Source: Pleurocapsa sp. FMAR1
Lineage (GTDB): Bacteria > Cyanobacteriota > Cyanobacteriia > Cyanobacteriales > Xenococcaceae
Reading direction: 5' to 3'
Assembly (NCBI RefSeq): GCF_963665995.1
Contig: NZ_OY762512.1
Coordinates: forward strand, 2,294,001-2,358,000
DNA length: 64,000 bases
The notes under the pieces are model-generated. The model worked only from the letters and a program-made list of their open reading frames with translations. It searched no databases and had not been told where the DNA came from. How positions within the stretch are numbered: the first letter of the stretch is position 1; each line of letters starts with the position of its first letter. This document shows positions 1 through 64,000 of the stretch, piece after piece. The translations under genes and the position numbers were made by a program.

Positions 1-861
1 GTGCTGTTTTTGCAAGGTAAAGGCTTTCGCTACGTCGAAGCTTTAGTGATTACTATTATGACTGTGATTGGTGTTTGCTTCATCGTTGAATTAATCGTTT
101 CTCGTCCTGATGTAGCCGATGTTCTCCAAGGCTTTATCCCTCAGTCAGAAGTGGTGCGAAACCCAACGGCACTTTACATCGCGATAGGAATTTTGGGGGC
201 GACTGTCATGCCCCACAACCTTTATCTACATTCTTCGATTGTGCAAACGCGCGCTTGGCAAGAAACTCCTGAAAAAAAGCGTGAAGCCATCAAATTTGCC
301 ACTATTGATTCAACCGTTGCCTTAACACTTGCTTTGTTTATTAACGCTGCTATTTTAATTTTATCGGCGGCAACTTTCCACTTTTCCAATCATCAAGATG
401 TAGCAGAAATTCAAGATGCGTACAAGTTGCTGTCACCTGTGCTGGGATTTGCGCCTGCAAGTATCCTCTTTGCGATCGCCTTGCTGGCATCAGGACAAAA
501 CTCGACCTTGACTGGAACTTTAGCTGGACAGATTGTAATGGAAGGGTTTTTGCAAATTCGACTTAGACCTTGGCTACGACGCTTGCTGACTCGTATGGTA
601 GCGATTGTTCCAGCCCTTTTAACCATTTTATTTTTGGGAGAAGGTAGCACTACTAATTTGTTGGTTCTAAGTCAGGTAATTCTCAGTTTACAGCTTTCTT
701 TTGCCGTGATTCCACTGGTAATGTTCACTAGCGATCGCCGTTTGATGGGAGAGTTTGTCAATCCTCGTTGGCTCAAAATTTTGGCTGGAGCAGTTGCTAC
801 AATTATCGTCGGTTTGAATCTTTGGCTGCTATGGCAAACATTTCTGGAGTGGCTCAATTAA
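1..861 (+). CDS. NRAMP-family divalent metal transporter (C-terminal part)
   Basis: This is the 3' part of a proton-coupled Mn2+/Fe2+ transporter of the NRAMP/MntH family, acting in the plasma membrane. The reading frame is open at base 1, so the N-terminus, including the TM1 metal-binding motif, lies outside the window; 286 residues remain of a family length of roughly 400-450. The motif MPHNLYLHS at about residues 70-78 is the family signature of TM6, whose Met helps bind the metal. Hydrophobic segments continue to the end at about residues 100-125, 150-165, 195-215, 220-240 and 260-280. Assignment to the family is firm; the exact metal is not shown by the sequence. No same-strand partner follows it. 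Confidence 0.9.
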
Positions 862-1056
862 CAATGAACAACAGCATTTTATAATCAGAGATTGGCTGGA
901 AAGCATTCCAAATTCTAGGAAGATTAATCGAACTTTGTAAATTGTCTTGATTACTATAACTTCTAAAGCAGGACACATAAAAGCGCAGCGTTCAGCGACA
1001 ACTAGAATTTCTAACAGTGAACCAAGATTCCAATTCCGTCCGTTGCAACGCAATTG

Positions 1057-1803
1057 TTAGCCGAGAAATTTCAAGAGTGATGTTAACTTAGATTTTTCAA
1101 CCACGTACACTTTGCGTAGCTTTTCAGAAGGTAGCGATACCTTAGCATCAGAAAATGCCAAAATCGGAGTCACAAAATTGAAGCCTTTTTGTTTTTTTAC
1201 CTGTAAAGCTTGTCTCATGGTTTGAGCAATAAAGTCCTTTTCAAACGGATATTTTGTTCTTCCCATACAGCGATATAATTGCTTCCCATCCGTTGTCACC
1301 TTACCTTTATGGGATTTGACATCGATTACATACGCTTTGTTTTGAGGAGAGATACATACAATATCAGCATCTCCCAGTTTGTTACCTAAGTACATACCAT
1401 ACTCAACTTGCCAACCTTCATGCTCTAGCTGAGATATTTCTTTGCCAATAGATTCTTCTCCTTCAGCACCTTGATCGGCATTATTAGCTTGCTTCCATAA
1501 AAAAACAGCATTTGTTGCTAATCCTAAAGCAATGACAATAAACGGCACATATAATATAGGCGACCAATTTAACGAAGACTGTGGTTGAGAAGAATTATTA
1601 GGGGAGAGTTGCCTCAGAAGTTTATCAAAAGTTTTGACCAGAAAAATTGGCAGAAAAAAGACGAATCCTGCCGAGGCGAACGAAGTGACTGCCTTCATTC
1701 GCCTTTTTAAAGCTAGTTTACGTATATTCTGCCCTGCTTGACGACCTAGTTTAGGCATAAGAACTGATGTTGTTGAAAGCAAAATTCTCTCAGGAAAACC
1801 CAA
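1057..1803 (-). CDS. Membrane-anchored NERD-domain protein
   Basis: This is a predicted membrane protein with a nuclease-related domain (NERD). Two hydrophobic segments at about residues 42-58 and 83-103 are followed by a soluble domain from about 115 to the end. That domain contains GDADIV at 144-149 and VIDVKSHKGKV at 159-169, the conserved Asp and D-x-K positions of the NERD/restriction-endonuclease-like fold. Known NERD proteins are diverse and poorly characterised; a nuclease or DNA-processing role is inference from the fold. It is a single gene with no operon partner and faces the NRAMP gene tail-to-tail. Confidence 0.75.
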   Translation of the reverse strand: MGFPERILLSTTSVLMPKLGRQAGQNIRKLALKRRMKAVTSFASAGFVFFLPIFLVKTFDKLLRQLSPNNSSQPQSSLNWSPILYVPFIVIALGLATNAVFLWKQANNADQGAEGEESIGKEISQLEHEGWQVEYGMYLGNKLGDADIVCISPQNKAYVIDVKSHKGKVTTDGKQLYRCMGRTKYPFEKDFIAQTMRQALQVKKQKGFNFVTPILAFSDAKVSLPSEKLRKVYVVEKSKLTSLLKFLG

Positions 1804-1945
1804 GGCGGTTTTGTAAGCTAGCTATTTATTAGACACAAACTCTTCTTAGATATTAACTCTACAATTTTCATTTTATATACTCTCTAGTATCACAAAGCGA
1901 TCGCCTGAAAGCCCATAGCCAATTCAAGTAAAGCAATTGATCGGA

Positions 1946-2278
1946 TTACTCTTCTTTGAGAATTAAATTAATTTGTTTTTTTAGGATCGGTATTTCTTGC
2001 TCAATTATTTGCCAGATGATTTTCAAATCTACTCGAAAATATTCGTGAACTAATAAGTTGCGGAAGTCAATAATATCTCGCCAAATGATTTTTGGATATT
2101 GTTTATGGGTGGCAGCAGCCATAGATCTTGCAGCTTCACCAATTATTTGTAGTTGCAGGAGTATCCAACTTTGTATTAGTTCGTTAGCGAAAAATTCTGC
2201 CTTTCCCTGAATTGCATACTTTTCAATGTTATTAATTGCTTCTTGAATGTCCCGTATTCTTTCTAGATCGCTCCTCAT
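1946..2278 (-). CDS. hepT: HepT-type ribonuclease toxin (DUF86)
   Basis: This is the toxin of a MntA/HepT toxin-antitoxin module. The 110-residue all-helical HEPN protein carries the R-X4-H-X-Y motif as R73-NLLV-H78-E-Y80, which in characterised HepT proteins forms the RNase active site and includes the Tyr that the antitoxin AMPylates. The start codon overlaps the stop of the upstream antitoxin gene by 4 bases, implying translational coupling. All motif residues are present, so the toxin looks intact. Its RNA target cannot be read from the sequence. Confidence 0.88.
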   Translation of the reverse strand: MRSDLERIRDIQEAINNIEKYAIQGKAEFFANELIQSWILLQLQIIGEAARSMAAATHKQYPKIIWRDIIDFRNLLVHEYFRVDLKIIWQIIEQEIPILKKQINLILKEE

Positions 2279-2568
2279 AGGGTTAAAGACTCTAGAAGAA
2301 CTTCATCGCGGATTCTTGCTTTTAGCCCTTCGGTGGTTACTACATCTACTTTGATGCCTAGTAAGTTTTCGAGATCTCGTATAAGGCGCACAGGAAACCA
2401 TGGGCTAATTTTATCTAGGTCGTAATCTACTAGCAGATCTAAATCGCTGTTGTGGTCAGCTTTTCCTTTGGCAACAGAACCAAATACCCGCACATTGAAA
2501 GCTCCATGTTGTGCAGCAATTTCTTTGATTTTTTCTTTTATGGCTGGGGTTAAATCATCGAGAGTCAT
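2275..2568 (-). CDS. mntA: MntA-type nucleotidyltransferase antitoxin
   Basis: This is the minimal nucleotidyltransferase antitoxin partner of HepT. The 97-residue protein has the family signature G-S-X10-D-X-D as G30-S31 and D42-L-D44, with a third acidic residue at about D49. In studied pairs MntA transfers AMP to the Tyr of the HepT motif and so inactivates it. It is the first gene of the pair and overlaps hepT by 4 bases. The HepT/MntA order and overlap are the classical arrangement. Confidence 0.88.
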   Translation of the reverse strand: MTLDDLTPAIKEKIKEIAAQHGAFNVRVFGSVAKGKADHNSDLDLLVDYDLDKISPWFPVRLIRDLENLLGIKVDVVTTEGLKARIRDEVLLESLTL

Positions 2569-2749
2569 GGCTACACTTCAAAGGAACTAAATTAATTTTA
2601 ACGACTCACATAAATATTTTTTGTAACAAACTTTTTGTCTTTTAGTATCGTTTTCTATTTGCTCGATAGCTGGATCGCTGTAGCAAACGGTAAAGTCAAA
2701 TATTAGAATCAATAAAAATTTTAGCTATTGTTTTGAATTTATCGACATA

Positions 2750-3235
2750 ATGAAGCAGAAATATCAGGAGTTTATAATCAGAGATTGGCAAAAAGGCGAT
2801 CGCATGGCAGCAGCAGAGGTAATTAGAACGGTATTAGAAGAATATGGTTTGCCTTGGCAACCAGAATTGGCAGATCGCGATGTGATTGAGATTGAGTCGG
2901 CATATCTAGAGACTGGAGGGGAATTTTGGGTAGTTGAGAAAAATTCGACTATAGTAGGCACGGCAGCATATCAACCGATAAGTAGAGGACAAAACGCCGT
3001 TGAAATTCGCAAAATGTATTTATTGCCAGAAATTAGAGGCAAGGGATTGGGTAAATATTTATTGCAGGAGTTAGAAAAAGCGATCGCCGTTAAAGATTAT
3101 CAAGAAATTTGGCTAGAAACTGCATCTATATTAAAAGAGGCAGTAGTATTATACGAACGCAGTGGCTATCAACCTGTTAATGATGTGGAAACAGAAAGAT
3201 GTGATTTGGCTTATCTTAAAAAAATACATCCTTAG
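2750..3235 (+). CDS. GNAT-family N-acetyltransferase
   Basis: This is a 161-residue acetyl-CoA-dependent acetyltransferase. Motif A is seen as VEIRKMYLLPEIRGKGLG at about 84-101, with the pyrophosphate-binding R-x-x-G-x-G at 96-101, and is followed by the helix that pairs with the acetyl-CoA chain. A C-terminal segment with YERSGYQPV fits motif B. The acceptor substrate is unknown. It lies 28 bases upstream of the glucokinase gene on the same strand, so the two may be co-transcribed, although their functions need not be linked. Confidence 0.85.
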   Translation: MKQKYQEFIIRDWQKGDRMAAAEVIRTVLEEYGLPWQPELADRDVIEIESAYLETGGEFWVVEKNSTIVGTAAYQPISRGQNAVEIRKMYLLPEIRGKGLGKYLLQELEKAIAVKDYQEIWLETASILKEAVVLYERSGYQPVNDVETERCDLAYLKKIHP

Positions 3236-3263
3236 ATATTTATAGATAGAAACAAAATAAGAT

Positions 3264-4304
3264 ATGTTTTTACTAGCTGGAGATATTGGCGGAACTAAGA
3301 CGATTTTACGTTTAGTAGAAGTCACTGAAGTCACGCTGACAGAAAAGACTTTTAAAACGGTTAAGGATGCACAGTATATTAGTGCTAGTTTTCCTGATTT
3401 GGTGCCGATGGTGCGGGAGTTTTTAGCACAGGATAAATACATTAAACCCCAAATAGCCTGTTTTGCGATCGCTGGTCCCGTTGTTAATAATACCTGTAGC
3501 CTCACTAACCTCAACTGGGTTCTGGATACACAACGGCTAGAAATGGAATTAGACATCCCTCAAATTAGCCTGATTAATGATTTTGCTGCCAATAGCTTTG
3601 GCATTTTGGGCTTAAAAGATTTTGATGTCCATACCCTACAGGCAGGAGAAGCCAGAGAAGATGCGCCCATCGCCGTAATTGGTGCAGGAACGGGATTGGG
3701 GCAAGCTTTTCTAATTCCTCAAGGGAAAAAATATCAAATTTTTGCCAGCGAAGGAGGACACGCAGATTTTGCCCCTCGCAATGATTTGGAAATCAAGTTA
3801 CTAAAATATTTGCGGACTAAATTAAACGTCGAACATATTTCCGTAGAAAGAGTAGTTTCTGGACAGGGAATTGCCTCTATTTATCAGTTTTTGCGAGATA
3901 CTAATTTTGCGACCGAATCGCCTGAAATTGGCGATCGCATCAAAGCTTGGGAAAAAGAACCGAAAAAAATTATCGATCCTGCTGCAATTATTGCTCAAGC
4001 GGCATTTAAACAAAGCGATCGCCTGTGTGAAAAAACAATGACCATGTTTATAGAAGCTTATGGCGCAGAGACTGGTAATCTGGCTTTAAAACTGCTTTCC
4101 TATGGTGGAATTTACATTGCAGGAGGAATTGCAGCCAAGGTTTTACCTTTAATGCAGGAAGGTAGATTTCTAGATACTTTCAAGGAAAAGGGCAGAGTTA
4201 GTACTCTGATCCAAGAAATTCCTGTCCACATTGTTTTAAATCCCCAGGTAGGTCTAGTTGGTTCGGTACTTTATGGGTTGCAGCACCAAGACATAGATCA
4301 TTGA
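3264..4304 (+). CDS. glk: Glucokinase
   Basis: This is an ATP-dependent glucokinase of the Glk family (glucose to glucose 6-phosphate), cytoplasmic, 346 residues, the normal length for cyanobacterial members. Visible motifs are the N-terminal phosphate loop DIGGTKT (7-13), the catalytic-Asp region LINDFAANSFG (103-113), the second phosphate-binding loop GAGTGLG (140-146) and the sugar-binding EGGH (163-166). It supports use of free glucose and sugars released from glycogen. The start ATG gives the canonical N-terminus. No terminator hairpin is obvious just downstream. Confidence 0.95.
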   Translation: MFLLAGDIGGTKTILRLVEVTEVTLTEKTFKTVKDAQYISASFPDLVPMVREFLAQDKYIKPQIACFAIAGPVVNNTCSLTNLNWVLDTQRLEMELDIPQISLINDFAANSFGILGLKDFDVHTLQAGEAREDAPIAVIGAGTGLGQAFLIPQGKKYQIFASEGGHADFAPRNDLEIKLLKYLRTKLNVEHISVERVVSGQGIASIYQFLRDTNFATESPEIGDRIKAWEKEPKKIIDPAAIIAQAAFKQSDRLCEKTMTMFIEAYGAETGNLALKLLSYGGIYIAGGIAAKVLPLMQEGRFLDTFKEKGRVSTLIQEIPVHIVLNPQVGLVGSVLYGLQHQDIDH

Positions 4305-4656
4305 ACCTCAAGCAGGTTGATTAAACTCAAGTCTATTCCTAAAATCTACTAATATAATTTGAACAAAAATGACTCGTCTTTAAGACATTTGTAAACGTGA
4401 TTTTTAGCGATATAGGTCACACTTTCTGCTAGCCATTTATGTTCTTGAGGATTGTTTACATAATTAGAGAAAACATCTATTACGCCTAATGTGAATTGAC
4501 TTTTTGACTATCAGCTTATAAAAAGTCCAATATTTTAAGAGAAATAAAGATTTTTTTGATAACCTAACTCAAGCAGATTCAATTTTTCATCTAGATAATT
4601 AGAAATTAGCTGATGAGTGAAATCATGATTAATGTTTACGGAAGACGGCACTTAAA

Positions 4657-4726
4657 GGGGCGAATACATTCGCCCCAAGGGTCGTCACGTCAACGGACAT
4701 CACAAGGGGGCGAATGCATTCGCCCC
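4657..4726. repeat. Pair of GGGGCGAAT..ATTCGCCCC palindromes
   Basis: Two near-identical palindromes lie 50 bases apart: 4657-4676 (9-bp arms, 2-base centre AC) and 4707-4726 (perfect over 20 bases, centre GC). They sit in a GC-rich island unlike the surrounding AT-rich DNA. A related GGGG/CCCC palindrome is found inside the Ser/Thr kinase gene at 57951-57971. This is consistent with one of the small mobile palindromic repeats common in cyanobacterial genomes. A structural or terminator role is possible but not shown. Confidence 0.75.
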
Positions 4727-4854
4727 TCGTGTCCTCCCCAACAGGCGAGCGACCCCCTAAAGGGTTCAACAGTTTGCTTATGCCGGGAAACCCGTCCACC
4801 GCAACTGTCTCACCGCGTCGCCGTCAGGCGCAAGGGAACGCGCGAGATTGGGGT

Positions 4855-4874
4855 CTGGGGGAAAGTTCCCCCAG
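4855..4874. repeat. Perfect 9-bp inverted repeat (hairpin)
   Basis: The arms CTGGGGGAA and TTCCCCCAG are perfect and separated by 2 bases. A run of T appears only about 50 bases later, so it is a weak terminator candidate. It closes the GC-rich island that begins near 4650. Confidence 0.6.
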
Positions 4875-4964
4875 TATTATATTTTGGTTTTTACAGACAA
4901 ATTTTGAATAAAAATAGAAGAATCAGCTTTTTTTTATTCACATTAGACATCTATTACATTTTTC

Positions 4965-5783
4965 TTACCTAGCTGCTTGCTTTATTGGCTCAAGTAGATT
5001 TAAAGGTAAATTAAACTGATTTAGCTGCCAGCGTTCGTTTTCGGGATGTTCTAAATCATAGCCGTGATAATCTGTACCGCCTGTCATCAGGAGATCGTAT
5101 TGCTGACATAGTTCTTTGAGACGATTTACTTTATTAGCAGCATGGTGAGGATGATAAACTTCAATGCCCATTAATCCCGCCTCAACTAATTCTGGTAAAA
5201 CTTCCTCTACTTTGCCACCGCGAAATAAGTAGGGATGCGCCCAAACTGGTACTCCACCACAGTCACGAATTAAGCCAATTCCTGCTTGGATCGAAAACTT
5301 TTCATAATGAACATAGGCTGGCTGATCTTCACCGAGAAAACAGGCAAAAGCTTCTTGAACAGAATTAACATAACCTGCTTTTACCATAGCACTAGCGATA
5401 TGAGGACGACCCAAAGCCATGTTGCCTTCCAGATTGGTTATTTCTAAGGGATAACCCATCGCTGCTAGGTTAGCTACCATTTCCTTCGCTCGACGCTTTC
5501 TACCTGCTAAACGCTCTGCCAAAGGTGCTTCTAGTAATTCTCTTTGAGGATAATAGCCTAATATATGCAGCGATCGCTCGTTGTGAACAGTACTTAATTC
5601 TACTCCTGGGACGATTTCCATATTGTGGGGAGTGGCTGCTGCGATCGCCTCATCCCAACCCTGTAGGGTATCGTGATCCGTAATTGCCAAAGCTTTAACC
5701 CCTGCCTTTGCTGCCCTTTCTACTAGCTGCTGCGGAGTTAATATGCCATCAGAATAGGTGGTGTGGGTATGTAGTTCAATCAT
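4965..5783 (-). CDS. PHP-domain metal-dependent phosphoesterase
   Basis: This is a 272-residue PHP (polymerase and histidinol phosphatase) family protein of the TrpH/RNase AM type, which elsewhere hydrolyses 3',5'-nucleoside bisphosphates or trims RNA 5' ends. All metal-ligand motifs are seen: HTHTTYSDG at 5-13, ITDHDT at 34-39, PGVELS around 60, WAHP around 180 and the terminal GTDYHG around 240. The length matches stand-alone PHP proteins. Substrate is inferred from the family only. It is a single gene, convergent with glk. Confidence 0.85.
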   Translation of the reverse strand: MIELHTHTTYSDGILTPQQLVERAAKAGVKALAITDHDTLQGWDEAIAAATPHNMEIVPGVELSTVHNERSLHILGYYPQRELLEAPLAERLAGRKRRAKEMVANLAAMGYPLEITNLEGNMALGRPHIASAMVKAGYVNSVQEAFACFLGEDQPAYVHYEKFSIQAGIGLIRDCGGVPVWAHPYLFRGGKVEEVLPELVEAGLMGIEVYHPHHAANKVNRLKELCQQYDLLMTGGTDYHGYDLEHPENERWQLNQFNLPLNLLEPIKQAAR

Positions 5784-5898
5784 GCTCTTTGTAAGGGAAT
5801 AAGTAAAGAAATAGCTATTAGCTCTGGTTAAAAACTAACGCTTAGAAACCAACCTCAACGAAATTGGCGTTGCACCTTCATGGGATGGTAGAGGCTTA

Positions 5899-5926
5899 GG
5901 GGACTGGGGGACTGGGGGACTAGGGG
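5899..5926. repeat. G-rich tandem repeat, possible G-quadruplex
   Basis: Four G runs of 4-5 bases (5899-5902, 5906-5910, 5914-5918, 5923-5926) are separated by ACT or ACTA, giving a regular 8-base period. This fits the canonical four-run G-quadruplex pattern on the + strand. It lies in the 355-base gap between the PHP gene and the first glycosyltransferase gene, about 215 bases upstream of the latter. Nothing else recognisable was seen in the gap. Confidence 0.7.
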
Positions 5927-6138
5927 AATCATTAATTTTCTTTGTTCATAATCATATATGCGGCAAACCAGGCACCTTTGTGCAGCTATGCAACGCTCGA
6001 AATTTATAGTTAGCTGCTTGAACTATAGAAGTCAGAAAATCAAAAACTACTTTTATCAATCGGATTTAGCCTGATTTGATTTTCGACAAATTAGTTAAAC
6101 TCAAGTTTATTCCTAACTTATCAACTTTTTTGTCATAA

Positions 6139-7893
6139 ATGTTGAAACAAAGTAAAAATCGCTCTAACAACAGTAGCAATTGGCTTCATCTACTGTTATT
6201 ACTAGGCTGGTTAGCAATTGGTATGGTTCTAAGATTCACCAATTTAGATGCTAAACCTGCATCCTCGATTGAAATTGCGACTATGGGTTTTAGTTTAGGT
6301 CATGGTTTTACCCAGATTCCCCTAGATCGGGTTATTTCCGAATCAACTTTACTATCTCCCTTAAGATTTGATGCAGCAGTAAATTATGCCGATGTAGTCA
6401 ACCGCTTGATGACGGAAAGTACCCATCCACCACTCTATTTTTGGTTAACCTTTTGGTGGACAAAGCTATTTTCCAGTAATGGAGAAGTAGATGCTTCTTT
6501 AGAGATTGGGCGATCGCTAAGTGCTATTTTCGGTGGTTTAGCAATTCCCGCTATCTTTAGTTTGAGCTGGGTAGCTTTTCGTTCTCGGTTAGTAGCTCAC
6601 CTAGCAGCAGTATTGATGGCTGTTTCTCCCTATGGTATTTACCTTGCTCAAGAAGCTCGTCACTATACCTTGAGTATCTTATGGATTATTGCTTCACTCA
6701 CCTGTCTAATGGTGGCTACTCAGTGTATCGCTCGGCGGACTAAGCTACCAATCTGGGTAGGCTGCATCTGGATATTAGTTAACGGTCTTGGTATGGCAAC
6801 TCATTATTTCTTCTGTTTGGCTTTGGGGGCAGAAACATTGGTAATAATGGGACTGTGGTATTGGGACTTTAACAGAAAGGGGCAGGCTCAATTTAGCTTT
6901 AGTTATTGGTGGTCTATTGGTGCTGTAGGTTTGGGAACATTGGTCGGCTGTCTGGTATGGCTACCTGTAGCTAGCGGTATTTCTAGTAACGAATTAACTG
7001 ATTGGGTTCAAACCAGTTATGACTTAGATGATATTTGGCAGCCCATTCCTCGATTGCTAGCTTGGTTGATTACGATGGTGATGCTATTGCCCATTGAAGG
7101 TGTACCTACAGAGGTAATAGTCATCTCAGCTTTAGTAGTTGTGTTGTTTTTAATCTGGCTGATACCAGCTTTAATTCGAGGCATTAAATCATCACTCAAT
7201 AGCGAACTGATGCCCTTAAGAGTTTTAATCGGTTATTGGCTAGGAGCAATTCTAATTTATTTAGTGGTTATCTATGGATTAGGTAAAGACATTTCTTTAG
7301 CTGCTCGTTATCACTTTGTTTATTTTCCAGTAGTTATAGTTTTGATGGCTGTGGCTTTGGCTAATTGCCAAGCTTCTCAAGTTAAAGTATTGAGCAAAAC
7401 TAAACGCCATTGGTTTTATGCCGAGGGAAAAAGAGTAGCAATAATTGTTCTGTTGATGGGATTTATTGGCTCTCTAACCGTGATTAACAATTATGGATTT
7501 CAAAAATCTCGACACTCAGATAGTTTAGCAAATCATATTTTAGCTACCTCAACAGTTCCCAGCATAGTTACCATGACCTACGAAACTTCTTCCCAACTGC
7601 GAGAATTAATCGCCCTGGCACTCTCTTTTGAGCGTGTAAGCTCTCAGACTAAATCTTTATCCCAGTCAAAATTACCTCAATTTTTATTAGTTCAACAGAA
7701 AGATACAAATAACCAAGATATAGGCTTTTCTAGCTTAACTAAAATTCTGGCATCGCAGCCTAAACCATTAGATTTATGGGGTATAAATTTAAAAGTAGAT
7801 TCAGAGAATTTGAATCAGCTTAACTGTATTGAAGATAGCCAATCTCAATTATCAAATAGTGGTTATAAAAATCATTTGTATCATTGTCGCTAA
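6139..7893 (+). CDS. GT39/ArnT-like membrane glycosyltransferase
   Basis: This is a 584-residue integral membrane protein of the ArnT/PMT-like superfamily, which moves sugars from polyprenyl-phosphate donors in the plasma membrane. It has an N-terminal TM at about 14-30, the loop STHPPLYFWLTFWW near 95-110 (the conserved H-PP-Y-F region), and SPYGIYLAQEARHYTL near 165-180, typical of this fold, followed by many TM segments up to about residue 460. The last 120 residues form a soluble tail. Sugar and acceptor are unknown. A related gene follows 53 bases downstream, so the two probably form an operon. Confidence 0.75.
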   Translation: MLKQSKNRSNNSSNWLHLLLLLGWLAIGMVLRFTNLDAKPASSIEIATMGFSLGHGFTQIPLDRVISESTLLSPLRFDAAVNYADVVNRLMTESTHPPLYFWLTFWWTKLFSSNGEVDASLEIGRSLSAIFGGLAIPAIFSLSWVAFRSRLVAHLAAVLMAVSPYGIYLAQEARHYTLSILWIIASLTCLMVATQCIARRTKLPIWVGCIWILVNGLGMATHYFFCLALGAETLVIMGLWYWDFNRKGQAQFSFSYWWSIGAVGLGTLVGCLVWLPVASGISSNELTDWVQTSYDLDDIWQPIPRLLAWLITMVMLLPIEGVPTEVIVISALVVVLFLIWLIPALIRGIKSSLNSELMPLRVLIGYWLGAILIYLVVIYGLGKDISLAARYHFVYFPVVIVLMAVALANCQASQVKVLSKTKRHWFYAEGKRVAIIVLLMGFIGSLTVINNYGFQKSRHSDSLANHILATSTVPSIVTMTYETSSQLRELIALALSFERVSSQTKSLSQSKLPQFLLVQQKDTNNQDIGFSSLTKILASQPKPLDLWGINLKVDSENLNQLNCIEDSQSQLSNSGYKNHLYHCR

Positions 7894-7946
7894 AGTATCC
7901 TGAGCCTAATGAACCTCAAGCTTTAACTATTTTATAATTAATTTTC

Positions 7947-9584
7947 ATGAAACAAGAGCGATATCTTTACCTAACTCTGGCGATCGCCTTAATCTTATTA
8001 CTGATTAACCTCAATAGTTGGGGTGTTCTCGAAGCTAGTGAAGCTCGTTATGCGGAAATTAGCCGTGAAATGTTTCGCTCTGGGAATCTGCTTCAGCCAA
8101 CGCTGCTTAATATCTTTCACTTTCATAAGCCACCTGTAACCTTTTGGCTGACAGATTTAGGGTTTGAGTTATTTGGTATAAATGCTTTTGGAGCGAGATT
8201 TTTTTTGCAGTTTTCCCTAATTTTGCAGGGTATACTAATCTATCTTATTAGCCAGCGATTGTTTGCAGTGCGGGTTAGATCGATTTTAGCTGTTATTATC
8301 TATCTTTCTTTTCCCCTCAGCATAATGTCGGCTCGTAATCTAACCACCGACAATTTTCTAACTACGTTAGTGCTAGCGGTTATCTATGCTATGACTGTTT
8401 ACTATTGTCAGAGGCAGGTATGGGGTATTTATGCTGCTGCTTTGTTTGTTGGCATCGGCTTTTTGACTAAAGGACCAGCTATTTTTGTCGTGCCTTTTTT
8501 CTATTGGTTTTATTTGCTAATTGCGCGTCGGGTGAACTACCGAGTGCCAATTAAGCATTTAGTAATTTCCTTGATTTTGTGTCTGACTTTGGGGCTTTCC
8601 TGGTATGTGGTGGTTGCTCAACAGCTACCATCCCTCACCGATTATTTTCTAGGACGGCAACTGGCAGACAGGGTACTAGACGCAGAGACTTTTGATCGAA
8701 CCGAACCAGGATGGTATTACCTGCTTATTTTTAGTACCACTACTTTACCTTGGTTTTTCATTTATATTGCTAGCTTATTTCGTCCAGGCTACAGGCTAGT
8801 AAAAAATGTTGATGCTCGTCAGCTTTCTTTTTACTGGCTGCTGCTGCCATTTATCATTTTTAGTTTAACTAGCTCAAAGCTAATGATGTATCTATTGCCA
8901 ATCTATCCAGGGTTGGCAATGATTTTAGCTGGTTTAATTACCGAGATGAATAACTCTGACCTTAAATGGTTTACGAAGATGTTTATCGGGTTTTACTGGC
9001 TGCTGGGGGCGATCGCTTTGTTTGCTCCATTTTTTATCAGCGTCTCAGGAGCAGATTTGACAATAACTTGGCAAATGATAATTTCAGCACTGTTTATATT
9101 TGCCTTACCAATATTGATCTATCGGTTAGTGAAACATGATTCTAGATTGCGACTGAGTGCGATCGCCTTGTTTTCCATGCTGACTTTCATTGTCTACGGT
9201 GGTTATTTAATTGGCGCAAATGAGCTATCGTTCGGCGGTACTCGTCCGATTGCCAAATTCATTCAGGCTCAAGAGTTAGAGGATGAACCTGTTCTAGTTT
9301 ACAACAAGCTTTTGCCATCTTTGGCTTTCAACCTCGACCGCGACATTATTACTCTCAACGACGGTGGCGTAGAGCGCGAAACTCAATTTCAAACTAACGA
9401 TCAATGGAAAAGATTTTGGATAGACATCCGTGAGCCAACTTCAGTAGAACCCTTGAGAAATCTTGTCCAATCGCCTTCGGTTCTAGTTACGAAAAACAAG
9501 CTGCCTGACCAGTGGAGTTGGATAACACAAAGCTACAATAAGTCCAAATCCCTGGGCAAATGGACTATCTACTATCAATCTTAA
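7947..9584 (+). CDS. GT39/ArnT-like glycosyltransferase
   Basis: This is a 545-residue membrane glycosyltransferase closer to canonical ArnT than its upstream neighbour. The first periplasmic loop has EASEARYAEISREM near 28-42, the conserved acidic D/E-x-R site of the GT-C fold, then HFHKPPVTFW near 58-68, the typical KPP motif. About 11-12 hydrophobic segments follow and a short soluble C-terminus ends the protein. It likely transfers a sugar from an undecaprenyl-phosphate carrier to an envelope acceptor; which one is not evident. It follows the other GT39-like gene by 53 bases. Confidence 0.82.
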   Translation: MKQERYLYLTLAIALILLLINLNSWGVLEASEARYAEISREMFRSGNLLQPTLLNIFHFHKPPVTFWLTDLGFELFGINAFGARFFLQFSLILQGILIYLISQRLFAVRVRSILAVIIYLSFPLSIMSARNLTTDNFLTTLVLAVIYAMTVYYCQRQVWGIYAAALFVGIGFLTKGPAIFVVPFFYWFYLLIARRVNYRVPIKHLVISLILCLTLGLSWYVVVAQQLPSLTDYFLGRQLADRVLDAETFDRTEPGWYYLLIFSTTTLPWFFIYIASLFRPGYRLVKNVDARQLSFYWLLLPFIIFSLTSSKLMMYLLPIYPGLAMILAGLITEMNNSDLKWFTKMFIGFYWLLGAIALFAPFFISVSGADLTITWQMIISALFIFALPILIYRLVKHDSRLRLSAIALFSMLTFIVYGGYLIGANELSFGGTRPIAKFIQAQELEDEPVLVYNKLLPSLAFNLDRDIITLNDGGVERETQFQTNDQWKRFWIDIREPTSVEPLRNLVQSPSVLVTKNKLPDQWSWITQSYNKSKSLGKWTIYYQS

Positions 9585-9609
9585 ATTTCTAAGTTACCTT
9601 TATCTGGTA

Positions 9610-10128
9610 TTACTTAGTTGCTGCTTCGGTAATACCTTTTAAGGCTCCAGAAACTTTTTCTAAGACTTGATCACAGCCATTAATGTTATGACGTTGCTGA
9701 AGATATTCAGAAGAATTATAAATAACCTGAGTTTGATTATTATCATCCTGCAAAACCAGAATCTTCTGAGGCAAATCGATCGCCGTTGTCGCCGAACATT
9801 TCATCAGGGGTGTTCCCACTTGAGGATTGCCAAAAATTAGTAATTGGGTTGGTTTTAATTCCTCTCCCACCTTTTTAGCATTAGCACTATGATCGATCCG
9901 ACTAAAAAGTGTCAAACCTTTTTCTTTGATAATTTTTTCTAGGCGATCAGTGGTTTCTGCCACACTATAAGGACTTGAAACAGTAATTAAACCATTATCT
10001 TCGACACTTGTATCAGCAACATTTACTGCTTTTGCAGTTTCAGAATTATCTTGGGCTATTTCCTGCTGACTACAGGCGGTACAGATAACAAATATCGACA
10101 AAAATAAAAGTTTTAACGAGCGATTCAT
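9610..10128 (-). CDS. DUF302-domain lipoprotein
   Basis: This is a 172-residue predicted lipoprotein. A Lys/Arg start, a hydrophobic stretch and the lipobox-like ICTAC end the signal at about residue 19. The rest (about 45-165) matches the DUF302 pattern: VAETTDRLEKIIKEKGLTLF, then the LLIFGNPQVGTPLM core. DUF302 proteins are small, of unknown biochemical role, sometimes linked to metal or redox stress. It precedes no obvious partner; the SPOUT methyltransferase gene lies upstream on the same strand, 27 bases away. Confidence 0.8.
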   Translation of the reverse strand: MNRSLKLLFLSIFVICTACSQQEIAQDNSETAKAVNVADTSVEDNGLITVSSPYSVAETTDRLEKIIKEKGLTLFSRIDHSANAKKVGEELKPTQLLIFGNPQVGTPLMKCSATTAIDLPQKILVLQDDNNQTQVIYNSSEYLQQRHNINGCDQVLEKVSGALKGITEAATK

Positions 10129-10155
10129 ACTGTATGGGCAAACGGCTGTTCACCC

Positions 10156-10950
10156 TTAATTGATTATTGATTGTCTTTTGGCTTCATATAATAATAAAGC
10201 AGTAGCAACTGCTACATTTAAGGATTCTACCCCGTTTGCCAAAGGAATTTTAACCTGCTCATCGGCGATCGCCATTAAATCTGATGATAATCCTGCACTC
10301 TCGTTACCTAATAAAAGCAGGGTAGGACGAGTAAAATCTACTTGCCAGTAGCTTTTGTTAGCCTGAGAAGTAGTAGCAACTATCTGTGCGCCTGCTTGCT
10401 GATGCTGGCGAACTACCTCAGAAAAATTTTGAGCAGTAGCAATGGGGACGCGAAACCATTCTCCTACGCTCGCTCTAAGCACTTTGGGACTATGGATATC
10501 CACGCTATCGTCACTTAGCCAGATACTATCAACGCTGGTGGCTGCTGCGGTGCGAATAATTGTGCCTAAGTTGCCAGGATCTTGTAGCCTTTGCAAAGCA
10601 ATTCCCAGCTTGGTTTTAGAGATTGCTGGTTCATAAGCTAGACGAGGTGCGATCGCTACTACCCCATCTGGATTAACCGTTGTCGCGATCGCATTCAAGA
10701 CTTCTAAACTAACAAGCTGAGTTTTTATCTCTTTTTCGGCAATTTTTCGGCATAATGGCTGATGATTTTCCTGCCAACGTTCTGTGTAAAAAACAGTATC
10801 TAACTTATAATCTACTTGGCAAGCTGCCTCAACTAAATTTGTGCCTTCTAAAAGCATCAGGTTTTGCTTAGTTCTTTCCTTAGAGCGATGCAGCTTACGA
10901 ACCTGTTTTATTAAGGGATTTTGAATGCTAGTTAAAATTGTCTTGTTCAC
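10156..10950 (-). CDS. SPOUT-family (TrmH/SpoU) RNA 2'-O-methyltransferase
   Basis: This is a 264-residue SAM-dependent RNA methyltransferase. The N-terminal part (about 1-95) is a substrate-binding domain with LIKQVRKLHRSKERTK. The SPOUT knot follows with motif 1 LQDPGNLGTIIRTA at about 120-133, motif 2 LLLLGNESAGL near 212-222 and motif 3 IPLANGVESLNVAVA near 235-249. Such proteins 2'-O-methylate rRNA or tRNA; the target nucleotide cannot be read. It may be co-transcribed with the downstream DUF302 gene. Confidence 0.9.
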   Translation of the reverse strand: MNKTILTSIQNPLIKQVRKLHRSKERTKQNLMLLEGTNLVEAACQVDYKLDTVFYTERWQENHQPLCRKIAEKEIKTQLVSLEVLNAIATTVNPDGVVAIAPRLAYEPAISKTKLGIALQRLQDPGNLGTIIRTAAATSVDSIWLSDDSVDIHSPKVLRASVGEWFRVPIATAQNFSEVVRQHQQAGAQIVATTSQANKSYWQVDFTRPTLLLLGNESAGLSSDLMAIADEQVKIPLANGVESLNVAVATALLLYEAKRQSIIN

Positions 10951-11010
10951 TAACTATTGACGAACAGCATTATTCAAAGTAATACTTTGGTTGCTAATTG
11001 CTAATTAAGA

Positions 11011-11095
11011 TGCGGAACTCGGGACTTGAACCCGAATGTTTTAAGCAAACACTAGAATCTGAATCTAGCGCGTCTACCAATTCCGCCAGTTCCGC
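11011..11095 (-). tRNA. tRNA-Leu (anticodon CAG)
   Basis: The reverse strand folds as a class II tRNA of 85 bases without encoded CCA. The 7-bp acceptor stem GCGGAAC/GTTCCGC is perfect and the discriminator is A. The D-arm has GGTAGACGC, the anticodon stem CTAGA/TCTAG encloses the loop TTCAGAT with anticodon CAG, there is a long variable arm, and the T-arm is GGGTTCAAGTCCC. It decodes CUG. No integrase or island signature adjoins it. Confidence 0.95.
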
Positions 11096-11240
11096 AGAAA
11101 ATTTGCCCATGACTCTCATTATTATTGACTTCTATTACTAATGTCAAACTTCAAATGATTTTAGTTGAATTATTAAAAACCAATTTTTCAACTGAATTAA
11201 ATAGAGTCTGCCTTAGCTCAAATTAATATTTTTATCATCA

Positions 11241-11256
11241 AGAGGACAAAGCCATT
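11241..11256 (+). promoter_or_regulatory. Shine-Dalgarno and probable ATT start of murA
   Basis: The purine-rich AGAGGA at 11241-11246 is placed 7 bases before an in-frame ATT at 11254-11256. The frame is closed upstream by TAA at 11224-11226 and contains no ATG, GTG or TTG before 11380. Conserved MurA residues are encoded upstream of 11380, so initiation must occur in this interval; ATT with this spacing is the best candidate. Confidence 0.6.
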
Positions 11257-12603
11257 AACTCTATCTCTAACTTAACCAAAACCAGTGTAGAAAAGCCTCA
11301 AGCTGTATTAGAAATCTGGGGACGCACTTCTTTAAAAGGAAAAGTACAAATTAGTGGTGCCAAAAATTCGGCTCTTGTATTGATGGCAGGAACAATAATG
11401 TGTCCTGGCAAATGTATCTTGCGTAATGTTCCTAATTTAGTGGATATTAAACGCATGGGGCAAATTCTTACATCTTTGGGAGTCAAGCTAAAGCAAGATG
11501 GTGATGTTCTAGAAATCGATGCCCAGGAAATCATCCCAGCAGAAGCTCCTTACGACGTAGTTTCTCAACTAAGAGCCAGCTTTTTTGTGATTGGACCTTT
11601 ACTTACCAGACTGGGAACAGCCCGTGTTCCACTGCCTGGAGGCTGCGCTATTGGCGCGCGCCCTGTAGATCTTCATGTGCGCGGTTTGCAGTCGATGGGG
11701 GCAAACGTATCTATTGAAGACGGTGTTGTTCATGCTAATCTCGTCGGTAGCAAACGCCGTTTGCAAGGGGCAAGTATATATCTAGACTATCCCAGCGTCG
11801 GCGCAACAGAAACTATCCTCATGGCAGCAACGTTAGCCGAAGGAATAACCAAAATTGAAAATGCTGCTCAAGAACCAGAAATTGTTGATTTAGCTAATTT
11901 CTGCAATCAAATGGGAGCAAAAATAAGTGGTGCAGGCACAAATACTATTACTATTCAAGGCGTTACCGAACTTTATCCTCTAGATTACAACGTAATTCCC
12001 GATCGCATTGAAGCAGGAACATTTTTAGTTGCAGGGGCAATTACCCACTCAGAAATTACCCTCACCTCGATAATTCCCGAACATCTAGCCCCTGTCATTG
12101 CCAAACTCAAAGAAATTGGCTGTCAGGTATTAGTAGAAGATGAGATCGGTAAGACATTTGGCGGTAATATCAAATCCAAGTGTTTACGACTTATCCCAGG
12201 AGAACTTCACGGCACAGATATCGAAACCCTTCCTTATCCTGGTTTTCCCACGGATATGCAGGCACAGTTTACTGCTCTTTTGAGCATCAGCAAAGGCAAT
12301 AGCGTTATTAGTGAAACCGTATTTGAAAATCGCCTCCGCCATGTAGCCGAACTACAGCGCATGGGAACAAACATTCGGGTTAAGGGTCATCATGCGATCG
12401 TCCAGGGTGTATCCTTTATCTCTGGTGCGCCTGTCATGGCAACTGATTTAAGAGCCTCCGCTGCTCTAGTAATAGCTGGTTTGGCAGCCGAAGGTAAAAC
12501 CACCGTTCATGGTTTACACCACTTAGATCGCGGTTATGAAAACCTAGAAGACAAACTGCGGAGTTTAGGAGCAAAACTAGAGCGTGTAATACCTGCTAGT
12601 TAG
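11254..12603 (+). CDS. murA: UDP-N-acetylglucosamine 1-carboxyvinyltransferase
   Basis: MurA catalyses the first committed step of peptidoglycan synthesis, adding enolpyruvate from PEP to UDP-GlcNAc in the cytoplasm. Counting from an ATT start at 11254 the protein has 449 residues. It shows VLEIWGR at 18-24, the active-site SGAKNS at 34-39 (Lys37 and Asn38), the catalytic Cys131 in [10 protein letters not shown], and FPTDMQAQ near the middle of the C-terminal half. Starting at the first standard codon (TTG 11380 or ATG 11383) would remove the SGAKN site, so the upstream start is required. A sequencing error in the 5' end is the alternative. Confidence 0.92.
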
Positions 12604-12797
12604 TTTATCGCTCACAAATTATTAAAGCGATCGCCTGAGAGATTTTTCTTGAAGGGCGATCGTTAGAGGGTTATAAAGGGGTTGATTATCACTTTAGATT
12701 TGACTTAAGCTCTAAAATAAGTAATTTTCTCAATTGACAATAGCAGCAGAAAATTATCTAGAAAAAATCGTCTTAATTACCTCAGCTAAAATTATAT

Positions 12798-13550
12798 ATG
12801 AGTTTAATCAATTTACTCAAAAATTCGGTCTCTAAAAAGCTTAATAATAATCAAAGTAGATTGATTCGTAATTTTGTAGAGCCTCCTTCTTTATATTCAA
12901 AACTATCAAAACAGTCAACTCTTATTCTAGGATGTCAACGAAGTGGGACTACTTTAACTTTTCTAATACTAAATTCTCATCCTCAAGTAAAAGGGATTGA
13001 CGAAACCGAAACTGGCTATTCTTTTCCTCATCAGAGTATTCTATACCGCAATTCAATTAATAATTACCTAACTTGTTTGAAGCTGCCTAATCAAACTTTC
13101 AATTTTAAATATATAACGCAACATTATCCGCAAACAAAAATCATTTTTCCGATTCGCAATCCTTATTCGGTTGTTTCTTCTATGCGCTCATTTGCTATTC
13201 AAGCTAAAACTAAACAGGGAAATTGGCTAAATTGTTTTGCCAAGGAAGAGCTTTTGAGTTTAGATTCTTCTTTTTTGCCTGATATTTTATCTCTCGATCT
13301 AGATAGTTTAGACGAAATATCTTTGGGAGCTTATATGTGGAAGTATAAAAATATGGCACTTGATAAGTATAAGAAAGCAGGATTTGATGTTTTTGTTTTT
13401 AAATATGAAGATTTATTAGATAATCCGCCAAAAGTTATTACCAAAATTATAGATTTTCTAAATTTAGATTGGGATGATATTGTTCTCAACCATCACAAAT
13501 ATTATGAGCAGGATGAAAGAGGATATCCAGGCGGAACTCGTGGAGATTGA
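12798..13550 (+). CDS. Sulfotransferase-family protein, C-terminus cut by in-frame TGA
   Basis: This is a PAPS-dependent sulfotransferase-like protein of 250 residues. The 5'-phosphosulfate loop is seen in LGCQRSGTTLTFLIL near 44-58 and the 3'-phosphate-binding region near IFPIRNPYSVVSSM at about 115-128. The frame stops at TGA 13548-13550 directly after GGTRGD. The same frame then continues open for 41 more codons (SINKSNQKRK..., stop 13674-13676), reading like the usual end of such enzymes. It may therefore be a recently broken gene. The substrate is unknown. Confidence 0.75.
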   Translation: MSLINLLKNSVSKKLNNNQSRLIRNFVEPPSLYSKLSKQSTLILGCQRSGTTLTFLILNSHPQVKGIDETETGYSFPHQSILYRNSINNYLTCLKLPNQTFNFKYITQHYPQTKIIFPIRNPYSVVSSMRSFAIQAKTKQGNWLNCFAKEELLSLDSSFLPDILSLDLDSLDEISLGAYMWKYKNMALDKYKKAGFDVFVFKYEDLLDNPPKVITKIIDFLNLDWDDIVLNHHKYYEQDERGYPGGTRGD

Positions 13551-13859
13551 TCGATAAACAAATCAAACCAGAAACGCAAGCATAATTTATCTAAACACGA
13601 AGTTGAATTAATTACTTCAATATGTCACGAGCAATTAATTGGTTATGATTATAAAAATCTGTTTGATAGTAAATAAACCGATAGATGTTTCCAGACGGAT
13701 TATGTTTAGTCTATTGGTTTGTCCACGAGCTGCCTAAACTATATTAAGTAGGTGGGCGTAAATAACTGCAAAACCAGAAAAACTAAAAAACACCTTGAGA
13801 TGATCGAAAACTACCGATTTTGACTCGATAGAACCTGGAAGGCAATGAAGCAGGTAGTT

Positions 13860-13994
13860 GGCGTTGCTGATTTAAAGTATGAAACCGAGAAGTAATCTGT
13901 TCGTAGCTCTTAGCTCTTAGCTATCAGCTTTTAGCTTTTAATTGATTTACTTAGTGGTGAAAATTGTAGAATCATACCTCGATTCAGCAACGCC
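13860..13994. repeat. MITE-like element with 23-base terminal inverted repeats
   Basis: The ends 13860-13882 and 13972-13994 are inverted repeats that match at 19 of 23 positions, both beginning GGCGTTGCTGA. The 135-base element has no coding capacity. Inside it lie five tandem heptamers of the AGCTCTT/AGCTTTT type (13905-13939). A single end of the same kind (GGCGTTGCTGATTTAAG) recurs at 38026 after the deaminase gene. This is consistent with a non-autonomous transposon remnant; no clear target duplication is seen. Confidence 0.65.
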
Positions 13995-14021
13995 TTAATT
14001 CCAACGGAATCAAAAAATTTC

Positions 14022-14067
14022 CTTAAAAAAGCAAAATCGCCTTATAAAAGAAAATCTTCCAGGCGAT
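14022..14067 (-). terminator. Probable terminator of msrA
   Basis: Read on the minus strand, ATCGCCT (from 14067) and AGGCGAT (to 14036) form a 7-bp stem with an 18-base loop, followed by TTTTGC and a run of T. It lies about 70 bases past the msrA stop. The long loop lowers confidence. Confidence 0.4.
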
Positions 14068-14135
14068 CGCTTAAAATTATTTTAGTTTGGCGTTTTAATT
14101 AACTTTGTATGCTGAAACTTGCTGCAAAACCCACA

Positions 14136-14792
14136 TTACTTGCTGTTAGCAGTAGCAGGATAACAAACACCTACACCGCCTAAGCCACAGTAGCCGTTAG
14201 GCACTTTTTTGAGATACTGTTGATGATATTCTTCGGCGTAATAAAATTCTGGTGCGTCAATTATCTCAGTAGTAATTGTTCCGTGATCTGCTTTCCCTAA
14301 CTCCTGCTGATATGCAGCTTTGGAAGCTTCTGCTAGCTGCTTTTGTTCTGGAGTAAAAGCATAAATACCAGAACGATATTGAGTACCTCTGTCGTTACCC
14401 TGACGCATTCCTTGAGTTGGGTTATGGCTTTCCCAAAATACTTTAAGTAAATCTTCGTAGCTAATTTTCTCAGGATCGTAAACAACTAGAACAACTTCGT
14501 TATGTCCAGTCATACCACTACAGACTTCTTGATAGGTAGGATTAGGAGTAGAACCTGCTGCATAACCAACAGCAGTACTATAGACTCCATCTTGTTCCCA
14601 AAATTTTCTCTCTGCACCCCAAAAGCAACCTAGCCCGAATATTGCTTTTTCCATGTTTTCAGGAAAGGGTTCTGTAAGCGAGTTACCATTTACGTAATGC
14701 TTTGCAGGTACAGCCATAGACTGACTGCGTCCTGGTAATGCTTCTTCTGAGGCAGGAATTGTGGCTTTTTTGCCTAAACCGAATAGTCCCAT
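14136..14792 (-). CDS. msrA: Peptide methionine sulfoxide reductase A
   Basis: MsrA reduces methionine-S-sulfoxide in proteins, a defence against oxidative damage. The 218-residue protein has the active-site motif GLGCFWGAE at about 53-61 with the catalytic Cys, then [23 protein letters not shown] split over 75-97 and TQYRSGIY near 137-144. A C-terminal [13 protein letters not shown] segment carries two Cys that can serve as resolving residues. The first 40 residues are an extension not needed for catalysis. It is a single gene. Confidence 0.95.
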
Positions 14793-15143
14793 AAAAATGT
14801 TGAGCGAGCTTGATTAATTTTTTTTTACGCTGTCTCCATCATAGGCATAATAAATAAAATTTGAAATTCGGCTAACCCTACTTATGGTTAGCGATCGCTG
14901 AACAATAATTATTTGCTGGTGCTTGATTGTTGTTCCTTATTTTCTTACGATACTATAGCCATAGCCAAGGTACAAGTATCTTAACTAATTTAAGGTATTA
15001 CTAAAAAAAGAGATTATAAGTAGACAAAATCTTAAATTTATCTGCTTTACAAAAGCCTACAAAAGCCTACAAACGTGGTAATACCATAATTAGTTTCACG
15101 CCCAAAACTAGTAATGTCATTTAAATTTAGTTAGAAATAATTT
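14793..15143. other. 351-base intergenic region
   Basis: This gap between divergent msrA and the response regulator gene presumably holds both promoters. A 10-base direct repeat ACAAAAGCCT occurs twice in tandem near 15050-15070. No gene, RNA or strong hairpin was recognised. Confidence 0.5.
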
Positions 15144-15830
15144 ATGAAAATTTTAGTAGTAGAAGATGACGAGCGTATTAGTGATGCTATAGTCGAATAT
15201 CTTTCAGACTTGCATTACGCTGTCGAAGCAGTCGCCGATGGTCAAAGTGCCTGGGATTTATTAGATGTGTTTACCTATGATATGATTTTGCTAGATGTAA
15301 TGATGCCTGAGATGGATGGTATAACTCTTTGCCAGAAACTACGCAAGAAGGGTTTAGACATTCCTATTCTGATGCTGACGGCTAAAGATACCTTAGAAAA
15401 TAAGATTGAAGGTTTAGACGCTGGGGCTGATGACTACCTAGTAAAACCTTTTGAATTAGATGAGTTATCGGCTCGGGTTCGTGCCTTGTTGCGTCGGGGA
15501 ACAGGCAGTTTACCTCCTATTTTGACGTGGGAAAAACTCAGGCTCGATCCCAGTAGCTGTGAAGTTTTCTATGAAGATGCTCTTCTGCCTTTAAGTCCTA
15601 AAGAATATAAGCTGCTAGAATTTTTCCTGCGCAACGGTCGTCGCGTATTTAGTCGCGCCCAAATTTTAGAACATTTGTGGTCTTTTGAGCAAGTGCCAGA
15701 AGAAGCAACGGTTAAAGCTCATATTCGAGGCTTAAGGCAAAAACTAGAGGCATCAGGCGCACCTCATGACTTAATTGAGACTGTTTATGGTTTAGGATAT
15801 CGTCTCAAAGAAGAACCTCAACAGGTATAA
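15144..15830 (+). CDS. OmpR/PhoB-family response regulator
   Basis: This is a 228-residue DNA-binding response regulator. The receiver domain (1-115) has the acidic pair D8-D9, the phospho-acceptor D51 in LLDVMMPEMDG and the conserved K101 in LVKPFE. The winged-helix output domain (about 128-222) contains LSPKEYKLLEFFLRNGRR and VKAHIRGLRQKL, typical of OmpR members. The cognate kinase follows 11 bases downstream. The pair resembles cyanobacterial ManR/ManS and RppA/RppB systems, but the signal is not readable and no symbol is assigned. Confidence 0.92.
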   Translation: MKILVVEDDERISDAIVEYLSDLHYAVEAVADGQSAWDLLDVFTYDMILLDVMMPEMDGITLCQKLRKKGLDIPILMLTAKDTLENKIEGLDAGADDYLVKPFELDELSARVRALLRRGTGSLPPILTWEKLRLDPSSCEVFYEDALLPLSPKEYKLLEFFLRNGRRVFSRAQILEHLWSFEQVPEEATVKAHIRGLRQKLEASGAPHDLIETVYGLGYRLKEEPQQV

Positions 15831-15841
15831 GTATAAAAATT

Positions 15842-17176
15842 ATGCACCAAGGTTTGCGATCGCGACTGCTATTATACTATTTGATAGTTATGGCAACTAT
15901 TTCAGGTCTTTTTGGCACAGGAGTTTATGTCGTTTTTAAGCGTGCTTTATACAAGCAAATCGACAAAAGGCTGTTGACTTTGGCACAGTCTGCTACTCCT
16001 TCTTTTGCGGCGGTACGCGATCAGGGCAGTAAATATCTAAATCAAGTAGAGGAAGTTCCTTGGCGTGATATTTTTAACCGAGATCAGCAAAGCCTAGAAT
16101 GGTTTGATGAAAACGGAAAATTACTCGGTAGAAAAGGATTAATTGAGCTTGATGTTCCTCCTGAAGTAGGACCAGAAATTATTGAACAACCAGAGACAGG
16201 AGAAGTTTTTCGCACTCACACCCTATCAGTTTTTATTCGTAATAATGGTCAAGTAGGACCACCTTCTTTAGTTGGCTTTATTCGTGCTACCCAATCTAGT
16301 GCAGAAATAAAAGCAGCAGAAGATGAGCTATCAGGAATCTTAATTGGAGGAGGAATGATAACCTTAGTTTTAACTGGGCTTGGAGGCTTCTGGCTGACAC
16401 AAAAAGCAATTGAACCTATTGAAGCCAGTTTTTTGCAGCTTAAACAGTTTACTGCTGATGCTTCCCATGAGTTACGTAGTCCTTTGACGGCAATTAAAGC
16501 TTCTATAGACGTGATGCGTAATCACCCAGAGAGAGTTCATCCTAAAGATGTCAAAAAGCTAGAGGCAATTTCTGGTGCAACTTTACAAATGAACCAAACT
16601 CTACAGGATCTACTGTTTCTTGCTCGTACCGATATAGACCCCAGTATGCCTGTTGAGGCTCGTCAACTTGCTCCCGTATCCCTCAATCAAATTCTGCAAA
16701 ATTGTTTTGTATTGCTAGAGCCGTTGGCAAATGAGAAAAAAATGGTTTTTCAGTCCAAATTTAGAGAGGAAATCGATATTTTAGGCGACACTTCTCAATT
16801 GTCTCGTTTGTTTTCTAACCTGCTGGAAAATGCGCTGCAATATACCCCAGAAGAGGGAAGAGTTAGCTTAGATCTGTATAAGCAAAATCGCGTTGCTGTA
16901 GTTAGTGTTCGCGATACGGGTATTGGTCTAGCGACCGAAGAAGTATCCAAGGTATTTGACCGTTTTTGGCGAGCGAATAAAGCCCGCTCCCGTCGGCAAG
17001 GTGGTACTGGTTTAGGTTTGGCAATTTCTCAAGCGATCGCCAAACGACATGGTGGTAAGATTAGCGTTACTAGCGAGCTTAACATTGGTACTTGCTTTAT
17101 AGTCCGCATTCCTATTTTAGATAGCAAAAGATCATCAATCACGAAAGCTCAAACAACAGCAATTACTGATTGCTAA
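15842..17176 (+). CDS. Membrane sensor histidine kinase
   Basis: This is the kinase partner of the preceding OmpR-type regulator, 444 residues. TM1 at about 9-32, a periplasmic sensor loop of about 130 residues and TM2 at about 165-185 are followed by HisKA with FTADASHELRSPLTA (His209). The ATPase domain has the N box in LFSNLLENALQYT, DTGIGL, and GGTGLGLAI near 395-405. All catalytic motifs are intact. A short or absent HAMP region links TM2 to HisKA. The operon arrangement indicates a dedicated two-component pair. Confidence 0.92.
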   Translation: MHQGLRSRLLLYYLIVMATISGLFGTGVYVVFKRALYKQIDKRLLTLAQSATPSFAAVRDQGSKYLNQVEEVPWRDIFNRDQQSLEWFDENGKLLGRKGLIELDVPPEVGPEIIEQPETGEVFRTHTLSVFIRNNGQVGPPSLVGFIRATQSSAEIKAAEDELSGILIGGGMITLVLTGLGGFWLTQKAIEPIEASFLQLKQFTADASHELRSPLTAIKASIDVMRNHPERVHPKDVKKLEAISGATLQMNQTLQDLLFLARTDIDPSMPVEARQLAPVSLNQILQNCFVLLEPLANEKKMVFQSKFREEIDILGDTSQLSRLFSNLLENALQYTPEEGRVSLDLYKQNRVAVVSVRDTGIGLATEEVSKVFDRFWRANKARSRRQGGTGLGLAISQAIAKRHGGKISVTSELNIGTCFIVRIPILDSKRSSITKAQTTAITDC

Positions 17177-17225
17177 GATACGGGCGAAGACTTATTTGCC
17201 TCTAAATAATTACTAACTACTGCAA

Positions 17226-17333
17226 CTACTTTTTCCAGGGAAACTTTGTTCCCATTTCCGTTGTAGCCGAGAAAAATAAATAGGCAATTAATAAACCAAC
17301 TCCAATCAAAAACGCAATCAAATCATTATCCAT
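17226..17333 (-). CDS. Possible 35-residue single-TM miniprotein
   Basis: A short open frame on the minus strand, between the histidine kinase and gabD, encodes MDNDLIAFLIGVGLL at its start, then AYLFFSATTEMGTKF and a PWKK end. The first two-thirds is one clear hydrophobic helix and the C-terminus is basic, the layout of small bitopic membrane subunits. AGG precedes the ATG by 4 bases (TAATAGGTAA). I do not recognise the family. It could be chance, but a clean TM helix with an acidic N-terminus and basic tail is suggestive. Confidence 0.45.
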   Translation of the reverse strand: MDNDLIAFLIGVGLLIAYLFFSATTEMGTKFPWKK

Positions 17334-17393
17334 TTACCTATTACCTAACTTACCAGCCTAAACCATTTTCTAATTAATCTTACCTACCTACTT

Positions 17394-18761
17394 ATGGCGA
17401 TCGCAACTATCAATCCTGCAACGGGAGAAACCATAAAAACTTTCACTCCCTTAACTGATGCTGAAATAGAAACTAAGCTGGCTTTGGCACAGTCTACATA
17501 TCAACAATATCGCCAAACAACCTTTGCTCAACGCAGTCAGTGGTTAAACCAGGCAGCAGATATTTTAGATCGAGATAAGCAAAAATTTGCCGAGACTATG
17601 ACGACGGAAATGGGAAAAACTCTGCAAAGCGCGATCGCCGAAGTGGAAAAATGCGCCAAAGTATGTCGTTTCTACAGCGAAAAAGCCCCAGAATTTCTGG
17701 CTAATGTAATCATTGATAGTGATGCTAGCCATAGCTACGTTGCTTATCAGCCCCTGGGGGTAATCTTGGCAGTTATGCCCTGGAATTTTCCCTTTTGGCA
17801 GGTATTTCGCTTTGTTGCCCCTGCTTTGATGGCGGGTAATGTGGGTCTACTAAAACACGCTTCTAATGTGCCTCAGTGTGCTTTGGCGATCGCCGAAATT
17901 ATTGCCCAAGCAGGTTTCCCCGAAGGAGCATTTCAAACTTTATTAATCGGTGCAGATCGAATAAAGTCAATCATGGAAGATGAGCGAGTCAAGGCAGCTA
18001 CTCTTACAGGCAGCGAGCCAGCAGGGGCAGCTTTAGCTTCTGTAGCAGGGCAACAACTTAAAAAAGTTGTTTTAGAGCTTGGAGGTAGCGATCCTTTTAT
18101 TGTCTTAGAAAGTGCCGATCTCGACGAGGCAGTGACAACAGCGGTTAAAGCCAGAATGCTTAATAACGGTCAATCTTGTATTGCAGCCAAACGTTTCATT
18201 GTTGCCGAGAGTATTGCCGATCGCTTTCAAGCTCAATTAGTTGAACAGTTTAAAGCTTTAACGATTGGCGATCCAATGTCAGAAGATACAGATATTGGTC
18301 CCTTGGCTACTGCCACAATTCGCTCCGAATTAGATCAGCAGGTGAAAGCAGCCGTAAAGCAAGGAGGAAAAATCTTGCTGGGAGGCGAATCAATTAGCGA
18401 TCGCTCTGGTAATTATTATCCACCAACTATTTTGGCTGACATCCCTGTAGATAGTGACATTGCCCAAGAGGAGTTTTTTGGTCCAGTGGCTTTATTGTTT
18501 CGCGTTAAAGATATCGAAGAAGCGATCGCTCTAGCTAATAATATTCCCTTTGGTTTAGGTGCAAGTGCTTGGACAAATGACTCTACAGAGAAAGAGCGTC
18601 TAATCGCCGAAATTGAAGCAGGATCGGTATTTATCAACGGTCTGGTTAAATCAGATCCTCGTTTGCCTTTTGGTGGCATCAAGCGATCGGGTTATGGTAG
18701 AGAGTTAAGTAGCCAAGGAATACACGAATTTGTCAACATTAAAACTGTTTGGATTAAATAA
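17394..18761 (+). CDS. gabD: NAD(P)-dependent succinate-semialdehyde dehydrogenase
   Basis: This is an aldehyde dehydrogenase of 455 residues matching the cyanobacterial succinate-semialdehyde dehydrogenase type. That enzyme, with 2-oxoglutarate decarboxylase, closes the TCA cycle by oxidising succinic semialdehyde to succinate. Motifs: PWNFPFWQ at 129-136, the general-base Glu228 in VLELGGSDPF, and the catalytic Cys262 in NNGQSCIAAKR. The short N-terminal form beginning MAIATINPATGE is usual for this branch. No partner gene adjoins it. Substrate is inferred from family resemblance. Confidence 0.88.
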   Translation: MAIATINPATGETIKTFTPLTDAEIETKLALAQSTYQQYRQTTFAQRSQWLNQAADILDRDKQKFAETMTTEMGKTLQSAIAEVEKCAKVCRFYSEKAPEFLANVIIDSDASHSYVAYQPLGVILAVMPWNFPFWQVFRFVAPALMAGNVGLLKHASNVPQCALAIAEIIAQAGFPEGAFQTLLIGADRIKSIMEDERVKAATLTGSEPAGAALASVAGQQLKKVVLELGGSDPFIVLESADLDEAVTTAVKARMLNNGQSCIAAKRFIVAESIADRFQAQLVEQFKALTIGDPMSEDTDIGPLATATIRSELDQQVKAAVKQGGKILLGGESISDRSGNYYPPTILADIPVDSDIAQEEFFGPVALLFRVKDIEEAIALANNIPFGLGASAWTNDSTEKERLIAEIEAGSVFINGLVKSDPRLPFGGIKRSGYGRELSSQGIHEFVNIKTVWIK

Positions 18762-18964
18762 GGAATGAAGGATAAATGCATCAGAAACTGCAATAAATTA
18801 GTTTTACTTAAGATAAATTTACATAACTAAGTTTTAATTAGTCTCCAATCGGCTTTCTAAATTAATTTTTGTAAAGTATAATTGCAGTCGCTTTATTTTT
18901 CTGGCTTGATAAGGGTAGTTAATAATTCATCTAAAGTTTTGTTTATAGGAGTCAATTTTAAGCC

Positions 18965-19591
18965 ATGCAAATGCTCAAAAAAATATTCAAAGGCGATCGC
19001 AAATATTATCTAGAACTAGATGAACTAGCAGAATCTCAGCCAGTACAGAAAGTATTAGAAACTGCTGAAAAAATAGGAGATTTTGCTCAAGAAAAGGCTG
19101 CTGAACTAGCAAAATCTCAACCTGTGCAAGAAGCAGTAAAAACTGCTGAAAAAGTAGCAGACAAAGTAGTTGATGCTGCTCCAGAAAAACTACAGTCTAC
19201 TCTAACTACAGAAACCAAGCCAGCTAAATCTAATAAATCTAAAGCTGCTAAAAATAGCAAAGCCTCGAAAAAAGGTAAAGTTTTGAAAACTGATAAAGCT
19301 GCTAAGAATGGTAAAGATGCAGCGAAAAAAACTGCCGAACAAGGACAAAATAAGCCTGCTGCTGCGCCTCAAAATTCAGGAGCATCTTCTGATGAGCCTC
19401 CATTCTGGGTTGCTGCTATGTACAACAACAGTAGCAGCAATAACGATAGTGCTAATGGCAGTTCCGATTCAGGACAAACTTTTGCCACTGACAATTTAAT
19501 GCCGATAATCACTAAATCTCGTCGTCGCCCTGGTGCTAGTTTAAATCAATTTAAGGACATGGCTAGAAAAGCTAAAACTTCTAGAAATTAA
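18965..19591 (+). CDS. Lys/Ala-rich repeat protein of unknown function
   Basis: This 208-residue protein is not a recognised family. Residues about 20-45 and 48-68 form two related helical repeats (ESQPVQKVLETAEKIGDFAQ and KSQPVQEAVKTAEKVADKVV). A strongly basic low-complexity part (about 80-125) rich in KAAK, KSK and KKGK resembles the tails of histone H1-like proteins. A Ser/Asn-rich linker follows, and the C-terminus is basic again (SRRRPG). DNA or RNA binding is possible from charge alone. A probable terminator follows at 19685. Confidence 0.75.
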   Translation: MQMLKKIFKGDRKYYLELDELAESQPVQKVLETAEKIGDFAQEKAAELAKSQPVQEAVKTAEKVADKVVDAAPEKLQSTLTTETKPAKSNKSKAAKNSKASKKGKVLKTDKAAKNGKDAAKKTAEQGQNKPAAAPQNSGASSDEPPFWVAAMYNNSSSNNDSANGSSDSGQTFATDNLMPIITKSRRRPGASLNQFKDMARKAKTSRN

Positions 19592-19684
19592 CTTTCAAAC
19601 TTTATTTGACTTTTGCCCAACAAACCGTTTTCAAGCCAAATTGTGGCACAGAATATAAAAAACAGCTTTTGTAAAATAGTAAGT

Positions 19685-19731
19685 AGACGGAATAATTAGC
19701 TTCACCTTGGCATCCTTCCGTCTTTATTTTT
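19685..19731 (+). terminator. Probable rho-independent terminator
   Basis: AGACGGAA at 19685-19692 pairs with TTCCGTCT at 19716-19723 (8 bp, loop 23 bases) and is followed by TTATTTTT. It ends the transcript of the Lys-rich repeat protein, about 95 bases past the stop. Confidence 0.5.
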
Positions 19732-19893
19732 AGATTTATAATTTTCTAAGCATTAACTAAAAATCTTGAATTTGGCAAAGTCAAGCAAATACACATTTGC
19801 TCTCTAACTTTGTCCCTCTTTCAGATAAGATTAGAATTGCTGCTTTAAATTGAACGAGTGAGCCAGCAGAAGTTTCGTCTGTAATGGCAACAG

Positions 19894-19930
19894 ATGTTGG
19901 GAGTACCCCTTTCTTGTTTGAAGCCAACAT
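19894..19930 (+). promoter_or_regulatory. Possible structured leader of acpP
   Basis: ATGTTGG at 19894-19900 is complementary to CCAACAT at 19924-19930, and the stretch before it (GTCTGTAATGGCAACAGAT) can also pair with itself. The region lies about 90-120 bases before acpP. Whether it is a functional 5' UTR structure is inference; the gap has no gene. Confidence 0.3.
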
Positions 19931-20017
19931 TTGCTTAGGAAATAGACTTGCAAAGTTTGCCTAATATAATGTTTTGTTTATTTTTGTTAAAACGGGTTAA
20001 TGAGTGAGAAAAAATTG

Positions 20018-20266
20018 ATGAATCAAGAAATTTTTGAAAAGGTAAAAAATATAGTAGTCGAGCAATTAGAAGTTGAAGCAGATAGAGTTACGCCTGAAGC
20101 TAGCTTCGCCAATGATTTGGGCGCAGATTCTTTAGATACCGTAGAATTAGTTATGGCTTTAGAAGAAGAATTTGATATTGAAATTCCTGATGAAGCAGCA
20201 GAACAGATAGATACAGTGGGAAAAGCAGTAGATCATATAAGTTCTGAAACTGGAGCAGCTGCTTAG
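20018..20266 (+). CDS. acpP: Acyl carrier protein
   Basis: This is the carrier of growing acyl chains in type II fatty acid synthesis. Counting from ATG 20018 the 82-residue acidic protein begins MNQEIFEKV, the usual cyanobacterial N-terminus, and has the phosphopantetheine site DSLD with Ser38 in [12 protein letters not shown]. An in-frame ATG at 20000 would add six residues (MSEKKL) and cannot be excluded. It is followed 82 bases later by fabF, the standard acpP-fabF order. Confidence 0.95.
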
Positions 20267-20348
20267 TTTAATCCATTCCGTTGGTCAAAATGCCAAAAGC
20301 AGCCTCAAACAAATACTGACTAATGAAAAGTGTTTTAGAGAGCAGATT

Positions 20349-21599
20349 ATGACAAATAGGCAAAAAAAACGAGTTGTAATTACAGGCTTGGGAGCTATTA
20401 CCCCGATTGGTAATAGCTTGACAGAATACTGGGCTGGTCTATTGCAGGGTCGTAATGGAGTAGGTGCAGTAACTTTGTTTGATGCCTCGCAACACGCCTG
20501 TCGATTTGGTGCTGAGGTTAAAGATTTTGATCCCTGTCAATATCTGGATAAAAAAGAAGCCAAACGGATGGATCGCTTTGCTCAATTTGGAGTTTGTGCT
20601 AGCAAACAAGCGATCGCTGATGCTAATTTTGAAATTAATGATTTAAACGCCGATCAAGTAGGGGTTTTAATAGGCACAGGGGTAGGCGGTTTGCAGGTGA
20701 TGGAAGATCAGAAAGAAAACTTACTGACCAAAGGACCAAGAAAAGTTAGCCCCTTCACTATCCCCATGATGATCTCCAATATGGCTGCGGGGTTAACGGC
20801 AATTCACACAGGAGCAAAGGGTCCAAATTCCTGTACTGTAACCGCCTGTGCTGCTGGCTCTCATGCTATTGGCGATGCTTTTCGGCTCATCCAAGGAGGC
20901 TATACAGTAGCCATGATTTGTGGTGGTGCAGAAGCAGCAATAACTCCTCTTTCTTATGCTGGATTTTGTTCTGCTAAAGCTCTCTCTACACGCAATGATG
21001 ACCCTACCCACGCTAGCCGACCTTTTGATCGCGATCGCGATGGGTTTGTGATGGGTGAAGGTTCTGGCATTCTCTTTCTAGAAGAATTAGAACACGCCCT
21101 GGCTCGTAACGCAAAAATATACGCTGAGATTGTCGGCTATGGGATGACCTGTGATGCTTACCATATGACCTCTCCTGTACCAGGAGGACAAGGAGCAGCC
21201 AAAGCAATTGAATTGGCTTTGGCTGATGGAGAATTAACTCCAGAGGATATAGACTATATCAACGCTCACGGTACCAGCACTCCGGCTAATGATTCTAATG
21301 AAACTAGTGCGATCAAAAAAGCACTAGGGGCAAGAGCCAAACAAATCCCAGTAAGCTCAACCAAATCAATGACTGGTCACTTATTAGGAGGATCGGGAGG
21401 AATTGAAGCGGTAGCGGTGGCAATGGCGATCGCTAATGACAAAGTGCCACCGACAATCAATCTGGTTAATCCAGACTCTGATTGCGATTTAGATTATGTT
21501 CCTAACACCAGTCGCGATCGCCAAGTAAATGTGGCATTATCAAATTCTTTTGGTTTTGGCGGGCATAATGTTACTCTAGCTTTTAAAAAATACAGCTAG
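20349..21599 (+). CDS. fabF: 3-oxoacyl-ACP synthase II
   Basis: This is KAS II, which condenses malonyl-ACP with acyl-ACP during fatty acid elongation. The 416-residue protein has the complete thiolase-fold triad: Cys167 in VTACAAGSH, His307 in NAHGTSTP and His344 in TGHLLGGSGG, plus the FGFGGHN loop near the C-terminus. Length is normal for FabF. It is downstream of acpP in a conserved gene pair. Confidence 0.96.
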   Translation: MTNRQKKRVVITGLGAITPIGNSLTEYWAGLLQGRNGVGAVTLFDASQHACRFGAEVKDFDPCQYLDKKEAKRMDRFAQFGVCASKQAIADANFEINDLNADQVGVLIGTGVGGLQVMEDQKENLLTKGPRKVSPFTIPMMISNMAAGLTAIHTGAKGPNSCTVTACAAGSHAIGDAFRLIQGGYTVAMICGGAEAAITPLSYAGFCSAKALSTRNDDPTHASRPFDRDRDGFVMGEGSGILFLEELEHALARNAKIYAEIVGYGMTCDAYHMTSPVPGGQGAAKAIELALADGELTPEDIDYINAHGTSTPANDSNETSAIKKALGARAKQIPVSSTKSMTGHLLGGSGGIEAVAVAMAIANDKVPPTINLVNPDSDCDLDYVPNTSRDRQVNVALSNSFGFGGHNVTLAFKKYS

Positions 21600-21888
21600 T
21601 TTCTTGAATTTGGTGTTTGATACAGATAAGAGAATTATTTTACCTAAATTGATAATTTTATAGCTGCTTATATTTTGCCAGCAAGACACAATCCAATAGT
21701 TAATTACAGCAGAATTGTTTATCTAATTAATAACTCTTTAACTTGCGACCTGTTCCTTTAGGATGGGAAGATAAGAAAAAGGCTTGAGACAAACCTTTAG
21801 GATCGAGTTTGAAAAACCAAAGCTCCTCTTTAGGTGCGTTGAGAAAAGCTCAAATTTTGTTTTATCGTCGTTTATTTATATAACAAAT

Positions 21889-23922
21889 ATGGTAGTTGCC
21901 ACCCAATCAACATCAACTAAGTCAGTTGAAGAACTTTGTATTAATTCAATTCGGTTTTTAGCAGTAGATGCCGTAGAAAAAGCTCAGTCTGGACATCCAG
22001 GATTGCCGATGGGTGCTGCTCCTATGGCATTTGTGCTGTGGGATAAGTTTATGCGCTTTAACCCCAAAAATCCCAAGTGGTTTAATCGCGATCGCTTTGT
22101 TCTCTCTGCTGGTCACGGTTCAATGTTGCTGTACGCTCTATTGTATCTGGCAGGTTTTGATAGCGTCAGCATTGAAGACATTAAACAATTTCGTCAGTGG
22201 GGTTCTAGTACTCCAGGACACCCCGAAAACTTTGTCACTGAAGGAATTGAAGTAACTACAGGTCCTTTAGGTCAGGGTATTGCTAACGGTGTTGGTTTGG
22301 CTGTAGCCGAAGCGCATCTAGCAGCTAAGTTCAACAAAAGCGATGCTAAACTCGTTGACCATTACACTTACGTAATTCTCGGCGACGGCTGTAACATGGA
22401 GGGAATTTCTGGTGAAGCCTGTTCCTTTGCTGGACACCAAGGACTAGGTAAATTAATCGCCCTTTATGACGATAATCATATTTCCATTGACGGTTCAACT
22501 GAGGTGGCATTTACCGAAGACGTTTCTAAACGCTTTGAGGCTTACGGCTGGCACGTACTCCATGTAGAAAATGGTAACACTGACCTAGACGCGATCGCCA
22601 AAGCCATTGAGGAGGCTAAGTCAGTCACTGACCAACCCACCATGATTAAAGTAACAACCACCATCGGTTATGGTGCGCCAAATAAGCAAAACACTGGCGG
22701 TATTCATGGTTCTGCTTTAGGAGACGACGAAATCAAGCTTACCCGCAAAAACCTAGGCTGGAATCACGAACCTTTTGAAATTCCTGAAGATGCCTTAAGC
22801 CATATGCGTAAGGCAGTCGAGCGCGGTGCTAGCCAAGAAGAAGAATGGAATCAGGTATTGGCTGACTACAAATCCAAATATGCAGAAGAAGCAGCAGAAT
22901 TTGAGCGTTTCTTGAGCGGTAAACTACCTGATGGTTGGGCTGACGTATTACCTACCTATACTCCTGAAGACAAAGCATTAGCAACTCGTAAACATTCTGA
23001 GACTTGTCTAAATAAGTTAGCTCCCGTGCTTACCGAACTAATTGGCGGTTCTGCGGATTTAACTCATTCTAACCTGACTGAATTGAAAGACTCTGGCGAC
23101 TTTCAAAAAGGTGCGTATCAAAACCGTAACATCCACTTTGGTGTCCGCGAACACGGCATGGGCGCAATTTGCAACGGTATATCCCTACATAATTCTGGAT
23201 TAATTCCTTACGGTGCAACTTTCCTCATCTTCACCGACTATATGCGTGCTGCAATTCGCTTATCTGCTCTATCACAAGCAGGAGTAATTTGGGTAATGAC
23301 TCACGACTCCATTGGGCAGGGGGAAGACGGACCTACTCACCAACCGATTGAAACTTTAGCCTCTTTGAGAGCCATTCCTAACTTAACTGTAATTCGTCCT
23401 GCGGATGGAAACGAAGTTTCTGGTGCGTATAAGGTTGCTATTGAAAATGCCAAGCAACATAAACCAACTTTGATGGCATTTTCTCGTCAAAGTTTGCCCA
23501 ATCTTGAAGGCACTTCCATGGAAGATACTACTAAAGGTGCTTATGTCTATGCTTGTGGTTTTGCCCCTGAAGAACTCGATCTGATCTTGATTGGTACTGG
23601 TAGCGAACTACAGCTTTGTGCTGGTGCTGCCGATAAGCTCAAGGCTGAAGGTAAAAAAGTGCGCGTCGTTTCTATGCCTTCTTGGGATCTATTTGAAGCT
23701 CAAGATGAAGCTTACAAAGACTCTGTACTACCTAAAGTTGCTGGCAAACGTTTGTCCGTTGAAGCTGGAACTAGCTTTGGCTGGCAGAAATACACCGGTT
23801 TTGAGGGTGGCTCAGTAAGTATCGATCGCTTTGGGTCTTCTGCTCCTGGCGCGGTATGTTTAGAAAAATTCGGCTTCAGCGTTGATAACGTAGTCGCTAA
23901 AGCAAAAGAAGTAATTGGCTAA
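21889..23922 (+). CDS. tkt: Transketolase
   Basis: This is a thiamine-diphosphate transketolase of the Calvin-Benson cycle and pentose phosphate pathway, 677 residues from ATG 21889. Motifs: [13 protein letters not shown] near the N-terminus, the ThDP/Mg site [13 protein letters not shown] near 165-177, and [15 protein letters not shown] near 475-489 in the Pyr domain. The frame is open further upstream to 21784, but those codons do not resemble the family and begin with a non-ATG codon, so the later ATG is preferred. A strong terminator follows. Confidence 0.96.
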
Positions 23923-23962
23923 CAAGTGTGGATTAAAGATAATCTTACAGCTTTGAATAATT

Positions 23963-23988
23963 GGCTCTGTTTCATACAGAGCCTTTTT
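23963..23988 (+). terminator. Rho-independent terminator of tkt
   Basis: GGCTCTGT and ACAGAGCC form a perfect 8-bp stem with a 5-base loop, followed directly by TTTTT. It lies 41 bases past the tkt stop codon. Confidence 0.92.
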
Positions 23989-24115
23989 AATTGGAGTTTT
24001 TGTATTACAAAAGAAGGAAAAAACTAACGCTGCTTTGCATCGCGTTCTATTCTGAACATATATTGGCTATACGCTTATACTGTGCTTTGGACGATATATA
24101 TCATACTAAATCCGA

Positions 24116-24622
24116 TTGATAAAGGTAACAATCAATTTACTGACCTCTGACTTCGATTACCAAACCAGCAAAGAATTTGATTACTTTAGTCTCGACTGCG
24201 TAAACAGCACCGACCACACCAGACAACTCGTTGAGCAAATGACTGGGGATAATTCCCTGATTGTGACCACCATCCAAAAACTCAATACCGCCATCAAGAA
24301 GCGATGTAGCGCGTTGCGGAGGTTTCCTCCGTTGAGCGACTACATCAAGAAGCCCAGCCATGAAACCGCGATGGGGAGCTTGAGAGATAAGCGGATTGTC
24401 TTTATCTTTGATGAATGTCACCGTTCCCAATTTGGCGAAACTCATAAAAAGATCGTTCAATTCTTTTCCTAGGCTTAAATGTTTGGCTTTACGGGGACTC
24501 CCATCTTAGCCGAGAACGCTGTCAATAACGAGCATGGTAAACGCACTACCAGAGATCTATTTAAAAAACCTCTACATAAATATTTAATTACTAATGCGAT
24601 CGCCGTAGCCATCGCTAATTAA
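24116..24622 (+). pseudogene. Remnant of a type I restriction HsdR subunit (helicase part)
   Basis: This is a decayed internal fragment of the motor subunit of a type I restriction enzyme. Readable pieces in one frame are SLDCVNSTDHTRQLVEQ, SLIVTTIQKLNTAI, the Walker B region IVFIFDECHRSQFGETHKK and, after two in-frame stops (TAG 24470, TAA 24476), MFGFTGTPILAENAVNN to 24622. FDECHRSQFGE is typical of EcoR124-type HsdR. The N-terminal nuclease part and the C-terminal part are absent. A 51-base palindromic insertion lies inside. It is not functional. Confidence 0.8.
24303..24353. repeat. Palindromic insertion with 11-base target duplication
   Basis: A 40-base imperfect palindrome (24305-24344, outer TGTAG/CTACA, centre GGAGG-TTT-CCTCC) interrupts the hsdR remnant. 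CATCAAGAAGC occurs on both sides, at 24292-24302 and 24343-24353, as expected for a target-site duplication. Removing 51 bases restores a smooth HsdR reading (NTAIKKPSHET), and the insertion kept the frame. It is a small mobile palindromic repeat. Confidence 0.8.
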
Positions 24623-24971
24623 ATTTACTGTTTACAATCATAATTAAAATTGTAATTGTGATTTAATACTTTAGTCTTATACCTGGCGAACTATACCTAT
24701 AAGAAAATTCACAGTAATACTTACGAAAATTTAAAGATATTTACTGCCTGAATATACTTATTCAGGCTAATGCTATTTAATCAATAGTGAATTGTATATC
24801 TTATTAAGAATTAATTGTTATCAACTATTAAAGAATATCTATTACTTTTGGTTTGATTTTATTAAATTATTATTGTCTGACTAACGATACATGATTTAAA
24901 AATACAAAAACTGTAATATTTTTTGTATAAACATTAATAGCAGCCTAATTAAAAATTGAACCTTGCTAACT
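24623..24971. other. 349-base AT-rich intergenic region
   Basis: Very AT-rich DNA between the hsdR remnant and the aquaporin gene. No open frame, hairpin or RNA gene was recognised; it presumably contains the aqpZ promoter. Confidence 0.5.
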
Positions 24972-25748
24972 ATGAAAAAATACATTGTGGAACTAATCGG
25001 CACGTTTTGGTTAGTGCTGGGAGGCTGCGGTAGTGCAGTTGTTGCAGCTGCATTTACTTCTGATGCCAATACTATTGGTTCAGGAGTACAATTTCCCTTG
25101 GGAGGAGGTTTGTTAGGAGTTTCACTAGCATTCGGTTTAACCATAATTACGATCGCCTACTCTATTGGTCAGATTTCAGGATGTCATCTTAATCCCGCTG
25201 TTTCTTTTGGTTTGTGGGCTGCAAACAAATTTCCAGGTAAAGATTTGCTACCCTATATAATTGCCCAAGTGTTAGGAGCGATTATAGCTGGCGGGTTAGT
25301 CTACTTAATTGCCATCGGCAATCCTGAATATAGTTTGTCGGGTTCTAATCCTTTAGGTACGAATGGTTACGGCACGCATTCTCCAGGAGATTACCCTTTA
25401 TTTACGTGTTTGATTTCCGAGATTATTTTCACCTTTATGTTTCTGATGATTATTTTGGGCGCAACTAATTCTAGAGAAACATCTAACTTAGCCCCAGTAG
25501 CAATTGGTTTGGCACTAGTCTTGATTCATTTAGTCACGATTCCTATCACCAATACTTCCGTAAATCCCGCTCGCAGTACGGGAGTTGCTTTATGGGCTGG
25601 AAGCGAATTAATATCTCAACTATGGCTATTTTGGGTCGCACCAATTGTAGGAGGATTGCTTGCAGGATGGACTTATCGGGGTTTGTTTGCCAATGAACAA
25701 ACAACTAGCGGTTATAAAAGAGAAGTACTTGAGGATACTAGAGTCTGA
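24972..25748 (+). CDS. aqpZ: Aquaporin Z-type water channel
   Basis: This is a six-TM aquaporin of 258 residues counted from ATG 24972; a TTG nine bases upstream is the alternative start. Both half-helix NPA motifs are present: HLNPAVSFG (NPA at 74-76) and SVNPARSTG (NPA at 198-200). The selectivity filter Arg follows the second motif, and a His in LVLIHLVT fits the position typical of water-selective channels. It would move water in osmotic adaptation and act in the plasma membrane. It is longer than E. coli AqpZ by about 25 residues, mostly in the loop near 115-140. Confidence 0.93.
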
Positions 25749-26149
25749 TCGTGTTGGTATATAAGATTTTTGGCCTGATTGGTTTTGATTTAATCGTAAA
25801 ATGTACCAGTAGATTGCTACAGTCATCGCCAATCATTTAGTTGCTGCTTGATTTTTTATGTATTTCCGAGAAGAATGGCTGCTCTTATTTCAGTTTTAGT
25901 TGCTGTAACTTTATCTCTAGTAAAGCAATTAAGAATAAGGTAGGAAACTTAGCCTTGCCCCATGCCATCCCAAATGAGGCTTCAAAGTTTGTCGAAGTGG
26001 GTTAATCTGATTCATAGGGTTCGATTTGAGTGTAGTTACTTTTTATCAAGCCCTCTTCCTAACTACTCTTGTAAGTTCTTACTCTCTTTTTTATCCTGTA
26101 CAGAGGTTAGCAGCTATATAAGTTACTACTTACTACCTACTATCCAAAT
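25749..26149. other. 401-base intergenic region
   Basis: This gap lies between the convergent aqpZ and coiled-coil protein genes. Only short open frames occur, including a 22-codon hydrophobic one starting at 25875, none convincing. No strong terminator hairpin was found. Confidence 0.45.
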
Positions 26150-26833
26150 TTAAAGTCCCGTTTCCCGCATTGCTTCCAAATAGTCGATCGCCGCTTTCAA
26201 TTTATCCTCATAGGAATAGGAAAACTCTTCAAACCATTTCCCTTCTTCTGAACGCGGATTAAGCTTTACAAGCCACTCTTTGGCTGCTTCTCGCAGTGCT
26301 TCTTTACGCTTGCGCGATCGCAATTCTTCTTTCTTTTGTAGCTCTAACAGGTCTTGCTCATGGCGTTTTTGCTCGGCGAGCTTTGCTTCTTCCTGACGTT
26401 TAATCTCGGCGATCTTCGCTTCTTGTTGACGCTTAATCTCGGCAAATTTTTCTTCACGCTTGTGTGCTTGTCGGCGATAGTCTGTATCTATTAAGGCGTT
26501 CAGGCGATCGCGTGACATTAATTCCAACTGAACGCGGGACTTAGCTGAATTAGTCTTAGTGCTAGATTGATTTGGTTGGGTAGAAGTTGCTGGTTTTTCT
26601 GGCATACTATTTGGTCTTCCTCTTCCTGATTCTAGTTCTGCCCTCAACTCTGCTAACATCTTATCCATTGAGGCGTTTGATTTCGAGCTTTGGGGTGGCT
26701 GTTTTGCTTGGCGAGATTGTGACTGCTCAACATTAGATCTTCTAGATTGTTGTTTAGGCTCAAACTCCTCTTCCAACTGAGCCAGTAAATCATCCATATT
26801 TTTATCCGACATCAATACCATCCCCTTACTCAA
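26150..26833 (-). CDS. Coiled-coil protein of unknown function
   Basis: This is a 227-residue charged protein, not recognised as a named family. Two short similar motifs, MDDLLAQLEEEFE (about 13-25) and MDKMLAELRAELE (about 57-69), are separated by a Gln/Ser-rich linker. A long charged helix with repeated KRQEEAKIAEIKRQ-like units (about 125-175) predicts a coiled coil. The C-terminal 50 residues (EWLVKLNPRSEEGKWFEEF) look folded. It starts 19 bases after ndhN on the same strand, so co-transcription with NDH-1 subunit N is likely, but a role in NDH-1 is only a guess. Confidence 0.78.
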   Translation of the reverse strand: MSKGMVLMSDKNMDDLLAQLEEEFEPKQQSRRSNVEQSQSRQAKQPPQSSKSNASMDKMLAELRAELESGRGRPNSMPEKPATSTQPNQSSTKTNSAKSRVQLELMSRDRLNALIDTDYRRQAHKREEKFAEIKRQQEAKIAEIKRQEEAKLAEQKRHEQDLLELQKKEELRSRKRKEALREAAKEWLVKLNPRSEEGKWFEEFSYSYEDKLKAAIDYLEAMRETGL

Positions 26834-26852
26834 TGCTCATCTTAATTTTAAA

Positions 26853-27329
26853 TTATGCAGCAGCTAGAGTGTCAGCCAAAGGTTTCCAGTTAACATAGCG
26901 ATCGCCACCCATTTCTAAAACAACCTTAATTTTTGGCTCTTCTTTAGTCAAATTAACTAAATACTGAATTTCTTGACGGGACAATATATGTCCTTCCATA
27001 ATCCACAGTGCTAATCCTTTAGCGTTAGCAGGTAAAGAACTCAACTCATAAGTAGCAATTGGCGGTATGTAGTAAATATCACCAACCGCAGCATCTTGAC
27101 CAATAGTTTTCTTACCCAGGTGAGGAGGACGAACTCCATGTACTCTAGTTAAATAAGCGTCTAAGTCCCCTAAACCTCTGGCGGTAATGTTAATAGTCTG
27201 ATAGCCATACGCTCGCAAACGTCTTTGATAGCGTCCTTCATATCCCCCTTCTAGAGGCATATACAAGCCCAACGCACCATTTTTTTCTAAAGCGCGAATG
27301 AATTTTTTTCCAGTGGTAATTAGTGGCAT
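26853..27329 (-). CDS. ndhN: NAD(P)H-quinone oxidoreductase subunit N
   Basis: NdhN is a peripheral subunit specific to cyanobacterial and chloroplast NDH-1, acting in cyclic electron flow and respiration at the thylakoid membrane. The 158-residue protein shows the conserved pattern: LITTGKKFIRALEKNGALG at the start, GYEGRYQRRLRAYGY, LTRVHGVRPPHLGKK, and YVNWKPLADTL at the end. Length is normal. It is followed by the coiled-coil protein gene after 19 bases. Confidence 0.95.
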   Translation of the reverse strand: MPLITTGKKFIRALEKNGALGLYMPLEGGYEGRYQRRLRAYGYQTINITARGLGDLDAYLTRVHGVRPPHLGKKTIGQDAAVGDIYYIPPIATYELSSLPANAKGLALWIMEGHILSRQEIQYLVNLTKEEPKIKVVLEMGGDRYVNWKPLADTLAAA

Positions 27330-27500
27330 AGCCTCTATATGTTTGTCTTTATGTTGGTTTGTCTAAAATTATATTTCATCAGCTATATTTAAAACTAGGT
27401 TAGTTTGGTTAAAAGTTTTGTATTCTAAGATTTTGTCCTCATCACAGTTAGTACTGCTATCTATAGTCATTTCAATTAATCTCATAGTTAACTGTTCATG

Positions 27501-27528
27501 AGGTCAGAGGTCAGAGGTCAGAGGTCAG
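27501..27528. repeat. Heptamer tandem repeat (AGGTCAG x4)
   Basis: Four exact head-to-tail copies of AGGTCAG lie in the 270-base gap between ndhN and the recombinase gene. It belongs to the short heptanucleotide tandem repeats (STRR) known from cyanobacteria. No gene is present in the gap. Confidence 0.9.
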
Positions 27529-27599
27529 AAGAGTTTAAGGCTTTTATCTAAGTCATCTTATCTAATACGTTTCTATTTAAAATGACTATAAGATTGGGT

Positions 27600-28916
27600 T
27601 CAAAAGATAAATTTCAACTGTAAACTCCATAATTGAGATTCGCTGCGTAAAATTTCAATCTGTTTAATAAATTCACGAAAATAAAAACGTCTTTCGGCTT
27701 CTGATAAATCTAACCAAAACTGAGGCAAAGAAACAGCTTGGGCGATCGCCTGAAGATTGCCTGGAGGTAACTGGGCTATTTTGCTTTCTAGTTGAGCTAT
27801 TTCGGCGCGTAATTTATAGTTGCGCAGTTCGACGGTTTCTTGATCTAAAACTTCTTGTTGTAATAAATTGGGTAATTGGGCAATTACTGATTGCTTCTGT
27901 TTAATTTGCTGTCTTAAAATATCTTCAATAACTCTAGTATCTGGTAGGTTTAATTGCTCTACAGCTAGAGGAAGTTCAACACAAATTTTATTGATAGTTT
28001 GATTTAAAACTTGAGCATAAGCGATCGCTTTACACTTTGGTTTTTGAGGACATTTATGACAGCGTAGATAGAGATATTCAGCTTTTTTTTGATGCTGGGT
28101 AACACGAGCAATATTCATCGTTAGCTGACACTGTTGGCAAATAACTAATCCTGCTAATGAACGAGGCGCGCTAGCTGTACGGGGAGATAAGCTACTATTG
28201 CGTCGCAACAAACGATCTATTTGTGCTGCCTCTTCACGGCTGATGATTGAGGCATGAGTATTGGAAATCAGTTCTGCTTTTTTATACTTCAAATCCCCTC
28301 GATATACGGGGTTTGTCAGCCAGTTACGACCAGTAGAAGGAGAGATTTTTTTGCCATAACGCTTTTCTAAATATTTAACCGCACCGCGCAATGAACCAAA
28401 TAATAAAAATCGCTCGAAAAAATCTTTAACCACTGGCGCGGTGCTTTTATCAATAATATATTTATCCTGTCCGCGACGATATCCGTAGGGAGCTTTTCCT
28501 GGAGGAGGCAGAATTTTTAAGCGATTACGAGCATGACCTTGTTTTAGCCGCATACGCTGCTTATTTACCTGTATTTGATGCAGGATTTTGGCTATGTTAG
28601 ATTTCAGGTCATAGCTGCCGTTTTGCGACCACATCCGAGAACTGTAATCTTGTTCTGTAGCAATAACCTGGATGCCAATTGATTCTAATTGCTTTAGGCG
28701 ATCGCTAATAATATTGATATTGTCTCCCAATTCTTCTAAGCGACGAAGTAATAAGATGTCTGGATGTTCGTCATTACAGTCTGCAAGTAGTTGATTTAAC
28801 TGCTGGTAGTTGCCTATATCTTGGTAAACTCGATCTATTTCTAATCCCCATATTTCTTTATTCGGTGCAGGTTCTAAAAGAGGATCGCTATAAATATAGG
28901 CAATGATTTTCATCAC
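27600..28916 (-). CDS. Serine-recombinase-like protein with altered catalytic site
   Basis: This 438-residue protein has the layout of a large serine recombinase: an N-terminal resolvase-like domain (1-120) with ILLLRRLEELGDN near 52-64, a recombinase domain (about 150-230; APYGYRRGQDKYIID and YLEKRYGKKISPSTGRNWL), a zinc ribbon (about 275-310; CQQC ... CHKCPQKPKC) and a C-terminal coiled coil. The N-terminus reads IIAYIYSDPLLE where active enzymes have a Y-x-R-V-S motif, so the Arg and nucleophile Ser positions appear replaced by Tyr and Asp. No prophage or island genes adjoin it. It may be a domesticated, catalytically inactive or shifted-nucleophile member. Confidence 0.75.
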   Translation of the reverse strand: MMKIIAYIYSDPLLEPAPNKEIWGLEIDRVYQDIGNYQQLNQLLADCNDEHPDILLLRRLEELGDNINIISDRLKQLESIGIQVIATEQDYSSRMWSQNGSYDLKSNIAKILHQIQVNKQRMRLKQGHARNRLKILPPPGKAPYGYRRGQDKYIIDKSTAPVVKDFFERFLLFGSLRGAVKYLEKRYGKKISPSTGRNWLTNPVYRGDLKYKKAELISNTHASIISREEAAQIDRLLRRNSSLSPRTASAPRSLAGLVICQQCQLTMNIARVTQHQKKAEYLYLRCHKCPQKPKCKAIAYAQVLNQTINKICVELPLAVEQLNLPDTRVIEDILRQQIKQKQSVIAQLPNLLQQEVLDQETVELRNYKLRAEIAQLESKIAQLPPGNLQAIAQAVSLPQFWLDLSEAERRFYFREFIKQIEILRSESQLWSLQLKFIF

Positions 28917-28970
28917 TTTAATATTAGTCTTGGTTACCCAAATTCTCGAATATTTAGTTGAAATTTAAGA

Positions 28971-29012
28971 GCGCGATCGCGCCATCTAACTTTAGCTGGA
29001 TCGCGATCGCGA
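28971..29012. repeat. Two 12-base palindromes with HIP1 cores
   Basis: GCGCGATCGCGC (28971-28982) and TCGCGATCGCGA (29001-29012) are perfect palindromes around GCGATCGC or CGATCG and lie 18 bases apart, between icd and the recombinase-like gene. They are HIP1-type sites, which are frequent throughout the window. Confidence 0.85.
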
Positions 29013-29038
29013 GGTAGCCGATCTATAATATGTAAGAT

Positions 29039-30463
29039 TTAGGCAAAATGTTTGATGATTGCTTGAGCAAATTCAGAGCATTTTAAAGGAGGGTCAACAG
29101 GAGGCTCGATCAGTCTAGCTAAATCATAGGTAACTTCACTATTAGCGATCGCTTCAGCCAATCCCTTTTGAATCAAATCCGCCGCTTCTTGCCAACCCAT
29201 AAACTCTAGCATCATGACTCCAGAGAGAATAACCGAGCCTGGATTAATCCGATCTAGTCCAGCGTGCTTTGGTGCTGTGCCGTGGGTAGCTTCAAAGATA
29301 GCGCAATCGTCACCAATGTTTGCCCCAGGACTCATACCCAAACCGCCAACAATAGCTGCTGCTGCATCAGAAATGTAATCGCCGTTTAGGTTCATCGTTG
29401 CCAAGATAGAATAATCATCAGGGCGGGTTTGAATTTGCTGAAAAATACTGTCAGCAATGCGATCGTTTACCATTACTTTGTTCTTCCATTTGCCTTCCCC
29501 GTGAGTATCCCAAATATTGTCTAAGACTTCTTGAACTTCTTGACCAATTTTTTGCTGTTTTTCTGGAGTTAGAGCATTATATCCAGGCTCTATTTTACGA
29601 GCGTTATCTTCAATTGAAAGATTACTATTTGCTTCTTTATTGCTTAGAATCCAAGATTCTCTTTCGGTAACACATTCACCCCGAAATTCTGTAGTCGCCA
29701 ATTCATAACCCCAGTCACGAAAAGCACCTTCGGTATATTTCATAATATTACCCTTATGTACTAAAGTAACCTGTTGCTTGTTTGCAGTCAGTTTTAAAGC
29801 CTGCTGAATTGCTTTTCTAATTAAGCGTTGTGAACCAGTTTTGCTAATCGGCTTGATGCCAATCCCTGAATCTAAAGGAATTTGCTTCTTGCCATGTTCA
29901 GGAGTGTTGGGAATCAAATCTGTGTTTAGTAAATTAATCAACCTAGTGCCAATTTCGTCCCCTTGTTTCCATTCAATACCCAGATAAATATCTTCGGTAT
30001 TTTCACGATAAACAATTACGTCCAGCTTTTCAGGATATTTATGAGGAGATGGCGTACCTTGATAGTAACGGCAGGGACGCACACAGGCATATAGCTGAAA
30101 TATTTGGCGCAGAGCTACATTCAAGGAACGAATCCCTCCTCCTACAGGAGTAGTCAAAGGACCTTTTATTGCCACTCCATATTCTTTAATCGCATCTAGA
30201 GTATCCTGAGGCAGATATTGGTAAGTACCATATTTTTCACAGGCTTCGTCTCCCGCATACACCTTAAACCAATTGATTTTACGCTTGTCACCGTAGGCAG
30301 TTTTGACCGCTGCATCAATTACAGCTTCGGTAGCTGGCCAAATATCTACTCCAGTACCATCACCACGAATAAAGGGAATGATTGGATCATCAGGGACAAT
30401 AGGCTTGCCATCTTGAAAAGTTATTTTAGAGCCAGCGTTTGGTGGTGTCAGTTTCTCGTACAT
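29039..30463 (-). CDS. icd: NADP-dependent isocitrate dehydrogenase
   Basis: Icd oxidises isocitrate to 2-oxoglutarate, the carbon skeleton for ammonium assimilation and the cyanobacterial nitrogen signal. The 474-residue protein has [17 protein letters not shown] near 28-44, the isocitrate-binding [13 protein letters not shown] near 108-120, [15 protein letters not shown] near 150-164 and [17 protein letters not shown] near 390-406. Length matches cyanobacterial Icd, which is longer than the E. coli enzyme. It is a single gene, transcribed toward the recombinase-like gene. Confidence 0.95.
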
Positions 30464-30682
30464 ACGGTTGTGATTAAGGAAAAATGAATATAGCTACAGT
30501 ACAATTAAATCGCTCTGATTTGACAGTAGCAAAATTTTTTAGCTGAAGTTTTTAAATAAAAATAATTATGTTGAAGACCTGCATTAAACAATTATTAAAT
30601 TTTAAAGAGTGAGAAAATATATATTTATAAGGTGCAAAAATAGAGAATTTAATTTAAATACGTTTTTTAATAATACAAAAGC

Positions 30683-31114
30683 ATGAAAAAGATACTAATA
30701 GTAGATGATGATTTGATTTTGCCCCAGGTGCTGCAAAATTCTCTAGAACAAAAAGGATATCAAGTTATTTCTGTTGGTTCTGCCAAAGAAGCTTTAACTA
30801 AATTTAATCAGGACATCCTAGATATTATTGTTTCCGATGTTTCCATGCCAGAAATGGATGGATTTGAGTTTTGTCGCCAATTGCGATCGCAAACATTTGG
30901 TAAATTAATCCCATTTATTTTCCTCTCGGCAAAAGATGAATTAGAAGACCGTATTCAAGGACACACGATTGATGCTGACAGTTATCTTACTAAACCTTTT
31001 GAAATGAAAGAGTTACTGGCTAACATTGAGGCTTTAATCGTTTTGCCTACAAGGATACGAAAAAGCATAGTTTTAGACAAATTACTCTATAAGCGATCGC
31101 TGCTCCACGGCTAA
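30683..31114 (+). CDS. Receiver-only response regulator
   Basis: This is a 143-residue CheY-like protein. Acidic residues DDD at 8-10, the phospho-acceptor Asp in IIVSDVSMPEMDG near 51-63, and the Lys in YLTKPFE near 107-113 complete the receiver site. After the receiver only about 25 residues follow (RIRKSIVLDKLLYKRS), too few for an output domain. Related cyanobacterial regulators of NarL/Ycf29 type carry a DNA-binding domain here, so this may be either a genuine stand-alone receiver or one that lost its C-terminus. Upstream DNA is AT-rich and it diverges from icd. Confidence 0.82.
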   Translation: MKKILIVDDDLILPQVLQNSLEQKGYQVISVGSAKEALTKFNQDILDIIVSDVSMPEMDGFEFCRQLRSQTFGKLIPFIFLSAKDELEDRIQGHTIDADSYLTKPFEMKELLANIEALIVLPTRIRKSIVLDKLLYKRSLLHG

Positions 31115-31315
31115 ATCTAAAAAAGTTAGTAAATCCTAATTTGACCATAATTTTAAGCAGTGACTACAGCCAAACCGTGATAGGATTTTCATCATAGACC
31201 ACTAAGTACAAACACTCATCTTTCTTTAGAGCAAAAAAGCGATTTTGTCTAGAGCTTACTCTGCACCTTCAAAGTTTTAAATAGTGGCAGATTAACCGTC
31301 TGAGGAAAAATTCAT

Positions 31316-32002
31316 ATGGACGATATTAAAGATTTAAATCACCCAATATATTCAGAATCAGAGAAGAATCAATTAAAGCTAGTTTCTCAATTATTAGAAG
31401 CAGGAGAAACTGGTTTAGATGTCTTATCAGATTGGATGATTTCTCTTAAGGGTGAACTTGACAATTTAGCTTTAGGCAAAGCATATCAAGCTTTATATCA
31501 AGATAGTAATCCTGTCGTTCAAGATTTTTTAGCTAGCAATTTTCCTCAAGGTGTTGTTCCCCTCCTCTCGGAGCAAAACATTGACTATCAACCCTTACAA
31601 CAATTATTGGCTCAACAAGATTTTCAAGGTGCTGATGTAGTGACCTTACAAAAGCTGTGTGAGTTAGCAGGTGCAGCAGCGGTTGAGAGAAAGTGGGTTT
31701 ACTTTACGGAGATAGAAAACATTTCAACCACAGATTTTCACACTTTGGATCGATTATGGTTGATGCACTCTCAAGGAAAGTTTGGTTTCTCTGTACAAAG
31801 ACGAATTTGGCTATCTGTTGGCAAGAATTTTTCTAAATTGTGGACTAAGATAGGCTGGAAATCTGAAAATACATGGACACGTTACCCCAAAGAATTTACC
31901 TGGAATTTAACTGCTCCTGATGGTCATTTACCTTTATCTAATCAATTGCGTGGTGTAAGAGTTTTAGATGCTATATTTGCTCATTCAGCTTGGACTAAAT
32001 AG
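31316..32002 (+). CDS. gun4: GUN4-type tetrapyrrole-binding protein
   Basis: GUN4 binds protoporphyrin IX and Mg-protoporphyrin and stimulates Mg-chelatase, the first committed step of chlorophyll synthesis. The 228-residue protein has an N-terminal helical bundle (about 1-80) and the GUN4 core (about 85-228), with DYQPLQQLLAQQDFQGAD near 83-100, DRLWLMHSQGKFGFSVQRRI near 144-163 and a C-terminal SNQLRGVRVLDAIFAH. Length and domain order match single-gene cyanobacterial GUN4. It is not next to chelatase genes. Confidence 0.9.
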   Translation: MDDIKDLNHPIYSESEKNQLKLVSQLLEAGETGLDVLSDWMISLKGELDNLALGKAYQALYQDSNPVVQDFLASNFPQGVVPLLSEQNIDYQPLQQLLAQQDFQGADVVTLQKLCELAGAAAVERKWVYFTEIENISTTDFHTLDRLWLMHSQGKFGFSVQRRIWLSVGKNFSKLWTKIGWKSENTWTRYPKEFTWNLTAPDGHLPLSNQLRGVRVLDAIFAHSAWTK

Positions 32003-32496
32003 TTTATTACCAGCATTAGAAAATATCTGGGGTAAATAATATCACCGCGTCCCCACGTCCTGGCTTCAACCTATCTGTATCAACCAAAAAGTAAAGCGAT
32101 ATTACTCCCTAAACACTATTATTTCCAAGATTTATGCCAGAAATGTTCGTTCTAGCAGATTTTCGGGAACTTTAAAAGGAGCAAGCTAATCAAAGCATAA
32201 GTTCTTTTTCATTTACTAGAAAAGAATTTAGTGATCTAAAATTAGCCATCTAGTCTAATATGTTCATTTTTATAAAGTTGCCAAAATATGCTCAAATTTT
32301 TTGATTTATCAAGCTTTTAAAGCATAATTTAGCAATATTAGTTTACACCAGAGTTATGACTAAATATCTGGTATAGCACTGCATTAACTACGCTGTGTTG
32401 GGCAAAATTCTAGTTCAATTTCTTGACCAAAATTTTGTAGCAGAATATTTTTGGAGTCCATATACAATAACTTTTATTAAAAATTAAGTAATACCC
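32003..32496. other. 494-base intergenic region
   Basis: AT-rich DNA between gun4 and the GAF protein gene on the same strand. No gene, RNA or strong terminator was recognised. Confidence 0.5.
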
Positions 32497-34095
32497 GTGG
32501 AAGCAGTAGATTTAGGGTCAGCAGTCACCAATATGACTAAGCCACAAAACCAACTTTTTTGCCGTTTAGATGGTCTTACCTCTTCAACGAGAGAGCAGCT
32601 AAGATTAACCACCTTAAGTCAACTAGGCTTATTGGTTTCTGAGTCAGTTCCTGTTTTTGAAGAAGTGACCCAAAAAGCTGCAACTTTTGTCAATGCACCA
32701 ATATCTATTTTGAGTTTGGCTATTGAAGGTGAACTATGGTTTAAATCAGCAGTTGGTCTATCAACAACTGGTTTAATGAATCAGTTAGCGTCTCAACGAA
32801 AAATATCTCTTGATGAGTCTTTTAGTAGTTATGTTATTGATAGTCAGCAGCCATTAGTTATCGATAATACTTTAAGTAATGCTGTTTTTGCCCATAGTGT
32901 TTTGACTCAGCATTATGGGATTCGAGCTTATTTAGGAGTTCCTCTGATTAGTTCTGATGATTTATGTATTGGAACTCTAGAAGTGATGGACTGGAAAACT
33001 AGAGAGTTTAATGAGCGCGACATTGATTATTTAGCTTTACTAGCTCGCTGGTGTTTAGGAGAATTTGAACGTCATCAGAGTATCAAAACTAAAAAAGCAA
33101 ATTCTTCGGGTTTTACTCAACCAGAGTGGCAAAAAGCTAATAGCCTGATCTTGCCTACCATGGTCGGTTTGGGTAGTGACGGTGCAACTTCCAGGAAAAA
33201 TATAGCCCAGGTAAATCAATTTAGTGAAGATAGTCAAGCCTCATCAAAAGCTGCCACTAATCCAATTAAAATTAAGCTCTTATCTCAACTAACCCAAGAG
33301 TTAAAAACTCCTCTAACTGCGGTAATTGGTATGGCGAGCGTGCTACATCGCGAGGTGTATGGACCTTTGACCGTTAAGCAAAGGGAGTATTTAGAAATTA
33401 TTCACAATAGTGGTCAAAATTTGATTAATTTAGTCGATGAAATTGTCAGTCTAGGAATTTTAAACGCGCAAAATTCTGAGATCAACACCACAGCAGTAGA
33501 TATTGAAATGCTTTGTCAGCAGGTAATTAATAGCCTGGAGGACAGTGCCAAACAGCATCAGCAAGCATTATGTCTTTCTATCGAGCCTGGCAATAGAATT
33601 TGGTCTTTAGATAAAGAAAAAGTACGACAAGCTCTTTACTATTTAATTACCAGTATTTTGGAAATGTCTGAAGCTGGTGGCGAAATAAAAATTCATGTTT
33701 CTCGCAGAAATAAAGCCTTGAATATTGCCGTAGGTATTTCTCATCCTTGGTTAGGAGAAAATTTTGGCGAATCAAATCTTCATTCTCAGGCGATTACTAA
33801 AGCTTTGAGTCTAAATCAAGATAATATTCAAAACTTTGATGGTTTTAACGCGGGAATGAGCGATATTGCTCTGAGTAATCATCAAATATTAACCTCGGCT
33901 GCGTTAATGATGGTTATTAATGAGGAAGATTCTTTGGATAAAGTGGTTAATAAAATTCCTCGTGATGTTTTGGGACTATTATTTTGCTGTCATTTAACCG
34001 AAATACATGAAGGATCTGTAGTTGTTCAAGGTTCTCTTAATTCTAGTTATCGTTATGTGCTGCAATTTCCGAAAACTTATTCGGCAGAAGAGTAA
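32497..34095 (+). CDS. GAF-domain protein with degenerate histidine-kinase module
   Basis: This 532-residue protein has a GAF domain (about 40-190; FSSYVIDSQQPLVI, GIRAYLGVPLIS) and a kinase-like C-terminal half (about 255-530). The dimerisation helix reads LSQLTQELKTPLTAVIGM, where the family's phospho-acceptor His is Gln267. The ATPase part lacks a recognisable N box and the D-x-G-x-G and G-x-G-L-G loops. It is therefore a pseudokinase, probably a signal-binding dimer partner rather than an enzyme. The start is GTG 32497; ATG 32533 is an alternative. The ictB gene follows 62 bases downstream. Confidence 0.8.
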   Translation: MEAVDLGSAVTNMTKPQNQLFCRLDGLTSSTREQLRLTTLSQLGLLVSESVPVFEEVTQKAATFVNAPISILSLAIEGELWFKSAVGLSTTGLMNQLASQRKISLDESFSSYVIDSQQPLVIDNTLSNAVFAHSVLTQHYGIRAYLGVPLISSDDLCIGTLEVMDWKTREFNERDIDYLALLARWCLGEFERHQSIKTKKANSSGFTQPEWQKANSLILPTMVGLGSDGATSRKNIAQVNQFSEDSQASSKAATNPIKIKLLSQLTQELKTPLTAVIGMASVLHREVYGPLTVKQREYLEIIHNSGQNLINLVDEIVSLGILNAQNSEINTTAVDIEMLCQQVINSLEDSAKQHQQALCLSIEPGNRIWSLDKEKVRQALYYLITSILEMSEAGGEIKIHVSRRNKALNIAVGISHPWLGENFGESNLHSQAITKALSLNQDNIQNFDGFNAGMSDIALSNHQILTSAALMMVINEEDSLDKVVNKIPRDVLGLLFCCHLTEIHEGSVVVQGSLNSSYRYVLQFPKTYSAEE

Positions 34096-34157
34096 AATCT
34101 GAATATAAGCAATACGTGGTTTAGGATAAGGATGTTCAATTTTACTTAATCCTATCC

Positions 34158-35546
34158 ATGAAATCGGCTTGGTCAACCATCACGTTCTCAAAGCCACAGT
34201 TGCATCAGTGGCGCAAAGGTAGCTATCTTCATCGAGCAGTTGGAGCTTTATCTAACTGGCGACAAGGAAGTTGGCTGTTGCAATGGTCTGAGGCAATTGG
34301 AGCTTGTTTAATTAGCCTGGTTTTTGTATTTGCACCTTTTGTTTCTACTGCTTTAATTGGTGTTTTGTTGCTTGCTGTTGCAGCCTACTGGATTGTAACT
34401 ACTATTTCTGCATCTAAAAAAGAAAAACTCAGCATTACGCCGATTCATATTTTAGTTTTTTTGTACTGGTGCATAGCGGCGATCGCCACAGCTTTTTCTC
34501 CCGTTAAATCTGCTGCCTTAAATGGTCTAGTAACCTTGACTATTTACTTAATCTTGTTTGCTTTAGCAGCCCGAATATTGCGATCGCCTAAACTATATAA
34601 CTGGATTATCACCAGCTATTTATTAACTGCTTTGATAGTTAGTTCTTATGGTGTGCGCCAGGAGTTTTTTGGCGTACAGCAGTTAGCCACCTGGAATGAT
34701 CCCACCTCACCCTTGGCGAACGCGACTAGAGTTTATAGCTACCTAGGTAATCCTAATTTGTTAGGAGGATATTTGTTACCAGCGATCGCTTTAAGCATAG
34801 CTGCGGTTTTTATTTGGCATGGTTGGATTAAAAAAACCCTAGCGGTGACTATGGTAATTATTAATTCTAGCTGTCTATATTTTACTGGTAGTCGTGGGGC
34901 ATGGTTGGCGATGACAGTATTAATTGGTGTCATGCTGCTGCTGTTTTACTATTGGTGGCGTGAATATTTACCTCGCTTCTGGCAAATTTGGTTATTACCT
35001 CTGGTATTTGGCAGTTTGGCAGGATTGTTTATCTTGGCATTTATTTCTTTAGAGCCTCTACGCATCAGAGTCATGAGTATTTTTGCAGGTAGAGGAGACA
35101 GCAGCAATAATTTTCGGATTAACGTTTGGCAAGCCTGTTTCAAAATTATTGAAGACTACCCAATAATTGGCATTGGACCAGGACATGATGCTTTTAATAA
35201 AATTTATCCCCGCTACATGGATTCACGCTATCCTGCTCTAAGCGCCTATTCGATCTATTTAGAACATCTAGTAGAAATGGGCTATATTGGCTTGGGGTGC
35301 TTTATCTGGCTTTTGGTAGTCACTTTTAATCATGGCATAGGTCAATTAATTCGTTTACGCCAGAGCAAGAATAAAAGAGGAATCTATCTGATTGCTGCGG
35401 TTGCTGCGATCGCTAGTCTGGCTTTTCATGGCTTTGTGGACACAGTTTGGTATCGTCCTCAAATTAATACGCTCTGGTGGTTGACCTTAGCTATTATTGC
35501 TAGTTTTTACGACGATGTTAGTAGTTACACCGAATATAAAGAGTAA
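34158..35546 (+). CDS. ictB: IctB-type membrane protein of the O-antigen-ligase superfamily
   Basis: This 462-residue protein has about 10-11 TM segments. The signature NPLGGYL-like YSYLGNPNLLGGYLLPA lies near 193-209, and IGIGPGHDAFNKIYPRYM near 335-352 forms the large periplasmic loop of the Wzy/WaaL fold. The N-terminal WRKGSYLHRAVGALSNWRQG is typical of cyanobacterial IctB. IctB was first linked to inorganic carbon accumulation, but its direct activity as a transporter is not established and a glycan ligase or polymerase role is possible from the fold. Confidence 0.87.
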   Translation: MKSAWSTITFSKPQLHQWRKGSYLHRAVGALSNWRQGSWLLQWSEAIGACLISLVFVFAPFVSTALIGVLLLAVAAYWIVTTISASKKEKLSITPIHILVFLYWCIAAIATAFSPVKSAALNGLVTLTIYLILFALAARILRSPKLYNWIITSYLLTALIVSSYGVRQEFFGVQQLATWNDPTSPLANATRVYSYLGNPNLLGGYLLPAIALSIAAVFIWHGWIKKTLAVTMVIINSSCLYFTGSRGAWLAMTVLIGVMLLLFYYWWREYLPRFWQIWLLPLVFGSLAGLFILAFISLEPLRIRVMSIFAGRGDSSNNFRINVWQACFKIIEDYPIIGIGPGHDAFNKIYPRYMDSRYPALSAYSIYLEHLVEMGYIGLGCFIWLLVVTFNHGIGQLIRLRQSKNKRGIYLIAAVAAIASLAFHGFVDTVWYRPQINTLWWLTLAIIASFYDDVSSYTEYKE

Positions 35547-35570
35547 TTCAGCAAACTGTTAAATTGCTCA

Positions 35571-35605
35571 TTGTTAATTGTTAATTGTTAATTGTTAATT
35601 GTTCA
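35571..35605. repeat. Heptamer tandem repeat (TTGTTAA x4-5)
   Basis: Four exact and one degenerate copies of TTGTTAA lie between the convergent ictB and smpB genes. It is a second cyanobacterial STRR-type heptamer in this window. Confidence 0.9.
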
Positions 35606-35610
35606 TTGAC

Positions 35611-36078
35611 TCAATCTCGCTTCATGGCTCTTGCCATAGATCTTTCATCGTCGCGTTTTTTCGATGTTTCTCGCTTGTCGTGTAGTTTTTTACCTTTGCC
35701 CAAACCGACTACAATTTTAACTCTTCCTTTTTTGAAGTACATTTTCAAAGGAACAAGTGTCAGACCTTTTTGTTCGGTTTGCCCAATGAGTTTGTTGATT
35801 TCTTTACGGTGGAGCAGTAATTTACGAACACGGCGAGCCTCATGGTTAAAATGAGACCCTCCTGCTTGATAGGGAGAAATATGAACATTACTTAACCAAG
35901 CTTCACCGTTTTTGATGAAAGCATAGCCATCTCTAAGGTTGACTTTTCCTGCTCGGATTGACTTTACTTCTGTACCAACTAATTCAATTCCTGCTTCGTA
36001 GGTTTCTAGAATTTCGTAAAGATAACGAGCCTGACGATTATCACTAACAATTTTGACTCCTGGGTTATTTTCAGCCAT
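35611..36078 (-). CDS. smpB: SsrA-binding protein
   Basis: SmpB binds tmRNA and delivers it to stalled ribosomes for trans-translation. The 155-residue protein has the OB-fold core with NRQARYLYEILETYEAGI near 14-31, GTEVKSIRAGKVNLRDGYA near 36-54, and the basic C-terminal tail KGKKLHDKRETSKKRDDERS that folds into the ribosome A site. Length and motifs are standard. The tmRNA gene itself was not found in this window. Confidence 0.96.
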   Translation of the reverse strand: MAENNPGVKIVSDNRQARYLYEILETYEAGIELVGTEVKSIRAGKVNLRDGYAFIKNGEAWLSNVHISPYQAGGSHFNHEARRVRKLLLHRKEINKLIGQTEQKGLTLVPLKMYFKKGRVKIVVGLGKGKKLHDKRETSKKRDDERSMARAMKRD

Positions 36079-36156
36079 GCTTGTACATCTAAATTCTGGA
36101 CTTGTTGAGGACTTATTAGTATATCATTCAGCTTTTAGTAGGGCTTGTCATTACTA

Positions 36157-36852
36157 CTAAGGACAGTTTTCAGGATCGCAAGAAACTTCTATAGCTGCGA
36201 TCGCTGCATCATCACGATATTTATCAGTCACATAAGAAACACCTGGATAGTCGGCATAAATACCAGAAAGTTCCGTTCCATCGGCAGTTAATTCAAAGTT
36301 GGAGGCTCTAAAACGAATATTTTCTGGCTTTTGATCTTCAAACGTTACGTATTCACTTGATTCGCCTTCGGTGTTGTATGCCAACACGGCATTTCCATAA
36401 GTTTTTTCTGCCTCTTTGATTGGCATACCTGCTTTGATTCCTGCTTTAGTTTGATAGCGATCGTTGTCCGTCAATAACATAGTAATAGGGTCGTCATCAT
36501 TAGGAGTTGCCTTATTAGAGTCAGAAGTCGTTTCTACTGGGTAAAGAATATAATATTGAACTATATCTTTTTTAGTTACGGCGATCGCATTGGTATCAAC
36601 CGTAAAAGACGATATCATTTCAAATTTGGTATCTGGATCTGATATTTGCTTTAATTGACCCAAAGTCATGCCAAGCTTGGCTTTTCCTATGCCACTAGAA
36701 GATATAAGAACTTTTTCTTTTATCGTTGCTGTATTAACTTGGCTAATCTTCACACCAGATTCAGTAGAGCTAGCATCCTCAGATTGAGTATTAATAGTTT
36801 TGGCTTGACAAGCTGACAAAAGCAGCAAGACTAACAAAATAATTCTTTTCAT
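36157..36852 (-). CDS. Lipoprotein of unknown function
   Basis: This is a 231-residue secreted protein with a short hydrophobic signal and lipobox LLSAC (Cys15). Two similar stretches, SGIGKAKLGMTLGQLKQI (about 53-70) and AGIKAGMPIKEAEKTYG (about 137-153), suggest an internal duplication of a small beta-alpha unit. A Cys-containing C-terminus (EVSCDPENCP) ends it. I do not recognise the family. It lies downstream of smpB's 5' end on the same strand with 78 bases between the genes. Confidence 0.75.
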   Translation of the reverse strand: MKRIILLVLLLLSACQAKTINTQSEDASSTESGVKISQVNTATIKEKVLISSSGIGKAKLGMTLGQLKQISDPDTKFEMISSFTVDTNAIAVTKKDIVQYYILYPVETTSDSNKATPNDDDPITMLLTDNDRYQTKAGIKAGMPIKEAEKTYGNAVLAYNTEGESSEYVTFEDQKPENIRFRASNFELTADGTELSGIYADYPGVSYVTDKYRDDAAIAAIEVSCDPENCP

Positions 36853-37572
36853 TGAAATATCGTAACTTTTTAAGTTGATAAATATCTGAATTTTTGAGAT
36901 TTAAAAAAGAGATGTTTTTATAATATTTAATATTTTATATTCTCAGCATCAAAATATCACCATTTAATTGCTATAGTTTTTTAATTTACTTAATATCTTA
37001 TTTATTAATCTTAGCTATATAAAAATTAAGCTCAAAACAAAAAAACAAACTCGATCATAAATTTGATTAGATCTTGTCTAAAGCATAAATTAGGCAAATA
37101 CGTAATTAACCGAGCTGCGAACATAAAGAAGATATATAGTAAATCAAAGTACAGCAGCAATTATGCTCGATTAATCAATGTATCGAAGTTTAATCTATAC
37201 TTTCGGCATATTCTATTGAGTTAGAGTAATAATAGATGTTGTTCATTTAAAGTATAAAACAGATAATATGGTAAATACTTAGTCACTTTTTTGTATTTTA
37301 TCTAATCAGTTTTTTGTATGCTCGATAAATACTGTTTAAACATCTAAGATATAATTAGCGAAAAAACATTCTTTGGCAGATGCAGGCTATCATATTTTTG
37401 CCTAGATTATTTTGTTTTGGGGCTTCAGACAGAACTCTTTTGAACTACATTTTGAAATTTTGGCGATCGCCAATCAAGGATTTTTGCTCAGAACATATCA
37501 ATTTACCCAATTATCTTGATTGATAACTCCATTGATGTTCTACTTATTTAAATTAACTTAATTGCTAAAAAA
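36853..37572. other. 720-base AT-rich intergenic region
   Basis: This long gap separates the divergent lipoprotein and deaminase genes. It is very AT-rich with many short A/T runs and no open frame or hairpin that I can support. It is the left border of the accessory region. Confidence 0.5.
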
Positions 37573-38013
37573 ATGAATCACGAAAAATTCATGAATGAAG
37601 CACTAATCGAAGCAAAAAAAGGTGATTTGCCTTATGGTGCAATAATTGTTAAAGATAATGAAATTATTGTTCGTGGTTACAACACAACCCAGACAGACAA
37701 TGATGTTTCGGCACATGGAGAAATTAATGCTCTACGTACCTTTACCAAAAAAAAGGGCTATTCATTAGATGTTCTTTCTGGCTATGTCTTATATACCACC
37801 TGTGAACCTTGCCCTATGTGTTCAGCAGCTTGTATTTGGGCAGGAGTATCTAAAGTTGTTTTTGGGGCATCAACACAACAGTTAATTGATTTAGGTATAA
37901 AACAAATAAATATATCATGCGAAACTGTCGCCGAAAAAGGATTTCAAAAGATGGAGGTTGTCGGCGGTGTTTTAGCTGATGAATGTTTGGAATTATTTAG
38001 ACAGCTTGAGTAA
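37573..38013 (+). CDS. Nucleoside/guanine deaminase-like protein
   Basis: This is a 146-residue zinc deaminase of the cytidine deaminase-like fold. Zinc ligands and the proton-shuttle Glu are in SAHGEINAL (His48, Glu50) and TTCEPCPMCSAAC (Cys80, Cys83), followed by WAGVSKVVFGA. The arrangement fits guanine deaminase/TadA-type enzymes; the length and lack of basic tRNA-binding residues favour a free nucleobase or nucleoside substrate, but that is inference. A partial MITE-like end follows at 38026. Confidence 0.87.
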   Translation: MNHEKFMNEALIEAKKGDLPYGAIIVKDNEIIVRGYNTTQTDNDVSAHGEINALRTFTKKKGYSLDVLSGYVLYTTCEPCPMCSAACIWAGVSKVVFGASTQQLIDLGIKQINISCETVAEKGFQKMEVVGGVLADECLELFRQLE

Positions 38014-38197
38014 ACTACTCAATTTGGCGTTGCTGATTTAAGTAATGATCTAACCTTCCATGTCTGGTTTTGTATATAACTTTGCAACCCTACATCATTG
38101 TTTAAAGATTAGGATGACTATTGGGTATCAGTAATTCTAAATTTCTAGTTTGGGTGTTCTATATTAGTAGAGTAATCTAAGCGATCGCATTTCAATC

Positions 38198-39589
38198 ATG
38201 GCAGTTTCACCCAACTTTGCTTTTTTAGGGGTTCATGATGCCCAGTTAGTCAACATAGCAACTCTAGCAGAGAAATACTTTAGAGATGACCCTGTTACCT
38301 GTTTGATTAAGCTAAGGCAATTTGGAGAATTATTAGCACAGTTAGTAGCTGCCAATGTCGCTTTGTATACTAATCCTGATGAATCACAGTCAGACCTACT
38401 TAATAGATTACAGTCGCAAAACTTACTACCTGGGGATGTTAGAAATCTCTTTCATCAATTGCGAAAGTCTGGTAATGATGCGGTTCATAATAACCAAGGG
38501 AATCATGGTTTAGCTCTACATCACATAAGATATGCAAGAGAACTTAGCATCTGGTTTCATCGTACTTTTAGTAATGATAGCTTTAGACCAGGGGCTTTTA
38601 TTCCCCTACATGCGGGCTAGCCCTTTGTAATCCAGAAAAGGAAACAGAAACCCTAAAAGAAGAATTAGCACGTCTGAGACAAGAAGCAGAAGCAAGTAGA
38701 AGTCAAGTTGAGTTAGCAGAAGCTAAGGCTTTAGAAGAGACGGAATTAAGACAGTTAGCCGAAGAATTACTAGAAGAAGCAGAAGCAGAATTAAAACAAC
38801 GATTAACTACAATTCAATCCTCAACTGCTAACAAGTCATCGAAACTAATTCAGCAAACTATTAGTGCTGCTAACGATGCCGAACAACAAATAGATTTAGA
38901 TGAGAATGAAACTCGTCGGTTATTAATTGATACCAAGTTAAGAGAAGCTGGTTGGGAGGTAAATTCAGATAATCTTACTTATACTAAAGGTACAAGACCC
39001 CAGAAAGGAAAAAATATAGCGATCGCCGAATATCCAGTTAAGCAGGGAAGGGCTGATTATGCTTTATTCGTGGGACTACAGGTAGTAGGTGTAGTAGAAG
39101 CCAAACGTCACAGTAAAGATGTCTCAGGAGATATTGCCCAAGCTAAAAGATATAGCCAAAATTATCTAATCAAAGGAGATGAAACCTTATGTGATGATCG
39201 ACCTTGGGGAGAATATAAAGTACCGTTCGTCTTTGCTACTAATGGTAGAGAGTATCTAGAACAGTTAAAAACTAAAAGTGGTATTTGGTTTTGTGATGTT
39301 CGCAATCCTTATAATCTTAGCCGTCCGTTACAGGGTTGGTATAGTCCACAGAGTCTAGTTAAGTTACAACAAAATACTTGCTTCTAGAAACTGGAAACCA
39401 CCACTGCGTAAATGGTTAGAAAGAATTGGTAAGCAGTTAAAGCAGGAAACTGTAGTTGATAGAGAAGCCTTTGACAAAGGGCAGTTTGAAGCTCAAGGTG
39501 GATTTAAACGGATTAATCAAACTTTTGCTGGTGAGTTAGAAACAGTATTAAGTGAGATTAATCAAGAATTGTGGCAAGAGAAGGCGTAA
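38198..39589 (+). pseudogene. hsdR: Broken hsdR of a type I restriction system (helicase deleted)
   Basis: Three collinear pieces of one HsdR are seen. 38198-38620 encodes the N-terminal DUF4145-like domain (MAVSPNFAFLGVHDAQL...). After a frameshift near 38610 a second frame runs 38629-39387 with a long coiled coil and the nuclease domain (ETRRLLIDTKLREAGWEV, GRADYALFVG, VGVVEAKR). After a further break at 39385 a third piece encodes the HsdR tail (KWLERIGKQLKQETVVDREA), ending at 39589. The whole helicase region, several hundred residues, is missing. The subunit cannot function. Confidence 0.85.
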
Positions 39590-39689
39590 TGATTCAAATC
39601 ACATATTTTATATTTGAAATTGTATATGTTGGTATTTAAGTTACAAAAACACAAATTAAAACTTTTAAAACTTGAAACAGCATATAGTT

Positions 39690-39899
39690 ATGGAAACTCA
39701 AACACTTAATAATTCTATTACATTTAAAGGCTTTGTTATCGCTTGCATTATTTTAATACCCCATTGTGTATATTCGTTTTATAAAATAGTGTTCCGTAAA
39801 AAGTATTTTAATATTCCGCCAACAAAAAATATGTTTTGGTCTCTTATGCAATTTATATTTTCAATACTAGAGTTTGTAATGGACCTCTTGCATAAATAG
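39690..39899 (+). CDS. Small membrane protein A in the type I locus
   Basis: This 69-residue protein (from ATG 39690) has a TM segment (about 12-32, FKGFVIACIILIPHCVYSF), a basic loop (FRKKYFNIPPTKN) and a second hydrophobic or amphipathic helix (MFWSLMQFIFSILEFVM). The last six residues (MDLLHK) are encoded by one end of an inverted-repeat element. The family is not recognised. It sits between the broken hsdR and hsdM with a second small membrane protein gene of similar design. Confidence 0.55.
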   Translation: METQTLNNSITFKGFVIACIILIPHCVYSFYKIVFRKKYFNIPPTKNMFWSLMQFIFSILEFVMDLLHK

Positions 39900-39976
39900 A
39901 AGATTAATATATTTTCCCTTTAACCTTTCCCCTTTTCCCTCTTGGCAAGCTAGTTCATTATGATTCGTGCAAGAAG
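39883..39976. repeat. Inverted-repeat element between two small membrane genes
   Basis: ACCTCTTGCATAAAT at 39883-39897 and ATTCGTGCAAGAAG at 39963-39976 are imperfect inverted repeats (about 11 of 14 matching) about 65 bases apart, with a pyrimidine-rich interior. The same ends occur at 51289-51352. One end forms the last codons of the upstream gene and the other the first codons of the downstream gene. MITE-like remnant. Confidence 0.6.
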
Positions 39977-40151
39977 TCTAATGGTTATACAATTAGCCAT
40001 ATTAATATTGCCAATATATGCTTTGTTCGATATCTATATGCTAATTGTATCTTATTCTCAAGAATCATTTATTGAAGCTACTGAAGGGGCTTTTGTGGAA
40101 TTTATCGATGCAATTTTAAAATTATTTAACTTACACAACACGGAAGATTAA
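39960..40151 (+). CDS. Small membrane protein B in the type I locus
   Basis: This 63-residue protein has one TM helix (about 9-31, VIQLAILILPIYALFDIYMLIV) and an acidic amphipathic C-terminal helix (GAFVEFIDAILKLFNL). Residues 1-6 (MIRARS) are encoded by the end of an inverted-repeat element, so the original start may be Met8. Its overall plan, TM followed by an amphipathic F/L-rich helix, resembles the preceding small protein. No family is recognised. Confidence 0.5.
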   Translation: MIRARSLMVIQLAILILPIYALFDIYMLIVSYSQESFIEATEGAFVEFIDAILKLFNLHNTED

Positions 40152-40283
40152 AGCGGTCACTGAAAGAAACAAAGAAAAGCCTATGATTATGTAATTATAA
40201 AAAAACTAAAATAATTGTTGGCAATTTTAAGCTTTGGTAATTAAAATGTTACTTTATCTGAGTGTCTTTTTTACCGAGATTGA

Positions 40284-41739
40284 ATGAACGTTACTACTGA
40301 TATTGTTGCTAAACTCTGGAGTCTATGTAATGTACTGCGGGATGATGGGATTACCTATCTACAGTATGTTACTGAGTTAACCTATCTTCTGTTTCTCAAG
40401 ATGATGCAGGAGACAGGGAAAGAAGATGTATTACCAGAAGGCTATCGGTAGGATGATTTAGTTAGTAAAGAAGGTATCGAACAGCTTACTTTTTATCGAG
40501 CATTGCTATTAAAGCTTGGTTCGGAATCAGCTAGCGATCGCATACAGGCTTATTTTTGCTAATGCTCAAACTGCTCTCAAGAAACCAACGAATCTAGCAA
40601 CAATAGTAACTAGCCTTGATTCTCTTGATTGGTATTCAGCTAAAGAATAAGGCTTGGGGGATTTATACGAAGGGTTGCTAGAAAAGAATGCTAGTGAAAA
40701 GAAATCGGGTGCGGGTCAATATTTTACGCCACGTCCTTTAATTGACAGCATGGTAGCTTTAATCAAACCTCAAGCAGGAGAATTAATACAAGACCCCGCA
40801 GCAGGTACGGGAGGGTTTTTGATTACTGCCGATAAATATATTAAGCAGCAGACAGATAATTTATTTGACCTATCAGTAGACGAACAAAACTTTCAAAGGG
40901 ATAAGGCATTTTACGGCATCGAATTAGTGCAGGACGCTCATCGCTTGTTACTGATGAATATGATGCTACATGGCATTGAAGGAGAGGTAGGTTTAGGAGA
41001 TAGCCTATCAGCAGACGGGCAGAGATTACGCAAAGCAAATGTAATTCTAACTAATCCTCCCTTTGGCACAAAGAAAGGAGGGGGTAAACCTACCAGAGAT
41101 GATTTTACTTACCAAACCTCTAACAAACAGCTAGCATTTTTAGAACATATTTATCGAGGGTTATTACCAGAGGGAAGGGCAGCAGTTGTATTACCTGATA
41201 ATGTTTTGTTTGAAGATGGACAGGGGCGGAACATTAGGGCTGACTTGATGGATAAGTGCAACCTTCATACTATCCTGCGTTTACCGACGGGTATCTTTTA
41301 CGCTCAAGGAGTTAAAACTAATGTTCTATTTTTCCAACGAGGTACAACAGAGAAAGGAAATACCAAGGAAGTTTGGTTTTATGACTTAAGAACTAATATG
41401 CCTTCCTTTGGTAAGCGTACTCCTTTTACTAAAAAGCACTTTGAATACTTTGAGATATGTTATGGCAATGACCCTAATGGCAAGAGTCCTCGTCAGGATT
41501 TAGGAGAGTCAGGGCGGTTTAGATGCTTTAGTCGGGATGATATTACTAAACGAGGAGAGAACCTAGATATATCTTGGTTACGGGATGAAAGTTTACAAAG
41601 TGCTGAAGACCTACCCGAACCTGATGAAATAGCAGCAGAGATTATGATGAGGTTACAAACAGCAATGGAAGATATGGAAGCTTTAACCGAGTTGTTAGAT
41701 AATCCTGGTGTTGAAGAAGAAGCGCACCGCCCTGTCTGA
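40284..41739 (+). pseudogene. hsdM: Broken hsdM of a type I restriction system
   Basis: This is the DNA adenine methyltransferase subunit of the type I system, decayed. The N-terminal part starts at ATG 40284 (VAKLWSLCNVLRDDGITYL) and has an in-frame TAG at 40449 where a Trp codon is expected, an extra base near 40551 that shifts the frame, and an in-frame TAA at 40648. From 40654 a 361-codon open frame carries the intact catalytic part: YFTPRPLIDSMV, the SAM-binding PAAGTGGF and the catalytic NPPF. Its last codons run into a palindromic repeat. Full activity is unlikely. Confidence 0.88.
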
Positions 41740-41765
41740 GGTTTCCTCAGACGTAAGGACGGAGC
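41724..41765. repeat. Palindromic repeat at the 3' end of hsdM
   Basis: GCACCGCCC-TGTCTGAGG and CCTCAGAC-GTA-AGGACGGAGC form an imperfect stem around a TTT loop. The GAGG-TTT-CCTC centre is shared with the insertion in the hsdR remnant at 24305-24344. It supplies the last codons and stop of the hsdM frame. Confidence 0.65.
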
Positions 41766-41805
41766 AAGAAGTTTGATAATAGATGAAGAAGTAGATAGTT
41801 TAATT

Positions 41806-42027
41806 ATGAATACAGAAGAGAAAGTTATCAAAAAACTGAAGAGGTTTTCGTTAGAAACACAACAAGAGGTATTGCAGTTCATGGAATTTTTAGAATTTCG
41901 CAATCAATCTCTTAAGAAAAAAACTGATATATCTGCTTTAGAAGCTGCGGGAACTTTAGTAGGGTGCTTGGAAGCAGCAGAGGATTTATCTACCAACAAA
42001 GATTATCTTAAGGGATTTGGTCAGTAG
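41806..42027 (+). CDS. VapB-like antitoxin
   Basis: This 73-residue protein (from ATG 41806; a TTG at 41773 is an alternative) resembles small DUF2281/VapB-type antitoxins: IKKLKRFSLETQQEVLQFMEFLEF is the common helical motif, and the tail (SALEAAGTLVGCLEAAEDLS) would wrap the toxin. Its stop overlaps the next GTG by one base, as in vapBC pairs. The partner toxin is reduced to its first residues in the following chimeric gene, so the antitoxin is probably an orphan. Confidence 0.65.
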   Translation: MNTEEKVIKKLKRFSLETQQEVLQFMEFLEFRNQSLKKKTDISALEAAGTLVGCLEAAEDLSTNKDYLKGFGQ

Positions 42028-42290
42028 TGTACCGTCAAGTTTTATTGGATACGGGTTCATTAGTTGCTTTACTCAATCGTCAATATCAGTCAGTAAATGA
42101 AGCTATTAATGCTGGATTGAAATTATTAATGGAACAAGAGCTTATTTATCAGGGGCGTTTTGCCGAACTCAGACAAGAAATTATGGTAGGGATTGAGGCA
42201 TCCCAAAGAGGTGAGGTTGTAGATAGCGAAACTGTTTTTAATTCCATTCAAGAGAAATTAGAACAGCGTCGCCATCAAGCAGAATCATGA
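42027..42290 (+). CDS. Chimera of VapC N-terminus and ParD antitoxin
   Basis: This 87-residue frame starts at GTG 42027. Residues 1-18 (YRQVLLDTGSLVALLN) are the first strand and helix of a PIN-domain VapC toxin, including the first catalytic Asp. From about residue 20 (YQSVNEAINAGLKLLMEQE ... GRFAELRQEIMVG) the sequence matches a ParD-type antitoxin lacking its N-terminal DNA-binding strand. The junction is in frame, implying a deletion that joined two toxin-antitoxin loci. Neither original function is expected to be complete. Confidence 0.7.
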   Translation: MYRQVLLDTGSLVALLNRQYQSVNEAINAGLKLLMEQELIYQGRFAELRQEIMVGIEASQRGEVVDSETVFNSIQEKLEQRRHQAES

Positions 42291-42424
42291 GCAATATTTG
42301 TCGTTTTACTGTTCCTGCTAGTAGAGACATTGAAAGTATTATCGCCATGAAATTAATTTCATGGCTTAAACCCAAAGTCGGTTTAAACCGACTTAAAATG
42401 TTAGGCAGAGAATTTATTCTTTGA
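42287..42424 (+). pseudogene. Truncated parE toxin
   Basis: A frame overlapping the ParD-like stop by 4 bases (ATGA) begins MSNICRFTVPASRDIESIIA, the start of a ParE/RelE-type toxin. After 20 residues the sequence runs directly into a hairpin repeat (from 42345) and ends at 42424. The toxin core is absent. The repeat appears to have replaced or cut the rest of the gene. Confidence 0.65.
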
Positions 42425-42425
42425 C
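42345..42425. repeat. Three-hairpin repeat, copy A (upstream of transposase)
   Basis: Hairpin 1 is a perfect 20-base palindrome (42345-42364, CCATGAAAT/ATTTCATGG), hairpin 2 is AAGTCGGTTT/AAACCGACTT (42375-42394) and hairpin 3 is AGAAT-TT-ATTCT (about 42409-42420). It lies 40-120 bases before the Y1 transposase and joins the truncated parE. It is the most divergent copy. Confidence 0.8.
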
Positions 42426-42466
42426 TTCGTTAAATGTAGCAAAAAGCGATCGCATTTAAAATTAAT

Positions 42467-42928
42467 ATGGCTCTGTGGCGTTTATATTATCATTTGGTTT
42501 GGGCAACAAAAGAAAGACAACCATTGATTGACAGTAAACGTGAAGCTCGGCTTTATCCTTATATTGTGAGTAAAGCAGATTCTCTAAACTGTATTATTCA
42601 TGGCATCAATGGAACAGATAATCATATTCATGTAATTGCTTCAATTCCGCCCAAAATGGCGATCGCAGAATTTGCTAAACGTATCAAGGGTAGTAGTTCG
42701 CATTACCTAAATCAAAATTTTCCCAATCCGACTAAATTTGCTTGGCAAGAGGGTTACGCCGTATTTTCTTTAGGTGCTAAACAATTAGAAACTGCGATCG
42801 CATATGTTGAAAATCAAAAAATACATCATCAACAAAAAACCATAATTTCTATATTAGAACGAATTGAACACGACGACCATCCTCCTAAATCTCATAGATC
42901 GTCAAAACAAGCGTCACAAGATGATTAA
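42467..42928 (+). CDS. IS200-like Y1 transposase (RAYT type)
   Basis: This is a single-strand DNA transposase of the HUH Y1 class, 153 residues, slightly longer than minimal IS200 TnpA. The metal-binding HUH motif is HIH at 53-55 in GTDNHIHVIASI, and the nucleophile Tyr is probably Y113 in AYVENQKIHH. WRLYYHLVWATKERQPLI at the start is typical of the group. No TnpB is linked. It is flanked by copies of a structured repeat, as in REP-associated tyrosine transposases, which act on such hairpins. It appears intact. Confidence 0.87.
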   Translation: MALWRLYYHLVWATKERQPLIDSKREARLYPYIVSKADSLNCIIHGINGTDNHIHVIASIPPKMAIAEFAKRIKGSSSHYLNQNFPNPTKFAWQEGYAVFSLGAKQLETAIAYVENQKIHHQQKTIISILERIEHDDHPPKSHRSSKQASQDD

Positions 42929-43030
42929 ATAGCTTACCCACAAATCACCATGAAATCAATTTCGTGGCTCATGCACCAAGTCCGTTTAAACCGACTTAAG
43001 ATATCAGACGGGGAATTTATTCCCTGGCTG
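42923..43030. repeat. Three-hairpin repeat, copy B
   Basis: This 108-base unit starts GATTAAATAGCTTACC (overlapping the end of the transposase gene) and contains hairpin 1 CCATGAAAT/ATTTCGTGG (one G-T pair), hairpin 2 AAGTCCGTTT/AAACCGACTT (one mismatch) and hairpin 3 GGGGAAT-TT-ATTCCCT with outer CAG/CTG. Confidence 0.85.
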
Positions 43031-43093
43031 TCTAATGTATTGGGTAACTGATCTTAAATTGGTTTCTCTTTTTGACTGATATTTATCATTTAA

Positions 43094-43200
43094 GATTGAA
43101 TGGTTTGCCTACAAATCACCATGAAATTAATTTCATGGCTCATACACCAAGTCCGTTTAAACGGACTTAAGATATCAGACGGGGAATTTATTCCCTGGCG
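43094..43200. repeat. Three-hairpin repeat, copy C
   Basis: Same unit as copy B, 171 bases further on. Hairpin 1 is perfect (ATTTCATGG) and hairpin 2 is the perfect palindrome AAGTCCGTTT/AAACGGACTT. Hairpin 3 is identical to copy B. The DNA between the units is not repeated. Confidence 0.85.
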
Positions 43201-43279
43201 GGTTGATTGCACTGGGTCATAAATTTCGGATAGGTTCGGGTTTCGAGCGATAGATGTTTGTTGTTTGAGATTTAAAAGA

Positions 43280-43386
43280 GATTAAATAGCTTACCCACAA
43301 ATCACCATGAAATCAATTTCGTGGCTCATACCCCAAGTCCGTTTAAACGGACTTAAGATATCAGACGGGGAATTTATTCCCTGGCT
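43280..43386. repeat. Three-hairpin repeat, copy D (before hsdS)
   Basis: Same unit, 186 bases after copy C. The left flank and hairpin 1 match copy B, hairpin 2 matches copy C. It ends 46 bases before the hsdS start. The 504 bases from the transposase to hsdS contain only these units and their spacers. Confidence 0.85.
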
Positions 43387-43432
43387 TTTTAGTTGATTGA
43401 TGTTTATTGTTACAGGGTGAGGAGAGATTAAG

Positions 43433-44878
43433 TTGAGTTTAAATATTCCTGAGAGTTGGACATTAGCAGAACTAAAACAATTGGGAAAAATTGTAACAGG
43501 TTTTACTCCTTCCAAGAAAAATTCTCAATTTTATGGAGATATTATTCCTTTTTACAAACCAACGGATTTAGATGCTGGTTATGAAGTTATAGAGGCTAGA
43601 GAATATTTATCAGAATTAGGTGCAAGTAAAAGCAGACTGTTACCACCTTTTTCTATTTTGGTGACTTGTATTGGTGCTACTATCGGGAAAACTGGATTAT
43701 CACAAGCAATTTGCACAACCAATCAGCAAATTAATTCAGTAATACTAGAAAAATACATATTTTCCCAATGGCTGTTTTGGTTTATTAGCAGTCCTCAAGG
43801 ACAAAAATTAATTATTAATAACGCTTCTGCTACCACTTTGCCCATTCTAAATAAAACACGCTTTAGTGAATTAAAGTTTCCCCTACCACCTCTCAACGAA
43901 CAAAAACGCATCGTAACTAAAATAGAAGCCCTACAAACAAGAAGCACCACAGTAAAAAAAGAACTAGAAGCAATTAAACCTCTACTAAATCAATTCCGTC
44001 AATCTGTTCTGGCTGCTGCTTTTCGTGGTGATTTAACTAAAGACTGGCGATCGCAAAACCCCGATGTTGAACCTGCTTTAAAACTTATACAATCTAATTC
44101 TGATATAGTATCAAACTATCTACCTATTAGTTGGTGTCAAGCTTTAGTAGGAGATGTTGTTGAAAACTTGAAATATGGAACATCAAAAAAGTGCCGTTAT
44201 GAAATAGATGGTATTCCAGTGTTACGTATTCCTAATATTGTTGATGGAACTATAAACCATTCAGATTTAAAATATGCACAATTACCAGATAAAGAATTTG
44301 ACAAGCTAAGATTAATTTCAGGAGACATTCTGATGATTAGGTCAAATGGAAGTGCGTCTTTAGTTGGTAGAACAGCCATTATTAGAGAAGCTGAAAAAGA
44401 TTTTGCTTATGCTGGATATTTGATTAGATTAAGACCAAACAAAGGATTAGTTTATCCTGAATATTTGAATTTGTGGTTTTCTAGCTATGAAATTAGATTA
44501 CAGATAGAAATTCCTTTACGTTCAACAAGTGGAGTCAATAATATCAACAGTGACGAAACTAAGAAACTCAATATTCCAATTCCACCACTTCAAGAACAAA
44601 AAGAAATAGTCCGCCGTATAGAATCACTATTCAAACTAGCAGACAACATCGAACAACAATACCAACAAGCAGAAATAGATTTAGAAACCCTCAACCAATC
44701 CATCTTAGCTAAAGCCTTCCGAGGCGAACTTGTTCCCCAAGACCCCAACGATGAACCAGCATCAGTATTATTAAAAAGGATTAGGGAAGAAAGAGAAAAA
44801 GCAACAGCTAAGAAATCTAAGACGAAGAAAACAAGTAGTAAGAAGCAAGACAAACAATTAGGCATACCAGGAATATAA
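43433..44878 (+). CDS. hsdS: Type I restriction specificity subunit
   Basis: HsdS recognises the split DNA target of a type I system. The 481-residue protein has two target-recognition domains (about 1-160 and 225-400), each followed by a conserved helix: FPLPPLNEQKRIVTKIEAL near 155-175 and IPIPPLQEQKEIVRRIESL near 382-402. The central and C-terminal LAAAFRGDLT and LAKAFRGELVPQDPNDEPA mark the HsdM-contacting regions. Start is TTG 43433, preceded by GAGGAGAG; no closer ATG exists. It is intact although hsdM and hsdR are broken. Confidence 0.93.
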   Translation: MSLNIPESWTLAELKQLGKIVTGFTPSKKNSQFYGDIIPFYKPTDLDAGYEVIEAREYLSELGASKSRLLPPFSILVTCIGATIGKTGLSQAICTTNQQINSVILEKYIFSQWLFWFISSPQGQKLIINNASATTLPILNKTRFSELKFPLPPLNEQKRIVTKIEALQTRSTTVKKELEAIKPLLNQFRQSVLAAAFRGDLTKDWRSQNPDVEPALKLIQSNSDIVSNYLPISWCQALVGDVVENLKYGTSKKCRYEIDGIPVLRIPNIVDGTINHSDLKYAQLPDKEFDKLRLISGDILMIRSNGSASLVGRTAIIREAEKDFAYAGYLIRLRPNKGLVYPEYLNLWFSSYEIRLQIEIPLRSTSGVNNINSDETKKLNIPIPPLQEQKEIVRRIESLFKLADNIEQQYQQAEIDLETLNQSILAKAFRGELVPQDPNDEPASVLLKRIREEREKATAKKSKTKKTSSKKQDKQLGIPGI

Positions 44879-44938
44879 CTAAGCAAATTTAGAAATTAAT
44901 TACCAGTATTTCGAGTTTTTTTAGGTAGAGCTACTTAA

Positions 44939-45775
44939 ATGGTCGAGGAAAAAAAACAAAATCTATCTTATTTTGCCGAATTGAATCCTATTTATCGATT
45001 CAAACAAGTACCAAAAGTCATAATTCATAATACTTATTCGAGTTCATCAAGTTTAAATCGAGATTCAATCAAAGTTTTGAGTTGGAATATCGCTAAAAAC
45101 AATTACGACCCAAGCTGGAGCAAAGATTTTTTGGCAATTGTCGATCGCTATCAACCAGATAAAATCTTTTTGCAAGAAGTTCGTCTGCGTGCTGATGTCC
45201 AAGAAATTGCCGAATTAACCCAAATGGGTTGGGCTTTTGTCCCTAACTTCATTGATGTCTCAAACAATACCTATTCAGGAATTCTAATTGCTAGTCAAGG
45301 CGATCGCATCTCTAAGCAAGCTGTAATTACCAAGCATTACGAACCAGTTACTAATACCCCGAAAGTTTCTTTATTTACCGAGCATTCTTTAAGCGACTGC
45401 CCCCAAAGCTTGTTAGCCGTTAACACTCATTTGATTAATTTCGTTAATCTAAGTAAATTCAAAGCTCAACTACAAGAAATTGAGTCAATACTCAACGAGC
45501 ATCAAGGGGCAATAATTTTGGCAGGAGACTTTAATATCTGGAATAAATCTCGATGGCAGATATTATCTCAAATGGCAGCTAGGCTAAATTTAACCCCTGT
45601 ATCTTTTACCACCGAAGATACTAAAAAAATTAAAAACTTTCTATTATCTCCACCGCTAGATTATATCTTTTATCGCGGATTTGCTCCAAAGCTACACACT
45701 GCCAAGGTGATAGATAATATCTCTTCTTCAGATCACAATCCTCTTTTTGTAGAGCTTTGCTTAAATAGAGACTAG
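44939..45775 (+). CDS. Endonuclease/exonuclease/phosphatase-family protein
   Basis: This is a 278-residue Mg2+-dependent phosphoesterase of the EEP (DNase I-like) superfamily. Signature blocks are VLSWNIAKNNYD near 43-54, IFLQEVRLR near 77-85, LAGDFNIWNKSRW near 198-210 and SSDHNPLFVEL near 263-273. The D-x-N and terminal S-D-H residues are the metal and catalytic sites. There is no signal peptide. The substrate may be a nucleic acid, a phospholipid or an inositol phosphate; the sequence does not decide. It converges with the AI-2E-family gene with 4 bases between the stops. Confidence 0.85.
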   Translation: MVEEKKQNLSYFAELNPIYRFKQVPKVIIHNTYSSSSSLNRDSIKVLSWNIAKNNYDPSWSKDFLAIVDRYQPDKIFLQEVRLRADVQEIAELTQMGWAFVPNFIDVSNNTYSGILIASQGDRISKQAVITKHYEPVTNTPKVSLFTEHSLSDCPQSLLAVNTHLINFVNLSKFKAQLQEIESILNEHQGAIILAGDFNIWNKSRWQILSQMAARLNLTPVSFTTEDTKKIKNFLLSPPLDYIFYRGFAPKLHTAKVIDNISSSDHNPLFVELCLNRD

Positions 45776-45779
45776 ACGA

Positions 45780-46829
45780 TTACTTCCCTTGTTTAGTTGT
45801 CTCTTCATCCCCCGAACCTAGCAATGAAGCAACTAGCTGAGTTTGCGGGAATGGTTCTAAGACGAGCTTTTTTACCATTACCGTCAGAGGCAAAGCCATA
45901 AAAGCTCCAATAGGACCCAAGATCCACGTCCAGATAATAACTGCCAAGAAAGTTACCAGCACAGATAAGTCTAACCCTTTAGCAAGAAAGCGAGGGGCAA
46001 CTACAACATCGAAGAAGTTGTTAATTAAAGCGTAAACAACGCCCAAGATTACTGCTTGCCATAACCCCTGATTGAGAAGGGTTAATAATACTGGTGGTAT
46101 GAGGGCAACGTAAAAACCGATATTTGGTACAAAGTTAAATAAGAATGAAAGGACTCCCCACAGTACGGCAAACTGCACCCCCATAATCCACATCAGAATA
46201 ATTTGACAGATAGCTGTTAAAGCACCCACCCAACTCTTAATCGCTAGATAACTGGTTGTACTTTGAGCAAAATCCTGAAATTGCCCTAGCAGGGGTAAAT
46301 TGTTTCCCAGTCCTCGGCGCAGTTGCGCTGCAAAAGTTGGTGCGCTTGCCAGCATATAGATAAATATTAAGAATGTCAGCCCAATATTGGAGAAAATACC
46401 TAGTAGTGATGAGACAAAAGACAGTACCAACTGAATTATTCTTTCTGGTTGAAACCATTGCAGGGAGCGAATATCTTCTGATTCTACGCCTCGCTCATTA
46501 AGCCACTGCCACAAGTTGTTAAGCTGTGCCTCGGTTTGGTTAACATAATTAGGTATCACATCTGAAAGCTGTTCAAAAGAGATGGTAAAAAAGAAAACAA
46601 AGAATGCACCCAAGACCAGGACAATAAGTAGCACGGTCACATATGCCAACCAGTGAGGAAAACCGCGCCTTTTTAGCCATGTCATAATCGGATATGTCAC
46701 CAGCACAATGAACAAAGAAAGCAATATAGGACTCAACAAGCCTGACATCGCCTTAAGCCCCGCAACAATTAGCACCAAGCTAGCAACATCTATTAGTAGA
46801 GAAGTAATATTGCGCTTTTGGGTTTTCAT
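45780..46829 (-). CDS. AI-2E/PerM-family membrane transporter
   Basis: This is a 349-residue polytopic membrane protein of the PerM/AI-2E family. Hydrophobic segments cluster at about 10-45, 60-85, 140-165 and four more between 200 and 335, with the family pattern FNFVPNIGFYVALIPPVLL near 235-253. Members export small molecules or ions in various bacteria; specificity is unknown here. It is a single gene. Confidence 0.85.
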   Translation of the reverse strand: MKTQKRNITSLLIDVASLVLIVAGLKAMSGLLSPILLSLFIVLVTYPIMTWLKRRGFPHWLAYVTVLLIVLVLGAFFVFFFTISFEQLSDVIPNYVNQTEAQLNNLWQWLNERGVESEDIRSLQWFQPERIIQLVLSFVSSLLGIFSNIGLTFLIFIYMLASAPTFAAQLRRGLGNNLPLLGQFQDFAQSTTSYLAIKSWVGALTAICQIILMWIMGVQFAVLWGVLSFLFNFVPNIGFYVALIPPVLLTLLNQGLWQAVILGVVYALINNFFDVVVAPRFLAKGLDLSVLVTFLAVIIWTWILGPIGAFMALPLTVMVKKLVLEPFPQTQLVASLLGSGDEETTKQGK

Positions 46830-47138
46830 AAATACTTTCTCTTTAGGGCTATTTTGGTCAATGTATATTGTTAGAGGGAATATATATTATTGTTTGTCCT
46901 GATTGCACCTATCTATCTATAGAGCTTCAATTTGACGACAGATTATATACTGAATGCTAGTAGCTCGGATCGAAAATGTCTACTCTGGTTGCTAATTATA
47001 CCGCTGAGAGAACTAAATGAAGATGTTTAAGCAATTGCGTAGCTAACAGAAGGCATTGCTAATAACTTTTTTTCAATCTTGCTTAGGAAAATTAGTCTAT
47101 AGTTAATCTCAGATATTTTTAAAACGGCATCAGCCTAT
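46830..47138. other. 309-base intergenic region
   Basis: This gap lies between the divergent AI-2E-family and envelope-protein genes and must hold both promoters. No gene or hairpin was recognised. Confidence 0.45.
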
Positions 47139-47834
47139 ATGAGATTATTTCCGTTAGTTTTAATTGGTAACTGTTTATTTCCAAGTTTATTAGTTTCTCC
47201 TGTTACCGCTCAAGAGAGAAATTCTGAAGAAGACAGCAAGATCGATATTCCTTTAAAAGATATTGAGCAAAGTCCCGTACTGCAAGAATGGTTAGATAAA
47301 GTACCAAATGTATTAGAAGAAATAAAACAAGATCCTGCTTTTGTGACTCGTTTGCGACTAGGTTTTGCAGTCTTTCCCTCTACCGATGATGCGGGTGGAC
47401 TTAATGTGGGAATTGAAGATATTTTTATTGAGCGCACTGGTTTAACTATTAGTGCCGATTATCAGACGGCATTTAATGGCGATCGCAATGCTGTTGGTGC
47501 GGACTTACACTACTTTCTCTTACCCCTTGGTGGCTATATTAATTTTGCGCCGATGGTTGGCTATCGCTACGTACAAAGCAACGACTTTTCTACCGACGGA
47601 GTTCATCTAGGAGTTAGATTAATGTTAACCTTTTCGCGGACGGGAGGCGGTGATATTTCTGTATCCCAAAGCTTTATAAGTCCAGGGGGCAGTGAGGAAG
47701 TAGGAATTACCTCTTTTTCTGCTGGTTATGCTCTGACTTCTCATTTACGTTTGTCAGGGGAGATCGAAAGGCAAAATTCAGTTGAGGATGAAGATAGTCG
47801 CGCTGGGCTGAATTTAGAGTGGTTATTCTACTAG
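47139..47834 (+). CDS. Predicted outer-membrane beta-barrel-like protein
   Basis: This 231-residue protein has a signal peptide with likely cleavage after VTAQ (about residue 25). The mature part from about 70 on alternates short strands rich in aromatic and Gly residues (LRLGFAVFP, GLTISADYQTAF, LGGYINFAPMVGYRYV, LGVRLMLTFSRT, LRLSGEIERQ, LNLEWLFY), ending in an aromatic residue as outer-membrane proteins do. I do not recognise a named family. It begins a probable three-gene operon (15- and 23-base gaps) with a DUF2993 protein and a PI-PLC-like protein. Confidence 0.7.
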   Translation: MRLFPLVLIGNCLFPSLLVSPVTAQERNSEEDSKIDIPLKDIEQSPVLQEWLDKVPNVLEEIKQDPAFVTRLRLGFAVFPSTDDAGGLNVGIEDIFIERTGLTISADYQTAFNGDRNAVGADLHYFLLPLGGYINFAPMVGYRYVQSNDFSTDGVHLGVRLMLTFSRTGGGDISVSQSFISPGGSEEVGITSFSAGYALTSHLRLSGEIERQNSVEDEDSRAGLNLEWLFY

Positions 47835-47849
47835 AAATCGAGCAGATAA

Positions 47850-48743
47850 ATGGAATTATTAGTAAGTATCATGTCGGCAATACTGGCGATCGCAACTTCG
47901 GTTAATGCGGTGGGAGATGAGGTTTTGAAAAATAAGCTTGAATCCCAGATAAAGTCAGTAGATACTATTGCAGTGCGGATCGATAATGCTCCCAATCATG
48001 ACATTTTAGGGGGAAAAGTAAAGCGTGTTAGAGTTGCCACCCGCAATTTGCAAATTAGTCAAGCGATCGCTTTCAAAGTTCTAGAATTAGACGTAGACGG
48101 GATTGACATCAAGCTCAAGGAATGGTTACAGCAAGATATACTAACAGAAATTGATGGTGTTCCTACCCTGAGACTGCGAGAACTATTTGAACAACCAGTT
48201 AACATCGCATCGAGGGCGGTTTTGACTCAGGAACAACTCGATAATATGCTGCAATCTCCGTTTATCAATAGAACTATTAGACGGCGATTACAGCAAACTC
48301 TCAATCGAATAGCCGAAAAGAACTATAGACAAGAAGATTTTGAAATTTCTAGTTTTGCCTTAGATTTAATTGACGAAAATCGCATTGCTTTAAGAATGAA
48401 ACTTTCTGGTTTCGACCCTGAAGATGGTAGCAAGGATGCAGAATTAAATGTAGATTTTGAGTTTGCCTTAGAAGTTATTGATGGCATTAGTTTTAGATTA
48501 ACCGAGCAGCAGGTATTTATTGACGGAGAAGAAGTTGAACCCGAACAGGGGGTGCTTGTTGTCGCACCCGTTACTCTTAAAGCCTTAGAAGAGGTAGGAA
48601 TTAAAGTTAGAGTGCTTGAGTGGGAATCTAACCAAGATGAACTTGAGTTAGCTCTGTTTATTAGCGCAAATAGATTTGCAGCTACCGCACTACTAGATGC
48701 ACGTGACCTAATTAAAGCTGCTGAACTGTTTCTCGATGAGTAA
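47850..48743 (+). CDS. DUF2993 (LmeA-like) lipid-binding protein
   Basis: This 297-residue protein is of the DUF2993 family, whose best-known member LmeA binds phospholipids and acts in the cell envelope. The N-terminus (MELLVSIMSAILAIATSVN) is a hydrophobic signal or anchor. The body contains the characteristic LESQIKSVDTIAVRIDNAP, GKVKRVRVATRNLQI and VLELDVDGIDIKL blocks (about 30-90). Its place between an outer-membrane-like protein gene and a secreted phospholipase-like gene supports an envelope-lipid role, as inference. Confidence 0.8.
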   Translation: MELLVSIMSAILAIATSVNAVGDEVLKNKLESQIKSVDTIAVRIDNAPNHDILGGKVKRVRVATRNLQISQAIAFKVLELDVDGIDIKLKEWLQQDILTEIDGVPTLRLRELFEQPVNIASRAVLTQEQLDNMLQSPFINRTIRRRLQQTLNRIAEKNYRQEDFEISSFALDLIDENRIALRMKLSGFDPEDGSKDAELNVDFEFALEVIDGISFRLTEQQVFIDGEEVEPEQGVLVVAPVTLKALEEVGIKVRVLEWESNQDELELALFISANRFAATALLDARDLIKAAELFLDE

Positions 48744-48766
48744 ATTAAGCTTCTAGATAATAAATT

Positions 48767-49921
48767 ATGAAAAAATGTATCTGGGGCGGTGCTGTAGTCA
48801 GCGTAATAACTCTAATTAGTCTGTTTTCTAAAACTATTAAGGCTGAAGTTAAATTTCAACCTCAAGACCTGAAACTCAACCAAGTGCAATCTCTTGGTAC
48901 TCATAACTCTTATCATATAAGACCTGCGCCTAGTTTATCTAAGGCTTTATCAGATGCTAACTGGTTAGCAAGAGTATTATTAGGAACTTTTGAATATACT
49001 CATTCATCGTTATCCGAACAATTCGATATGGGTGTTCGGCAAATAGAGCTAGATATGATGTTAGATCCTGAAGGGGGTTTATATGCCAAACCTCTTGGAG
49101 ATTCCTTGGTCGAGAAGAGTGGTCTACCTGCTGACCCCGACTTCGATCCCGATGGAGAGATGAAGCAGCCAGGATTAAAAATAATTCATATGCAGGATTT
49201 TGACTACCGAAGTACCTGTTTGACCTTTACCAAATGCTTGCAAGAAATGAAAACCTGGTCGGATAAACACCCTCAGCATTTACCGATTGTGGTGTTAATT
49301 GAAGCCTCGAATAAAACTTATCCCAGGATGGTAATACCAGACAAAATGACCTTAGATCTTACCAAGCCAGTTAAGTTTGACGCTCAAAATATTAGCCAGA
49401 TCGATAAAGAAATAAATGCTGTCTTCGATCGCCAAGAATTGATCGTTCCTGACGATTTGCGCGGTAATTATTCAACTCTTAGACAAGCTATTAAAAATGA
49501 AGGCTGGCCCACCCTAGCGTCAGCTAGAGGAAAAATGATTTTCTTGATGGACAATCGCAGCGAACTCTATTTAGAAAGATATCCAGAAATGAAAGGAGCA
49601 ACTCTATTTACCACCGCCAGAGAACCAGGAGAAAATGAGGCGGTATTCATCAATACTAACCAACCGAGGATAGATATCCCCAGCATGGTTAGGGATGGAT
49701 ACATAGTTCGTACTCGTGCCGATGCAGACACTTTAGAAGCAAGAGTTGACAGTACCGAAAAACGTGAAGCAGCAATTAGAAGTGGCGCACAATACGTTAG
49801 TACTGATTTCCCCGACCCTAGCGAATACTTCTCAAAATTTAAGCGATTGTTTCCTGGAGATGCTTTAGTTCGTTGTAATCCCTGGAACACCGATAAAAGC
49901 TGTCATATTGAGGATAAGTAA
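48767..49921 (+). CDS. Secreted PI-PLC-like phosphodiesterase
   Basis: This 384-residue protein has a signal peptide (about 1-26). The catalytic TIM barrel of the Ca2+-dependent PI-PLC1-like family follows: SLGTHNSYHIRPAP near 43-56 with the catalytic His, FDMGVRQIELDMML near 85-98 with acidic ligands, IIHMQDFDYRSTC near 142-154 with the second His, and LPIVVLIEASNK near 177-188. It should cleave phosphodiesters of lipid or glycerophospho-compounds in the periplasm or outside. It is the last gene of the envelope cluster. Confidence 0.85.
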   Translation: MKKCIWGGAVVSVITLISLFSKTIKAEVKFQPQDLKLNQVQSLGTHNSYHIRPAPSLSKALSDANWLARVLLGTFEYTHSSLSEQFDMGVRQIELDMMLDPEGGLYAKPLGDSLVEKSGLPADPDFDPDGEMKQPGLKIIHMQDFDYRSTCLTFTKCLQEMKTWSDKHPQHLPIVVLIEASNKTYPRMVIPDKMTLDLTKPVKFDAQNISQIDKEINAVFDRQELIVPDDLRGNYSTLRQAIKNEGWPTLASARGKMIFLMDNRSELYLERYPEMKGATLFTTAREPGENEAVFINTNQPRIDIPSMVRDGYIVRTRADADTLEARVDSTEKREAAIRSGAQYVSTDFPDPSEYFSKFKRLFPGDALVRCNPWNTDKSCHIEDK

Positions 49922-50115
49922 TTCAGATAGCCTACAGTTAATTTCAGGGATTTTTTGATCCCTCATAAGTTTTTTTGTAACCTTCTAACATTCTTCTGTC
50001 ACTCTCCGAAATCAAGAACTAACAAATGAGGTTGCCAAATAAAATAAAAGAAGAATCTAATTAGGGTATAAAGCGATCGCTAATATTGAAACAACACCAG
50101 CTTTTTTGATTAACA

Positions 50116-51246
50116 TTAACATACAGTATTTTTTCTTTGTTGAAATAGATTTATGATTTCTTGAGAAATATCAGAAGGCATTTTTTTGATTCTAGAGTTA
50201 ACGTTAATTATGTAATGAGGAGGCTTTTCTATTTCTAGAAATTCTAGAACCTGATTTGTTTGTGAGAGAGCATCTTCGATAATATCTTCGTAGCTCAATA
50301 TTAAAGGTTCTATTTTGTTATCTGCTAATATTTTTTTTAAACGAGCCTCTTGATGATTAATGAAATCAATTTTTTGTTCGATATTGTTAAGTAGAGCATC
50401 ATTAATAGTAATATCTTTTAATTTTGATTGATATTTGATATTATTAGAAACGTCGCGAATATGCCAAATCTCGGTTTGTTGAGCTAAAACCAATGATACT
50501 GCTTGTGCCAGTTTATTTCTTCTAGTCAAAAAAATAAATTTATTTAAAGAATTAAATATCTGCTTAAAATCAAATTTAGTTTGTTTAAAATCAAATAAAA
50601 AATGCGATATTAATTTAGTACCAAAAACTCCATTATCTGTAGTACGGTATTGTAATAAGTTATCAAGCAATCTTAAATAATCAAAATCACAGTATCGCGC
50701 TAGCTGTTGAGCAGCAAGCCTCAAATGTTCTGCTGGATAGCCAGCAATTCCTGTAGATTCTAGTAGCTCACAAAAATAGGTTGAACCAGAGCGAGGGGTT
50801 GTTACAATTGCGTAAGTTACTTTAGGCTTAATAATCTGTTCAGATGAAGGTTGTAATAGCTGTCTTTTGCAAATGAGGTTGATAAAGACATCTGCAAAAA
50901 GTCGTAATGGAGTTACCTTTATTTTGAGTTCAATAGCTTTTTGCTTTACTCGCTCAAACAAAGCAGCTTCATCTTTAAAAGATGCCACAATAATTGCTTG
51001 ATATTTATCTACTTCAGTTTTTTGAGCAAATATGTCATCTAAGTTCCCAATAGATAGATCATAGTAATAGTTGTTATCAACCTGCTGATGTTTTTGAAAA
51101 AACTCTTGAAGATATTGTAAGATCTCAGTCTCGCCTACAAAAAACAATCGATTTTGAGATGATAATTGTTTTAAAAACTGTGTTTCTTCTATAGCTTGAA
51201 ATGTTTGAGCTAATTTCATATCAATTTCATTATGGTAACCAACCAA
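50116..51246 (-). CDS. Stf0-like sulfotransferase
   Basis: This 376-residue protein has an N-terminal domain of about 140 residues of unknown role followed by a PAPS-dependent sulfotransferase. The 5'-phosphosulfate loop is IVTTPRSGSTYFCELLES near 149-166, and the Stf0-type features GYPAEHLR, VFGTKLISHF and IFLTRRNKLAQAVSL follow. LILSYEDII near 316-324 fits the late conserved block. Stf0 sulfates trehalose in mycobacteria; here the substrate is unknown. It is longer than Stf0 because of the extra N-terminal domain. Confidence 0.83.
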   Translation of the reverse strand: MVGYHNEIDMKLAQTFQAIEETQFLKQLSSQNRLFFVGETEILQYLQEFFQKHQQVDNNYYYDLSIGNLDDIFAQKTEVDKYQAIIVASFKDEAALFERVKQKAIELKIKVTPLRLFADVFINLICKRQLLQPSSEQIIKPKVTYAIVTTPRSGSTYFCELLESTGIAGYPAEHLRLAAQQLARYCDFDYLRLLDNLLQYRTTDNGVFGTKLISHFLFDFKQTKFDFKQIFNSLNKFIFLTRRNKLAQAVSLVLAQQTEIWHIRDVSNNIKYQSKLKDITINDALLNNIEQKIDFINHQEARLKKILADNKIEPLILSYEDIIEDALSQTNQVLEFLEIEKPPHYIINVNSRIKKMPSDISQEIINLFQQRKNTVC

Positions 51247-51288
51247 CGTTCAGGTTAAATCTGACCAACACTCTTAAGTTAGCCTAAA

Positions 51289-51352
51289 CCTCTTGCACGA
51301 ACCAAAAATCAACCCTTTGAGACAAGCATTTAACCATGATTTGTGCAAGAAG
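51289..51352. repeat. Small inverted-repeat element
   Basis: CCTCTTGCACGAA at 51289-51301 and ATTTGTGCAAGAAG at 51339-51352 are imperfect inverted repeats, forming a 64-base element upstream of the LivM-type permease gene. The ends match those at 39883-39976 in the type I locus, so both belong to one dispersed repeat family. Confidence 0.6.
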
Positions 51353-51426
51353 CTTTTTGTGTCTCATCAAGTTAACTTATTTTGAGTTGATTTGCTAGCA
51401 GCATCAAATTTTCAAGATAATCAACA

Positions 51427-52638
51427 ATGGTACAGGTCAGACGTTCCCTGCTTGCATCGGAGCGCCTTGCGCGGTTACAATCTGCTGCAAGAATGCAGTT
51501 AGCAGCGTTTAAAACTTCTATGGTTGGTTATCTAGTTTTTTTAACAATCTACGTAGGGTTGTATGCCTTATTCGCCTTAGGCTTAAATTTGCAGTGGGGA
51601 TACGCAGGGCTAATTAATTTTGGTCACGTAGCCTTTATGACTGTGGGAGCTTATGCAACAGTTTTACTCAGTTCTCAAGGTGTACCGTTAATTATAGCCG
51701 TCATTATCGGCATGGCGATCGCCGCCTTATTAGGATTATTAATTGGGATGTCTACCCTCAGACTGCGGGAAGATTATCTGGCAATTGTGACGATTGGCGT
51801 TTCCGAGATGCTGCGCTTAATTGCCCTCAATGAAGAGTGGCTGACTAAAGGTTCTTTTGGTGTCCGCGGTTTTCCTTTGCCTGTAGATCGCTTTGACCCT
51901 AATCTATTTCAGAAATATATTTTAATTGGTATTTTGACCTGCTTAGGAGTTTTTGCTGCTTGGCAACTATGGAGTGGTTTGCGATCGCAATGGCGCGAAG
52001 GAAAGGAAATTCAAGGCAAAAGCTATCAGCCAACTAAATTAATTGGCTTAATTGCCTGGGGTATAATCGGTATCGGTTTGATTTTGACCGTGTATATCAA
52101 TGGTTGCGCTGCGCTATTAGACTATAACTACAAAGCAGGTTTAATGTTGCTGGTTTTAATTGCTGTGGCGGTGGTTTATTGGGGTTTAGAACTATTGGTT
52201 AAATCCCCTTGGGGTCGAGTGCTAAAAGCGATTAGAGAAGATGAAGAAATAGCAACAGCTTTGGGTAAAAACGTTTTTTGGTATAAGTTACAGGCGTTTA
52301 TGCTTGGTGGTGCGATCGCTGGATTGGCAGGAGCATTTTATGCTTGGCAGCTTACAACTATCTACCCTAGTAATTTTGAAACTTTAGTGACCTTTAATGT
52401 CTGGACGATGGTAGTTTTAGGTGGTGCAGGTAAAAATCCTGGGGCAATTTTAGGAGCGATTATCTTCTGGGCTTATGATGCTCTGACTAGGTTTTACTTA
52501 CCTAAACTGGGCTGGTTTAATAGCTCAGAAGAAGGGGCATTTCGCGTCATGGTAATTGGCTTAATTCTCATGATCCTAATGATTTGGCGACCTCAGGGGA
52601 TTTTAGGCAAGAAAGAAGAGTTGACCTTGGGAAGATAA
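51427..52638 (+). CDS. LivM-type branched-chain amino acid ABC permease
   Basis: This 403-residue inner-membrane permease of a neutral/branched-chain amino acid ABC importer has about 9-10 TM segments. Family motifs are LGLNLQWGYAGLINFGHVAF near 52-71, STLRLREDYLAIVTIGVSEM near 109-128 and the EAA-like coupling loop SPWGRVLKAIREDEEIATALG near 260-280. The other subunits (ATPases, second permease, binding protein) are not adjacent, as is common in cyanobacterial N-I systems, whose genes are scattered. It could equally belong to a related importer; the ligand is inferred. Confidence 0.87.
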   Translation: MVQVRRSLLASERLARLQSAARMQLAAFKTSMVGYLVFLTIYVGLYALFALGLNLQWGYAGLINFGHVAFMTVGAYATVLLSSQGVPLIIAVIIGMAIAALLGLLIGMSTLRLREDYLAIVTIGVSEMLRLIALNEEWLTKGSFGVRGFPLPVDRFDPNLFQKYILIGILTCLGVFAAWQLWSGLRSQWREGKEIQGKSYQPTKLIGLIAWGIIGIGLILTVYINGCAALLDYNYKAGLMLLVLIAVAVVYWGLELLVKSPWGRVLKAIREDEEIATALGKNVFWYKLQAFMLGGAIAGLAGAFYAWQLTTIYPSNFETLVTFNVWTMVVLGGAGKNPGAILGAIIFWAYDALTRFYLPKLGWFNSSEEGAFRVMVIGLILMILMIWRPQGILGKKEELTLGR

Positions 52639-52729
52639 ATTTCTAAGGAGCAGTTGATTGCTTTGTTGCCTTGCGATCCTTAGAAATTGTTTTTTCAACC
52701 AATCGTAGCAGCACTAGGATTGTTATTTA

Positions 52730-53029
52730 TTACTTACTATTAGACGCGAGATTACGAACTAAATTTCTACAGCCAGCACAGTCACAACCGTATAGTTGAA
52801 TTGCCTTATCTCCTTCGCGATCGAGTTTGGCTGCGGTTTCAGGATCATAGTTATCACAGCTACAGTCTGCAAAAGGATAGTCAGTTTTTCTTTCGGGAAT
52901 ATTGGCAACCTCGCTATCTGTTTCAGGGGCAGAAAAAACATACTCTTTAGCACTGGCAGAGTTAGCCGAAAGCAAAGTTAAAGCTACAGAGCCAGAACAA
53001 CCAAGAGCAGTAAGTAATCTCTTATTCAT
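52730..53029 (-). CDS. Secreted cysteine-rich miniprotein
   Basis: This 99-residue protein has a clear Sec signal (MNKRLLTALGCSGSVALTLL, cleavage near ANSASA). The mature part of about 72 residues contains CSCDNYDPE and GCDCAGCRN, five cysteines in two clusters separated by an acidic helix. The layout suggests metal binding or disulfide bonding outside the plasma membrane. No family is recognised. It is a single gene upstream of lepA's 3' end on the same strand. Confidence 0.75.
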   Translation of the reverse strand: MNKRLLTALGCSGSVALTLLSANSASAKEYVFSAPETDSEVANIPERKTDYPFADCSCDNYDPETAAKLDREGDKAIQLYGCDCAGCRNLVRNLASNSK

Positions 53030-53204
53030 TTTAGTTTCTCCTAATTAATCAAAAACCAATTATATCTGGTAAAAAATCAATTTTCAGCAATGATGTCGGG
53101 TTAGATTTAACTTTAACCCGACACTCAAAAATATTGTGTTTGAAGTAAAATTATGTCCGTGAATAAAAAGCGATCGCGCTTCTTAATTACTCTCTGACTA
53201 CAGA

Positions 53205-55016
53205 TTACTCCTTGCCTAATTTCAAAACTGCCATAAAAGCTTCTTGAGGTACATCTACCGTACCAATAGCTTTCATGCGCTTTTTACCCTTAGCTTGTTT
53301 TTGCAGCAGTTTTTTCTTACGAGAAATATCCCCGCCATAACATTTAGCTAAAACATCTTTACGCAAAGCAGGAATATGTTCACTGGCAATTACCTTTGCG
53401 CCAATAGATGCTTGAATAGGCACTTTGAACTGATGACGAGGAATTAACTCTTTAAGTTTTTCGGTTAATGCTCGACCAACATAGTAAGCTTTATCTCGAT
53501 GAACAATAGTAGACAAAGCGTCTACAGGATCTTTATTTACCAAAATATCCAGCTTAACCAAATGATCGGCGCGATAGCCCAACATTTGATATTCCATGCT
53601 GGCATAACCCTTTGTTCTTGACTTCATTTGATCGAAAAAGTCTGTTACCACCTCAGCCAAAGGTAGTTCATAGACTACACAAGTGCGATTTTGGGCAAAA
53701 TATTTCATATCCTTGAATATCCCCCGTCTAGTTTGACATAAATCCATCAAAGTACCAACATAGTTTTCAGGAGTAATAATTTCTACCTTGATATAAGGTT
53801 CTTCAATTTTTTCTCGCTGTTGAGGATCTGGTAAAAGGCTGGGGTTGTCTATCTCTATTACTTCTCCTTCTATCGTCGTAACGCGATAAATGACCGATGG
53901 AGCAGTGGTAATTAGTTCTAAGTCATATTCTCGCTCTAGTCTTTCCTGGACAATTTCCATGTGCAGTAAGCCCAAAAAACCGCAGCGAAAACCAAAACCC
54001 ATAGCACTAGAAGTTTCTGGTTCATAGGAAAGAGCAGCATCATTGAGCTTAAGCTTCTCTAAAGCTTCTCTCAAATCTGGATACTGATCGGAGTCTGTGG
54101 GAAACAAGCCACAGAAAACCATTGGTTTGGCTTCGGTGTAGCCAGGCAAAGGTTTGGCTGCCATCTCTTCAACTAGCGTAATAGTATCACCAACACGGGC
54201 ATCTCCTACCGCTTTAATAGCAGCAGCAAAATAACCTACTTCCCCTGCATGAAGCTCGTCTACTTCTACCTGAGTAGGAGAAAGAACACCAAGTTCATCA
54301 ATTACATATTCTTTTTCTGATGCCATAAGACGAACTAAGTCACCTTTTTTGACTTTGCCGTCCATGACGCGGAAATAAACTATTACCCCACGATAAGCAT
54401 CATAGTAGCTATCAAAAATTAAAGCGCGCAGAGGTTGGTCTATTGTATCTTGTGGTGGTGGGACTTTTTGAACGATTGATTCTAAAATGGCATCGACTCC
54501 TAAACCTATTTTGGCAGAAGCTTGGATGATATCGGTGCAGTCTAAACCCACTACCTCTTCAATTTCTTCGGCAACTCTTTCTGGTTCTGCACCTGGCAAG
54601 TCAATTTTGTTGAGTACAGGAATAATTTCTAGGTCGTTTTCTAAGGCTAAATAGACGTTGGCTAAAGTTTGTGCTTCGACTCCTTGAGAAGCGTCTACAA
54701 CTAATAATGCCCCTTCACAAGCTGCTAGAGAACGAGATACCTCATAGGTAAAATCTACGTGACCAGGAGTATCAATCAGATTTAAAACATATTTTTGCCC
54801 ATCTTTAGCAGTGTAATTCATCCTGGCTGCCTGTAGCTTGATGGTTATTCCTCGCTCTCGTTCTAAATCCATGTTGTCGAGAAATTGTTCTTTCATCTGT
54901 CTTTTTGCCACAGTACCAGTATCCTGCAACATTCGATCTGCAAGGGTAGACTTTCCGTGATCGATATGAGCAATAATTGAAAAGTTACGAATACGAGAGA
55001 CGGGAACGTCAGTCAT
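53205..55016 (-). CDS. lepA: Elongation factor 4 (LepA)
   Basis: LepA is a translational GTPase that back-translocates or remodels ribosomes. The 603-residue protein has G1 AHIDHGKST at about 17-25, the switch region [13 protein letters not shown]3 DTPGHVDF near 83-90, G4 NKID near 137-140, and the family-specific C-terminal domain with [18 protein letters not shown] and [16 protein letters not shown] near 550-585. Length is standard. It is a single gene, divergent from the RHH protein gene. Confidence 0.97.
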
Positions 55017-55205
55017 AAAAATTTATTAGATTAATAATCTTTAAAAGTTAGTATTGTTATTGATAGATGCGCGTTTTTGCCTACTAAAACAGCAGCAGAA
55101 TCACAACTCTATTGTAATGTTCATTTTTACCTATTTTCTAATCGGATTACGGATTTACCTAAAGTTTAGTCTGTTTTGTGCTGAAGTTTTGATTCAACAG
55201 GTAAA

Positions 55206-55508
55206 ATGACAATAAACCAATGTATAAAATTCATGAATGATGATTTGCCCACATCAGAGCAATCTGGTATTTCCCCACGAGAGGCTAATTCTGCTCGCGA
55301 GACAATAACTTCAGACAGGATCCGAGTATCTATCGATCTAGATCCAGAAGTTTTAGAGCAGATTAAGCATCTTACCAATAATCCGAATAGAGTAATTGAA
55401 ACAGCTATTAAGCAATGGCTTAATGGAGAAAGAGATGGTGAAACGGACTTAACTCGTACTTTTCAGCGCAATCCCCCTGTCCCACCTCAAGGGGAATGGA
55501 ATGATTGA
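55206..55508 (+). CDS. Ribbon-helix-helix protein
   Basis: This 100-residue protein has a putative MetJ/Arc-type fold at about 37-72: the strand DRIRVSIDLDPEV followed by two helices (LEQIKHLT and NRVIETAIKQWLNG). Such proteins are dimeric DNA-binding regulators, often antitoxins. The N-terminal 35 residues and the Pro-rich C-terminus (FQRNPPVPPQGEW) are not part of the fold. An in-frame Met at residue 10 could be the real start. No toxin gene adjoins it. Function is otherwise unknown. Confidence 0.7.
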   Translation: MTINQCIKFMNDDLPTSEQSGISPREANSARETITSDRIRVSIDLDPEVLEQIKHLTNNPNRVIETAIKQWLNGERDGETDLTRTFQRNPPVPPQGEWND

Positions 55509-55674
55509 AGAGATGAAAGATGAGAAATAAAATTGTACCAACTATAAATAGTTAGAGCAAGCGAAGAGACGCTTATAGCTTGCTCAAGCCGATCACTACC
55601 TCAGATATCTATAGGTTATAGTTTCAGGATGAAGCCCAATTTTTCCGTTGAAGCTTTATTCAAGTTGAAATTTC

Positions 55675-57393
55675 TTGCCCATGTTCCCAAGATTTGACCC
55701 AGAATTCTCGAACAGTAAGTTTACTATGTCAGCCAATGAGATAAAATGGCAGCAGTTGGGAGCAGAATTGGTTTTTACTCAAGATGTTGCTGGTAATTAT
55801 CTTTCTTTTTGGTGGGCAAAAGCGGAAAAACATGGATTAAGTAATCAGCTTCTACAAGATTTTAGCAATCATCCTAGTTTAGAAAATCAAATTTTCAGTC
55901 CTGTCGATCCCCAAGCTTACCTGGAGAAAATTCAACGAGTAATTAAACGTCGTCTACCAGAACAATGCTGTTGTCTGTTTCAGTGTGCAGAAAGCTCATA
56001 TTCTTTTGAACTGGTGATTAGTCCCATACTTCCTGCCGTGGGGAAATCAAAAGCCGTTTTGGTGATGGGACATTTGCTCTTAGAAGCAGAAATGTTTTCT
56101 TTTGCCCCTGATGAAATCCCAGCAGCTATTTATAGCTATCAAAAACTGTTAAATCAGGTTGTTACCCAAATCCGTCGCAGTTTAAATTTAGAAACTATTT
56201 ATCAACAAACAGTTAATAACATAGGCTCAACTTTTGCTGCTAGTCGCTGCCTAATCTTGACTAATCAAAATGATATTACTCAATTATCTGTGGCTGCTGA
56301 ATATTATCAGGCAGAATATAAATCCATTACAGAATATCAAATTGATTGGCATAAGGAAATTTATCTCCAGCAGGCATTAGAGTCTAACTATCCCCTGACC
56401 GTAGATTTTAGGCAACAAGATGTGTTGCAGCGCAAATCTTGTTTAGTAATGTCTAGTAATCCTAATGATGAGGATCGAGTTTTAATCTGTCTGCAACAAT
56501 GCGATCGCTATCGTCATTGGACAACCGCAGAAATGGAAATGTTAAAAGAGATTACTGAACAGGTAGAAGCAGCAGTATCTTTGGCTAAACTTTACCGTGA
56601 AGTAGAGCAGGCAAGCATCCAAGCTGAAGAAGCCAACCGTCTTAAAAGCGATTTTTTGGCTAATACTTCCCATGAGTTACGTACCCCCCTCAACGGCATT
56701 ATAGGTTTTCTCAAATTGCTATTAGAGGGAATGGCGGATAATCCTGAAGAGCAACGGGAGTTTATTGAAGAAGCCTATAGGTCTTCGATTCATCTGCTCA
56801 ATTTAATTAATGACATTCTTGATATTGCCAAAATTGAAGCGGGCAAAATGGATCTAGAATTGTCTGAAATTGAATTAAAAGAACTTTTGCAGAATGTAGA
56901 AAATTTAATTCATACTCAAGCAGAGCAAAAAAATCTTTATTTGCAAATAAAATCTCCTGCTACCCTTACCCCTGTAGTTCTTTGTGGTAACTACCAGCGG
57001 TTGCTTCAGGTCATGCTAAATCTAGTAGGTAATGCGATTAAATTTACTAGAGAAGGTGGTGTTGTGATCAGTGCTGAAGTAAATAATAAAAAAGTTGTCT
57101 TGCATGGTCAAGAATTTCCGGGTATGGCCAAAATTAGCGTTGCTGATACAGGTATAGGAGTTTCTCTAGAAAAGCAAAATAAGCTGTTTGAAAACTTCTA
57201 TCAGGTAGATGGTTCTCGTACTAAATCCTATGGTGGAACTGGCTTAGGTTTGGCTATTTCTCAAAAACTAGTAGAAGCAATGGGGGGCAATATTTCTTTT
57301 TACAGTATGGGAGAAGGCTTAGGATCTACGGTAACTTTTGCGGTACCTCTTAGTCATCTACCCGTAATCAAAACTGCTCAATCTGAAGGATAA
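55675..57393 (+). CDS. Soluble PAS/GAF sensor histidine kinase
   Basis: This 572-residue cytoplasmic kinase has an N-terminal PAS-like domain (about 20-140; WQQLGAELVFTQDVAGNYLS), a GAF domain (about 165-305; SLNLETIYQQTVNNIGSTFA), a short coiled coil, HisKA with LANTSHELRTPLNGI (His333) and the ATPase domain with LLQVMLNLVGNAIKFT, DTGIGV and YGGTGLGLAISQ. All catalytic motifs are intact. No response regulator gene is adjacent and the protein has no receiver domain, so the partner is unknown. The bound signal of the GAF domain is not readable. Confidence 0.9.
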   Translation: MPMFPRFDPEFSNSKFTMSANEIKWQQLGAELVFTQDVAGNYLSFWWAKAEKHGLSNQLLQDFSNHPSLENQIFSPVDPQAYLEKIQRVIKRRLPEQCCCLFQCAESSYSFELVISPILPAVGKSKAVLVMGHLLLEAEMFSFAPDEIPAAIYSYQKLLNQVVTQIRRSLNLETIYQQTVNNIGSTFAASRCLILTNQNDITQLSVAAEYYQAEYKSITEYQIDWHKEIYLQQALESNYPLTVDFRQQDVLQRKSCLVMSSNPNDEDRVLICLQQCDRYRHWTTAEMEMLKEITEQVEAAVSLAKLYREVEQASIQAEEANRLKSDFLANTSHELRTPLNGIIGFLKLLLEGMADNPEEQREFIEEAYRSSIHLLNLINDILDIAKIEAGKMDLELSEIELKELLQNVENLIHTQAEQKNLYLQIKSPATLTPVVLCGNYQRLLQVMLNLVGNAIKFTREGGVVISAEVNNKKVVLHGQEFPGMAKISVADTGIGVSLEKQNKLFENFYQVDGSRTKSYGGTGLGLAISQKLVEAMGGNISFYSMGEGLGSTVTFAVPLSHLPVIKTAQSEG

Positions 57394-57440
57394 TTTGGCG
57401 TTGGTTATTTTATGTATAACGTACAATAGATGCGGAAGTG

Positions 57441-58946
57441 TTATAGAAAATGAGATAGTAATTGATGGATTAGTCTGAAAAATGCTGTTATAGCGATCGC
57501 CCCAGCAGCAGACATGGCAGCAATAATAAGTACCGATTGAATGCCCAACGCGCCTTGAAAACCTGAAAAGAAATAAATTAAGGCGACTGTAATGCTGGCG
57601 AAAATCAGCAGGTCAATTTTTTCAATAATGCGACGGTTAAGGGCAAAAACCAAGCCTCCCATAATCATGCCAAAAATACCCAAACTAACGCCTGAAATCG
57701 ATAAAGCACTAGTCAAACCTATATAAAATAAAGCTCCTTCAAAGCCTGTAAAAGCTGCACTACCCAAAACCTCTACCAGAGAAAAGCTGCGTTTAGTTCT
57801 TTGGATTGGTGGAGAAGAGGGAACAGCAGGTGTTGGAGAGATCGATTTAGCAGTAGAAATAGGGGTACTAGAAGGGCTGGGAGAGATAGAGATCGTCGAT
57901 ATAATTGGCGAGTTGGGCGGAACATTTTTGCTTGAATTTTTTGCAGATAACGTAGGGGCGTTTCCCCTACGCGAATTAGAAGCTGGGGAAGGTGGATTAA
58001 CCGCTAGGGCAGCCAAAGCTGCTGATGCTGATTGAAAACGTTGAGCGGGAGTTGGCAATAGCATTTTGTTGAGAGTATCAGCTAAGCGATCGCTAATTTT
58101 AGGAGCATAACTTTGCCAATGCCAACTGCGGTTAAATGAATCATAAAGTTCTTCTGCGGGCTTTCCTGTCAAAAGAGTAATACAGGTAACTGCCAACGCA
58201 TAGATATCCGTAGAGGGATATACTTGCGAGCCAGATGTTTGTTCTGGAGGAGCAAAACCCTCTGAATAAATGCCTGTAGATTTTTGCGGCTTACCTCCTC
58301 CCGCTGCTATTTGTTTGACGGCACCAAAATCAAGAAGATATAGTCTTCCTTCCTGGTTACGCATAATATTAGAAGGCTTGATATCTCGATGGATAGTGTT
58401 GTGATCGTGAATGAACTGTAAGACCTTCAAGATTTCTGCCAATACTACCGTAACTTCTGCCTCGCTAAATTTTCCTTTTCTCTTTAGTTCAGTTTCTAGA
58501 TCATCCCCATCAATAAATTCTTGAGCTAGATAAAAATACTGTTCTGACCCAGTGCCGCGAGAATTATTGACTATAGGTGTAAAAAAAGCATATAAATCGG
58601 GGATTTGGCTATGTTTTCGCCCCAACTCCTCTAAAACTACTGCTTCTCTCTCAAATAACTTTTGAGCGATCGCCAATTTGTGAGCATCAAGATTCCTCGA
58701 AGGTTGAAATAGCTTGACCACACACTGAGGCATTTTTGGCTTATAGCGATCGCGTGCTAGAAATGCTGCTCCAAAACCGCCTTGACCAAGTAGTTTAGAG
58801 GGAATATAGCGATCGGCTAAAAGTAAAGGCATACCGCAGGTAGAACAATACCTTTGCTGCACGGTTCTAATTTTGGCTTCGTTGTCTAGATCTCCAAATA
58901 AATTAAGTGGGTTAGGACAACCAGGACGAGTACATATAATTTCCAT
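57441..58946 (-). CDS. Membrane Ser/Thr protein kinase with N-terminal zinc ribbon
   Basis: This 501-residue eukaryotic-type kinase has an N-terminal four-Cys ribbon (C5, C10, C34, C37). The kinase domain (about 45-310) shows the Gly loop LGQGGFGAAF (54-59 core), Lys78, the catalytic loop HRDIKPSN with Asp188 and DFGAVKQ (Asp206). A Ser/Pro-rich linker (about 315-390) is followed by three or four hydrophobic segments (about 395-495). All catalytic residues are present. The linker contains a palindromic repeat encoded at 57951-57971. Targets are unknown. Confidence 0.9.
   Translation of the reverse strand: MEIICTRPGCPNPLNLFGDLDNEAKIRTVQQRYCSTCGMPLLLADRYIPSKLLGQGGFGAAFLARDRYKPKMPQCVVKLFQPSRNLDAHKLAIAQKLFEREAVVLEELGRKHSQIPDLYAFFTPIVNNSRGTGSEQYFYLAQEFIDGDDLETELKRKGKFSEAEVTVVLAEILKVLQFIHDHNTIHRDIKPSNIMRNQEGRLYLLDFGAVKQIAAGGGKPQKSTGIYSEGFAPPEQTSGSQVYPSTDIYALAVTCITLLTGKPAEELYDSFNRSWHWQSYAPKISDRLADTLNKMLLPTPAQRFQSASAALAALAVNPPSPASNSRRGNAPTLSAKNSSKNVPPNSPIISTISISPSPSSTPISTAKSISPTPAVPSSPPIQRTKRSFSLVEVLGSAAFTGFEGALFYIGLTSALSISGVSLGIFGMIMGGLVFALNRRIIEKIDLLIFASITVALIYFFSGFQGALGIQSVLIIAAMSAAGAIAITAFFRLIHQLLSHFL
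57951..57971. repeat. Palindrome inside the kinase linker
   Basis: CGTAGGGG and CCCCTACG form a perfect 8-bp inverted repeat with a 5-base centre within the kinase coding sequence, encoding RRGNAPT in the disordered linker. It resembles the intergenic GGGGCGAA palindromes at 4657-4726. Confidence 0.6.
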
Positions 58947-59096
58947 ACAATCTCGGCAGCAGTTATGAACTTATTGTACTTTTGTCATTTCTAAATCGCT
59001 AAAATGTTTAAAGAGAGTTAAACACAATCGCGTAGCGGTTGCCAAGCAAGTCGTAAGACTCAGCCATGCCGTAGGCTTATCGCCTGAATCATCAAT

Positions 59097-60071
59097 TTAT
59101 TTTAGACTAACAGTGTGCTGATATAAAGTATCTAAAGTTTTAAATTCTTCCCTAGTAGCAAACATCGGTAATATTTCTTTACTAAATGCTTCTGCTGCCT
59201 TAGAACAATAACGATTAGGATTAACAATTACTGCTAAAGTACGTCCGATATCCACCTCTTTGATTTTGGCTTGGTGTAAAATTCCCATTTCTAGCTCTTT
59301 CTCGATCGCCGTAGTTGAAACAAAAGCTGAACCTAAGCCCGACTGGACGGCATTTTTTATGGCTTCGATAGAATTTAACTCCATCTCGATTTTGAGTCGT
59401 TTGGGGTCAATTCCATAGCGGGTAAGTACCTGATCGATCACCTTGCGAATCGTAGATTGAGAATCTAGACTAATAAAGTTAAGCTTATACAGGTCTTCTT
59501 TGTAAATCGCTGCTTCTTGAGCCAAAATGTGAGAGGGAGGCAAAATCAAAGCAAATTCGTCATCTGCATAAGGAATAACGTTTAATACTTCTCTTAATTC
59601 TGTGGGGACTTCCCCACCAATAATTGCCAAGTCTACCTGACCATTAGCTACCGCCCAGGAAGTGCGACGGGTAGAATGTACCTGAAGCTGTACCGAAACA
59701 TCAGAATATTTTTGGCGGAATAAGCCAATCATGCGCGGGATTAAATATGTACCTGTAGTCTGAGATGCGCCGACAATTAAAGTACCACCCTGAAGGTTTT
59801 GTAAATCTTCAATTGCTCGACAGGTTTCTTGACACAAAGATATTACTCGTTCTCCGTAGCTAAGTAACAAATGTCCTGCCTCGGTCAACTGCGCTCTGCG
59901 TCCACCACGATCAAATAAAGGTACATTTAACTGTTTCTCTAAGTTTTGTACTTGAAGACTGACAGCAGGTTGAGAAACATAAAGACTGTCAGCAGCCCGT
60001 TTAAAGCTTCCCTCAGTAGAGATTGCCTTGAGTATACGGAGTTGATCTAGGGTAAAAGGAATATCTGACAT
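59097..60071 (-). CDS. rbcR: LysR-type regulator RbcR
   Basis: This is a 324-residue LysR-family regulator of the RbcR/Ycf30 group, which controls RuBisCO and inorganic carbon genes in cyanobacteria and algae. The N-terminal winged helix (about 6-65; [20 protein letters not shown] and [18 protein letters not shown]) is followed by the effector domain (about 90-300) with [20 protein letters not shown] and [20 protein letters not shown]. The N-terminal half is highly typical of RbcR. It diverges from the NnrU-like gene with a 191-base shared promoter region. Confidence 0.92.
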
Positions 60072-60262
60072 AAAATTCCAGTAACGGTTTTATTAAAATT
60101 TTTTGACAATGAGTGTCTTATTTAAACGTATTATTAATAGTGCTGAACCTTTAATAATTTTCGTGTTCTTATATCTGCACAGTAGCATGAGTGGGGTATT
60201 TAATTAGCTTTTAATTATTGCTACTATCGCTATTGATAAATAATACCTATATAATTATCTCT

Positions 60263-60979
60263 ATGTCTAATATTAGCTGGCTGACAAAAAGTCACTTGAT
60301 TATGGTAGCTTTGCTATTGGGTTTTGCGATCGCCCATAGTGGTTTGGCTGCTTTACGTCCTTGGGCTGAGAGTAAGATTGGTGCTAGGCTCTATCGAGTA
60401 TTTTTTGCTTTGGTAAGTATTCCTTTTGCCACCATTTTAATTATTTATTTCTTTAATCATCGCTATGACGGGCTGCAATTATGGCACGTGCAGGGAATAC
60501 CAGGAGTTCGGTCTACGGTGTGGATACTGTCTTTTATTTCTTTTTTGTTCCTTTATCCTGCTACTTTTAACCTCCTCGAAATTGCTGCCGTCCAAAAGCC
60601 TCAAGTGTATCTATTTGAAACAGGAATCATTCGCATCACTCGCCATCCGCAGATGGTAGGACAGGTAATTTGGTGTGTGGCACATACACTATGGCTAGGA
60701 ACAACTTTTACTATCGTCACATCCATCGGCTTAATTGCTCACCATCTATTTGCTGTCTGGCATGGCGATCGCCGTTTGGCAAAGAAATATGGGGAAGCTT
60801 TTGAGGTGGTAAAAGCCAGAACTTCGGTGATTCCTTTTTTGGCGGTAATTGATGGTCGTCAAACCCTGAAGTGGCAAGAATATCTTCGCCCTGCTTATAT
60901 AGGAGTTACGGCTTTTGTACTGCTGGTTTGGTGGGGGCATCCCTGGTTAATGCAGATAATTTCTAGGGCTTATTGGTAA
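60263..60979 (+). CDS. NnrU-family membrane protein (zeta-carotene isomerase-like)
   Basis: This 238-residue polytopic membrane protein of the NnrU family has about six TM segments. Conserved blocks are IAHSGLAALRPWAESKIGARLYR near 25-47, GIIRITRHPQMVGQVIW near 130-146 and HHLFAVWHGDRRLAKKYGEAF near 168-188. Plant and cyanobacterial relatives include Z-ISO, the heme-dependent 15-cis-zeta-carotene isomerase, and the His residues in HSGL and RHP fit possible heme ligands. The start is ATG 60263; an upstream frame to 60218 is not favoured. Its divergence from rbcR may indicate shared control. Confidence 0.8.
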   Translation: MSNISWLTKSHLIMVALLLGFAIAHSGLAALRPWAESKIGARLYRVFFALVSIPFATILIIYFFNHRYDGLQLWHVQGIPGVRSTVWILSFISFLFLYPATFNLLEIAAVQKPQVYLFETGIIRITRHPQMVGQVIWCVAHTLWLGTTFTIVTSIGLIAHHLFAVWHGDRRLAKKYGEAFEVVKARTSVIPFLAVIDGRQTLKWQEYLRPAYIGVTAFVLLVWWGHPWLMQIISRAYW

Positions 60980-61026
60980 GAATACAAATTTGTTTGGTGG
61001 CTGATTTTACCCACTCATTAATCTGT

Positions 61027-62367
61027 TTAGATTGAACTAGTAGCCGAAAAATCTACCAACCAAAGCACTGTCTGCGGAAAAATAATTACAATGAGTAACA
61101 CAATAAATTGTAAAACCATAAAAGGAATTGCGCTGCGGTGAATGTCTAAGGTGTTAACCTCTTCGGGGGCGACACTTTGTAAATAGAACAGCGAAAATCC
61201 TACAGGAGGAGAAATAAAAGCAGTTTGTAGATTAACTGCCATCACCACACCAAACCAAACTAGATCAATTCCTAAAGCTTGTGCTGCTGGAACAAATAAA
61301 GGGATTGCAATAAAACAAATTTCAATAAATTCTAGAAATACGCCTAAAATAAAAATTCCTATATTGCTAACAATTAAAAATCCTAAATAGCCTCCAGGCA
61401 AATTAGTTAAAATTCCTGTAATCCAAATTTTGCCCCCAAGAGCATCAAATACCAAACTAAATAAAGAAGAACAGATTAAAATCATCATTACCAAAGCCGT
61501 AATTACAGCCGTAGAATGAGCCGAATCACGAATTAATTTAGCTGTAAAACGCTTATTTAAAGCTGCCAATAAACAAGCTCCTACTGCTCCTACTGCTCCT
61601 GCTTCGGTGGGAGTAGCCAAACCAAAAAAAATACTGCCTAAAACAGCAAAAATCAATAATAGTGGGGGAATGACAGCTTTAATTACTTTTTTTCCCAAAT
61701 CTTTGCCTTGAAGATTTGAATCAAGTGGTAAAGCGGGGACTTTTTGCGGTTGAAAAATTGCCAAGACCAAAATATACACCATATAAGAGCCAGACAGCAT
61801 TAAACCAGGAATTAACGCCCCTAAAAACAAATCTCCGACCGAAACCCCAATTTGATCGCTGAGAATGACTAATACCAAACTTGGAGGAATTAACTGGGCC
61901 AAGGTTCCAGAAGCGATAATTACTCCCGCAGCCACTTGTTTATCATAACCATAGCGCAGCATTACGGGTAGAGAGAGCATTCCCATGACAATTACCGTAG
62001 CAGCGACAACTCCTGTAGCTGCCGCCAAAATAGTTCCTACCAAAATTACTGCCAAAGCAAGTCCACCTCTTAATTTGCCTAAAATCAGTCCAATAGTTTC
62101 TAGTAATTCTTCTGCTAAACCAGATTTTTCTAATACTGCACCGAGAAAGACGAAATAAGGAATTGCCAGCAGGGTAAAATTAGACATGATGCCGAACCAG
62201 ACATTTGGTAATAACAAAAGTCGGTAGATGTCAAAAGCACCAACACCAATGCCAATTAAGCCAAAAACAATAGCAGTACCAGCAAAGGAAAAGGCAACGG
62301 GATAGCCACTGATTAAAATTAAGAAAAAGCCGACAAACATCAAAATCGCCAACCATTCAAAGCCCAT
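61027..62367 (-). CDS. TRAP transporter large permease (DctM)
   Basis: This 446-residue membrane protein is the large permease subunit of a TRAP transporter with about 12 TM segments. Family features are [18 protein letters not shown] near 22-39, TNPVATGVVAA-like [18 protein letters not shown] near 113-130, [18 protein letters not shown] near 150-167 and [17 protein letters not shown] near 252-268. It uses the Na+ gradient to import organic acids. It forms an operon with the small permease gene (9-base gap). The subfamily with TakP-type binding proteins transports 2-oxoacids or amino acids; a Synechocystis relative was linked to glutamate uptake. Confidence 0.92.
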
Positions 62368-62376
62368 TGTTTTCTC

Positions 62377-63003
62377 CTATTCAATATTAATATGTTCGGA
62401 AGTTTCTAAGCCAATCTGTGCCAATACTTGCTCATAACCAGACAAAATAGCCAGATATTTAATTGCTTGAGAAATACTTTGCAACAACAATAAGCCTAAA
62501 CCTAGGATGAGCATCGTTTTAATTGGCGCGCGGGGCAAGCCATTAGCATCGGCGGAAATTTCCCAAGTTCCCCAACTGCCATCGGGTAAACGTCCCCAAG
62601 ATTGCAGCACTGGATTGAATGTTACCCAAATACCGATCGCGCAAAAAGGAATTAGAAACAATACTGTACCTAAAAAATCGATAACCGCTCGCTGTTTTTG
62701 ATTGAAATTCGTATAGAGAAAATCAACTCGCACATTATCGCCGTGCTTGAGGATATAAGCAAAGCCAACTAAAAACAAAATTGAAAATAAATACCACTGT
62801 AATTCGATTAAAGCATTAGACGATAATTTGATACCCACAATTTTCCCTAAATAACGAGCCATGACGTTATAAAAACCAATACTGACAGTTAACACCACTA
62901 ACCAATCAATCACAAATCCTAGTTTTTCGGTAAATCGGTCAATAATTCCAGATATTTTTAACAGCGATCGCATCTGCTTTAAACTGATTTTCATTAAAAA
63001 CAA
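62377..63003 (-). CDS. TRAP transporter small permease (DctQ)
   Basis: This 208-residue protein with four TM segments (about 28-45, 68-85, 105-125, 165-185) is the DctQ subunit. LVVLTVSIGFYNVMARYLGK near 35-54 and ELQWYLFSILFLVGFAYILKHGDNVRVDFLYTNF (split over 68-101) carry the family's E-x-Q-x-Y and H-x-R-V-D motifs. It lies just upstream of dctM on the same strand. The pair diverges from the binding-protein gene. Confidence 0.9.
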   Translation of the reverse strand: MFLMKISLKQMRSLLKISGIIDRFTEKLGFVIDWLVVLTVSIGFYNVMARYLGKIVGIKLSSNALIELQWYLFSILFLVGFAYILKHGDNVRVDFLYTNFNQKQRAVIDFLGTVLFLIPFCAIGIWVTFNPVLQSWGRLPDGSWGTWEISADANGLPRAPIKTMLILGLGLLLLQSISQAIKYLAILSGYEQVLAQIGLETSEHINIE

Positions 63004-63164
63004 GATTTATTAAATAACTTATTCTACCGAACAATCCACAACTCTCCGTTTTTAATCTTGATCGGCTCATATTGACACAAATCTATTCATACTGAAAAGA
63101 TTTAAGACCCTATAATGTCATGATGTTATAAATATGTTGTCTTCTTAAAGAGCGGGAATTTTTT

Positions 63165-64000
63165 ATGCAGCGTCGATCTCTAGTCAAATTTCTCTCTCGT
63201 GGAACAATGGCTACAACTGGATTTGCTTTAGTTGTTGGCTGTCAAGCTCAAAATAACCAATCTGCTGGAACTAAAATTGATACTGCTAACTTACCAACCG
63301 TTCAATGGCAAATGGCAACTAGTTGGCCTCCTTCTCTCGATACCATCTTTGGTGGGGCGCAAATATTATCCGAGCGGGTAGCTGCACTAACTGGCGGGAA
63401 GTTTACCATCACACCTCGCGCTGCGGGAGAAATTGCTCCACCTTTAGAAGTTTTAGACGTAGTTTCTCAAGGGGCTGTGCAATGCGGACATACCGCAGCT
63501 TACTACTACATTGGCAAAAGTCCTGTTTTAGCTTTTGGTACAACAGTTCCCTTTGGTTTTACCGCTCAACAGCAAAATGCCTGGTTATATCAAGGGGGTG
63601 GATTAAAACAATTACAGGCAATTTATGCCCAAAAATTTAATTTAATTCAATTTCCAGCTGGTAATGCAGGTACGCAAATGGGAGGCTGGTTTCGTCAAGA
63701 AATTTCTTCCCTCAAAGATCTAAAAGGACTAAAGATGCGAATTCCTGGTTTGGGAGGCCAGATAATGTCTAAATTAGGCGTAACCGTGCAAAATTTGGGC
63801 GGTGGCGAAATTTTTCAGGCACTTCAGACAGGTGCGATCGATGCTACTGAATGGGTAGGTCCCTATGATGATGAAAAACTAGGTTTGAATAAAATTGCTA
63901 AGTTCTACTATTATCCTGGTTGGTGGGAACCAGGTGCAACCCTGGAAGTTCAAATCAATTTGAATGAGTGGAATAAATTACCTCCTCCATACCAAGAGGC
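63165..64000 (+). CDS. TRAP transporter substrate-binding protein (DctP/TakP type), partial
   Basis: This is the periplasmic binding protein of the TRAP transporter, open to the window end (278 residues seen). The N-terminus has a twin-arginine-like QRRSLVKFL and a lipobox-like VVGC (Cys27), suggesting a Tat-exported lipoprotein. The mature part reads [20 protein letters not shown], the TakP-subfamily block [14 protein letters not shown] near 107-120, [17 protein letters not shown] and the ligand-region [18 protein letters not shown] near 189-206. TakP binds 2-oxoacids with a cation. It lies 161 bases from dctQ, divergently. Confidence 0.9.

Follow-up and report, generated by a model that had tools for sequence, protein, structure and literature searches.

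The genome of Pleurocapsa sp. FMAR1 (5.43 Mb, a single contig) contains, within the stretch of 64,000 nucleotides analysed here (the window), a gene for a Y1/HUH transposase, tnpA, accompanied by structured repeats (Table 1). As the original prediction held, the gene, whose reading frame is open throughout, is preceded by one and followed by three direct copies (A–D) of a unit with three hairpins, all in the same orientation. The unit had been put at about 107 bases; it exists, but its hairpin core measures only about 80 nt, the larger figure counting flanking sequence. The placement of the array between hsdM and hsdS was likewise borne out, with toxin–antitoxin remnants on the left side, as was the absence of TnpB: no TnpB-like ORF was recognized by eye among the ORFs listed for positions 36000–52000, seven of which were scanned for domains.

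Table 1. Features of the tnpA locus (positions in the window)
Feature	Position	Strand	Remarks
HsdR-like piece and HsdM N-terminal-like piece	39070..40653		stops and frame changes (by eye)
hsdM without N-terminus	40654..41739	+	left neighbour; in-frame stop just upstream
toxin–antitoxin remnants	41773..42344		nested between hsdM and hsdS
VapB-like antitoxin (DUF2281)	41773..42027	+	PF10047 27.9 bits; NF050009 22.2 bits, below cut-off
ParD-like antitoxin ORF	42027..42290	+	TIGR02606 20.8 bits, below cut-off of 46.2
5′ remnant of toxin gene (presumably parE)	42287..42344	+	cut at foot of unit A hairpin 1
unit A	42345..42424	+	hairpins 42345–42364, 42375–42394, 42406–42424; first base is the putative left insertion junction
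tnpA, Y1/HUH transposase	42467..42928	+	153 aa; HIH, WQ, YVENQKIHH; PF01797 105.5 bits, NF033573 93.3 bits
unit B	42948..43027	+	hairpins 42948–42967, 42978–42997 (one C-C mismatch), 43009–43026
unit C	43119..43198	+	hairpins 43119–43138, 43149–43168, 43180–43197
spacer between units C and D	43199..43304	+	repeat family D4, two copies
unit D	43305..43384	+	hairpins 43305–43324, 43335–43354, 43366–43383
hsdS	43433..44878	+	right neighbour; PF01420 120.3 bits

The left end of the array adjoins the remnant of a toxin gene that we take to be parE. In six parE genes of other genomes, of which five have an open frame and one (L428) lacks it in the frame tried, homology to the window ends between positions 42342 and 42350, and in four of the six exactly at 42344; the next base, 42345, begins hairpin 1 of unit A. 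A seventh parE locus (L434), which diverges earlier, at 42308, was left out of this comparison. No further part of parE was found within the window, where the left junction alone is visible. Judged from these alignments, the module appears to have broken parE, its left edge coinciding with the foot of the first hairpin; parE could also have been cut by another event ending at the same point. Two relatives (G496 and G522) carry hsdM, toxin–antitoxin-type genes (some of which are named here by assumption) and hsdS without tnpA, and in another (G006) tnpA, with one unit before it and five after, likewise adjoins hsdS. A search for an empty site via the argS/ABC-transporter neighbourhood of G007 and G008 returned none, and no argS end was found upstream in the other 22 of 24 loci, some of which had only short upstream DNA for this motif search. 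Farther to the left, the type I restriction system, that is hsdR and the start of hsdM, looks decayed. The first 19 residues of the ParD-like ORF match a VapC-like start (a 19-aa match in L425), pointing to a possible fusion by deletion.

Inside the array, part of the spacer between units C and D (43249–43285) is 76% alike to the leader of hsdS (43395–43431). Because of this resemblance, the array probably grew by duplication of a unit together with the leader, and its spaced arrangement looks like the outcome of such tandem duplication rather than of separate insertions.

Pfam and NCBIfam both place the window protein among the IS200-type transposases. Its tyrosine motif, together with WQ, is the published signature (Y---Q--HH) of TnpA_Y1 subclass 1.2, which the available part of the defining survey describes as IS200-related, with no IS properties, no REP and a specific C-terminal domain of 30 amino acids that has its own HMM (PMC6006769). 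Both motifs are kept in the aligned relatives, one of which has YH for HH, and residues H53, H55, Y113 and Q117 are invariant among 21 aligned proteins. The HuH motif reads NHIH in the window and NHIH, NHVH or DHIH in the relatives, the published form being DH[IV]H, and the C-terminus is partly conserved in the clade and modelled with low confidence. An AlphaFold model of the protein (mean pLDDT 86.3) has the TnpA proteins of IS608 and ISDra2 as its closest solved structures; the best Foldseek match is IS608 TnpA (E = 3.3e-10), and TnpAREP follows at rank 30 (E = 4.8e-6). A tree of 53 proteins was rooted on a single class 2 sequence with a very long branch, L272 and L313 being left out. Support of 97/88 separates the other 11 IS200 controls in it from a group made up of 36 QxxHH proteins, four divergent relatives and L005; the closest named relative of the window protein there comes from a Xenococcus MAG. 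By its motifs and fold, the window protein is best classified as a TnpA_Y1 of subclass 1.2 and not as a RAYT. A second QxxHH transposase is encoded in the same genome (L005, positions 1086847–1087191 of G000); it carries YIRNQEDHH and is short after this motif.

The gene keeps a low copy number. Within the family, one match at E <= 1e-30 was found in each of eight out of 27 genomes, two of the eight genes having in-frame stops, and of 386 genomes drawn from the phylum 23 have 1–3 matches at E <= 1e-40. The copies that share a genome (five pairs in three genomes) are 61–88% identical. Multiple near-identical copies, as expected of IS200/IS605 insertion sequences, were seen neither in the family genomes nor among these five pairs.

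Folded as single-stranded DNA, each copy adopts the three predicted hairpins, separated by linkers of about 10 nt, and does so better than all of its 200 shuffles (z of −6.2, −3.3, −6.2 and −4.2 for A, B, C and D, respectively). Hairpins 2 and 3 had been proposed to covary, and both compensated changes are present: hairpin 2 has a G-C pair in A and a C-G pair in C and D, with B, as stated, an intermediate carrying a single C-C mismatch, and hairpin 3 has an A-T pair in A and a G-C pair in B, C and D. Within the window, however, the evidence is thin, one base pair per change and 2 of 23 predicted pairs. The broader claim that structure, and not sequence alone, is kept became firmer once relatives were included. 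In a set of 18 units taken from six genomes (L221 and L117 lie on one contig, and the unit there was counted once), 95.8% of the cells are paired, and 6 of 25 pairs are changed on both sides, in 26 cells, these being sequences and not events; five tandem copies of one genome have one change in common. The covariation score is 0.218 against 0.105 in shuffles, none of 500 shuffles scoring as high, and reaches at most 0.066 in slid controls; two of the five covariation measures are unremarkable against the shuffles (pairs changed on both sides, 32 of 500 as high; further pair types, 170 of 500). Pairing survives sequence change.

Comparison of the units reveals a common anatomy. In each half-unit a linker of about 10 nt, for which cyanobacteria commonly have TAATAGCnAA, joins the outer hairpin to an inner one, often of the form AGTC...GACT. 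In several lineages, as seen from the printed flanks of 12 loci and from the linkers, two inverted half-units form a full unit of four hairpins, in the order outer, TAATAGCnAA, inner, spacer, inner, TTnGCTATTA, outer. In the window family the inner hairpins are fused into one, giving the condensed three-hairpin form; three Chloroflexi loci (L264, L279 and L285) show a three-hairpin form with other stem sequences and linkers of 8–10 nt. The commonest tips of the outer hairpin, GAATAAATTC and GAATGAATTC (30 and 23 of 182 distinct pairs), are asymmetric, so that a hairpin would suit them better than a two-fold site for a dimer binding double-stranded DNA.

The claim that the units belong with the transposase held repeatedly, over the family, the phylum draw and a set of 80 loci, and the association is real. 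Matches to a model of the unit lie beside tnpA at all seven other family loci (the weakest best match, at L118, has E = 4e-8). Of 26 additional loci from the phylum draw, 25 have model matches at E <= 1 in the fetched flanks; the flanks of L136 gave no model match, yet hairpins are present there. Genome-wide, the model found matches in 8 of 8 family genomes with tnpA versus 6 of 19 without it. The linker motif gives a weaker indication, having been drawn from loci of the first group: it occurs in 18 of 22 genomes with tnpA and in 9 of the 20 without it that were listed individually.

Because any hairpin might score well with a model built from hairpins, the association was also tested without a model, on 80 of at least 548 confirmed loci from a scan over the genomes of 84,980 species (this set and the set of genomes with G handles have six loci in common, and the two are not added up). 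Strong hairpins number 2.05 per kb near tnpA, 0.23 far from it and 0.11 in shuffles, a count that sets gene-near DNA, richer in intergenic sequence, against all far DNA; for this reason the gap between neighbouring hairpins is the sharper test. Pairs of hairpins with a linker of 7–12 nt, drawn from several phyla, number 110 in 92 kb of near DNA versus 16 in 597 kb of far DNA, and gaps of 9–11 nt number 79 (8.59 per 10 kb) versus 10 (0.17 per 10 kb). At least one linked pair lies near tnpA at 49 of the 80 loci, and at 29 of 33 in the family and phylum set. By taxonomic group, assigned by hand from record titles, such pairs occur at 34 of 47 loci of cyanobacteria, 10 of 22 of Chloroflexi (Thermomicrobiales included), 2 of 3 of Desulfobacterota, 1 of 5 of Bacteroidota/Ignavibacteriota and 2 of 3 of others, the test being empty near tnpA at 13 cyanobacterial, 12 Chloroflexi and four Bacteroidota/Ignavibacteriota loci.

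No linked pairs were found beside 17 ordinary IS200 genes of subclass 1.1, which include copies of one element (three from G016) and were chosen from 34 control loci, the others being 13 unassigned by motif, three QxxHH and one NP. Triples of hairpins behave similarly at a strict setting, with 43 near tnpA, counted whether inside or outside ORFs, at 26 of the 80 loci (35.6 kb outside ORFs), versus one far from it (75.7 kb outside ORFs); one of the 17 subclass 1.1 controls (L003) also has a strict triple. At the laxest setting 156 triples were counted near and 262 far, and because lax triples are not specific, only the strict setting and the linker-gap test were used. Three-hairpin units are absent in the vicinity of L005, and the triple test detected none at two further control loci of the 1.2 type. 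L139 was left out of the triple test on controls and of the doublet test, and L144, which is unoriented, out of the inspection of flank hairpins.

A search of the window genome with the unit model, aimed at dispersed copies, located 11 further places at E <= 0.05, two of which are single hairpins. The original prediction, which likened the units to transposase-bound REP elements, had proposed a search for such copies; dispersed copies do exist, but 32 of 49 places sampled in the family (nine from the window genome and 40 among the best matches of G001, G006–G010, G014, G019 and G026) lie between both ends of a MITE. These T1 ends, a 17-bp inverted repeat CAGGGCTATTTCATTCT (up to five mismatches), are both present in the 32, one is present at 13 places (some at contig ends) and none at four. 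The T1 elements are mostly 132–134 bp in size, and 18 of 28 have a target duplication of 9–10 bp with at most one mismatch, four MITEs without 10-nt flanks having been left out, compared with 1 of 756 mispaired flanks. Given the DDE-type ends and the duplications, the last move of these copies was not made by the window transposase. In G407, five of nine copies inspected have both ends of another MITE, T2 (ATTGGTGTCAACTTAA), three with 9-bp duplications, and in G126 all three copies have AGACCTCTTGCAAAA ends and 3-bp duplications; units are hence carried by at least three types of DDE MITE ends, with target duplications of 9–10, 9 and 3 bp. One copy in G094 (L374) has T1 ends. Outside the window family, an outer inverted repeat of at least 14 nt was detected in 10 of 42 pieces with a recognized unit, a lower bound because L385 was missed in spite of both T2 ends (three of 45 pieces, having no recognized unit, were dropped); the rest look bare or decayed, and the statement that dispersed copies are mostly in MITEs holds for the window family only. 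At the thresholds used, units are plentiful in three genomes without detected tnpA (G014, 53 model matches; G065, 49 motif matches; G094, 91), G065 having no Y1 match at E <= 1e-10, which argues that units outlive the gene or spread without it. At three additional places where the window genome matches the terminal repeat perfectly, inspection of the surrounding listed ORFs by eye revealed no transposase that could be an autonomous partner of T1.

Several known systems invite comparison. As described in the available part of the survey (PMC6006769), subclass 1.2 has in common with the window the WQ and Y---Q--HH motifs, low copy number, an occurrence in Cyanobacteria and Bacteroidetes, and a relationship to IS200 without the IS habit; it is described there as having no REP and generally no typical IS200 end structures, whereas here there is a cognate composite hairpin unit, present also with the relatives in Chloroflexi and Desulfobacterota. 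We read the units beside subclass 1.2 genes as a correction of that description and not as exclusion from the subclass. The REPtron, a RAYT with its REPs and REPINs, resembles the window, in the available parts of the sources, in having a single-copy Y1 gene flanked by palindromes (PMC6006769, PMC3116915). Here, by contrast, Y---NP and the GT[AG]G foot are lacking, the half-unit pairs two hairpins across a linker of about 10 nt, and many dispersed copies reside in DDE-type MITEs. REPINs, like the window-type units, are symmetric and composed of two inverted halves. IS200/IS605 elements, compared through the familiar features of IS608 and ISDra2, provide the closest solved structures and have the same HUH/Y1/Q active-site residues, but no high-identity copies and no nearby tnpB were seen here, and the ends differ. 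The Type II MITEs of Anabaena sp. 90, small cyanobacterial elements of which one group has three sets of inverted repeats and for which there is no IS with the same ends, are compared with the hairpin-cored MITEs by description alone; they may be the same kind of element, although the available part of the source describes no link to a Y1 transposase (PMC3542288). The GTAG-15 dimers of Anabaena variabilis are, as here, palindromic repeat dimers within larger palindromes, but according to the part of the report available they are GTAG-tagged REPs of another transposase class (PMC3733652). In the open-licence literature searched, mostly at the level of listings, no prior report of repeats cognate to subclass 1.2 was found.

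The locus is probably a REPtron-like system in which a transposase of subclass 1.2 has a type of DNA repeat to itself, the units of which were later spread by DDE MITEs; in its working such a system resembles a REPtron, without belonging to the RAYTs. This reading draws on the recurrent association with the gene, the fixed spacing and kept pairing of the hairpins, the conserved catalytic residues, the single-copy habit and the left junction in parE at a hairpin foot. By analogy with IS608 TnpA and TnpAREP, TnpA would bind the hairpins on single-stranded DNA and Y113 would cut beside the foot of a hairpin; this would allow units to be moved, rarely together with tnpA. The array would have grown as a unit and the hsdS leader were duplicated in tandem. 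Most of the dispersed copies sampled in the family last travelled as the core of a DDE-type MITE. Against the REPtron-like reading stand the units without the gene in G014, G065 and G094, the stops in two family genes, the loci negative in the doublet and triple tests, the unit-free L005 and the two other 1.2-type loci lacking triples, the strict triple at the control L003, the intergenic richness of the near DNA in the hairpin counts, and the other possible cause of the cut in parE. A more elaborate version, which we hold to be doubtful, is a two-step mobility in which the subclass 1.2 HUH transposase makes, keeps or places the symmetric multi-hairpin unit and unrelated DDE transposons repeatedly adopt it as a MITE core; the transposase would perhaps insert units at the tip of the hairpin that a MITE forms on folding, or the core would perhaps let one element use both enzymes.

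The other explanations differ in what they take the hairpins to be. Were the locus an ordinary, slow IS200-type insertion sequence, A and B would be its left and right ends, the enzyme would move A-tnpA-B, and the other units would be decayed or duplicated ends. The structural proximity to IS608 and ISDra2 TnpA, the units on both sides of the gene in L112, L113, L114, L116 and L117 and the left junction within parE at a unit end agree with this. It is nonetheless unlikely, given that each of the eight family genomes with the gene has a single tnpA match, that L115 (G012) has, by the model, a unit on one side only, and that the units are two-fold symmetric and arrayed, which LE and RE of IS608 are not. 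The 61–88% identity of copies within a genome likewise contrasts with the mean of 99.4% given for subclass 1.1 in the available part of the survey (PMC6006769). The original prediction itself took the gene for a RAYT with REP elements. Repeats that flank the gene and are dispersed as well, a trait of RAYT/TnpAREP systems, are indeed present beside a single-copy gene, many of the dispersed copies lying within MITEs, but Y---Q--HH replaces Y---NP, a search on both strands within 8 nt of each of the window's 12 hairpin feet gave no GT[AG]G, and the structure sides with IS200. The signature makes the label RAYT wrong, and the motif, foot and structure tests rule out a RAYT/TnpAREP identity, leaving this reading next to no probability.

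It is also very improbable that the units are merely pieces of DDE-type MITEs that collected beside tnpA, to which the transposase is unrelated. The 32 sampled family copies with both MITE ends and the abundance of units in three genomes without a detected gene would fit, as would the downstream unit of L130, itself a MITE of the G126 kind. Yet a scan of 32 tnpA loci found none of the three MITE ends at 31 of them, an outer inverted repeat of at least 14 nt was found in none of 23 chosen tnpA-linked units (L130 not among them), and in Chloroflexi the gene is again accompanied by this architecture, built from different sequences; for tnpA-linked units we reject a MITE-only origin, L130 excepted. 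Finally, the hairpins might function at the RNA level, serving around hsdS as terminators or as structured transcripts, their adjacency to tnpA being secondary. They are predicted with RNA parameters as well and lie between co-oriented genes, but positions 42200–43500 gave no Rfam match up to E = 1, the fold is nearly equal on both strands, since model matches come on both strands of one place, and units adjoin tnpA in differing gene contexts, so that a role in RNA appears scarcely credible.

Subclass 1.2 was left without a substrate in the available part of the survey that defined it (PMC6006769), and a cognate hairpin unit would make its function testable with short oligonucleotides. The architecture of this unit is kept across phyla while its sequence changes, and the system would add a second lineage of Y1 enzymes with its own repeats, on the IS200 side of the tree. 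Some of the small repeats that cyanobacterial genomes contain would find an explanation in the repeated packing of units into unrelated MITEs; the dispersal of a repeat should not be credited to a neighbouring transposase without inspection of the ends of the copies.

Some of the MITE-related sequences show further structure. An element of about 570 bp is present in two copies of opposite orientation (L149 1237–1806 and L150 1203–1772, corresponding to positions 4286736–4287305 and 4556002–4556571 of G000); its ends, GGGCTGTTTCATTCT, are close to the MITE ends, and it contains one small coding-like ORF and no transposase that we could see. In the MITE copies L039, L040 and L041 (G000 70781, 4600866 and 4208512), hairpin 1 holds an extra hairpin, ACGAGCGACC or GCGAGCGACC ... 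GGAACGCGCGAG, a second small palindromic repeat nested in the first, and L076 has similar sequence near 1660–1715. In G407 (L384–L386 and L392), the T2 MITE is enclosed by a palindrome of the type GTAGGGGCGCACAGCTGT, which seems to be a separate repeat that served as its target.
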